Position numbers and translations under genes: made by a program. 34,563 bases of DNA from Alteromonadaceae bacterium (GTDB taxonomy: Bacteria; Pseudomonadota; Gammaproteobacteria; Enterobacterales; Alteromonadaceae). The notes below the pieces were generated by a model. It was not told the origin of the DNA. It did no database searches and saw nothing but the letters and a program-made list of their open reading frames with translations. Positions within the stretch are counted from its first letter, which is position 1. Every line of letters starts with the position of its first letter. This document shows positions 1-34,563 of the stretch, piece by piece. The DNA lies in the NCBI GenBank assembly GCA_015487235.1, contig WFQC01000032.1, positions 1 through 34,563 of the forward strand, in the 5' to 3' direction.

Positions 1-761
1 ATTGCACGCAATTCGTAGTCTATATCTGATTCTATGCATTGCTGCGCTAATTTTTCTGTGGCTAAAATAACATCTATTCGTAACCCTCGGTTATCATTAA
101 AACCTTTTGAGCGATAATCAAACCATGAATAACGTTCGCTTGCATCAGGGGCAAGTAATCTGAAAGTATCTTTAAAGCCCCAATCCATAAGTTTAGTTAA
201 CCATGCTCTTTCTTCGGGTTGAAAGCTGCATTTGCCTGTTTTTAACCAACGTTTGCGATTTTGCTCTCCTATGCCGATATCTAGATCAATAGGTGAAATA
301 TTAATGTCTCCCATAATAATAATTTTTTCGTCGGCATGATGATATTGTGTTAAATAATGCATTAAATCTTTATAAAACTGGCGTTTATAGGGAAATTTTG
401 TTTCATGATGAATACTTTCACCCTGAGGAAAATAACCATTTAATATTGTCACTTCATCACCATGATCATCGGTTGTTGTTGCCATGATCATCCGTTTTTG
501 TGCCTCTTCACTGTCTGAAGGAAAGCCTTTTTGTATTTTTAAGGGCTCTTTTTTGCATAACATGGCAACACCATAATGTGCTTTTTGCCCATGAAAATAC
601 ACGTGATAGCCCATAGCTTGAACATCTTCGAGAGGAAAAGCATCATCATGTACTTTAATTTCTTGTAAGCCAATAATGTCGGGTTGATGCTTGTCTATAA
701 TTGCTTGTAGTTGATGTAACCGAGCACGTAGCCCATTAATATTAAAAGAGATAACTTTCAT
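1..761 (-). CDS. xthA: Exodeoxyribonuclease III, partial (3' end outside window)
   Basis: Reading the minus strand from the ATG at 761 gives about 253 codons with no stop before the window edge, so the last part (roughly 15 residues in a protein usually near 268 aa) is missing. Visible signatures of the exonuclease III/AP endonuclease family are FNINGLRAR near the N-terminus, the metal-binding Glu in LQEIK (E34), [27 protein letters not shown] and [11 protein letters not shown]. The final catalytic Asp-His motif expected at the C-terminus lies outside the window. In this family the enzyme is a cytoplasmic Mg-dependent 3'-5' exonuclease and AP endonuclease in base excision repair. It is transcribed divergently from rstA. 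Identity is secure. Confidence 0.96.
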
Positions 762-1176
762 AAAACTCACTCGTCAATTTTTTTCGCATCATAACAGAAA
801 ATGATTATCGCAATGAAGCATATCGTGAAGATTTAATTAAATGGGTATTAACTAAATCGTCAACGATATTCAGAGCTATGAGCAAACGCTCAAAGAGTGA
901 GTTTTAAAGGCTGGCTTTTTTATTTTTTGTCACGCTAACACTCGCTAAAAAACAGCTGTTAAATTATGTAACCTTGATGTAACACTGTGTCTTTTTGGCT
1001 TGCCTTTGTGTTTTTAGCTATATGATATTTAAAGAGTTTATTTTTAATCTAAAAATAGATGATAAATAACACTGCGCGTAATGAAACTTTTTCATTATAA
1101 TCGTCCTCTATTCGATTAGTCGATGTATATTAACAAAATATGCAAGGCTTTTTGAAACCTAGTGGAGCAATGGTAA
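762..1176. other. Intergenic region between xthA and rstA
   Basis: This 415-bp gap separates two divergent genes and must hold both promoters. The right half is very AT-rich and carries the tandem ATGTAAC repeat listed separately, plus a 10-bp palindrome AACAGCTGTT at 951-960. A possible but weak promoter for rstA has TTGCCT at 1000-1005 and TATGAT or TGATAT around 1021-1028. The frame 764-907 is open for 47 codons with protein-like composition but has no usable start codon, so I do not call it a gene. I see no convincing terminator or RNA gene. Confidence 0.5.
966..987 (+). promoter_or_regulatory. Candidate RstA-type operator (11-bp tandem repeat)
   Basis: Two adjacent 11-mers, ATGTAACCTTG (966-976) and ATGTAACACTG (977-987), agree at 9 of 11 positions. 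An 11-bp period is typical of OmpR/PhoB-family regulators, which bind as head-to-tail dimers. On the other strand this reads GTTACATCAAGGTTACA, close to the enterobacterial RstA box TACATNTNGTTACA as I remember it, with one extra base in the spacer. A weaker third copy, TGTTAA, lies at 957-962. It sits about 190 bp upstream of rstA, so autoregulation is the natural inference. Confidence 0.5.
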
Positions 1177-1890
1177 ATGACTGAGCAAAAGTTAGTAAGT
1201 AAAATATTATTAGTTGAAGATGATCGCCAATTGTCAGAAATGATAAAAGACTTTCTCGAAAGTGAGGGTTTACACGTAATTCAAGAGTTTAGGGGTGATC
1301 GTGTTGAAAAAACTGTAGAAAAACATTCTCCTGATTTGATTATTCTCGATCTTATGTTACCAGGTAAAGATGGCTTTACTATTTGCCGAGACTTACGGCC
1401 TGAGCACACTGGGCCTATATTAATGTTAACGGCTAAAAGTACAGACTTTGATCAAGTACTTGGACTAGAAATTGGTGCCGATGATTATGTGATCAAGCCT
1501 GTTGAACCAAGGGTCTTACTTGCGCGTATTAATGCATTGCTACGTCGAGGACAGCTTGCTGATCAAAATAAAGAAATTAATGAAATTTCTTATGGTAATT
1601 TAACTATTAATCGTAACTCTCGCCAAGTAGTGCTTGATAGCAAAGAAGTAGAACTTACCAGCCAAGAGTTTGATTTACTTTGGTTATTAGCAAGCCGAGC
1701 GGGTGAAGTACAAAATAGAGATTATATTTATAAAGCGGTAGTAGGTCGTGACTATGATGGCTTAGATCGTAGTGTTGATGTACGAATTTCTCGTTTACGT
1801 AAAAAAATGCTTGATAGTAACGATGTGCCTTTTCGTATTAAAACCATTTGGGGGCAAGGCTATTTATTTGTGCCTGATGCTTGGGAATAA
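1177..1890 (+). CDS. rstA: RstA-like response regulator (OmpR/PhoB family)
   Basis: A 237-aa two-domain regulator. The receiver domain (about residues 8-125) has the acidic pair D15/D16, phosphoacceptor D58 in LILDLMLPGKDG, T85 and K107. The stretch MLPGKDGFTICRDLR is very close to enterobacterial RstA. The winged-helix DNA-binding domain (about 140-235) ends with DVRISRLRKK and TIWGQGYLF, usual for this family. The ATG at 1177 has GGAG about 9 bases upstream; an out-of-frame ATG at 1170 opens a 4-codon frame that overlaps it. The partner kinase begins 25 bp after the stop. In enterobacteria RstA acts in envelope and acid stress regulation; the regulon here is unknown. Confidence 0.88.
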   Translation: MTEQKLVSKILLVEDDRQLSEMIKDFLESEGLHVIQEFRGDRVEKTVEKHSPDLIILDLMLPGKDGFTICRDLRPEHTGPILMLTAKSTDFDQVLGLEIGADDYVIKPVEPRVLLARINALLRRGQLADQNKEINEISYGNLTINRNSRQVVLDSKEVELTSQEFDLLWLLASRAGEVQNRDYIYKAVVGRDYDGLDRSVDVRISRLRKKMLDSNDVPFRIKTIWGQGYLFVPDAWE

Positions 1891-1915
1891 CACTTATCAA
1901 CCTAATGAGTAACAG

Positions 1916-3226
1916 ATGAAACTAGGTCGTACTTTTTTTAGTTTATATTTTTTAATAGTTTCGACCTTTATTATTTTCTCGTGGTTATTAGACGAAGTAT
2001 GGAGCTCTTATTTAGAGCAAGATATTGAGTCTTACACGGGCTATAAAGTCATGCTTTCTGCTGTTGGCGATTTTTTAAATAAACATCCCCAAGAAGAATG
2101 GCCTGATATTATCACTCGCTTAAGTGAAAAGTATCAATTACCGCTTTCTATTATTCCTGAAGAACAATTACATAATAAAAGCCCTGTACATCGAAATGCC
2201 TTACATCAAGGCAATACGCATGTTTATTATGATAATAATTCTGTAGTATTACATTACTTGATTGAGGGCAGTAATGTCATACTGACGCTTGGCCCAGCCA
2301 AAATGCCGACAAGACCTCGCTCAGAATCTATTTTAAGAATGCTTATTTTAGCAGCGTTAGCTTTGGTGATTTTTGTTTGGGTGTGGCCAATGTCGAGAGA
2401 TTTGGACTTACTGCGCAAAGCGACTATTTCTTTTGGTAAAGGTGAATTTAATACACAAGCGCCTTTAGCAAAAAGCGCCAGTATTGAGCCGATGATCAAT
2501 GCTTTTAATATGATGGCTCAACGGATCAAAGTATTAATTACGGCTCATAAAGAGCTCACCAGTGCTGTTTCTCATGAGCTAAGAACACCACTTGCTCGTA
2601 CTAAATTTGCATTACAAATGTTATCTACTAGTAAGGATGACAGTAAAAAAGATAAATATTTACAGCAAATTCATAATGATGTGAATGAGCTTGATGAATT
2701 AATTAATGAAATGCTAATTTATGCAGCCTTTGATAGTGATAGACCTAAGTTATCCTTTAAACCCACACGCATTGCTGATGTTGTTGAGATTGCAGCAACC
2801 CAACATAGCCAATATCAAGGCACTATAACTATTGATAATCAGGTTGATGATGTCTTAGTAGAATGTGATCAACACTTTATTCATCGCGCTTTAAGTAATT
2901 ATATTATCAATGCCATTAAATATGGCAAAGATCGTATTCATATAACGGTACGTGTTGAAAAAGAAGACTGCATTATCAGTGTTGAAGATAATGGTGAGGG
3001 TGTTTCTGAAGAGTTTAAACAAATTATTTTTGACGTGTTTTCTCGTGGTGATCAAAGCCGAAATAGAGAAACAGGTGGATTTGGTTTGGGGCTAGCCATT
3101 GTAAGTCGCATTATGGAATGGCATCACGGTTATGTTGATGTTAAAGACAGTGAACTTGGTGGTGCGGCTTTTATCCTTTCTTGGCCTATTCACCATCATA
3201 AAAATAACACTAAAAAAACGCCTTAA
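1916..3226 (+). CDS. rstB: RstB-like sensor histidine kinase
   Basis: A 436-aa inner-membrane kinase. TM1 is about residues 5-24, followed by a periplasmic sensor of about 115 residues (EEWPDIITRLSEKYQLPLSI resembles the RstB sensor region), then TM2 at about 140-158 and a HAMP linker. The HisKA domain has SHELRTPLAR with phosphorylated H220. The ATPase domain shows the N box (NYIINAIKYG), G1 (EDNGEGV), F box (FDVFSRGD) and G2 (GGFGLGLAI). Length matches E. coli RstB (about 433 aa). It directly follows rstA and is presumably its phosphodonor. The signal is not evident from the sequence. Confidence 0.86.
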   Translation: MKLGRTFFSLYFLIVSTFIIFSWLLDEVWSSYLEQDIESYTGYKVMLSAVGDFLNKHPQEEWPDIITRLSEKYQLPLSIIPEEQLHNKSPVHRNALHQGNTHVYYDNNSVVLHYLIEGSNVILTLGPAKMPTRPRSESILRMLILAALALVIFVWVWPMSRDLDLLRKATISFGKGEFNTQAPLAKSASIEPMINAFNMMAQRIKVLITAHKELTSAVSHELRTPLARTKFALQMLSTSKDDSKKDKYLQQIHNDVNELDELINEMLIYAAFDSDRPKLSFKPTRIADVVEIAATQHSQYQGTITIDNQVDDVLVECDQHFIHRALSNYIINAIKYGKDRIHITVRVEKEDCIISVEDNGEGVSEEFKQIIFDVFSRGDQSRNRETGGFGLGLAIVSRIMEWHHGYVDVKDSELGGAAFILSWPIHHHKNNTKKTP

Positions 3227-3306
3227 AAATACCTTAAAAAAAGTTAAAGAAAATTTTTTTTGTGCCGATAGCTTAGTCACATCATAAAGATATGAGTCGT
3301 TAAGCT

Positions 3307-3852
3307 TTGGTCGAAGTCGAAAACAACGTACTGGTTCATGAATTACAATTAGGCACTCAACTTAGCCAAAGTGTTCACAGTGGACGTCGTGCTGATTTTG
3401 CCTTGATGCTCGCAATGCTCAGTGATGATGTTCGTGAGCATAGCCAATTTCATCTTCCTCATACTGAAACAACAGAAAATGAAATTAATGACAAAAAACT
3501 GCGTCAGCGTTTTCAATTACCCGAACCAGCACCTTTAGCGGTACAAGATCCCCAAGAGATAGCAAAATATAACCAGGCAAAACTGGTGTTAGAAAAGCGA
3601 CTGGCTGATTTGCATTTGCAAAATATACTATCACCTTTACCTTTAAGTATTCGTGATGATGCCAGCTATATCGAAAGTGAAATTATTGAAAATACTTCAA
3701 TTCATTGTCAGCGACGTTATAAAAAGCAAAGTGATAAAGATAAAGAAGGTCTTTTTAATAAGGTTGCCCAGTTTAACGCTAAAGCATGGTTATCAGGTAT
3801 AGAAAAAAGCTTACTTGACTCTCCTATGGTGACAAGTCACAGCAGCGCTTAA
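3307..3852 (+). CDS. VC2046/SO_2500-family protein of unknown function
   Basis: A 181-aa soluble protein with no signal peptide or membrane segment. I recognise the N-terminal style (HELQLGTQLSQSVHSGRRAD followed by FALMLAMLSDDVR) as the uncharacterised family named after Vibrio VC2046 and Shewanella SO_2500. The first start in frame is TTG at 3307, only two codons after an in-frame TAA, and it has no good ribosome-binding site. No ATG follows until residue 34, so TTG (or CTG at 3331) must be used if the conserved N-terminus is translated. The 3' end overlaps the convergent ychJ by 29 bp. Function unknown. Confidence 0.7.
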   Translation: MVEVENNVLVHELQLGTQLSQSVHSGRRADFALMLAMLSDDVREHSQFHLPHTETTENEINDKKLRQRFQLPEPAPLAVQDPQEIAKYNQAKLVLEKRLADLHLQNILSPLPLSIRDDASYIESEIIENTSIHCQRRYKKQSDKDKEGLFNKVAQFNAKAWLSGIEKSLLDSPMVTSHSSA

Positions 3853-4294
3853 ACTTTTTATTACTCGCACAAGGGCAGGGATCATTTCTACTTAGTTTTT
3901 GTACCATGTGGTGGCTTTTTATATCGCCGTCAAGGTAGCGCCAGTGACTATCTTCTTGTATAAATCTAGAGACTTCATGCAGTTGGTACAAACTATTTCC
4001 TTGTACATAGTAAGCAATAAACTCAACGGTTGGCATACTAGTGCTTGCTAAGGTGTTTAAAATTGTTAAGCCTGTCCAACGGCATTGCTCAGCCCAATTA
4101 GCAATATCGTCAATTGACTGCTCTTTCTGGCTACTAAGCGCATAAGTTTCAAAAATATATTGTGCTTGTTTGGTCGCATAAGCGCTATAACGAGAACGCA
4201 TTAGTTGCTCAGGCGATTGTGCTTTTAGCTTATAAGTTATAATAGGCTGACAACATTCATTAAAAGGTTTTTGGCTTTTACAAGGACAAAGCAT
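3824..4294 (-). CDS. ychJ: YchJ family protein (UPF0225) with two SEC-C motifs
   Basis: A 156-aa cytoplasmic protein with a cysteine-rich SEC-C-type zinc-binding motif at each end: CPCKSQKPFNECC at residues 3-15 and DPCPCASNKKFKRCC near the C-terminus. Between them lies the NTF2-like YchJ domain (PEQLMRSRYSAYA, WTGLTI, VEFIAYY, SRFIQEDSHWRYLDGD). This architecture and length match YchJ. The biochemical role of the family is not established; SEC-C motifs bind zinc and in SecA contact SecB. It starts at the ATG at 4294 and overlaps the convergent upstream gene by 29 bp. Confidence 0.88.
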   Translation of the reverse strand: MLCPCKSQKPFNECCQPIITYKLKAQSPEQLMRSRYSAYATKQAQYIFETYALSSQKEQSIDDIANWAEQCRWTGLTILNTLASTSMPTVEFIAYYVQGNSLYQLHEVSRFIQEDSHWRYLDGDIKSHHMVQKLSRNDPCPCASNKKFKRCCDLSP

Positions 4295-4369
4295 AATTAT
4301 TAACGACTAATCAAGTTCAATGGAGTGCCTTAGTGTAACAAAGCCTCTTGGGTTTGCGCAGTCATAATA

Positions 4370-4786
4370 TTATGTAAGGTTATTAATAACAATACAGTGG
4401 GTTTTACCTTGTTGAGCAAATTGACTCAATTTAAGCAGTTGTTGATGGCTAAATTGAGTATTACATAAAATCAGTGCTGCACAGTTTCCTGCTGAGAGTA
4501 GTTTATGAATATTTTCAAGGCTTATATTTAATTGCTGAGAATTGACTTTAAGCACTTTAGTGTCTCCAATTTTTTCACTGACTTTAAGTAATTCAATATC
4601 TTCTTTTTTTGCATCCATAATCATAACCCAGCGTTTATCTTGTTGGTGTTGTTGGCATATTTGACCAAACAACTGATAAAACGGTGTATTGTTTGTAGCA
4701 TGGTGAATGTCTATCCAATAACTTAGTTTTACTTGTTGATGAGTATTGGTTGACGGTAATAGATCTGTATTTTGATAATTTAGCAT
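4370..4786 (-). CDS. sulA: SulA-like SOS cell division inhibitor
   Basis: A 138-aa soluble protein. Features shared with SulA include the conserved RW in the central region (KRWVMIMDAKKEDIE), the segment VLKVNSQQLNISLENIHKLL, and SAGNCAALILC near the C-terminus. A GTG at 4795 is in frame, but the ATG at 4786 is the better start because AAGGTG lies 6-8 bases before it and overlaps that GTG. SulA-family proteins bind FtsZ and block septation during DNA damage. A consensus LexA box lies 33 bp upstream, which strongly supports the call. A 12-bp palindrome, CATAATATTATG, covers the stop codon (4363-4374). Confidence 0.85.
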   Translation of the reverse strand: MLNYQNTDLLPSTNTHQQVKLSYWIDIHHATNNTPFYQLFGQICQQHQQDKRWVMIMDAKKEDIELLKVSEKIGDTKVLKVNSQQLNISLENIHKLLSAGNCAALILCNTQFSHQQLLKLSQFAQQGKTHCIVINNLT

Positions 4787-4818
4787 GACAAACACCTTTT
4801 TATTTTTTAATTACAAGA

Positions 4819-4838
4819 TACTGTATATATGTACAGTA
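4819..4838 (-). promoter_or_regulatory. LexA (SOS) box upstream of sulA
   Basis: TACTGTATATATGTACAGTA at 4819-4838 has CTGT-N8-ACAG with the flanking TA/TA, differing at one position from the ideal gammaproteobacterial LexA consensus. It lies 33 bp before the sulA start, as in known SOS operators. The divergent gene at 5063 is 225 bp away, so co-regulation of that gene is less likely. Confidence 0.93.
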
Positions 4839-5062
4839 GTTGTTTTTTGAGGAATAATCAAGCAAAAAATAGCCCTAAAGAGGAAATATTTTTTAATTTT
4901 GAGTTTTTTTTAATCAAATTTTAACTTATAGTGTTGCCGTTCTATTTAGATATAGGCTGGGATCGTCTTTGTTGTAGTAGTAAAAAAGCTAGGGTAATTG
5001 AGCGTTGTTTTGTAGCTTTAACGCACGTTTTAGCGAATAAATAAAAATAAAGGAATATTATA

Positions 5063-5251
5063 ATGGAAGAAAATCTACTGACTCATTTAAAATCAGCTAA
5101 TGACATGCTTGATGAATTTCAAGCGCAAAGTGCTGTAGATGATTGCTCTGAAGTATCTTTAATGCGCTTAAGTTCGGCGTTAAAGAGTATCGATCAAGAA
5201 GTCAATAAACTTAAAGAGCTCATTAACACCAAGACTGATACTCTGCTGTAG
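5063..5251 (+). CDS. Small helical protein of unknown function
   Basis: A 62-aa acidic protein, preceded by a good ribosome-binding site (AAAGGA, 7 bases before the ATG). It has no signal peptide. The C-terminal half (LSSALKSIDQEVNKLKELIN) has heptad-like spacing of hydrophobic residues and could form a short coiled coil. It ends 23 bp before apbE, so it may be co-transcribed with it. I do not recognise a family. Coding status rests on the start signals, codon usage and tight spacing to the next gene. Confidence 0.6.
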   Translation: MEENLLTHLKSANDMLDEFQAQSAVDDCSEVSLMRLSSALKSIDQEVNKLKELINTKTDTLL

Positions 5252-5274
5252 TATTAATATATTATAAGGCTTTT

Positions 5275-6270
5275 ATGCAACGTATTATTTTTTTTCTTTT
5301 TAGCTATTTTTTCTTTTCTTCTGTGGTATTTTCACAATGGTATCAAGACACATTTAAAGTGATGGGCACTCTGTCGCATGTTGAGTTTTGGCTTGATGAT
5401 TACCAACATCGTTTAACTCAGGTTGATAATCAGCAGCAAGCTCGTACTTTACTGCTTGCGGTAAAAGAAGAGATGTTTCGTATTGATCAACAAATGAGCC
5501 CTTATAAACAACAGAGTGAATTAAGTCGTATTAACCGGTTAGCAAGTAGCCAAGCGGTAAAAATTAGCCAAGAATTATTTGATTTACTGACAGTAGCACA
5601 AGATATTTCACGGTTAAGTGAAGGTGCTTTTGATATTACTTATGCGTCTGTGGGATATCAATATAATTACCGAGAAAGAAAAAAACCAAGCCAAAGTGAT
5701 ATCACTAAAGCATTACCTGCAATTAATTATCAGAGTATTATTTTAGATCGTAAGCAAAAAACTATACGTTTTAAACATGCCGATGTACGCATAGATTTAG
5801 GAGGAATAGCAAAAGGTTATGCGGTTAAGCGTTGTTTAGAAATATTAAAAAAAGCAGGCATAGAGCACGCCTTAGTTAGTGCTGGTGGAGATACGGGCTT
5901 ATTAGGAGACCGCCGAGGTCGTCCATGGCTTGTTGGTATTAAGCATCCGCGGGCAGATCATAAAACGGCGGTGCATATTCCCCTTGTTGATGAAGCCATT
6001 TCAACCTCTGGTGACTATGAACGCTACTTTATTGAAGATGGGGTGCGTTATCATCATATAATCAACCCCAAAACAGGTGATTCAGCGAGAGCAGTGGTGA
6101 GTGTTTCTGTTATTGGTAAAGATCCGACTTATGTTGATGCATTATCAACAACTGTTTTTGTTAAAGGCTTGAAAGAGGGTTTAGCCTTAATTGAAAAACT
6201 ACCTGAATTTGAGACCATTATTATTGATAAAAATCAACGGTTGCATTTTTCTTCAGGTTTGCAACCGTGA
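5275..6270 (+). CDS. apbE: FAD:protein FMN transferase (ApbE), exported
   Basis: A 331-aa ApbE-family enzyme. A hydrophobic signal peptide (about residues 1-20, cleavage near VFS-QWY) has no lipobox Cys, so the protein should be soluble in the periplasm. Signatures are MSPYKQQSELSRIN, FDITYASVG, DLGGIAKGYAV (from D174), SAGGDTGLLG, GIKHPR, HHIINPKTGD (from H260) and the metal-site region VDALSTTVF. In this family the enzyme uses FAD to attach FMN covalently to a Thr/Ser of exported or membrane redox proteins such as NqrC and RnfG. No NqrC or RnfG homologue is in this window. It is convergent with the Tat-exported protein at 6336-7916. Confidence 0.93.
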   Translation: MQRIIFFLFSYFFFSSVVFSQWYQDTFKVMGTLSHVEFWLDDYQHRLTQVDNQQQARTLLLAVKEEMFRIDQQMSPYKQQSELSRINRLASSQAVKISQELFDLLTVAQDISRLSEGAFDITYASVGYQYNYRERKKPSQSDITKALPAINYQSIILDRKQKTIRFKHADVRIDLGGIAKGYAVKRCLEILKKAGIEHALVSAGGDTGLLGDRRGRPWLVGIKHPRADHKTAVHIPLVDEAISTSGDYERYFIEDGVRYHHIINPKTGDSARAVVSVSVIGKDPTYVDALSTTVFVKGLKEGLALIEKLPEFETIIIDKNQRLHFSSGLQP

Positions 6271-6335
6271 TTATAGTGCTTAATTACACTGCTACCACCT
6301 TTATATTTGAAATATTAACAGTCCTTAGTGGTAAT

Positions 6336-7916
6336 TTAAGTCATTATTGAATTAAATGCAGTTAAAGAGTCTAACATGGTGTTGTTTCCTAAACTTTGTC
6401 CGGGTACAACAGTTGAAAATTGCCCTTCTTCTCCATGTAAGGCCATATAGTTAAGTAATACAGTTTCTACCAGTAGATTGACATTATTTGCTGAAGGTGC
6501 AGAAGAGGTTTCTACCGAAGCATCAGGGCGCATATAACCTATTTGTTGTTGTATTGCTTTATCTTCATCAGTGTTGCCGCGTAACTCAGGACGACCAGTA
6601 GGGTTATAAACTAAAAAGAAAGAAGCCCCCGTTGAAGAATTGTCACCTGTCCATTCTCCTTTTCCTCTGCCTTCTTCAGAGTCATCAATTCTACCGTTAC
6701 TTGCCACAGAACCATCACTAAACACATACATCATTAAAGGCATATTACGGCGCGCCGCATATTCTAAGCAAGCTCCCATACAACGACCCGCGCGCAAATC
6801 GCGTAACTCTCCTGTACCGCGCTCACCCGTATGGTAATCAAAACCTCCCATTGTAATGGTACCCGCTCCTGAGAAACCATTTACAACAAGTTTCATAATA
6901 GAGGCGGTTTTTTGAAATTCTCTTTCGTTATCAAATTCATTAAGAGTAAAAATACCGGCAGGCCCAACAATATCAGGATCAAGTAGCGGGTTTAATGTTG
7001 CAGGGTTGCCAAATCTATCGGTTAAGTCAGCACTTTTTACGTAGCCACAATTAACCATATCTTTGATCACCTCATCTCGTGTTACTTGTGTATTTACTTT
7101 ACCCATTTTAGCCGCGCTAATACGTTGAATGCTTTCCATTACTGCTACAGCATCAGATTGAGAAAGTAATGTAAATAAATCACCAATATCAACTAAACCT
7201 GTTACGTCACTGGGTCGATCTATTTTGGTGGGACGAATGCTTAAATCAATAAAGCGTGCTGGAGCAATAGAATTACCACCTGAGTCGGTATTTCTAGAGC
7301 CAATAAGTGGCATTAAAGAACCATTAGCTCCCGCGGCAGCTATGGCATACATAGGATTGTGCGGATTATTACTGGTATCATTGTCTGAGCGGTTGGGGAT
7401 CACCGCACCGTTAATGTTTGCCGCGGTTTCAGGCGATACTTTTTCTAAAATACCACGTAAAAAAGCAGAGTCTGAGTGAAAAGCAAGGCCTAGATCTGTA
7501 TTGATAAAGTCAGATAAGCCCGTATTAGGATTGGCTATTGCTGGTAACATATCGCCAGGTAAGCCTAATTTGTTGTAACCTGCGGTTGACAAAAAGTCGA
7601 GTTGTCCGCCGTAGCCACCGACTAAAACATTAGAGCCTACAATATTTGCACCACCAGCCAGATCAAAGCTAATAAAGGGGATTTTTCCTGCGCCTTGTAC
7701 ACTTATACCACAAGACTCGCGTAAGGCTTCTAAGTCAGCAGACAAAGCCGCTTGTGCTTGATTAGGGTTTGTAAAAAGACTGAATAAAGATAAGCCTGCT
7801 ATTGCTTGTCCGCCGCGACGTAAGCCGGTGGCGATAAAATCACGACGTGTCATCGGTTTTTGGTGATCGCTAAATAATAAAGGAGCGTCTGGGTGTAAAT
7901 GTTTCTTGTGTGTCAT
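6336..7916 (-). CDS. Tat-exported protein, DUF1501-like
   Basis: A 526-aa protein with a twin-arginine signal: MTRRDFIATG around R24-R25, a hydrophobic stretch, and a probable cleavage site after NQAQA (residue 56). The mature part starts with PFISFDLAGGANIVGSNVL and later has MGGFDYHTGERGTG and MPLMMYVFSDGSVASNG. This pattern resembles DUF1501 proteins (alkaline-phosphatase-like fold), but I am not certain. Tat export suggests it folds or takes a cofactor before crossing the membrane. It is the last gene of a three-gene operon, 15 bp after the LamG cytochrome, with AAAGGA before its ATG. A TGAS tetrapeptide at 429-432 is near, but not identical to, an ApbE target motif. Confidence 0.6.
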   Translation of the reverse strand: MTHKKHLHPDAPLLFSDHQKPMTRRDFIATGLRRGGQAIAGLSLFSLFTNPNQAQAALSADLEALRESCGISVQGAGKIPFISFDLAGGANIVGSNVLVGGYGGQLDFLSTAGYNKLGLPGDMLPAIANPNTGLSDFINTDLGLAFHSDSAFLRGILEKVSPETAANINGAVIPNRSDNDTSNNPHNPMYAIAAAGANGSLMPLIGSRNTDSGGNSIAPARFIDLSIRPTKIDRPSDVTGLVDIGDLFTLLSQSDAVAVMESIQRISAAKMGKVNTQVTRDEVIKDMVNCGYVKSADLTDRFGNPATLNPLLDPDIVGPAGIFTLNEFDNEREFQKTASIMKLVVNGFSGAGTITMGGFDYHTGERGTGELRDLRAGRCMGACLEYAARRNMPLMMYVFSDGSVASNGRIDDSEEGRGKGEWTGDNSSTGASFFLVYNPTGRPELRGNTDEDKAIQQQIGYMRPDASVETSSAPSANNVNLLVETVLLNYMALHGEEGQFSTVVPGQSLGNNTMLDSLTAFNSIMT

Positions 7917-7931
7917 ATTATATTCCTTTAT

Positions 7932-10409
7932 TTACTGTACTAACATTACGGCACTAGCGAGCACGGCGGCACAGCTAGATTTAGCGATAGTTCGAGTGCG
8001 CTCAGCATTACAATTAGCACCACAGCTTGAGAGCTTGGTTATTAAGGCATCGAGCTCTGTCGCTACAGTCGCTTTATCGGGCTGTGTGGTTGGGGCTAAT
8101 GGCATTAAACGATTAAGTAATGGGGTAATAAAATTGGTTCTTCCTGTGCTGTCAAAGGCGTTAGCCGGTGGTTGAGAAAAATCAACCGCAGGAAACCAAG
8201 TTGCGCGTAAAGTGCTATCTTCAATCGCACTATCGCAATAGGCTATGGCTAGCTGTGTTATGCCCATTTGTTGCGCGGAAATAAAGGTTTCTATATTTTC
8301 TAAGCTAGGTAATTGCTGTTTTACCAGTTGAAAGGTTGAGAACACTTTATTATTCGCTTGATTTACACCCGTGAGTTCACTCATGCTGGCATTTATTTCA
8401 GCAAAATTTCGAATACCAATTTTAGGGCTATCACTGGTAGCAGGTAATTCTTCAGGAGGGGTAAAGGTTGCAGGTACAACCACATTTTGGTGTTCGCCCA
8501 ATTGTTCAAAAGTTAAGAAGAACTCATCGGTATTAATGCCTTTTTCAATGGCAATGATAGTACCAAGTGACGAAATAGCTAAGGGGCTACTAATATCAAC
8601 CTCACTGGTGAGTGTTAAGGCTAAATTCGCATAAGATTGTCCTTGTGGGCTTTCTTTACCGTTTAAGCCAATACGCATTTTTTTGATAGTTAATGCTTGC
8701 GGTAAACTTAAACCATCGAGGTTAACAATAGTAGGGTTGATAAATAAGTAACTGTAATTGTCAAACTGACTTACTTCAAAAACAATATAAGTATTTGCAA
8801 GGTTGATCAGCTCGCTAATCGAGAACAATAAAAAGAATTTCTCACCAACACCAACATCATAATTTTGCTGTATTTGTTCTTGAGTTAAGGCGCGATTAAA
8901 AATAGCCAATAAACGAATATTGCCTTGCCAAACATAATTATTTGAGGCTTCTCGCCCCAAAATTAACGCATAAGTATCATCCCATGAGGCGAGTGGTGAA
9001 GTATCTTCATCAACAATATCAATTAGTTGTCCATTAACATAAATTTTTCGCCCTTCACTGGCTGAAAAGGTAATAACCACATGCTGCAAACTTGCTTGTA
9101 ATACTTCTTCAGCATCAGGAGTACTTAACATCGGTTCTCCATTGGTTGAGGTATTTTGCATACGTAACATAAAATCGTAATTGTATTGGGTTTGCCCTAA
9201 GGTGAAATTACGATCGTTATCGCCCGCTGAATAAGAAATAATACGCGCAGGCCCTTCTTGCACAACATTATTGGGTGTAAGCCATGCTTCTACTGAAAAC
9301 TCACCCGTTGCAGTTATTAAATCATGTATTTTTTTGCTGTTAGCTGTACTTGCTTGTGCTTTACCGTTGATAAAATTAAGCCCCCAGCTACTTAGCCATT
9401 CTACATTGCCAGATAAAGTTAAATTGGCAGCAGGCGATATTCCTGATGTATCATAGGCTGTTGTGCCTGTACCTGTTTTAAATTGATACAGGGCAATAAC
9501 ATCAGACTCAAAACGGCCACCACTTGAGGCAACAATACCATCACTTAAACGTAATGATTTTGAAACCACCATATTCTCATCAATAATATCTAACGGTAAA
9601 CTATCACTAAAGGCTTGAATGGCATTTTCAAATTCATTACTGTTGGCTTGGCAGTCACTCCAGCAATTATGAAATTCATTACGCAACCTAACCACTAAGC
9701 GTGATTGAGCAGTATTATCAAGGTTAATTACTCGCTTGGCGGCTTCATAAGCATCGTCAATATTATCGCTAGCAAAAAAGGGTGATTGTGCTGTACTTGA
9801 TGACTCATTATGACAAGCTGAACAATATTCTTCAGTTAAGGGATAAATGGTTTCAGAAAATAAGGTGCTGTTATTAGGAAAATTTTTACTTGCGCCTACG
9901 TCTCTGATCACCGGTGGGCTTAACTCAATGGTGTTAACCGTACTTACGCGCTCATCAGCCCAAAGCTTAATCCATTGAGTCATGGTTTCTGCACATGCTT
10001 GATCACTGTCTAACCAACAATTGTGACCACCAGCGACCTTAGTCACTAAGCGAGATTCATCGGGGTTTGTTAAACTGACCAAAGGATTGGTTGCTGCATA
10101 AGCATCATTTACATCATTTCTACTTGCAAAATAGGGCGCTTGAATTCCTTCGGTATGACAAGCTCCACATTTATCACTGGTTGAAATATTGTCCCATAGA
10201 GCGGTTTTATATTTTTGTATATCTTCTGTTTTAGGGGCTGGGCCTGTATATTGTGGTGTTTGTATATCTTGTTGTGCAGGTGGCTGTGTTTTAACTTCGG
10301 AACCACCACAGCTTATAACGAGTAAAGTTAAACAGCCAAGCAAGCACAATTTTATGTGTGAGAAAGCTTTGTTAGTAACATTAAACTGAGTTGATAATAA
10401 CCACATCAT
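7932..10409 (-). CDS. Lipoprotein with two tandem haem-c modules and a LamG domain
   Basis: An 825-aa exported lipoprotein: hydrophobic signal followed by lipobox VISC (C34). Haem-binding motifs are CGACH (81-85) and CSACH (196-200). Each is followed at similar spacing by FASxxxxxDAY, SRLV and HNCW, so the two modules are a tandem duplication. Around residues 300-520 a LamG/concanavalin-like fold is suggested by FSVEAWLTPNN, HVVITFS, KIYVNGQLID, GNIRLLAIFNRALTQEQIQ. The C-terminus is Cys-rich. It begins in TAATG, overlapping the upstream stop by one base, so translation is probably coupled. Likely an envelope or surface electron carrier with a carbohydrate- or protein-binding domain. Substrate unknown. 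Confidence 0.72.
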   Translation of the reverse strand: MMWLLSTQFNVTNKAFSHIKLCLLGCLTLLVISCGGSEVKTQPPAQQDIQTPQYTGPAPKTEDIQKYKTALWDNISTSDKCGACHTEGIQAPYFASRNDVNDAYAATNPLVSLTNPDESRLVTKVAGGHNCWLDSDQACAETMTQWIKLWADERVSTVNTIELSPPVIRDVGASKNFPNNSTLFSETIYPLTEEYCSACHNESSSTAQSPFFASDNIDDAYEAAKRVINLDNTAQSRLVVRLRNEFHNCWSDCQANSNEFENAIQAFSDSLPLDIIDENMVVSKSLRLSDGIVASSGGRFESDVIALYQFKTGTGTTAYDTSGISPAANLTLSGNVEWLSSWGLNFINGKAQASTANSKKIHDLITATGEFSVEAWLTPNNVVQEGPARIISYSAGDNDRNFTLGQTQYNYDFMLRMQNTSTNGEPMLSTPDAEEVLQASLQHVVITFSASEGRKIYVNGQLIDIVDEDTSPLASWDDTYALILGREASNNYVWQGNIRLLAIFNRALTQEQIQQNYDVGVGEKFFLLFSISELINLANTYIVFEVSQFDNYSYLFINPTIVNLDGLSLPQALTIKKMRIGLNGKESPQGQSYANLALTLTSEVDISSPLAISSLGTIIAIEKGINTDEFFLTFEQLGEHQNVVVPATFTPPEELPATSDSPKIGIRNFAEINASMSELTGVNQANNKVFSTFQLVKQQLPSLENIETFISAQQMGITQLAIAYCDSAIEDSTLRATWFPAVDFSQPPANAFDSTGRTNFITPLLNRLMPLAPTTQPDKATVATELDALITKLSSCGANCNAERTRTIAKSSCAAVLASAVMLVQ

Positions 10410-11665
10410 TATTCTCCCATGCAGTAGTTACCAACTTCAGCAAAAACGCGCTTTAATTGATAATTATTTTGTTTAAAACTGGCGGTAATATTATTGATTG
10501 CAGTTAAATCGGCATTTGATTCAGCAGGCCTTAAACAGACTGCTTTAAACACTTTTTTAACCTGACATTGAGCAAAAGCTTCACTATTGGCTAATTCTTC
10601 ACCTAAAGATTTCATGCCTTGACCTTTACCAGGTAAGTTTGTGTCCCAACCTAACTTTTGATTAATGCCTTGTCGCCAATAATTTTCCCATTGGTCATCA
10701 GGTGTTATATAACCAAAAGGAAAACTTGTGGCATTCTTATGATATTTTGCTTGAACCCTTAAGCCTGTTTTTGCGTCAATCATGCCTTCACTGTTGTAGG
10801 TTATAGCGCCTTGTTCTCCGGTTGGATCATTGTCTTGATCAAATTGATAGTCATAATAAGCAAATGCTTGCGCTAAAGGATCCATGCCTGTATGACAGGC
10901 AGAGCAGTTATTGATAAATAAACGGCTATCTCCACCAGGGCTGCGACTAACATCTTGGCGAATACGATCTGTTGGTAAGCTATTGTCTTTTAACGGTTCT
11001 AAATCGGTGCACAGATGGTTCATTAACGTAAAACGTAGCATGGCACGGTTAGTACCTAAGTAAAAAAAGGCTTTAGCAGCAGCGCGTGAGGTTAAAACGC
11101 CTGCTGTTGCGCTAGCAGGCAAACCATTTAAGCTTGATTGAGGCGTTGCCACTAAATTATCAGCTAGATTAATAAACTGATCTGCTAAGGCTTGATAATG
11201 GGCATTATTGTTTTTGTTATAAGCAGGAAGCCCCAAATCACTCTTGCCAACATAGGTGAGATCAGCCTGTAAGATTTGCCTAAAATCAATATCATCGCGC
11301 ACCATACCAATAATGGTTGCACTATAATCATTGAGTTCTGCAAAAATATCTTGTTCTTTATTTGTCCAAGGTGCGGCGAATAATTTTAATGTGGTGGAAT
11401 AGAAATGCGGGTTTTCCATGGCTTTATAAGCGGCAGCAATAGGTTGGTTATTATTGAGTAGCGTAACCATTTCATTGAGTGTGCTTTGTGAGGGAGGAAC
11501 CCCAACAAGGCGATCATGTAACTGCTTAGCTTGCTCTAATGTTGATGCATTACTGTGTAGCGATATAGCGAATAAAACAATAAGACTATTAATAAGAATA
11601 ATGTTATTAACTAGCGTCTTAATCCTTAATTTTATACCTTTATGGTATTGGTTTGACACCCTCAT
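10409..11665 (-). CDS. Exported monohaem cytochrome, DUF1588/DUF1585-like
   Basis: A 418-aa protein with an N-terminal hydrophobic segment (about residues 18-37) acting as signal peptide. One haem-c motif, CSACH (254-258), lies in NNCSACHTGMDPLAQAFAYY, the pattern of planctomycete-type cytochromes (DUF1588: Cys-x-x-Cys-His-x-x-x-Asp-Pro followed by an aromatic stretch). The C-terminal part (SEAFAQCQVKKVFKAVCLRP and later a Tyr-x-Leu-Lys-Arg-Val-Phe segment) resembles DUF1585. It is the first gene of the minus-strand operon and has a strong ribosome-binding site (AAGGAGG, complement of 11671-11677). DUF1588 proteins usually occur beside DUF1501 proteins, as here. Confidence 0.68.
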   Translation of the reverse strand: MRVSNQYHKGIKLRIKTLVNNIILINSLIVLFAISLHSNASTLEQAKQLHDRLVGVPPSQSTLNEMVTLLNNNQPIAAAYKAMENPHFYSTTLKLFAAPWTNKEQDIFAELNDYSATIIGMVRDDIDFRQILQADLTYVGKSDLGLPAYNKNNNAHYQALADQFINLADNLVATPQSSLNGLPASATAGVLTSRAAAKAFFYLGTNRAMLRFTLMNHLCTDLEPLKDNSLPTDRIRQDVSRSPGGDSRLFINNCSACHTGMDPLAQAFAYYDYQFDQDNDPTGEQGAITYNSEGMIDAKTGLRVQAKYHKNATSFPFGYITPDDQWENYWRQGINQKLGWDTNLPGKGQGMKSLGEELANSEAFAQCQVKKVFKAVCLRPAESNADLTAINNITASFKQNNYQLKRVFAEVGNYCMGE

Positions 11666-11840
11666 ACGACCTCCTTGAAGATGCTTTGCTATTTAAATTA
11701 GTTAAAATAATCTATAGCTAAACATGAAAGATTAGTGTATAGATTGTTTATTAAATGAGCAAATGCATTTTTTACGCACCTTCTTTTTGATATTTTTTTT
11801 GCTAAAAATCACAAAAAGACTTGCTGAAAGTTTGCAGTTA

Positions 11841-11859
11841 GATAATGATAATGTCAAAC
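11841..11859 (+). promoter_or_regulatory. Fur-box-like sequence
   Basis: GATAATGATAATGTCAAAC at 11841-11859 contains two perfect GATAAT hexamers and matches 14 of 19 positions of the classical Fur consensus GATAATGATAATCATTATC. The third, inverted hexamer is poor. Its location between two operons encoding haem proteins makes iron control plausible, but a weak third hexamer in AT-rich DNA can arise by chance. Confidence 0.35.
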
Positions 11860-11931
11860 AGTAATAGTTTTTATTTGACCTTATGATAAAAATCTGTTGC
11901 TCTTTAATGGTAAAATAAAGTGCGTTAATTG

Positions 11932-11954
11932 TTTGATAAGTGATATTTATCAAA
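11932..11954 (+). promoter_or_regulatory. Perfect 8-bp inverted repeat before the ribosome-binding site
   Basis: TTTGATAA (11932-11939) and TTATCAAA (11947-11954) are exact inverted repeats separated by 7 bases. They end 7 bp before the AGGGA ribosome-binding site (11962-11966) of the HzsA-related gene. The element could be an operator or, if transcribed, an AU-rich 5'-leader hairpin. The half-sites TTGAT/ATCAA recall FNR/CRP-type sites, but the spacing is too wide for those. Confidence 0.5.
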
Positions 11955-11975
11955 TAGATGTCAGGGAATGGTGAC

Positions 11976-14663
11976 ATGAATCCGAAGTTAAGTTGTAGCG
12001 GAGTTGTGCTTGTAATACTTCTACTTACAGGCTGCAATGTAAAATCAGAAACAGAAGTCGATAAAACTGATCCGGTATTAGTTGAATATCCTGTTGTTTA
12101 TATTGAAAGAAATGTTGTTGTTAATGAAAATAACAATCAACAAGCTCGTTTTTCTGTTCGAGACCCCTTTATTTTTAACCCCGGCGCAAACCTCCTTATC
12201 AAGAATAATGCTTTTGCAGACACACCGAGTTTAAACCTTACTGAGAACCTTTTTGGGGTTGATGAATTAGGTAATCCACTCCCTTTTGATATTCGTGATC
12301 TCATTGTTTCAGATGATGGCCAAGCGTTGTTAATGTCTATTAGGGCGCCTGAGATAGCTGGCGTTGATGAAAATGAGCAACCAACGTGGAATATTTGGCA
12401 TTATCAACGTAGTACAAAAACGTTAACGCGTGTGATCAGCGACGATATTATTGCAGAGCAGGGGCATGATCTTATGCCAGCTTTTTTACCTGATGGACGC
12501 ATTATTTTTGCCTCAACAAGACAAAAAAAATCACGTGCTATATTACTTGATGAAGGCAAACCTCAATATACAGGGTTGAATGAACGTATGAATATTCCAG
12601 CCCTGAATATTCATATTATGCAAGCTGACGGTACTAATATTAAACAACTTACCTTCAATCTCAGCCATGATTTTTATCCGTTAGTGTTACAAAATGGTCA
12701 TATTTTGTATAGCCGTTGGGATGCTATGGGCGGCAATGATCGCATCAGTTTATATCAAATGCGCCCTGATGGTACTGAGAATCAATTAGTTTTTGGCTGG
12801 CACTCACAGCAATTAGCAAGTGAACAAGGTGTAGATAACCTTGATTATATTAAAGCGCAGCAAATGCCTAACGGTGATATTTTATTACTTTTTTCAGCAA
12901 GAGAAGAAAGTGAATACCAAAAACGCCCAGTCGTGATTAATATTCAAGACTACATTGATAATAACCGCACTATTGATGGCGTAGAAAGTAGTACAGAAGC
13001 GTTAAGTTTATTATTTAATAACAATACATTTAACTTTGATTTTTCAGAAAATATTAATACTTCAGGGCGGTTAAGCCATTTATTTATTTTACCTGATGCA
13101 AGTGAACGTTACTTATTTACTTGGGATCTTTGTCGCGTGGTTTTTGCTGGTGAAATTAAAGCTTGTGGGCAACTTAGCGCTGAACAATTAGCTGATGAAA
13201 ATACTAGTTATGCGCCCCCTTTTTATGAATTATGGCTATATAATGCCAAAGAAAATACCCAGCAATTAGTCGCTACAACAACGACAGGAAAAATACTAAC
13301 CGAAGCTGTGGTTATGCAAGAGAATGATTTTCCTCGTGAATTTATTGCTGATAAAGTTATTGGTAATGAGTTAGATGTTGAATTAAGTAATGAACAAGCA
13401 GCCGTTATTCATATTCGTAGTGTTTATGACTTTGATGGTGAAGACGTTACGCGCCAAGCCGACAATCCTGAAGGAATTGACCGTTTAAAAGATCCCAGCA
13501 GAACTCCTGCTGCTGCGTTACCTGCACGCTTTTTACGTTTCGTTCGTGGCGTACCTATGCCGCCTGATGAGGTGCGAGATGTACAAAGAACTGATTTTGG
13601 TCGCAGTCGTAATCAATTAATGCGTGAAATCGTCGGTTATACGGTTATCCAACCTGACGGTTCAGTAAAAGTAAAAGTACCGGCGAATGTACCTTTAGCG
13701 ATCAGTGTGCTTGATGCTAACGGACAACGTATTGGAGGACGCCACCGTCAGTGGATCACTTTAAAAGCAGGTGAAACAATGGAATGTCATGGTTGCCACA
13801 CGCGTAATAGTGAATTACCGCACGGCCGACTGAGTGCGCAGTTACCCAGTATTAATCAAGGAGCATCAGGTGGAGAACCTTTTCCTAACACTACAACCGC
13901 TATTATTCCTACGCAAGGGCAAACAATGGCTGAAGCCGATGCTATGGTTAATGGAATAGCGGAGTTATCTGCCGATCTTCGCTATCAAGATATCTGGAGC
14001 AATCCAGCATTATCACCTTTAAATCCTCCACTGGAAATGCGTTATCAAGATTTACAAACACCACCACCTGTAGGGGCAGCCTGCTTTAATAAGTGGAATG
14101 CTTATTGCCGTTTACAAATTAATTATAAAGAGCATATTCAGCCATTATGGGAATTACCACGCTTAATTTTTGATGAAGTTACTGGTGAGTTGTTAGCGGA
14201 TAATACTTGCACTCGTTGTCATAGTAACACTAGTGTTGATGAACCTGTGAGAGTGCCTGCGGGGCAACTTGATTTAACTAATGTTCCCTCAACAGATGAA
14301 GCTGATCATTTAACAGGCTACCGAGAACTCTTTTTTAATGATTTTGAGCAAGAAGTTGTAGATGGCGTATTACGTGATAGGCTCGTCGAAGAGGTTGATG
14401 AAAACGGTAATATTGTTTATCAACGAGATGCAGAAGGCAATTTAATTTTAGATGAAAATGGTAACCCGATACCTGTTTTAGTGAGGGTTACCATTAATCC
14501 TATTTTATCTACAAATGGAGCGCGTGCTAGTCAGCAATTTTTCGACTTATTTAATCAGCCGAGTCATCAAAATATGCTCTCTAGCCATGAATTAAAACTG
14601 CTTAGTGAGTGGTTAGATATAGGCGCACAATATTACAACACGCCTTTTTACTCACAGGAATAA
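11976..14663 (+). CDS. HzsA-related dihaem surface lipoprotein with beta-propeller-like region
   Basis: About 895 aa from the ATG at 11976. An upstream ATG at 11958 is in frame, but AGGGA sits 9 bases before 11976, and from there the signal peptide and lipobox LTGC are standard. Residues 60-450 contain PD40/TolB-like propeller pieces (MPAFLPDGRIIFAST, IMQADGTNIKQLTFN, ILYSRWD). The following QPDGSVKVKVPANVPLAISV and GETMECHGCHTR, with haem motif CHGCH (604-608), resemble the hydrazine synthase alpha-subunit family. A second motif, CTRCH, is at 745-749. HzsA-related proteins are common outside anammox bacteria, so no hydrazine chemistry is implied. First gene of the long operon. An acidic DENGN-type repeat lies in the C-terminal part. 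Confidence 0.72.
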   Translation: MNPKLSCSGVVLVILLLTGCNVKSETEVDKTDPVLVEYPVVYIERNVVVNENNNQQARFSVRDPFIFNPGANLLIKNNAFADTPSLNLTENLFGVDELGNPLPFDIRDLIVSDDGQALLMSIRAPEIAGVDENEQPTWNIWHYQRSTKTLTRVISDDIIAEQGHDLMPAFLPDGRIIFASTRQKKSRAILLDEGKPQYTGLNERMNIPALNIHIMQADGTNIKQLTFNLSHDFYPLVLQNGHILYSRWDAMGGNDRISLYQMRPDGTENQLVFGWHSQQLASEQGVDNLDYIKAQQMPNGDILLLFSAREESEYQKRPVVINIQDYIDNNRTIDGVESSTEALSLLFNNNTFNFDFSENINTSGRLSHLFILPDASERYLFTWDLCRVVFAGEIKACGQLSAEQLADENTSYAPPFYELWLYNAKENTQQLVATTTTGKILTEAVVMQENDFPREFIADKVIGNELDVELSNEQAAVIHIRSVYDFDGEDVTRQADNPEGIDRLKDPSRTPAAALPARFLRFVRGVPMPPDEVRDVQRTDFGRSRNQLMREIVGYTVIQPDGSVKVKVPANVPLAISVLDANGQRIGGRHRQWITLKAGETMECHGCHTRNSELPHGRLSAQLPSINQGASGGEPFPNTTTAIIPTQGQTMAEADAMVNGIAELSADLRYQDIWSNPALSPLNPPLEMRYQDLQTPPPVGAACFNKWNAYCRLQINYKEHIQPLWELPRLIFDEVTGELLADNTCTRCHSNTSVDEPVRVPAGQLDLTNVPSTDEADHLTGYRELFFNDFEQEVVDGVLRDRLVEEVDENGNIVYQRDAEGNLILDENGNPIPVLVRVTINPILSTNGARASQQFFDLFNQPSHQNMLSSHELKLLSEWLDIGAQYYNTPFYSQE

Positions 14664-14671
14664 CGATCCTT

Positions 14672-15430
14672 ATGGCTATTTTTCTCTCATTTCGTCGCGT
14701 GGCTTTAACCTTATTTTGCTTATTGAGCTTAATCGCTAAAGCAGATGACAATAAAGTGAATGATAATATTTTGCTTACCATTGAGGTGAGCTATATAGAA
14801 TTACATTCTGGCCCTGCGGTTGGCTATCCCGTTATTTATGTTATTGAAAAAGGTGAACAAGTTGAAGTGCTGCTCAAACGCACTCGTTGGCTAAAAATTA
14901 AAGATAAGCGTGGCAATATTGGTTGGTTGTCACAAAATGAATTATTAGGGCTTAGTCATCAAGGCAAAGCTATTGCCCAACAAAATTATAGCGAAGAAGA
15001 TTTTTTTCAAAGAGACGTTGAAGCAGGCATTATGTATGGTGATTTTGAAGGCAGTAATTTTTATAACTTATCATTAGGCTATGCTTTTACAGATGTTTTT
15101 AGCAGTGAAATTTTAGCCGGTAAAGCCCTTGGTAATATCGCCAACAGTGATATATATGAAGCAATGCTCATCAGTCAATTATTGCCAGAGTATTTTGTTA
15201 TTCCTTATGTTGGTATTGGTGCGGGTATTATTAATACTAAACCGCATAGCATATTGGCTGATGCTAAAAATAGGCAAAATACGCTGATAAGTGCAGCGGT
15301 TGGTTTAAAGTATCATTTAGCCCGTAATTTTTTATTACGAGCTGAATACAAGTATTCACTGGTTTTAACAGACCGCAATGAGAATGAAGAGATTAAAGTA
15401 TGGAAATTAGGCTTCAGCATATTTTTTTAA
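14672..15430 (+). CDS. Outer-membrane beta-barrel protein with N-terminal SH3b domain
   Basis: A 252-aa exported protein. The ATG at 14672 is preferred over an upstream ATG at 14609 (inside the preceding gene) because it gives a compact signal peptide (MAIFLSFRRVALTLFCLLSL, cleavage near AKA) and has AGGAA upstream. After the signal, a bacterial SH3 domain is visible: IELHSGPAVGYPVIYVIEKG followed by WLKIKDKRGNIGWLS. The C-terminal part (about residues 105-252) alternates polar and aromatic residues and ends in SIFF, as in small outer-membrane barrels. The SH3b part could bind peptidoglycan or a partner protein. The next gene overlaps its end by 31 bp. Confidence 0.68.
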   Translation: MAIFLSFRRVALTLFCLLSLIAKADDNKVNDNILLTIEVSYIELHSGPAVGYPVIYVIEKGEQVEVLLKRTRWLKIKDKRGNIGWLSQNELLGLSHQGKAIAQQNYSEEDFFQRDVEAGIMYGDFEGSNFYNLSLGYAFTDVFSSEILAGKALGNIANSDIYEAMLISQLLPEYFVIPYVGIGAGIINTKPHSILADAKNRQNTLISAAVGLKYHLARNFLLRAEYKYSLVLTDRNENEEIKVWKLGFSIFF

Positions 15431-16047
15431 CGGTTTTTATGATGTTCGGTGCTTCTTTCAGTTTTTTGAGTTATAGCCAAGAAACAGAGCAAACGCCGCC
15501 AATTAAAATCGAAATAGAACAAAGACAAGTCATTGAAGATGTACTTGATGATGAAAATTTTGAAGTTGGCTTGCAAACAGGTTTACTTTCTATCGAAGAT
15601 TTCGAGAGTAATTTATGGCTTAGTGCGCATGTTGCTTACCATATTTCAGAGTCTTTTTACGCTAAAGCATTGTATGCGCGCTCAAAGGGCGGAAATACCA
15701 GTTTTGAGCAATTAGCTAATGTACCTCCGTTGTTAACCGATGCAGAAAGAGACTTTACCTATTATGGTTTAAATATTGGTTATAACTTAATGCCAGGTGA
15801 AGTATTTTTAGCGCGAGATTTTGCTTTTAACAGTGTATTTTCAATTGAGCTTGGTGCGGGTACCACGCAATTTACAGGTGATGATTTATTTACCTTAAAT
15901 ACCAGTGCAAATTATCGTATTTTTTTAACTGATTGGATCACTTGGGACATAGGCATGAGTGATTATATTTTTGAAACCAAAATTACGGGTAAGGCAAAGG
16001 TAACGCACAACTTAGCTTTTACTACGGGCTTTGCTTTTTATTTTTAA
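15400..16047 (+). CDS. Small outer-membrane beta-barrel protein
   Basis: A 215-aa exported protein. The start at 15400 overlaps the preceding gene by 31 bp but is needed for a full signal peptide (MEIRLQHIFLTVFMMFGASF, cleavage near SYSQ-ETE); the next ATG at 15439 would leave almost no n-region. The mature protein has alternating amphipathic strands (FEVGLQTGLLSIEDFESNLW, FTYYGLNIGYNLMPGEVF) and ends in FAFYF, an outer-membrane sorting-type C-terminus. It looks like a partner or paralogue of the barrel half of the preceding protein, recalling paired barrels (GltA/GltB, NfsA/NfsB) in Myxococcus envelope machines. That link is inference. Confidence 0.66.
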   Translation: MEIRLQHIFLTVFMMFGASFSFLSYSQETEQTPPIKIEIEQRQVIEDVLDDENFEVGLQTGLLSIEDFESNLWLSAHVAYHISESFYAKALYARSKGGNTSFEQLANVPPLLTDAERDFTYYGLNIGYNLMPGEVFLARDFAFNSVFSIELGAGTTQFTGDDLFTLNTSANYRIFLTDWITWDIGMSDYIFETKITGKAKVTHNLAFTTGFAFYF

Positions 16048-16069
16048 ACGCCACATTTTATAGGACATA

Positions 16070-16609
16070 ATGATGAATAATATTTTGATCAAAGCGTATC
16101 ACTTAGCCTTTAAGTCTTTTGTGCAAAAAACGGTTACCAGTTTTTTACTCTTGTTTTTATTCATGACATCAGCGCAAGCACTTCAGATCGGTGAAAAAGC
16201 CCCCGATTTCACCTTAAAAACCATTCAGGGTGAAAACTTAAATCTTGCCGAGCAACGAGGCAAAATTATTGTGATCAACTTTTGGGCATCTTGGTGTGGC
16301 CCTTGTCGAAAAGAAATGCCGGTATTACAGCAGTTTTATAAAAAATATAATGACTTAGGTGTTTCTGTTTGGGGGGTTAATGTTGAACAAGAAAACCAAG
16401 CAGGGCGTGATTTCCTTAAAGGGCTAAATTTAACTTTTCCTATTTTATTTGACCAAACTAACAACATTTCAGCAACTTATGAAGTTAAAGCCATGCCTTC
16501 AACTGTGATTATCGATCGTGATGGCATTATTCGTTATGTATTTCGCGGCTACAAAGATGGCTATGAAAAAAAGTACGCTAAAGCCATTAAAAAATTGATC
16601 AGAGAGTAA
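16070..16609 (+). CDS. TlpA/ResA-type thioredoxin, periplasmic
   Basis: A 179-aa protein with an N-terminal hydrophobic signal or anchor (about residues 17-36). The AhpC/TSA-thioredoxin fold shows GEKAPDFTL, the active site WCGPC (C76, C79) and the cis-Pro loop MPSTVIID. AGGACA lies upstream of the ATG and a second ATG follows directly. TlpA/ResA/CcmG-type proteins reduce specific disulfides in the periplasm, including the CxxCH cysteines of apocytochromes before haem attachment. With several CxxCH proteins and a Cys-tailed lipoprotein in the locus, a dedicated reductant role is plausible but unproven. It ends 2 bp before the next gene. Confidence 0.87.
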   Translation: MMNNILIKAYHLAFKSFVQKTVTSFLLLFLFMTSAQALQIGEKAPDFTLKTIQGENLNLAEQRGKIIVINFWASWCGPCRKEMPVLQQFYKKYNDLGVSVWGVNVEQENQAGRDFLKGLNLTFPILFDQTNNISATYEVKAMPSTVIIDRDGIIRYVFRGYKDGYEKKYAKAIKKLIRE

Positions 16610-16611
16610 TT

Positions 16612-16857
16612 ATGTCGTTATTTAATCAGCGTTTATCGATCATATTGACCAGCTTAGCTTTGCTCACTTTAACCGGGTGCGCCCAGCTTTCTGTTGAGCC
16701 TTGGGTACAACCTTATGAACGACAAAACCTTGCTGACAGAATTATGCGTACCGATAGGCATCCTATTGCTAATCAGCATGTTGCTCATGTTTATGAAGCG
16801 CGCGAATCTGCACGAGGCAGTGAAGGCGTAGGAGGAGGTGGCTGTGGCTGTAACTAA
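16612..16857 (+). CDS. DUF4266 lipoprotein with C-terminal Gly-rich CGCN tail
   Basis: An 81-aa lipoprotein: signal peptide with lipobox LTGC (C23), then PWVQPYERQNLADRIM, a short polar region with ARESARGSEG, and the tail VGGGGCGCN at the very C-terminus. I recognise this as the DUF4266 type, whose C-terminal glycine-cysteine tail is conserved as I recall. The paired cysteines could bind a metal or be chemically modified; function is unknown. It lies between a TlpA thioredoxin and a DUF3570 barrel. The glycine codons of the tail also provide the ribosome-binding site of the next gene. Confidence 0.78.
   Translation: MSLFNQRLSIILTSLALLTLTGCAQLSVEPWVQPYERQNLADRIMRTDRHPIANQHVAHVYEARESARGSEGVGGGGCGCN
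16831..16838 (+). promoter_or_regulatory. Ribosome-binding site embedded in the DUF4266 poly-Gly codons
   Basis: GGAGGAGG at 16831-16838 is a near-perfect Shine-Dalgarno sequence and at the same time encodes glycines of the DUF4266 tail. It stands 5-6 bases before GTG at 16844 but directly abuts the GTG at 16838. This favours GTG 16844 as the DUF3570 start and implies translational coupling of the two genes. Confidence 0.65.
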
Positions 16858-18001
16858 GCTATACCAGAGTGCTGGTTGTAGTATTTTATGGATACTTTTT
16901 TATTTAAGCCTTTCTTCAGTTAGCTATAGTACCGTGTTACCCGAAGAGCGTGCTGATGTGCTTTATCATCGCTACGAAGGTGGAGGCATGACAATAGACG
17001 GGCCAGCTGTTTTGCTGCGTAAAAAAGCGAATGAGTCAATCGCTTTTTCTGCGTATTACTATGTTGATACCATTTCTTCTGCGTCTGTTGATGTTATGAG
17101 TACTGCTAGCCCTTATTCGGAAGAGCGCAAAGAAGGGCAGTTAGGCATTCAATATTTACGTGATAAAACCTTAATGTCATTGAATATTCGTCAAAGTGAT
17201 GAAAGTGATTTTTTAGCTAAATCGGTTAGCTTTAATATTTCTCAAGACACCTTTGGTGATTTAACTAACCTTAGTTTAGGGCTTTCTTTTGGCGATAATG
17301 ATATTAGGCGTAATGGCGATGAATTTTTTCAAGAGCAAAGTCAACAGTATCGAATTAATGCCGCAATTAGCCAAATATTGACGCGTAATTTATCGGTTAA
17401 TATCAATGTTGAGGCGGTAAGCGACGAAGGTTATCTAAATAACCCTTATCGTACTGTACGTTATATTGATAATAACTTACCCTCAGGTGTGGGCTACCAA
17501 GTTGAAGTTTATCCGCGCACTCGTAATTCTTTCTCGACTAAACTATCGGCAAGTTATTATTTACCTTACCGAGCGGCATTATTTTTTCATTACCGTTACT
17601 TTACTGACAGTTGGCAAATTAATGCGGATGATATTGAAATTGGCTATCGACAGCCTTTAGCCGATACCCTTGAGCTTGACTTTAAAGTGCGCTACTACCA
17701 GCAAACTCAGGCCAGTTTTTACAGTGATTTATTTCCCTATCAAGATGCGCAAAATTTTCTTGCTCGAGACAAAGAGCTCAGTGATTTTAACGATATTACC
17801 TTGGGTGTTGGTTTAACTTATCAGTTACCTGAAAAACTCACTTTTAGTGATATGCGCTCAGAGGTTTCACTGCAATGGGATTATATTCGTTTTAATTACA
17901 ATAACTTTCGAGATCCTACCGTTGATGCAGCTGTTGGAGAAGAACCGCTTTATCAATTTTCAGCTAATATTTTTCGGCTCTTTTTTAGCTTATATTTTTA
18001 A
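16844..18001 (+). CDS. DUF3570 outer-membrane beta-barrel protein
   Basis: A 385-aa protein starting at GTG 16844; GTG 16838 is also in frame but overlaps the ribosome-binding site. The signal peptide covers about residues 1-28 (hydrophobic LWILFYLSLSSVSYS). The mature part starts with ERADVLYHRYEGGGMTIDGP, a DUF3570 hallmark, and continues with many amphipathic strands (FFHYRYFTDSWQINADDIEI, LDFKVRYYQQTQASFYSDLF). It ends in FRLFFSLYF with a terminal Phe, fitting outer-membrane insertion. It overlaps the DUF4266 gene by 14 bp; the pair is a recurrent one as I recall. Function unknown. Confidence 0.8.
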   Translation: MAVTKLYQSAGCSILWILFYLSLSSVSYSTVLPEERADVLYHRYEGGGMTIDGPAVLLRKKANESIAFSAYYYVDTISSASVDVMSTASPYSEERKEGQLGIQYLRDKTLMSLNIRQSDESDFLAKSVSFNISQDTFGDLTNLSLGLSFGDNDIRRNGDEFFQEQSQQYRINAAISQILTRNLSVNINVEAVSDEGYLNNPYRTVRYIDNNLPSGVGYQVEVYPRTRNSFSTKLSASYYLPYRAALFFHYRYFTDSWQINADDIEIGYRQPLADTLELDFKVRYYQQTQASFYSDLFPYQDAQNFLARDKELSDFNDITLGVGLTYQLPEKLTFSDMRSEVSLQWDYIRFNYNNFRDPTVDAAVGEEPLYQFSANIFRLFFSLYF

Positions 18002-18020
18002 TTTTATTTAGGGCATTATT

Positions 18021-18560
18021 ATGAATGGACATCTTATTTCAGCAAGCAAACTACTTATTCTATGGCTAAGTTTACCACTTGCTTTTTTCTCAATAGCTGA
18101 TGAAGCACCTAAGAGTGAACTAGCGCGTTCTTTAGAAAGCTTAAAAAGTGAAGTGCTAGCCCTAAATCGAGAACTGTTTATTTTAGAAGAAGACTTATTA
18201 TTTCCTGCCAGTACGCAAGTTGCCGTGTTTGTTTCTGTTGATATCGGTCGATTCTTAACACTTGATAGTATTGAAATTAAAATTGATGATAACGATGTTG
18301 CAGGGCATTTATATACCAAAAGACAACGAAAGGCACTTGAACAAGGTGGCATTCAAAAACTGTATTTAGGTAATTTAAAGTCAGGTAAACATCAATTAAC
18401 GGCAATTGTTACAGGCATAGACAATGAAGGACGCACAGTAAAACGAGCGGCTACTTACCCTTTTGAAAAAGACGATGAAGCCATCATGTTAGAGGTTAAA
18501 CTTCATGATAATTTACGTAATTATCGCGCCGAAGTTATTATTGATGAATGGGTTTTATAA
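18021..18560 (+). CDS. Periplasmic coiled-coil protein of unknown function
   Basis: A 179-aa exported protein. The signal peptide is about residues 1-26 (LLILWLSLPLAFFSIA-DEA). A short coiled coil follows (ELARSLESLKSEVLALNREL, about 33-58). The rest looks like a beta-sandwich with VAVFVSVDIGRFLTLDSIEI and LYLGNLKSGKHQLTAIVTG, similar to an Ig-like domain. I do not recognise a characterised family. Its place between the DUF3570 barrel and the TPR proteins suggests a periplasmic structural part of the same machine. It starts 19 bp after the previous stop with AGGG before the ATG. Confidence 0.62.
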   Translation: MNGHLISASKLLILWLSLPLAFFSIADEAPKSELARSLESLKSEVLALNRELFILEEDLLFPASTQVAVFVSVDIGRFLTLDSIEIKIDDNDVAGHLYTKRQRKALEQGGIQKLYLGNLKSGKHQLTAIVTGIDNEGRTVKRAATYPFEKDDEAIMLEVKLHDNLRNYRAEVIIDEWVL

Positions 18561-18566
18561 TTGCTT

Positions 18567-20639
18567 ATGTGGTTAAAAGCAATCAACTTTTTAGCTGTCG
18601 TTATGTTGTTCTTTACTGCGGTTATCTTTACCCCGAGCCTTTATGCGCAAAATAGCTTAATGGCTTCATCATTAACAACTGACTTACAAGATAAATATTA
18701 TCGCCAAGCCTTGTATTTTTATTTTCAAAATGAACCCGCTAAAGCGCTGTCAGTAATTAATCATGCAGAGCAACGTTTAGGTACTTTAATGCCTAAAAGC
18801 CAGTTATTTAAAGCTGGTTTGCAAGTTTCTCAAGGTTTACAGCAACAGGCTCAACAAACACTTGAATTATTTGATACGAACCAAATGCATGATAAAAATC
18901 ATCAAAGCCAAGAAGCACAAGAATTATTTACTGTAGCTTTATTAGCCTTAGCCGAGCAGTACCTTGAACAAGGACATATAAAATTAGCGCAACAAAGCCT
19001 GCAAAAATTAACAGAACTTCCCAAGCAATATTATGGGCAATATTACTTATTAAATCAGTTAGCGTATTGGCCTCAAACACCGAAAAATATTGCCACTTTA
19101 GCAATGCCTCTTAGTACAGAGCAAAGCCTAACTGAACAAAGCTTAACGGAAGAAGGTAATCAACAATATTCACCTTATATTACCTTAAATCAAGCACTGG
19201 CTTTAATTGAACAACAAGCTTATGAGCAAGCGATAGTGTTATTAAAAAACGTTGAAACACTGCCGACAGTAGAAAAAGAGAAAACCTTTTGGAGTGAGCT
19301 ATTTTCGTGGTTTGATGATGATCTTGATGAAGAATTGAGCCAAGCTTCTACACAAAAAGCAACCGAGCAACAAGCACTACAAGACTATGCGCGCTTATTG
19401 TTAGCGCAAATTTATGTAAAACAAGAAAACTATGATGGGGCTTTTTTATTATTAGCAGACTTTCCTCAACACAGCCCTTATACCGAATCAGCATTATTTT
19501 TATTTGCTTTGGCAAGCCAAAAAGTAAAGCAATATACCATGTCGTACAACCTATGGGCTTTATTATATAAAAAGTATCCTTATTCTCAGTTAGGCTGGCA
19601 AGCGGCTGCTTTATTAGCAGAACAAGTCACGCAACAAAAAACATTGGCACAAGGGCTTAACGTTTATCAAGATATAGAGCAGTTTTATTTACAACAATTA
19701 TCAAGTTTACAAGCCTTTAAATCAGCTTTTGATCACCATGATAACTTATTAACTTTTTCTACTTCAATCGCTAATAATACGCCAGAGCGTTTCGCTTTAG
19801 TTAATCAACAAAATTATCAACCTGTGAATATTTGGCTACAAAAAGCTTTATCTGCTAGCAAATTAACCACACATTACCAAGCTTTGGGCGATCTCAAACA
19901 GCTTGAACAGCGTATAAGTGTTTTTCAGCAACAGTTTCGTACTATTGAGCATATTATCAATTTAAATCAGCAGCGCAATAAACGCATTATTCATCGTGTT
20001 CAGCAAGCGAATTATGATGAAATAATTCATGCTTACCAGCAACAGCGAGATAGCTTAGCGACGATTTTAGATGCGGCTAGCTTACAAGAAAATAGTGAAA
20101 TTTTTGCTGATCCTCAAGAGCAACATTGGTTAACCCGTATAGAAAAAAGCCAACAATACATTAACCATATTGCTGCGCAACGCAATATAGAAGCTTATCA
20201 AAAACGTCTTGATCGTGTCGCTGGCGTATTAGCTTGGCAGTTGAAAAAACCTTACCCACAACGTTTATGGCAACATAAAAAACAATTAAAAGCCTTAAAT
20301 GAAGCGCTTAATCAGTTAACTAAACAACAGCAACAATTAGTGCTGACAAGTAAAAATCAACCTTCGTTAACACAATTTATAACACGTTATCAGCAACTAA
20401 AAACTAAGGTTGAGTTATTGCAACACGCTTTGTCTCAAGCTAAAAAACAAGTTAGCAGCGCTGTTCGTACTAACATAGCTGATTATGTCACTGCACAAAA
20501 AGCAATGCTGCAAAATTACTTACTGATTGCGCGTCGCAATATGGCAAAAATATTAGAGCAGATGGCCGAACAAGACAAAAAAATTAGTAAGCAATTAAAC
20601 AGTGAAGCGCTAATATCGGCTGAAGGAGGCAAACAATAA
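18567..20639 (+). CDS. Exported TPR/coiled-coil protein
   Basis: About 690 aa from the ATG at 18567 (a TTG two codons earlier is the formal first start, without support). Signal peptide: MWLKAINFLAVVMLFFTAVI, cleavage near LYAQ. The N-terminal 350 residues are helical repeats of TPR style (YFQNEPAKALSVINHAEQRL, YLEQGHIKLAQQSLQKLTEL, IYVKQENYDGAFLLLADFPQ), interrupted by an acidic patch FDDDLDEEL. The C-terminal 300 residues are Gln/Lys-rich and likely coiled coil. The product is very Gln-rich. Likely a periplasmic scaffold. It overlaps the next gene by one base (TAATG), so the two are probably co-translated. Confidence 0.72.
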   Translation: MWLKAINFLAVVMLFFTAVIFTPSLYAQNSLMASSLTTDLQDKYYRQALYFYFQNEPAKALSVINHAEQRLGTLMPKSQLFKAGLQVSQGLQQQAQQTLELFDTNQMHDKNHQSQEAQELFTVALLALAEQYLEQGHIKLAQQSLQKLTELPKQYYGQYYLLNQLAYWPQTPKNIATLAMPLSTEQSLTEQSLTEEGNQQYSPYITLNQALALIEQQAYEQAIVLLKNVETLPTVEKEKTFWSELFSWFDDDLDEELSQASTQKATEQQALQDYARLLLAQIYVKQENYDGAFLLLADFPQHSPYTESALFLFALASQKVKQYTMSYNLWALLYKKYPYSQLGWQAAALLAEQVTQQKTLAQGLNVYQDIEQFYLQQLSSLQAFKSAFDHHDNLLTFSTSIANNTPERFALVNQQNYQPVNIWLQKALSASKLTTHYQALGDLKQLEQRISVFQQQFRTIEHIINLNQQRNKRIIHRVQQANYDEIIHAYQQQRDSLATILDAASLQENSEIFADPQEQHWLTRIEKSQQYINHIAAQRNIEAYQKRLDRVAGVLAWQLKKPYPQRLWQHKKQLKALNEALNQLTKQQQQLVLTSKNQPSLTQFITRYQQLKTKVELLQHALSQAKKQVSSAVRTNIADYVTAQKAMLQNYLLIARRNMAKILEQMAEQDKKISKQLNSEALISAEGGKQ

Positions 20640-23600
20640 TGATATTTAATGCCTCTTTTATCAAAAAACTGACGATTCTTTTATTTGTAGCAGTATTTTT
20701 ATCAGGCTGTTTATCGACCACTGAAAAAGCTACACCACCTAAGCGTGCGACATTAGCTGAACTTGCCCAACAACCCGCTAACTTATCCTTATCGCCACTA
20801 GCGTTAAGCCAAGCTGAACGTGCTAAAAAGTTAGCTATTTTATATCAATCTATTTTAACCCTTGAACCTGATGCAGAAATAAGAACCCAAATTGCTTATC
20901 GATTAGTACAAATTAATAGTGAGACGATTGAAAATAATTTATATGCTGAAGAAAACGAGCAACAATTCGCACAAGCTTTTCAGCAAAAACAACAGCAATT
21001 ATCAGCTTTAATTAATGATTATAAAGCCTTACTCAAGCGTTATCCGCATCGCGCTGAAAATGAGTCTATTCGTTATCATTTAGCAAAAGCACTAGCGTTA
21101 CAAGGAAAAATGGATGAAAGTTTAGCGCAAATGGAATTGTTATTGGCGCAATATCCTACAACTCAATATGCAGCTGAATTACACTTTCGCCGTGGTGAAA
21201 TTTATTATAACCAACAAGATTATTTAACGGCTTTAGCAGCCTATCAGGCCGTATTACAAGCGAAAAACAATAAGACTTACCAAATTAATAGTATGTATAT
21301 GCAAGGCTGGTCTTTATTTAAATTAAACCGTTTAACAGAAGCTGATCGCCACTTTATACAGCTACTTGACTTTATTCTCAGTGAAGAAAAAGTACAATTT
21401 TATGAAGAAGATTTCAGCTTTGCAAAAATTAACAAGCATTATCAAAATATTGCCAATGATGTACAGCGAGTCTTAAGTATATCGTTGAGCCAGCAAGCAC
21501 AATCAGCAAGCTTACTTAATTTAGTAAAATCACAACAGTCGTTACCTAACTTATATTTATATCAACATATTTTATTTCAAAATTTAGCCAACTTTTTGCT
21601 CAAAAATGAACTTAAATATGATGCAGAGCTTACCTATCAAGCCTATATTGCTTATCAGCCTTTAAGTTTATGGTCAGCACGTTTTTCAATTGCTTTGCTT
21701 GATTTATATCGTCAGCAAGGTAAAAACCGTGCTGCACAATTACTAAAACAACAGTATGTTCAACGCTATGGTTTAACAAGTGCCTTTTGGCAGCAAGCTC
21801 GTTATAAAAAATATCAACAAATTAACTTTACTCGCGCCCTATACGAAGAAGTATTACCGCATTTAATTGACTTTAGTTATCAACATAGCCGTTATTTATA
21901 TGCCGATGCGCAAAAATTACCAGCAGGAGAATCTCGCGTTAAAGCTTTTAGTCAAACTGCTCATTGGCTTGCGCTTTATTTAGAACATGCAAAATTAGCG
22001 CAAGCAAAAAATTATGTGAACAAGCTAAAATTGAGTCAAGGGCTGTTAGCTGATGAATTTTTGTATGCCGAGGCTTTATTTGAAGCACAGCAGTATCAAA
22101 AAGCGTTGGCCAATTATGAAATGATCGCTTATCAACAGGTGATCAGCCGTGCATTATTATCAGGAAAGTTAGTTTTTGATGAAAACTTTAATTTGCTTGG
22201 CCAACAAGAACCGCACCAGTTAACAGACGATAATTCAGGGCAGGTACGTTCGGCTTATCGTCACTCAGGAAAAATTAAAAATGCATCCATAACTACAGCA
22301 AGCAATGATCAAACACGAGATAAGATAAGCGCAAACGAAAAGCTGCAAAAAGAGGCGGCTTATGCTGCAACCTTAACGGTGCGCAAATTATTGGCGCAAA
22401 CCCCACAAGGCAAAAAACGCACGCATTTGTTGCAATTACGTACTCATTTAGATCAAGCCTTTATTGAATATTATCCGCAAGATCAGCGAGCTTTGAACTT
22501 AGCCATGCAAGCGGCTCAATATGCTTTTGATCATAAAGATCATCAGCGCGTTCATCTTTATAGTCAGTTTATTTTAAAGCACTATGGTGTTGAAAAACAT
22601 TTAATCGAAAACCTTCAGCAGTTGCAAAAAATGCTGAGTGCTATTAAAGCTAAAGTGAAAACCAATGCGAAAGCGCTTGAAAAAATACAATTTGCTAGCC
22701 AATTACAAGCCAATAGTTTATATCAACAAGGTCAATTTGCTAAGGCTGAGTTGGCGTATCAACTTGCTTTGCAATTTATTGATAAAAAAGATAAAAAGTA
22801 TAAAGCATTACGAGAGTTGATAGCCTCAAGTATTTATTTACAAGCACAAGCATTGAAAACTGAGCAACCTTTACTTGCCGTTAAACATTATTTGCGATTA
22901 GGCGAGCTTATTCCAGAGTCAAGTTATCGACTTAATGCAGAATTTGATGCCGCTAACTTATTATTAGCACAAGAAAAATGGCAACAAGCCATTGATACAT
23001 TACGAGCTTTTCAGCAACGTTATCCTCAACATGAGTACAGCAGCTCAATTCCTGCAAAATTGGCTAATGCTTATGAAAAATTAGGTTCGTGGCAGTTAGC
23101 AGCAGAGCAATTATTGATTATTTATCAAAACCAAAAACAAACTGAGCTTAAACGAGAAGCACTCTATAGTGCGGCTGATTATTTTCTTAAAGCGGGTAAT
23201 CTTACTAAGGCTATTACCACATTTAGAACGTATGCTCACACCTACCCAGAGCCGTTTGCCATTGCTCAAGAAGTCCGTTTTAAAATGAGTGAGTTCTATC
23301 GCCAAACCAAAGAGCCCAATAAACGTTTTTATTGGTATCGCAAGCTGATCAAATATCATGACTTACAAAGTAAAAAAGTGGATGAGGGTACTTTACAACG
23401 TTCACTCTATTTAACCTCGTATGCAGCTTTAGAACTTGGTATGGCGCATCAAACGACTTTTAAAGCCATTAAATTAAACATTCCTTTGAAGAAAAGTTTA
23501 CAGCGTAAACAAAAAGCGATGAAACGAGCGATTGCTTATTATCAGCGCGTACTCACCAATGAACTAGCGGCATTTGTACCACACGCGACTTATAACTTAG

Positions 23601-23878
23601 CGCAAATGTATCGACAACTTGCGCGTGATGTTATGCAATCACAGAGACCTAAAGGTTTAGATGAACTTGCCCTTGAAGAATATGAGCTGTTACTTGAAGA
23701 AATTGCTTATCCTTTTGAGGAAAAAGCGATTGAAATTCACACCAGTAATGCCCAACGTGCATGGCAAGATATTTACGATCCTTGGATCGCAAAAAGCTTT
23801 GCCGCTTTAGCACAATTAGAGCCCGCTCAATATAATAGACAGGAGAAACCTATCCATGCAGTTCAATGGTTACATTAA
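20639..23878 (+). CDS. Large TPR lipoprotein
   Basis: A 1079-aa lipoprotein: hydrophobic signal and lipobox LSGC (C24). TPR-like repeats are clear around residues 140-250 (YHLAKALALQGKMDESLAQM, FRRGEIYYNQQDYLTALAAY) and again in the C-terminal half (SLYQQGQFAKAELAYQLALQ, EFDAANLLLAQEKWQQAIDT, AADYFLKAGNLTKAITTFRT), a tol-pal-system/BamD-like arrangement. GGAGG lies just before the ATG. The size and TPR content recall the TPR components of the Myxococcus Glt/Nfs systems, though one-to-one homology is not claimed. Probably anchored to the outer membrane facing the periplasm and acting as a scaffold. It overlaps the next gene by 23 bp. Confidence 0.75.
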   Translation: MIFNASFIKKLTILLFVAVFLSGCLSTTEKATPPKRATLAELAQQPANLSLSPLALSQAERAKKLAILYQSILTLEPDAEIRTQIAYRLVQINSETIENNLYAEENEQQFAQAFQQKQQQLSALINDYKALLKRYPHRAENESIRYHLAKALALQGKMDESLAQMELLLAQYPTTQYAAELHFRRGEIYYNQQDYLTALAAYQAVLQAKNNKTYQINSMYMQGWSLFKLNRLTEADRHFIQLLDFILSEEKVQFYEEDFSFAKINKHYQNIANDVQRVLSISLSQQAQSASLLNLVKSQQSLPNLYLYQHILFQNLANFLLKNELKYDAELTYQAYIAYQPLSLWSARFSIALLDLYRQQGKNRAAQLLKQQYVQRYGLTSAFWQQARYKKYQQINFTRALYEEVLPHLIDFSYQHSRYLYADAQKLPAGESRVKAFSQTAHWLALYLEHAKLAQAKNYVNKLKLSQGLLADEFLYAEALFEAQQYQKALANYEMIAYQQVISRALLSGKLVFDENFNLLGQQEPHQLTDDNSGQVRSAYRHSGKIKNASITTASNDQTRDKISANEKLQKEAAYAATLTVRKLLAQTPQGKKRTHLLQLRTHLDQAFIEYYPQDQRALNLAMQAAQYAFDHKDHQRVHLYSQFILKHYGVEKHLIENLQQLQKMLSAIKAKVKTNAKALEKIQFASQLQANSLYQQGQFAKAELAYQLALQFIDKKDKKYKALRELIASSIYLQAQALKTEQPLLAVKHYLRLGELIPESSYRLNAEFDAANLLLAQEKWQQAIDTLRAFQQRYPQHEYSSSIPAKLANAYEKLGSWQLAAEQLLIIYQNQKQTELKREALYSAADYFLKAGNLTKAITTFRTYAHTYPEPFAIAQEVRFKMSEFYRQTKEPNKRFYWYRKLIKYHDLQSKKVDEGTLQRSLYLTSYAALELGMAHQTTFKAIKLNIPLKKSLQRKQKAMKRAIAYYQRVLTNELAAFVPHATYNLAQMYRQLARDVMQSQRPKGLDELALEEYELLLEEIAYPFEEKAIEIHTSNAQRAWQDIYDPWIAKSFAALAQLEPAQYNRQEKPIHAVQWLH

Positions 23879-24674
23879 ATCTTGTTATTTTACCCTTAAA
23901 CTAGGGATTGGTATGAGCGTATTTATGTTGTTGGCCAGTTGTGTAACACCGGTTGAACGTGATGATGAAACTGCGTCGAAAACCCTTAAAAATATCAGTG
24001 GTGATATTGTTGATATGGTCAATACGACAACAACAGAGGTTCAACAAAAACGCCAAACGCTTAATGCGAGTGCACATAAAAACCTATACTTAGCGCAACA
24101 ACAAAGCCGCTTGGCGCAAATACCTCAAGCGTTAAGCACCAAGTATCAACAGGCGGTTGTCTTAATACAAAACAAAGCTTATAAACGCGCCAATCTACTT
24201 TTAGATGAAGTAATTAAACAGGCACCTAATTTATCGGGTAGTTATGTAAATAAAGCCGTTATTGCATACAACGAAAACCACTTATCTGATGCTGAAAAGT
24301 GGCTAGATAAAGCAATTAAAACCAATGCTTTAAACCCATACGCTTATAATTTTAAAGGGCAATTACAACGCTTAAATGGTCATTTTGCGAAGGCAGAGCA
24401 AAGCTATCAACAAGCCCTTGCAAATTGGAATGATTACCCCGATGCACACCTAAATTTAGCTATTTTACTTGAACTGTATCGAGGTCAGTTATTGCAAGCT
24501 AGGCAACATTATCAAGCTTATTTAACCTTAAATCCTCACGATAAAAAAGTGACAGCTTATCTTGCAGGCTTAGAGATCAAAATAAAACGGGCGGGTTTAA
24601 CGCTGCCTGAAGAAAAACATCAACCTGCCGTTCAGTTAGAACAAAAGAGTGAGAAAAATCATGCGGTTAATTAA
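23856..24674 (+). CDS. TPR lipoprotein
   Basis: A 272-aa lipoprotein with lipobox LASC (C29). At least three TPR units are readable in the middle: KYQQAVVLIQNKAYKRANLL, AYNENHLSDAEKWLDKAIKT, FKGQLQRLNGHFAKAEQSYQ, then PDAHLNLAIL. The ATG at 23856 lies inside the previous gene, with AGGAG eight bases upstream, so translation should be coupled. Like its neighbours it probably works in the periplasm as an adaptor for the ExbB/ExbD/TonB-like motor encoded just downstream. Confidence 0.78.
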   Translation: MQFNGYIKSCYFTLKLGIGMSVFMLLASCVTPVERDDETASKTLKNISGDIVDMVNTTTTEVQQKRQTLNASAHKNLYLAQQQSRLAQIPQALSTKYQQAVVLIQNKAYKRANLLLDEVIKQAPNLSGSYVNKAVIAYNENHLSDAEKWLDKAIKTNALNPYAYNFKGQLQRLNGHFAKAEQSYQQALANWNDYPDAHLNLAILLELYRGQLLQARQHYQAYLTLNPHDKKVTAYLAGLEIKIKRAGLTLPEEKHQPAVQLEQKSEKNHAVN

Positions 24675-25005
24675 CACTGTTTTAAAATTGTTATTGGCGG
24701 CATTACTTTTGGGCATAAACACCATGCCAGTGTTTGCTCAAGCCGACAAGACGTTATCAAAAACTAAGACGACAAAATCAGCTCCTGTGATGATTGAAAG
24801 CCAAGTGAAAGGTTCACAAGAGCAGCCTAATGTTATTTATGTTATGCCATGGCAGGGAATTTCACAGCCCGTCGTTATTCAAGATAGTCGTTATGACGTT
24901 GTTTTACCTAAATTTAAACCAATAAACCCAAAAACGTTTAGGCAACAACTTAATCAATATTATCAACAACAAACATTAAACCATAACAATAAAGATCAAG
25001 ATTAA
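24661..25005 (+). CDS. Small periplasmic protein of unknown function
   Basis: About 114 aa from the ATG at 24661; a GTG at 24649 is also in frame, but the shorter form gives a normal signal peptide (MRLINTVLKLLLAALLLGIN, cleavage near VFAQ-AD). The mature part is short and basic with the distinctive segment EQPNVIYVMPWQG followed by QPVVIQDSRYDVVLPKF. I do not recognise a named family. It overlaps the TPR gene by 14 bp and precedes the ExbB homologue by 24 bp, so it likely belongs to the same complex, perhaps as a linker to the motor. Confidence 0.6.
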   Translation: MRLINTVLKLLLAALLLGINTMPVFAQADKTLSKTKTTKSAPVMIESQVKGSQEQPNVIYVMPWQGISQPVVIQDSRYDVVLPKFKPINPKTFRQQLNQYYQQQTLNHNNKDQD

Positions 25006-25029
25006 TTTTTAACCGAGAGGGACACAACC

Positions 25030-25680
25030 ATGAGTTTTTTTGACAGTATTATTGCCTTTTTACAAAATGGCGGACCATTTATTTTTCCTATTGCATTAGT
25101 ACTTGTATTAGGTTTGGCTATAACACTTGAGCGCTGGCTTTACTTAAATTCGGCACTACGCACTAACCGTAAAGCATTAGCCTTATTACAAACTGATTTA
25201 AAAAAGGGTGATATTAACGCCATTATGCAGCATGCAAAAAGTCACTCAGCGCCTGTGCTTGATGTTTTGCAAGCGGGCATTGCACGTTTGTCAACGGTTA
25301 AACGTCGTGAAGACGTAGAATACGCCATGGAAGAAACTATTATGGAGTATATGCTAAGGCTCGAAAAACGTACGCCATTTTTAGCAACCTTGGCAAATAT
25401 TGCCACCTTACTCGGTTTATTAGGCACTATTATGGGCTTGATCGCTGCTTTTTCTGCGGTAGCAAGCGCCGATCCGGCCGAAAAAGCCAATTTACTTTCT
25501 TCAAGTATTTCTGTTGCCATGAACACCACGGCTTTTGGTTTGATCACTGCTATTCCACTTATTTTATTTCACACCAGTTTAATGAGTAAAACGGCAGCGA
25601 TTGTCGACTCATTAGAAATGGCTGGCATAAAATTGCTTAACTCGCTTTCTTTTGGGCAACAAGAAGAAAACCGAGGCTAA
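25030..25680 (+). CDS. ExbB/TolQ/MotA-family proton channel subunit
   Basis: A 216-aa inner-membrane protein with three TM segments: about 16-36, 117-140 (ANIATLLGLLGTIMGLIAAF) and 160-182 (VAMNTTAFGLITAIPLILFH). The glycine-rich second and Thr-containing third helices are the channel-lining signatures of the family. In these complexes a pentamer of this subunit surrounds a dimer of ExbD-like subunits and converts proton flow into movement. GAGAGGGAC precedes the ATG. The subunits downstream show it belongs to a dedicated system rather than to housekeeping Tol-Pal or TonB. Confidence 0.92.
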   Translation: MSFFDSIIAFLQNGGPFIFPIALVLVLGLAITLERWLYLNSALRTNRKALALLQTDLKKGDINAIMQHAKSHSAPVLDVLQAGIARLSTVKRREDVEYAMEETIMEYMLRLEKRTPFLATLANIATLLGLLGTIMGLIAAFSAVASADPAEKANLLSSSISVAMNTTAFGLITAIPLILFHTSLMSKTAAIVDSLEMAGIKLLNSLSFGQQEENRG

Positions 25681-25684
25681 GGTT

Positions 25685-26227
25685 ATGAGACGCCATCGCC
25701 GTATTAAAAATCAGCAAGAAGCCGAGCTTGATATCACCTCATTTATGAATTTGATGATCGTGCTAGTGCCAGTGCTTTTATTAAGTCTAGTTTTCTCACA
25801 GGTGCGTATTTTAAATTTACAACTTCCCTTGAGTGTTGACGAACAAGATCAACAACAAGATAAACCGCCTAAAATATTAGAGCTGGTGATCACCGAACAC
25901 GCCTTAACGCTTAATTATCCCAGTGGTATTTTATTAAAAAGCTTTGCGAAAACAGAACAGGGTTATGACTTTGCATTGTTGTCTAACTATTTACAAGACT
26001 TAAAATTAACTTTTCAGCAGCAAAATATTGATAAAAAAGATATTTTAATTCTGCTTAGCCCCAATGTCGATTATCAAACCTTAGTCTCAGCCATGGACAC
26101 TGTTCGTTCATTTAAAGCGGTTGTCGCTGCTAACTTAATTGATGCGGAGCTATTTCCTTTAATTTCACTCGGTGATGCACCCGAGGTAGAAAATGCAGTA
26201 GTTAATAGCCAAGGAGAGCAACCATGA
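25685..26227 (+). CDS. ExbD/TolR-family subunit with Asn at the proton-site position
   Basis: A 180-aa protein from the ATG at 25685. A longer TTG-start frame from 25652 overlaps the ExbB gene, but GAGG upstream and the short basic cytoplasmic N-terminus support 25685. One TM segment (about 19-38) is followed by a periplasmic domain. Aligned by eye with ExbD (ITPFIDVMLVLL), the segment ITSFMNLMIVLV places N22 where the essential Asp normally stands. D16 lies nearby on the cytoplasmic side. The change may make this subunit non-protonatable, with the second ExbD-like subunit carrying the active Asp. Confidence 0.88.
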   Translation: MRRHRRIKNQQEAELDITSFMNLMIVLVPVLLLSLVFSQVRILNLQLPLSVDEQDQQQDKPPKILELVITEHALTLNYPSGILLKSFAKTEQGYDFALLSNYLQDLKLTFQQQNIDKKDILILLSPNVDYQTLVSAMDTVRSFKAVVAANLIDAELFPLISLGDAPEVENAVVNSQGEQP

Positions 26228-26751
26228 AGCAATCAGCACGCGCAAAACGATTAGCTAGGCATCATAAACGCTTTAATAATTCAGCTAAACTCAATCTTGT
26301 ATCCCTAATGGATATTTTTACAATTTTGGTTTTTTTTCTTATCGTTAATCAATCCGAAGTGAGAGCATTACAAACCAGTAAAGATATTAGCTTACCGGTT
26401 TCTATCGCCGATGAATTGCCTGATGAAAATGTTTTGATCAGTATTTTAAATAATACTGTAATTATTCAAGATCGTGCTGTTTGGCAACAACAAGAAGCGA
26501 TTAATAACCTTGATGAAAGCAATAGCGAACCACTGATCAATGCTATTACGAATGAATTAAATTATTTAGCTCAAAAACGTCCACAGTTAACTGATATGGA
26601 AAAAGAACGCGGGCGTGCCGTTACGATTATGGGTGACTCATCCATTCCTTATAAAGTACTAAAACAAATTATGGCCGCTTGTGCAGAAAGTAATTATCGC
26701 AATATTTCTTTAGCGGTAAAACAAGTTGCTAGAAAGCAAGAAGGAGAGTAG
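26224..26751 (+). CDS. ExbD/TolR-family subunit retaining the conserved Asp
   Basis: A 175-aa protein with a basic cytoplasmic N-terminus, one TM segment (about 24-43) and a periplasmic domain. The motif NLVSLMDIFTILVFFLIV keeps the proton-carrying Asp (D30). The ATG overlaps the previous stop (ATGA, 4 bp) and is preceded by AGGAGAG, so the two ExbD-like proteins should be made in similar amounts, consistent with a heterodimer. The Myxococcus Agl motor likewise pairs one TolQ-like with two TolR-like subunits. Confidence 0.9.
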   Translation: MKQSARAKRLARHHKRFNNSAKLNLVSLMDIFTILVFFLIVNQSEVRALQTSKDISLPVSIADELPDENVLISILNNTVIIQDRAVWQQQEAINNLDESNSEPLINAITNELNYLAQKRPQLTDMEKERGRAVTIMGDSSIPYKVLKQIMAACAESNYRNISLAVKQVARKQEGE

Positions 26752-26754
26752 ACA

Positions 26755-27741
26755 ATGACAACGGCTACCTTACCTGCTCATATTCGTTTTCGTTCGCAAC
26801 ATAGTTTAAAAGCGCTAAATAATTTATTTTTACCGAGCGAGCAAGATAAAAAGTTTACCCGTATTTTAAGCATTTTGTTTGTTCTTTATCTTGTGATAGC
26901 GTTCACTGTACCTTTCTTTGAACCGGTTGAAGTACCGCGAAAAGAGAAAGAAAAGTTACCTGTACAACTGGCTAAAATCATTTTAAAAGAAAAGAAGCTA
27001 CCGCCACCTGAAAAGAAAAAAGTTATAGAAAAAAAGCCTGAAAAAAAAGAAATCAATAAAAAAGAAAAAGCGGTAGTTGAGAAAAAAACTAAACCACTTA
27101 AGCCATTACCGTTAAAAAAATTACGCGAAAAAGCGCGTGAAAAAGCAAAAAAATCAGGGCTTGCAGCCATGAAAGATGAACTTTTTTCAATGCGAGAAGT
27201 GGTTGATATTAAACCGACAGCGGTAAAAAAACTTAATAAAAACCAGCAAGTAGAAGCGAGAGTTAAACGTAAATTACTTGCGGCGCAAGCCAGTAAACAG
27301 AGTCAAACGTTAGGAGCGGCTAGTACCACACAAACCGTTGTTAGCGACCAATTAAGTACCCGCAATACCCAACAAGTACGTTTATCGGAAGAAGAAATTA
27401 GCGCTACTGAAGATACGTTAGTCGCTGAAAGTTTGGCAGAGCAGCAATCAGGTACCCGTTCTGAAATGTCACTTCGTCGCACCTTAGAAGCGCATAAAGC
27501 CAGATTGTATGCCTTATATAATAGAGCATTACGTAAAGATCCACTTTTACGGGGTAAAGTATTATTTGAAATAGAAATACAACCTAGCGGCAAGGTAAGC
27601 GCTGTTAAGATAAAAAGCAGCGAATTGAATAATGCTAAATTAGAAAGGCGTTTGATGTTGGTGTTAAAGTCTATCGAATTTGCACAAAAAGATGTGGCTG
27701 TTACTACCACTATTTGGGCAATAGACTTTATTCCGAGCTAA
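26755..27741 (+). CDS. TonB/AgmX-like energy-transducing protein
   Basis: A 328-aa protein. A single TM segment at about residues 41-62 (ILSILFVLYLVIAFTVPFFE) is followed by a Pro/Lys/Glu-rich stretch (about 70-135) like the periplasm-spanning spacer of TonB or TolA. The C-terminal domain (about 235-328: SLRRTLEAHKARLYALYNRA, GKVLFEIEIQPSGKVSAVKI) matches the AgmX/PglI-type C-terminal domain, which ends the GltJ/AgmX and GltG proteins of Myxococcus. It closes the motor operon 3 bp after the second ExbD gene (AAGGAGAG before the ATG). It probably passes force from the ExbB/D channel to the TPR/outer-membrane parts. Confidence 0.84.
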   Translation: MTTATLPAHIRFRSQHSLKALNNLFLPSEQDKKFTRILSILFVLYLVIAFTVPFFEPVEVPRKEKEKLPVQLAKIILKEKKLPPPEKKKVIEKKPEKKEINKKEKAVVEKKTKPLKPLPLKKLREKAREKAKKSGLAAMKDELFSMREVVDIKPTAVKKLNKNQQVEARVKRKLLAAQASKQSQTLGAASTTQTVVSDQLSTRNTQQVRLSEEEISATEDTLVAESLAEQQSGTRSEMSLRRTLEAHKARLYALYNRALRKDPLLRGKVLFEIEIQPSGKVSAVKIKSSELNNAKLERRLMLVLKSIEFAQKDVAVTTTIWAIDFIPS

Positions 27742-27798
27742 CGTGTTTTTTATAATTTGTCTTAGCAAAAAGAATGCGCCTAAGCTCACCTAACTAAG

Positions 27799-27828
27799 AT
27801 TGAGCGTGGATTGAGCGAGCATTATAAT
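27799..27828 (+). promoter_or_regulatory. Sigma-70 promoter with 11-bp tandem repeat over the -35
   Basis: A -35 TTGAGC (27800-27805), a 17-bp spacer and a perfect -10 TATAAT (27823-27828) form a near-ideal promoter for the response regulator beginning at 27883. ATTGAGCG occurs twice, at 27799-27806 and 27810-27817, with an 11-bp period. This fits head-to-tail binding of an OmpR-family dimer; because one copy covers the -35, autoregulation by activation or repression is possible. Confidence 0.68.
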
Positions 27829-27882
27829 ATGTTATGCTTGGTTAGCGACTTTAAACTCAATGTAAGTAAAATAGCTGTAATT

Positions 27883-28539
27883 ATGAGAATTTTATTAGTA
27901 GAAGATGATTTACCTTTAGCTCAAGGCTTACAAATATCGCTACGTCATGAAGGTTTTGTTGTTGATCATGTCAGTTGTGGTAAAGGTGCTCTAGCGGCAT
28001 TGTCTTATCCTGATCATGATATGGCAATTCTTGATTTAGGTTTACCCGATATCGATGGTTTAAAAGTTTTAGAGCAAGTTAGAAATAAAAAACTGTCATT
28101 GCCTATTATTATTTTAACGGCCAGAGATACTATTGATGAAAAAGTACAAGGGTTAGATTTAGGGGCCGATGACTATCTAGTAAAACCTTTTGAATTAAGT
28201 GAGCTTATTGCTCGTTTACGGGTTATTGAAAGACGCTTAGGTACTGCCAATAGTGCCATTATTAAGATTAAACAGGTACAAATGGACACTGCTGCTCATA
28301 AGGTAAAACTTGATCAACAAGACATCACCCTGTCTAAAAAAGAATATATGGTACTGAAAACCTTAATGGAAAATGCAGGTAGAATTCAGTCTCGTGAACA
28401 AATAGAGTCGCGCTTATACGAGTGGGGAGAAGAAATTGCCAGTAACGCGGTAGAAGTACATATTTCTAATTTACGGAAGAAGTTACCCGAGCAATTTATT
28501 CAAACAATACGAGGTGTGGGTTATACCGTTAATGTATAG
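27883..28539 (+). CDS. OmpR-family response regulator (QseB/PmrA-like)
   Basis: A 218-aa regulator from the ATG at 27883. A longer frame begins at TTG 27811, but that codon lies in the promoter repeat, and the receiver fold starts exactly at MRILLVEDD. Receiver residues: D8/D9 region, phosphoacceptor D51 (AILDLGLPDIDG), T79 and K101 (LGADDYLVKPF). The winged-helix domain has VEVHISNLRKKLPEQFIQTI and ends RGVGYTV. It is 37 bp upstream of its kinase and heads an operon with cupredoxin, FTR1-like and outer-membrane genes, which are its likely targets. Confidence 0.88.
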   Translation: MRILLVEDDLPLAQGLQISLRHEGFVVDHVSCGKGALAALSYPDHDMAILDLGLPDIDGLKVLEQVRNKKLSLPIIILTARDTIDEKVQGLDLGADDYLVKPFELSELIARLRVIERRLGTANSAIIKIKQVQMDTAAHKVKLDQQDITLSKKEYMVLKTLMENAGRIQSREQIESRLYEWGEEIASNAVEVHISNLRKKLPEQFIQTIRGVGYTVNV

Positions 28540-28576
28540 TTTTACATAGTTTACTTTAACTGGGAATACAGTTTAT

Positions 28577-29899
28577 ATGTCGATTCGTCGCTACTTGGTA
28601 TTAATACTCATTTCAATTATTACCCTTATTACCTTTATTGCGGCGATTCAAGGTTATAAGGCAAGTATGAAAAAGGCATCAGACTTGTTTGATGCGCAGC
28701 TGCATTCTGTGGCATCAACCATTATTGCCTTAGAAGCCCACCAACCATTAATTAACGTAACAGATAAAGCGGCGTTAGCTTTTCAAATTTGGCGCAACAA
28801 GCAATTACTTTTAGCCACCAGTAATACTCCAACAGAAGCCATTGCGCCTTTTAAACAAGGTTTTAGTGAGAATAACTTTGATGGTATTCGTTGGCGTGTT
28901 TACACCAAAAAATCGCCTATTGATAATCGTTGGGTTATGGTTGCTCAACCGATTAAACCGCGTTTTGAGCTTGCTGAAAATGTGATATTATCGGCTGTTA
29001 TCCCTATTGTTCTGGCCATTCCTTTATTAATCCTTATTATTTCAGTAGTCGTTGGTCGAGGATTAAAACCATTAACATTATTAACTAAACAGCTTACCAA
29101 GAAAAAGGTAAATGATTTAAGCAAAATAAAAGTTAAACAATCGAGTGAAGAGTTAGTACCAGTTATAGAAACACTTAATCACTTATTTCAACAGCTTGAG
29201 TCAGCGTTTGAACGTGAGAAACGTTTCGCTGCTGATGCGGCTCATGAACTGAGAACACCTTTAAGTGTATTAAAAATTAATAGTCATAACCTACAACTTG
29301 AATTAGGCAATGAAAACCCCGCCATTGATAACCTTGTGGCAAGTGTAGATCGTATGGCTCATGTTATTGACCAAATTTTATTGCTTAATAAAACCAATCC
29401 TGAACAATTTAGTGCTGATTTTTCCACCATTAATTTAACAGCTAATTGCCAACAAATTATTGCGCAGCTTTACCCTGAAATAAATGCGAGACAACAACAA
29501 ATAGAGTTACACGCATCAGAAGCTTATATTGCTGGTAATGATTTTGCTATTGCTACCTTATTACAAAACTTGATCAGTAATGCCAGTAAATATGCTCCTG
29601 AGCAAGGACGTATTCTTGTGACCATTGAGAAAAAATCATCAGCTGTAACACTAATTGTTGAAGATTCAGGTAAAGGAATTGATGAAAGTGAATTATCTAA
29701 AGTGTTTGATCGCTTTTACCGAGTAGGCGGCGATCGTCATAACCCTCAAATTACTGGTTGTGGGTTAGGCTTAGCTATTGTAAAGCACATAGTGCAGTTG
29801 CATAATGCCAAAATTACCCTAGCAAAATCACCCAAATTACAAGGTTTAATGGTTACTGTTGTGTTTTCTGGTGCTGAACAGGATAGTGTTAATGTTTAA
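28577..29899 (+). CDS. Sensor histidine kinase (QseC/PmrB-like)
   Basis: A 440-aa inner-membrane kinase with TM1 about residues 6-25, a periplasmic sensor of about 110 residues (QseC-type N-terminal domain, with DGIRWRVYTKKSPIDNRWVM), TM2 about 138-158, HAMP, then HisKA with AAHELRTPLS and H223. ATPase boxes: NLISNASKYAPEQG, VEDSGKGI, FDRFYRVGGD, GCGLGLAIVKHI. The 3' end overlaps the cupredoxin gene by 8 bp, so sensor and putative metal-handling genes are translationally linked. A metal or envelope signal is likely but not shown. Confidence 0.88.
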   Translation: MSIRRYLVLILISIITLITFIAAIQGYKASMKKASDLFDAQLHSVASTIIALEAHQPLINVTDKAALAFQIWRNKQLLLATSNTPTEAIAPFKQGFSENNFDGIRWRVYTKKSPIDNRWVMVAQPIKPRFELAENVILSAVIPIVLAIPLLILIISVVVGRGLKPLTLLTKQLTKKKVNDLSKIKVKQSSEELVPVIETLNHLFQQLESAFEREKRFAADAAHELRTPLSVLKINSHNLQLELGNENPAIDNLVASVDRMAHVIDQILLLNKTNPEQFSADFSTINLTANCQQIIAQLYPEINARQQQIELHASEAYIAGNDFAIATLLQNLISNASKYAPEQGRILVTIEKKSSAVTLIVEDSGKGIDESELSKVFDRFYRVGGDRHNPQITGCGLGLAIVKHIVQLHNAKITLAKSPKLQGLMVTVVFSGAEQDSVNV

Positions 29900-30269
29900 A
29901 TGGAAGGTGAATATAACCAGCTGTTTATTATTATTTTCTTGTGCGGTGTTTGCTCAACGACCAGAATTTGTATTAGAAATCAAAGATCATTTATTTTACC
30001 CTGCAGAAATTCATATACCTAAAAATAAGAAAGTTAAATTAGTTATCTACAATTACGATGCAACCCCTGAAGAGTTTGATAGTTTTGACTTAAACCGAGA
30101 AAAGGTTATTTTTCCACACCGTAAATCCATTATTTTTATCGGCCCTTTGCCCGAAGGACGATACAGTTTTTTTGGTGAATATCATCCCAATACTGCCAAA
30201 GGTGTAGTGATTGTTGATGATACTACTACCGTTAATCAACCCTTAGAGGAGTCATCTCATGTTGATTAA
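29892..30269 (+). CDS. Cupredoxin-like periplasmic protein
   Basis: A 125-aa exported protein. The ATG at 29892 (AGGA nine bases upstream) is preferred over the TTG at 29859. Signal peptide to about VFAQ-RPEF. The mature beta-sandwich has HLFYPAEIHIPKNKKVKLVI, EEFDSFDLNREKVI and EGRYSFFGEYHPNTAKGVVI, the pattern of cupredoxin-domain proteins found beside FTR1-type permeases. The usual Cys copper ligand is absent; His in GEYHP and other residues could bind metal. It overlaps the kinase by 8 bp and the membrane protein by 11 bp. Confidence 0.8.
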   Translation: MFKWKVNITSCLLLFSCAVFAQRPEFVLEIKDHLFYPAEIHIPKNKKVKLVIYNYDATPEEFDSFDLNREKVIFPHRKSIIFIGPLPEGRYSFFGEYHPNTAKGVVIVDDTTTVNQPLEESSHVD

Positions 30270-31044
30270 TACGGTAATATTATTGTTACGCGATGGCTTA
30301 CCTATTGTTTTTATGCTGGTATTACTACTGAGCAGTATGAAAAATGCTCATTATTCATACCAGTGGTTAATTAAAGCAGTATCGATTGCTATGTTGGTAA
30401 CCGCCAGTTTATTAATTTTTATTGATACTATTGCGCATTGGTATGACGGTATGGGCATTGAGCTATTATTTTCTATTGGTTTTATTGGTGTTTATTTTCT
30501 TATTGTTGTGCATTTGTTTGCTAAGCCAAACACTACACCGTTGTGGTTAAAACCAGCTAGTGCTATGGGTATTTTTGTTTTAGTTGTTAGCGTAAATACG
30601 ATTAATTTTTTAGTGTATTTAACAGGCTTTTGGTCGCAAACAGAACTGCTTGCCTCTATTTTAATTGGTATGTTACTGGGAGTAGGTATTTGCGTTAGTG
30701 TCGGTATTTTATTGTATTTTATTTTGCAGCTTAACCAGCAAAAAGTACAATTTGGCATTAATAACATACTATTACTACTATTTGGTTGTGGTCAATTAAC
30801 ACAAGCCATTCATTTACTGTTGCAAATGGATTTACTTCCTGCAGAAGCGGCTATTTGGGACAGTAGCTTTTTAGTTGATGAAAATTCAGAGCTAGGTTAC
30901 TTCTTTACTGCCTTAGTTGGTTATGATGCTAGACCAACTAGCTTACATATTTTTTTATACGTGCTCGCCTTGTTATTACCGATAGCATTTTATTACTGGC
31001 GAAGAAATCATCCGAATATAACTACTCATCAGGAGCATAACTGA
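30259..31044 (+). CDS. FTR1-like multi-spanning membrane protein lacking REGLE-type motifs
   Basis: A 261-aa inner-membrane protein with about seven TM segments. The layout follows FTR1/EfeU: an N-terminal helix starting INTVILLLRDGLPIVFMLVL, a mid-protein helix with GMGIELLF, a late periplasmic loop (DLLPAEAAIWDSSFLVDENS) and GYDARPTSLHIFLY before the last helix. The two REGLE-type iron motifs are not intact: the first reads RDGLP and the second has no Arg-Glu pair at all. It is therefore either a divergent transporter for another cargo or a non-transporting electron or sensory partner of the cupredoxin. It ends with a one-base overlap with the next gene. Confidence 0.7.
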   Translation: MLINTVILLLRDGLPIVFMLVLLLSSMKNAHYSYQWLIKAVSIAMLVTASLLIFIDTIAHWYDGMGIELLFSIGFIGVYFLIVVHLFAKPNTTPLWLKPASAMGIFVLVVSVNTINFLVYLTGFWSQTELLASILIGMLLGVGICVSVGILLYFILQLNQQKVQFGINNILLLLFGCGQLTQAIHLLLQMDLLPAEAAIWDSSFLVDENSELGYFFTALVGYDARPTSLHIFLYVLALLLPIAFYYWRRNHPNITTHQEHN

Positions 31045-31745
31045 TGCGCTTATTTATTAGCTTTATTTTATGTGTGATCAGTATTGCTAAAGTGCAAGCT
31101 GATAGTTTTGTGGTTGATAAGGTTTATCACCCTTATGTGTTACCTAATGAACAAGAATTTGAGTGGCGTTTGTTTTCTCGTCAAACTGATGAAGGCAACA
31201 AGTTGGCTCAGCATATTGCTTATGGCTTTGCTTTGTCTGAAAGGGTTATGTTTGAAGCCTATATTTTGGGTGAGCGCAACGAAAATGACTCAGATGATTA
31301 TGGCTTGAAATCTTATGAAGCGGAAGTGCGTTGGATGTTAACCGAACAAGGCGAGTTATGGGCTGACTGGGGCGCGCTATTTGAATTAGAAAAACAGCAT
31401 GACAGCAATGATTGGGAAGCTACGGCTGCGCTTTTATTTGAAAAAGAAATTGGCAAAACCAGTCTTACCATGAATTTTTTTATGGTGTATGAATGGGGGG
31501 ATAATAGCCGAGAAAGCATGAAAAACGAATTTCGTTTACAATATCGTTATCGTTTTTTACCTCAACTACAACCAGCCATTGAATTGTATACCGGTCATAA
31601 TTACTTGGGCATAGGCCCAGCCTTTATGGGAATACAGCGCTTTGATCGGCAAAAACAATTAAAGTGGGAAATGGGCTTTATTGTTGGTTTTAATGGTAAT
31701 AATAAAGACAATGCATTACGTGTTGCGATTGAATATGAGTTTTAA
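31044..31745 (+). CDS. Outer-membrane beta-barrel-like protein of unknown function
   Basis: A 233-aa protein with a signal peptide (MRLFISFILCVISIAKVQA-DS). The mature sequence is rich in alternating aromatic/polar strands (LSERVMFEAYILGERNENDS, SLTMNFFMVYEWGDNSRESM, FRLQYRYRFLPQLQPAIELY) and ends in VAIEYEF with a terminal Phe, typical of outer-membrane barrels. The ATG is the TGATG overlap with the FTR1-like gene. With the cupredoxin and FTR1-like proteins it would complete an inner membrane-periplasm-outer membrane set. Its stop is interlocked with that of the convergent AraC gene (4-bp overlap). Confidence 0.66.
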   Translation: MRLFISFILCVISIAKVQADSFVVDKVYHPYVLPNEQEFEWRLFSRQTDEGNKLAQHIAYGFALSERVMFEAYILGERNENDSDDYGLKSYEAEVRWMLTEQGELWADWGALFELEKQHDSNDWEATAALLFEKEIGKTSLTMNFFMVYEWGDNSRESMKNEFRLQYRYRFLPQLQPAIELYTGHNYLGIGPAFMGIQRFDRQKQLKWEMGFIVGFNGNNKDNALRVAIEYEF

Positions 31746-32767
31746 CGTTCATTTTTATTGGTTGCTTGATAAGCTCTTGGGGTTTGTTGAGTGAGTTGTT
31801 TAAACCAACGATAAAAAGAACGAGGCTCTGCAAACCCTAATTGTTGGCTCACTGTATTTAATGTTACTGCCTTGTTTTTTAATAATATTTTTGCTTGTTC
31901 TAAGCGAACCTTATTTACTAATTGTTTAAAGTTCAGTTGGTGTGTTTTTAAACGGCGTTGCAAGGTTTTAGCACTGATATTAAGCTGTGCTGCAATATCT
32001 TCTTGGCTAATTTGCTGGTGGGTTAAGCCCTGTTTAATTAACAGCTCACATTGGCTCACAATGTCATTGTTTGTGAGGCTTTGTAATAACACCTGTGCAT
32101 GCTTTTCTAACGTGAGTCGTACATTTTTATCGCCTTTATTTAATGGCAAACTGAGTAAGTCTTGATGAAATACAATAGTGTTACTGGTTTGGTTAAATAA
32201 AATAGGGCAATTAAATAAGCGCTGATATTCGCGAGTTTGTTGTAAATCAGGCTGTTTCCTCGTTAATAATACCTTGACGGGTGAGCCTTGATTATTGGTG
32301 AGATAACGCGCAAAAGTTAGCCATGAAGCTAAGCAATTATCAACCATATGGCGACGTACTAAAGGATCAGGAAAACGACAATGCCAGCTAATGGTCAGCA
32401 ACTCATTGCATTGCGCAATATGGGTTACACCCATATCACCGACTAATTTTTCAAAGGGCTGTATTTTAGCAATAGCTTCACCTAAGGTTGCACAATTCAT
32501 TACAATATAACCAAGCACACTGTATGAACCCGGTTGCACATATTGTGCGGTATGCAAGCCAAATAAAGGATCTTTTGAGCACTTGAGTAATGCAGCTATA
32601 AGTTGTTGAAATGCCATTCCTGAAATATGTTGGCTATTATCAGCAAGCAGTGCTTTATCTAATGATAACTTAGTTAAAATGTTATCAATATCAATTTGTT
32701 GCGCTTCGGCTAATTGTAAATACTGTTTTACTGCCGGAATAGAAGCTTGTCCTAAATCTGTACTCAT
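31742..32767 (-). CDS. AraC-family transcriptional regulator (OruR/ArgR-type)
   Basis: A 341-aa regulator from the ATG at 32767. The open frame extends to 32953, but the extension has unlikely Cys-rich composition and would overlap the divergent flavoenzyme gene, so the shorter form is preferred and matches the family's usual 330-340 aa. The N-terminal half (SIPAVKQYLQLAEAQQIDID, VLGYIVMNCATLGEAI) is the arabinose-binding-like domain of OruR-type regulators. The C-terminal HTH domain has DIAAQLNISAKTLQRRL and LGFAEPRSFYRWFKQLTQ, then TPRAYQ. Divergent orientation suggests control of the flavoenzyme/glycerophosphate genes. Confidence 0.86.
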   Translation of the reverse strand: MSTDLGQASIPAVKQYLQLAEAQQIDIDNILTKLSLDKALLADNSQHISGMAFQQLIAALLKCSKDPLFGLHTAQYVQPGSYSVLGYIVMNCATLGEAIAKIQPFEKLVGDMGVTHIAQCNELLTISWHCRFPDPLVRRHMVDNCLASWLTFARYLTNNQGSPVKVLLTRKQPDLQQTREYQRLFNCPILFNQTSNTIVFHQDLLSLPLNKGDKNVRLTLEKHAQVLLQSLTNNDIVSQCELLIKQGLTHQQISQEDIAAQLNISAKTLQRRLKTHQLNFKQLVNKVRLEQAKILLKNKAVTLNTVSQQLGFAEPRSFYRWFKQLTQQTPRAYQATNKNER

Positions 32768-32887
32768 CTCTTGCGATCTATATTGCTTGTCCAGTTTTGT
32801 CACTATAACTGTCTTTTGCGGACATTTTGCCTTGTTCGTGGAGGTTTTACCATGCTTTATTATAAATAATAAGGGGTAAATTTTAAC

Positions 32888-34477
32888 ATGAGACGTTGGA
32901 ATGGTTGGGGAGACGAAAGTAAAAGTATGGCATTGCCGACAACGGCAGCACAATTTTTACAGCAAACGTTAGGGAAAGCAACGCCTTTAGTTGATATTAG
33001 TTTAGCTGAGATGTTAAAAAAAGTCCCTGAGAGTCGCTTACCTCAACACCCGCTAATTAGCACAGATAAAGAACAACGAGTTCGTCATGCTAAAGGGCAG
33101 TCTTTAGCTGATTGGTTAGCAATGCGTGGCGGCGATGTTAGTGTTTTTCCTGATGGTGTTGCTTTTCCTGAAAACCGACAAGACATTCAAACATTGCTAA
33201 AATTTGCACAACAACAGCAAATTATATTGATCCCCTACGGTGGCGGGACAAGTGTCGCTGGGCATATTAATCCGAAGGCATCAGATAAACCTATTTTAAC
33301 GGTTGATTTATCACGAATGAACCAATTGATTCACCTTGATAAACAAAGCCAAATAGCCACTTTTGAAGCTGGAACTCCAGGACCAATGGTTGAAGCTCAA
33401 TTAAGAGCACAGGGCTATACCTTAGGGCATTTTCCGCAGTCTTTCGAGTTATCTACAATTGGTGGTTGGGTTGCTAGCCGCTCTAGCGGCCAACAATCGT
33501 TACGTTATGGTCGTATAGAGCAGTTATTTGCTGGAGGCTCACTTGAAACCTTTAATGGCACCTTATCACTCCCTACGTTTCCTGCTTCTTCCGCCGGGCC
33601 TGACTTGAGAGAATTGTTATTAGGTTCAGAAGGGCGCTTTGGTATTATTAGCGAAGTAAAAGTTAGGGTGACTAAATTAGCCGAGCAAGAACAGTTTTAT
33701 GTTTATTTTTTCCCAAGTTGGCAACAAGCAAGTCGCTTTTGTCAACAAGCCGTACAAGCGCGTATTCCTTTATCGATGTTGCGAGTTAGCAACCCATTAG
33801 AAACGCAAACGCAATTAAAATTAGCGGGGCATGCGCAACAAATTGCTTGGCTTGAACGCTATTTAAGTTGGCGTGGTGCTAAAGCGCAAAAATGTATGCT
33901 CACACTCGGTATTACGGGGTCTGCTCAACAAGTTTCGGCGAGTAAAAAACAATTAAAGCCATTACTTAAGCAATACAGAGCGGTTTCTACGGGTACAAAG
34001 CTTGGTAAACGTTGGGCCGAAAATCGCTTTAAATTTCCTTATTTACGAGAAGCCTTATGGCAAAAAGGCGTGGTTGTAGACACCTTAGAAACTGCAACTG
34101 ATTGGGTTAATATGGATCGCTTATTAACTGAGGTTGAAAATGCACTTACGCAAACCTTAAGTACTAAAAAAGTACATGCTTTTACGCATATATCACATGT
34201 GTATGGTCAAGGTTGCAGCCTCTATACCACATATTTATTTACTGTTGATGCTAATTATCAAAGCACCTTTGAAAATTGGCAACGCCTTAAGCATGCCGCA
34301 AGTACTTGCATTGTTAATCATGGCGGCACTATTAGTCATCAACATGGTGTTGGTAAAGATCATGCGCCTTACTTATCGGTTGAAAAAGGAGAGCAAGGTA
34401 TGCAGGTATTAAAAGCGCTGTGCCAACACTTTGATCAGCAGAAACTACTTAATCCAAGTACCTTAATCGATGACTAA
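32888..34477 (+). CDS. Alkyl-dihydroxyacetonephosphate synthase-like FAD enzyme
   Basis: A 529-aa FAD-binding oxidoreductase. It opens with MRRWNGWGDE, a hallmark of the bacterial AGPS-like family. The FAD-binding domain shows YGGGTSVAGHINP, STIGGWVASRSSGQQSLRYG and LLLGSEGRFGIISEVKVRV. The cap/C-terminal domain has GKRWAENRFKFPYLREALWQ, VDTLETATDW and SHQHGVGKDHAPY. AGPS exchanges the acyl chain of acyl-DHAP for a fatty alcohol in ether-lipid synthesis. Here the central His of the eukaryotic SHHHG motif is Gln, so the exact reaction is uncertain. AAGGGG lies 11 bases before the ATG. It overlaps the next gene by 8 bp. Confidence 0.82.
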   Translation: MRRWNGWGDESKSMALPTTAAQFLQQTLGKATPLVDISLAEMLKKVPESRLPQHPLISTDKEQRVRHAKGQSLADWLAMRGGDVSVFPDGVAFPENRQDIQTLLKFAQQQQIILIPYGGGTSVAGHINPKASDKPILTVDLSRMNQLIHLDKQSQIATFEAGTPGPMVEAQLRAQGYTLGHFPQSFELSTIGGWVASRSSGQQSLRYGRIEQLFAGGSLETFNGTLSLPTFPASSAGPDLRELLLGSEGRFGIISEVKVRVTKLAEQEQFYVYFFPSWQQASRFCQQAVQARIPLSMLRVSNPLETQTQLKLAGHAQQIAWLERYLSWRGAKAQKCMLTLGITGSAQQVSASKKQLKPLLKQYRAVSTGTKLGKRWAENRFKFPYLREALWQKGVVVDTLETATDWVNMDRLLTEVENALTQTLSTKKVHAFTHISHVYGQGCSLYTTYLFTVDANYQSTFENWQRLKHAASTCIVNHGGTISHQHGVGKDHAPYLSVEKGEQGMQVLKALCQHFDQQKLLNPSTLIDD

Positions 34478-34563
34478 TATTATGCTATTACCACCGGTTA
34501 ATTTACGCTTGACGCGCCAACAACGCCTCCAAAAAATTATGGCGCAAAAGCAATGGGATATTA
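34470..34563 (+). CDS. Partial gene, probable glycerol-3-phosphate dehydrogenase (5' end only)
   Basis: From the ATG at 34470 the frame stays open to the window edge (31 codons), overlapping the upstream stop by 8 bp. The visible product, with NLRLTRQQRLQKIMAQKQWD then Ile, matches the segment that in GlpD-type FAD dehydrogenases immediately precedes the GGG nucleotide-binding loop (Arg-rich helix, then Trp-Asp-Ile). This is consistent with an AGPS-GlpD pair acting on DHAP and glycerol-3-phosphate. The diagnostic FAD loop itself lies outside the window, so the identity is a reasoned guess. Confidence 0.5.
   Translation, partial: MTNIMLLPPVNLRLTRQQRLQKIMAQKQWDI

What the first reader, a model, noticed from the sequence alone, without database searches (positions are those of the whole stretch)
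28577..31745. FTR1-like protein without the iron motifs, with cupredoxin, barrel and its own sensor
The membrane protein keeps FTR1-like topology and C-terminal signatures, but the two REGLE-type motifs are absent (RDGLP in the first helix). All five genes from regulator to barrel are close or overlapping. This could be a divergent metal uptake or redox-sensing module spanning both membranes, not a standard EfeUOB system.
Basis: partly seen in the sequence, partly recalled or inferred. Interest (0 to 1): 0.6.

Follow-up and report, generated by a model that had tools for sequence, protein, structure and literature searches.

The report
Iron permease lacking iron-binding motifs
A five-gene operon in marine bacteria keeps a relative of an iron-import protein that has lost both of its iron-carrying motifs, next to a small metal-binding protein, an outer-membrane-type protein and a signalling pair resembling a known iron sensor, which suggests that an importer may have been turned into part of a sensing system.

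Summary
At 27883-31745 lie five tightly packed genes: response regulator, histidine kinase, FtrB-like cupredoxin, seven-helix FTR1 homologue, outer-membrane-type barrel. The FTR1 homologue aligns over its length with intact relatives (hhalign E 3e-43), but RDGLP replaces REXLE in helix 1 and VNTIN replaces REGxE in helix 4, and no other helix column is acidic in most relatives.

It is not a one-off. In 54 of 54 sampled loci of one clade the five genes are found together and both motifs are broken (Pro at the second helix-1 Glu in 53); in 32 of 32 other loci both are intact. A tree of the other proteins gives the clade one origin. The permease, the least conserved part already in intact loci (40%), drops to 28% identity but is still selected (dN/dS about 0.1-0.4) and keeps an invariant periplasmic-side Glu.

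The regulator is the most PmrA-like of its genome. In relatives, PmrA-type boxes precede this operon, eptA, glycosyltransferase and thioredoxin/flavinylation genes.

Best reading: an iron-uptake module converted into a non-conducting metal receptor or handler coupled to a PmrAB-like pair. Loss and conservation are shown; non-transport, the metal and signalling are inferred. New variant of a known kind.

The parts
27798..27817 (+). 11-base-spaced direct repeat GATTGAGCG / GATTGAGCG over the -35 of the best promoter-like site (27800-27828); candidate regulator site
   Evidence: seen first, then tested: 21 of 20000 dinucleotide shuffles give a 9/9 repeat at spacing 11, 11 of 5000 at spacing 10-12
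27883..28539 (+). OmpR-family response regulator, highest PmrA score in its genome
28577..29899 (+). sensor histidine kinase, QseC/PmrB-like
29892..30269 (+). secreted FtrB/EfeO-type cupredoxin
   Evidence: Pfam PF13473 1.6e-27; PDB 8vuk FtrB 1.7e-14
30072..30185 (+). span of the FtrB metal-site equivalents E61, D63, E70, G95, E96, H98 (FtrB E84, E86, E93, D118, D119, H121)
   Evidence: alignment, site counts, FtrB residue roles from PMC11966278
30259..31044 (+). FTR1-like seven-helix membrane protein without REXLE motifs
30289..30303 (+). helix-1 RDGLP in place of REXLE
30460..30462 (+). E68, Glu at the periplasmic end of the loop before helix 3, 54 of 54 clade members
30592..30606 (+). helix-4 VNTIN in place of REGxE
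30877..30891 (+). D-E-N-S-E in the loop between helices 6 and 7 (E at the last position in 45 of 54 clade members, 0 of 32 others)
31044..31745 (+). outer-membrane barrel-type protein of no named family, signal-peptide-like start, C-terminal YEF

Best explanation
The operon encodes a PmrAB-like two-component pair with three envelope partners that descend from an iron-uptake module (cupredoxin + FTR1 permease + barrel). In this clade the FTR1 homologue has lost both Glu motifs of the permeation path and most likely no longer conducts iron. It keeps an invariant Glu and an acidic loop towards the periplasm, where the cupredoxin, which keeps its Fe-type carboxylate site, can deliver or sample metal. 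Most likely the barrel admits or presents metal, the cupredoxin binds (and perhaps oxidises) it, the FTR1-derived protein acts as receptor or scaffold in the inner membrane, and the kinase/regulator adjust genes for lipid A modification and periplasmic redox. Shown: homology, operon conservation, clade-wide loss, purifying selection, retained acids, PmrA-type boxes at the operon and at eptA/glycosyltransferase/TlpA genes in relatives. Inferred: no transport, iron as the metal, physical coupling to the kinase, direction of signalling.
For: Both motifs broken in 54 of 54 clade loci, intact in 32 of 32 others. One origin on an RR+HK+barrel tree, support 100; the deepest branch (L113, L133) still has RELLP and the ancestral cupredoxin Glu, so the loss looks stepwise. 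Mean pairwise identity of FTR 28.1% in the clade against 39.6% in ten intact five-gene loci, while the barrel goes the other way (56.8 against 42.0). By region the drop is largest in helix 2, helix 4 and cytoplasmic loop 1 and absent in helix 5. FTR dN/dS 0.12-0.38 in six close pairs with finite dS. E68 54 of 54; loop Glu 45 of 54. Cupredoxin site kept (E84 51, E86 as D 50, E93 53, D119 as E 52 of 54). Regulator and kinase genes beside it in all 54. PmrA-type boxes with up to 2 mismatches before the operon in 23 of 65 loci, 1.2 expected; an exact box before a ShlB-like gene and eptA in the window's own genome, and before GT2, TlpA and T_hemolysin genes in relatives. The genome holds a separate FTR1 with intact motifs.
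Against: No experiment. 44 of 54 keep an acid at the first helix-1 Glu position and 13 of 54 an acid at the second helix-4 position, so some metal binding in the membrane may remain. The periplasmic parts are not better kept than the protein as a whole: pooled 51.7 to 39.3% identity, the helix 6-7 loop 62.0 to 42.3, so rapid evolution also fits a remnant. FTR was the least conserved part already in intact loci. The kinase has no conserved ExxE column (33 of 65 have any ExxE in the periplasmic stretch). The window's own promoter lacks the CTTAAG box (best 4 mismatches, p 0.81), as do most loci. Genomes without the module also hold boxes (9 of 20). In L062 and L104 the regulator's frame is shorter than in the others (180 and 173 residues), perhaps broken. 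The function of the intact relatives is itself untested.
Confidence: 0.45

Rival explanations
1. It is still a transporter. The helix-1 [RK]D pair, the conserved Pro kink, E68 and the loop acids form a changed pathway for iron or another cation; the pair of Glu motifs was replaced, not lost.
For: D or E at the first helix-1 position in 44 of 54, Pro at the fifth in 53 of 54: the new motif is itself conserved. Seven helices kept. Linked cupredoxin and barrel kept.
Against: Helix 4, which bears half of the path in FTR1, fell from 48 to 24% identity, helix 2 from 35 to 16; no new widely conserved acid in any helix.
Confidence: 0.25
2. The FTR1-like protein is a scaffold or a slowly decaying remnant; the cupredoxin and barrel carry the function with the two-component pair.
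For: Lowest conservation of the five proteins, while the barrel is better conserved than in intact loci; cytoplasmic loops and the periplasmic loop all lost identity.
Against: Open frames of 243-315 residues in 54 of 54 loci; dN/dS 0.12-0.38; E68, Q189, G213 in 54 of 54.
Confidence: 0.2
3. A PmrAB/QseBC-like sensor of envelope damage or cationic peptides; metal has become irrelevant.
For: Genes next to boxes include eptA, glycosyltransferases and genes that look like diacylglycerol kinase.
Against: The cupredoxin keeps its Fe-type carboxylates; a flavinylation cluster, a kind linked in print with iron reduction, is a recurrent neighbour and box target.
Confidence: 0.1

Closest known systems
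FTR1/EfeU iron permeases (Pfam PF03239; yeast Ftr1)
   Same: Seven helices, profile homology over the whole length, acidic loop between helices 6 and 7
   Different: Both REXLE-type motifs absent; below curated cut-offs
FtrABCD (Brucella, Bordetella)
   Same: FtrB-like cupredoxin next to an FTR1 homologue
   Different: No P19 (FtrA) or polyferredoxin (FtrD) among the five proteins; barrel and two-component pair instead; FtrB D118 is G here
EfeUOB
   Same: EfeU homologue and EfeO-type cupredoxin fold
   Different: No EfeO M75 domain or EfeB peroxidase among the five proteins
PmrAB (and ColRS/VgrRS) iron-sensing two-component systems
   Same: PmrA is the best NCBIfam model for the regulator; CTTAAG-N5-CTTAAG boxes in relatives; eptA and PMT_2-type glycosyltransferase operons next to boxes
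   Different: Scores below the PmrA/PmrB cut-offs; no conserved ExxE in the kinase; three envelope partner genes in the operon
Intact cupredoxin-FTR1-barrel modules found here in other Gammaproteobacteria and in Hydrogenophaga (L063, barrel in two pieces)
   Same: Homologous cupredoxin, permease and barrel in the same order
   Different: REVLE/REGSE-type motifs intact; two-component pair adjacent in 12 of 32

Membership tests
FTR1/EfeU iron permease | Homology and seven helices | tested here: met
   hhalign probability 100, E 3.1e-43; hydropathy
FTR1/EfeU iron permease | REXLE-type motif in helix 1 | tested here: not met
   RDGLP; 0 of 54 clade members
FTR1/EfeU iron permease | REXLE-type motif in helix 4 | tested here: not met
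   VNTIN; 0 of 54 clade members carry both Glu
FTR1/EfeU iron permease | Acidic extracytoplasmic residues (yeast E89 and loop-6 DXXE, PMC11817551) | tested here: inconclusive
   E68 54 of 54, loop E211 45 of 54; column equivalence to yeast Ftr1 was not tested
FTR1/EfeU iron permease | Curated score cut-off | tested here: not met
   17.9 of 25.3; 38.1 of 255
FTR1/EfeU iron permease | Iron transport | not testable with these tools
   needs an uptake assay
EfeUOB | EfeO and EfeB partners beside it | tested here: not met
   none among the five proteins or the eight neighbours scanned at 20639-27741 and 31742-34477; one small frame at 24649-25005 and the rest of the genome were not scanned
FtrABCD | FtrB-type cupredoxin | tested here: met
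   8vuk 1.7e-14
FtrABCD | FtrA (P19) and FtrD (polyferredoxin) beside it | tested here: not met
   no such Pfam hit in the five proteins or the eight scanned neighbours
PmrAB | Regulator above the PmrA equivalog cut-off | tested here: not met
   230.5 bits of 330, but the best of 38 matches in the genome, next 196.1
PmrAB | PmrA-type boxes at own and lipid A genes | tested here: inconclusive
   relatives 23 of 65 at the own operon; window genome: eptA operon yes, own operon no
PmrAB | Periplasmic ExxE iron site in the kinase | tested here: not met
   no conserved column; 33 of 65 have any ExxE; window has ELAE at the membrane edge

The most novel reading that the evidence does not exclude
In one marine bacterial family an FTR1 iron permease became a pseudo-permease: a non-conducting inner-membrane metal receptor, loaded by a ferroxidase-like cupredoxin and fed by a dedicated outer-membrane barrel, that tells a PmrAB-type kinase how much metal reaches the periplasm.
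Probability: 0.27. Interest if true: 0.8.

Novelty: new variant of a known kind. Interest (0 to 1): 0.6.

Why it matters
FTR1 is a textbook iron permease whose helix glutamates were found essential in yeast. A clade that kept the protein and its partners but dropped those residues is a natural separation of function: it asks what the rest of FTR1 and its cupredoxin do when transport is gone. If it senses, it would be a transporter-to-receptor conversion for a metal, and would tie iron handling to lipid A modification and protein flavinylation in a common group of marine bacteria. The intact sister modules give ready controls.

Tried and rejected
Considered and dropped. (1) Intact Glu motifs elsewhere in the helices: no other helix column is acidic in 60% or more of the clade. 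(2) Unrelated membrane family: profile alignment excludes it. (3) Pseudogene: open frames and purifying selection. (4) Only iron permease of the genome: no, a longer FTR1 protein (631 residues, with a CxxCH stretch seen by eye) with REGLE and REVFE lies on another contig. (5) The upstream ExbB/ExbD genes as part of the module: not beside it in the annotated loci L060-L063 or among the frames of L031; the other loci were not searched for them. (6) Kinase ExxE as the sensor: not a conserved column. (7) Classical copper site in the cupredoxin: the D118 equivalent is G in 54 of 54, the H121 equivalent is H in 18 of 54. (8) Structure prediction with two sequences each: mean pLDDT 37 (barrel) and 46 (FTR), not used, no fold search run. 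(9) Relatives of the barrel in viral contigs: none. (10) The pattern was mis-spaced by me, so its zero means nothing; one search asked another pattern (2 sites, one of them the window's). (11) T_hemolysin in the own genome: no match, but the control genomes were silent too, so absence is not shown.

Rows dropped before counts: L031 is taken as the same contig as L096 (equal contig length and equal scores) and left out of the 86-locus table. In the identity comparison one intact locus (L145) was left out because its barrel was called in a longer wrong start, hence 10 instead of 11. Three intact loci have no called cupredoxin and are not in the site counts (29 of 32). 49 of the 54 clade loci were drawn from barrel hits, so barrel presence there is by construction. 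Of the 184 family genomes with a hit, 48 were drawn, about one to four a genus. Some pieces end at contig ends (for example L153, L155, L171), so missing neighbours there are not evidence. The 12 genomes were mostly picked because their operon has a box; one search used others. dN/dS is a simple counting estimate and dS is near saturation in several pairs. On re-checking I lowered the best reading from 0.5 to 0.45 and the novel case from 0.3 to 0.27, and raised the scaffold rival from 0.15 to 0.2, because one search does not show the periplasmic parts to be better kept than average.
Full report
WHAT IS THERE. Five genes run on the + strand: response regulator 27883-28539, histidine kinase 28577-29899, cupredoxin 29892-30269, FTR1-like protein 30259-31044, barrel-type protein 31044-31745. 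The finding's coordinates leave out the regulator. The last four genes overlap by 8, 11 and 1 bases. Pfam gives Response_reg/Trans_reg_C, HisKA/HATPase, Cupredoxin_1 (1.6e-27) and a sub-threshold FTR1 hit (17.9 bits, cut-off 25.3); the barrel has no family. NCBIfam gives PmrA as best for the regulator, QseC and then PmrB for the kinase, all below cut-off, and EfeU far below cut-off (38.1 of 255) for the permease. Upstream lie TPR, ExbB and two ExbD genes plus a 328-residue protein without a Pfam hit that looks TonB-like by eye; downstream an AraC-type regulator on the other strand and an FAD-linked oxidase.

THE MISSING MOTIFS ARE REAL. The window protein was aligned with relatives from a class-wide sample (45 of 369 genomes with a match) and an order-wide sample (58 of 394), then with longer pieces and named records, 86 loci in all. 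The loci fall in two sets. In 32 of 86 helix 1 has E..E (REVLE and the like) and helix 4 has E..E (REGSE and the like). In 54 of 86 neither motif is whole: helix 1 mostly reads [RK]DxLP (Pro at the fifth position in 53, acid at the second in 44), helix 4 has Glu at its first Glu position in 1 and an acid at its second in 13. Profile-profile alignment of the two sets gives probability 100 and E 3.1e-43 and sets RDGLP on RETLE and VNTIN on REGAE. No other helix column is acidic in 60% or more of the 54. The window's genome has a second, longer FTR1 with intact motifs on another contig. In yeast Ftr1 the Glu residues of both motifs are required, as are E89 and a DXXE motif in the extracellular loop 6 (PMC11817551, passages read).

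ONE CLADE, ONE ORIGIN, STEPWISE. On a tree of regulator, kinase and barrel (65 five-gene loci, trait protein left out, quick search, SH-aLRT) the 54 loci are one side of a branch with support 100 and one change, 0 of 500 label shuffles as low. The tree alone cannot tell gain from loss; the intact state is taken as ancestral because it is that of the wider family. The deepest branch in the clade (L113, L133) still has RELLP and the ancestral Glu at the cupredoxin E86 site, so the second helix-1 Glu and the helix-4 motif probably went first, and the first Glu and the cupredoxin site changed later. The sampled loci of the window's family are all of the broken type; one locus from another family (L154) nests among them. 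The barrel is found in 184 of 395 genomes and 34 of 52 genera of the family. Named members are on plasmid records of Alteromonas macleodii, Pseudoalteromonas carrageenovora and P. xiamenensis, annotated 'FTR1 family iron permease' or 'iron transporter'.

CONSERVED YET CHANGED. All 54 loci hold the five genes (barrel by construction in 49; in L062 and L104 the regulator frame is short, 180 and 173 residues, and no regulator is annotated in L062). Of the 32 intact loci, 11 have the five genes, 15 have cupredoxin, permease and barrel without the pair in the piece read (five of them with permease and barrel fused, L153 at a contig end), and 6 are partial, one of these with the pair. Mean pairwise identity in the clade is 59.7 (regulator), 41.0 (kinase), 48.3 (cupredoxin), 28.1 (FTR) and 56.8 (barrel) percent, against 56.8, 43.6, 58.5, 39.6 and 42.0 in ten intact five-gene loci: permease and cupredoxin relaxed, barrel tightened; FTR was the lowest in both. 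By region, against the 11 intact five-gene loci, helix 4 fell from 48 to 24, helix 2 from 35 to 16 and cytoplasmic loop 1 from 30.5 to 10, while helix 5 (49 to 47) and helix 7 (24 to 22) held. The periplasmic parts pooled fell from 52 to 39 and the helix 6-7 loop from 62 to 42, about the average of the protein, which does not favour a receptor over a remnant. FTR dN/dS (simple counting) is 0.12-0.38 in the six clade pairs with finite dS. E68 is in 54 of 54; the loop between helices 6 and 7 has a Glu (45 of 54, 0 of 32 in intact loci) three residues after a D or E (53 of 54). The positive-inside count puts both on the periplasmic side. They resemble yeast E89 and DXXE, but I did not test the column match.

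THE CUPREDOXIN. It matches FtrB of Brucella (8vuk, 1.7e-14). In FtrB, E84, E86, E93 and D119 hold an Fe2+ mimic, and D118 and H121 are the copper residues (PMC11966278, passages read). In the clade: E84 kept in 51 of 54, E86 is D in 50, E93 kept in 53, D119 is E in 52; D118 is G in 54 and H121 is H in 18. Intact loci have E86 in 29 of 29, D118 as G in 23 and H121 as H in 8 of 29. So the Fe-type carboxylate site is kept, the copper site at best in part (the window has G and H).

THE SIGNALLING SIDE. The regulator has the highest PmrA score in its genome (230.5 bits; next 196.1; cut-off 330). Salmonella PmrA boxes are CTTAAG, five bases, XTTAAT (PMC3973317, passages read). Upstream of the module regulator, CTTAAG-N5-CTTAAG with up to two mismatches occurs in 23 of 65 loci (12 exact) against 1.2 (0 exact) expected from shuffles; 42 of 65, the window among them (best 4 mismatches), have none within 250 bases. 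The window has instead an 11-base-spaced 9/9 direct repeat, GATTGAGCG, across the -35 of the best promoter-like site (21 of 20000 shuffles, tested after it was seen). In 30 module-bearing genomes other than those there are 37 exact boxes in 22 genomes (reversed-pattern control 5); in 20 genomes without a barrel hit 9 boxes in 9 (control 2). Of 47 box loci read, the gene next to the box is the module regulator in 9, a TlpA-type thioredoxin like that of the DUF3570/ApbE cluster in 7, a GT2 glycosyltransferase in 4, T_hemolysin in 3, EptA in 1 and a barrel like the one before eptA in 2; 21 had none of these labels; none of the 9 loci from genomes without the module had one. In the window's own genome one exact box precedes a ShlB-like gene followed by EptA, a second lies between a TlpA-DUF3570-ApbE cluster and a divergent gene nearer to it, a third between genes that look by eye like ccmA and ccmF. 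PmrB and ColS sense Fe3+, ColS through a periplasmic ExxE (PMC4074579, passages read); here no such column is conserved (33 of 65 have any ExxE; the window has ELAE), which leaves room for a partner protein to do the sensing.

NEIGHBOURS. Two clusters recur beside the module within the pieces fetched: T_hemolysin-AMP ligase-haem-oxygenase-like oxidase-SDR-TPR (TPR gene in 22 of 54 broken and 7 of 11 intact loci) and TlpA-DUF3570-ApbE (DUF3570 in 14 of 54 and 1 of 11). The window has neither beside its operon. DUF3570 is an ApbE flavinylation substrate, and flavinylation clusters have been linked to iron reduction and uptake (PMC8238504, passages read). The window has ApbE at 5275-6270 and a DUF3570 protein at 16838-18001.

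READING. An iron-uptake-type module (cupredoxin, FTR1, barrel) is found with or without a PmrAB-like pair; in one clade that has the pair the permease then lost its conducting residues but kept its partners and its operon. The account I favour is a receptor or handler of periplasmic metal that informs, or is regulated with, a PmrA-type response of lipid A modification and periplasmic redox. Steps shown by sequence: homology, loss, selection, conservation, boxes in relatives. Steps inferred: non-transport, iron, contact with the kinase. Rivals: changed transporter, scaffold or remnant, pure envelope-stress sensor.

NOVELTY. Searches for FTR1 + cupredoxin + two-component, FTR1/cupredoxin/iron permease, Pseudoalteromonas + FTR1, REGLE/REXXE + EfeU, DASE + Ftr1p, EfeO-type cupredoxin/FTR1 family + PmrA/QseB and Alteromonas + iron permease + cupredoxin listed no paper whose title or abstract start describes this module; lists were capped at 10 to 40 papers, only open-licence papers are held, and of most hits I saw the listing alone. 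Two were checked by passages: the A. macleodii copper paper PMC8478169 concerns another cupredoxin cluster, and PMC7019866 names an iron permease and a cupredoxin only in figure legends.

Noticed in passing
L156 4392-5966, L157 2181-3752, L158 2061-3641, L162 2064-3620, L163 4435-5997: In five genomes the FTR1 permease and the barrel are one open frame of 518-526 residues. Between helix 7 and the barrel lies a signal-peptide-like stretch ending in an AxA-type site (4 of 5 pass the hydropathy threshold), so an inner-membrane permease and an outer-membrane protein may be made as one polyprotein and cut by signal peptidase.
   Followed up: partly
L060, L061, L062, L203: A T_hemolysin-AMP ligase-haem-oxygenase-like iron oxidase-SDR-TPR cluster is a recurrent neighbour of the module and a box target; it looks like a biosynthetic unit, not looked up in print.
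   Followed up: partly
window 5275-18001: ApbE (5275-6270), a TlpA-like thioredoxin by eye (16070-16609) and a DUF3570 protein (16838-18001) in the same window; a second such set with an exact PmrA-type box nearby lies on another contig of the genome (L194).
   Followed up: partly
window 20639-27741: Large TPR proteins followed by ExbB, two ExbD genes and a TonB-like protein without a Pfam hit, directly upstream of the operon.
   Followed up: no
L154: A broken-motif module in a genome of another family, nested among modules of the window's family, suggests horizontal transfer; named copies lie on plasmid records.
   Followed up: no
L195 5797-7413: A 538-residue ShlB-like outer-membrane protein sits between a PmrA-type box and EptA in the window's genome; a relative is next to a box in L228.
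   Followed up: no
L062 3818-4360 and L104 2142-2663: The module regulator's frame is short in these two loci (180 and 173 residues), a sequencing error or a real break.
   Followed up: no
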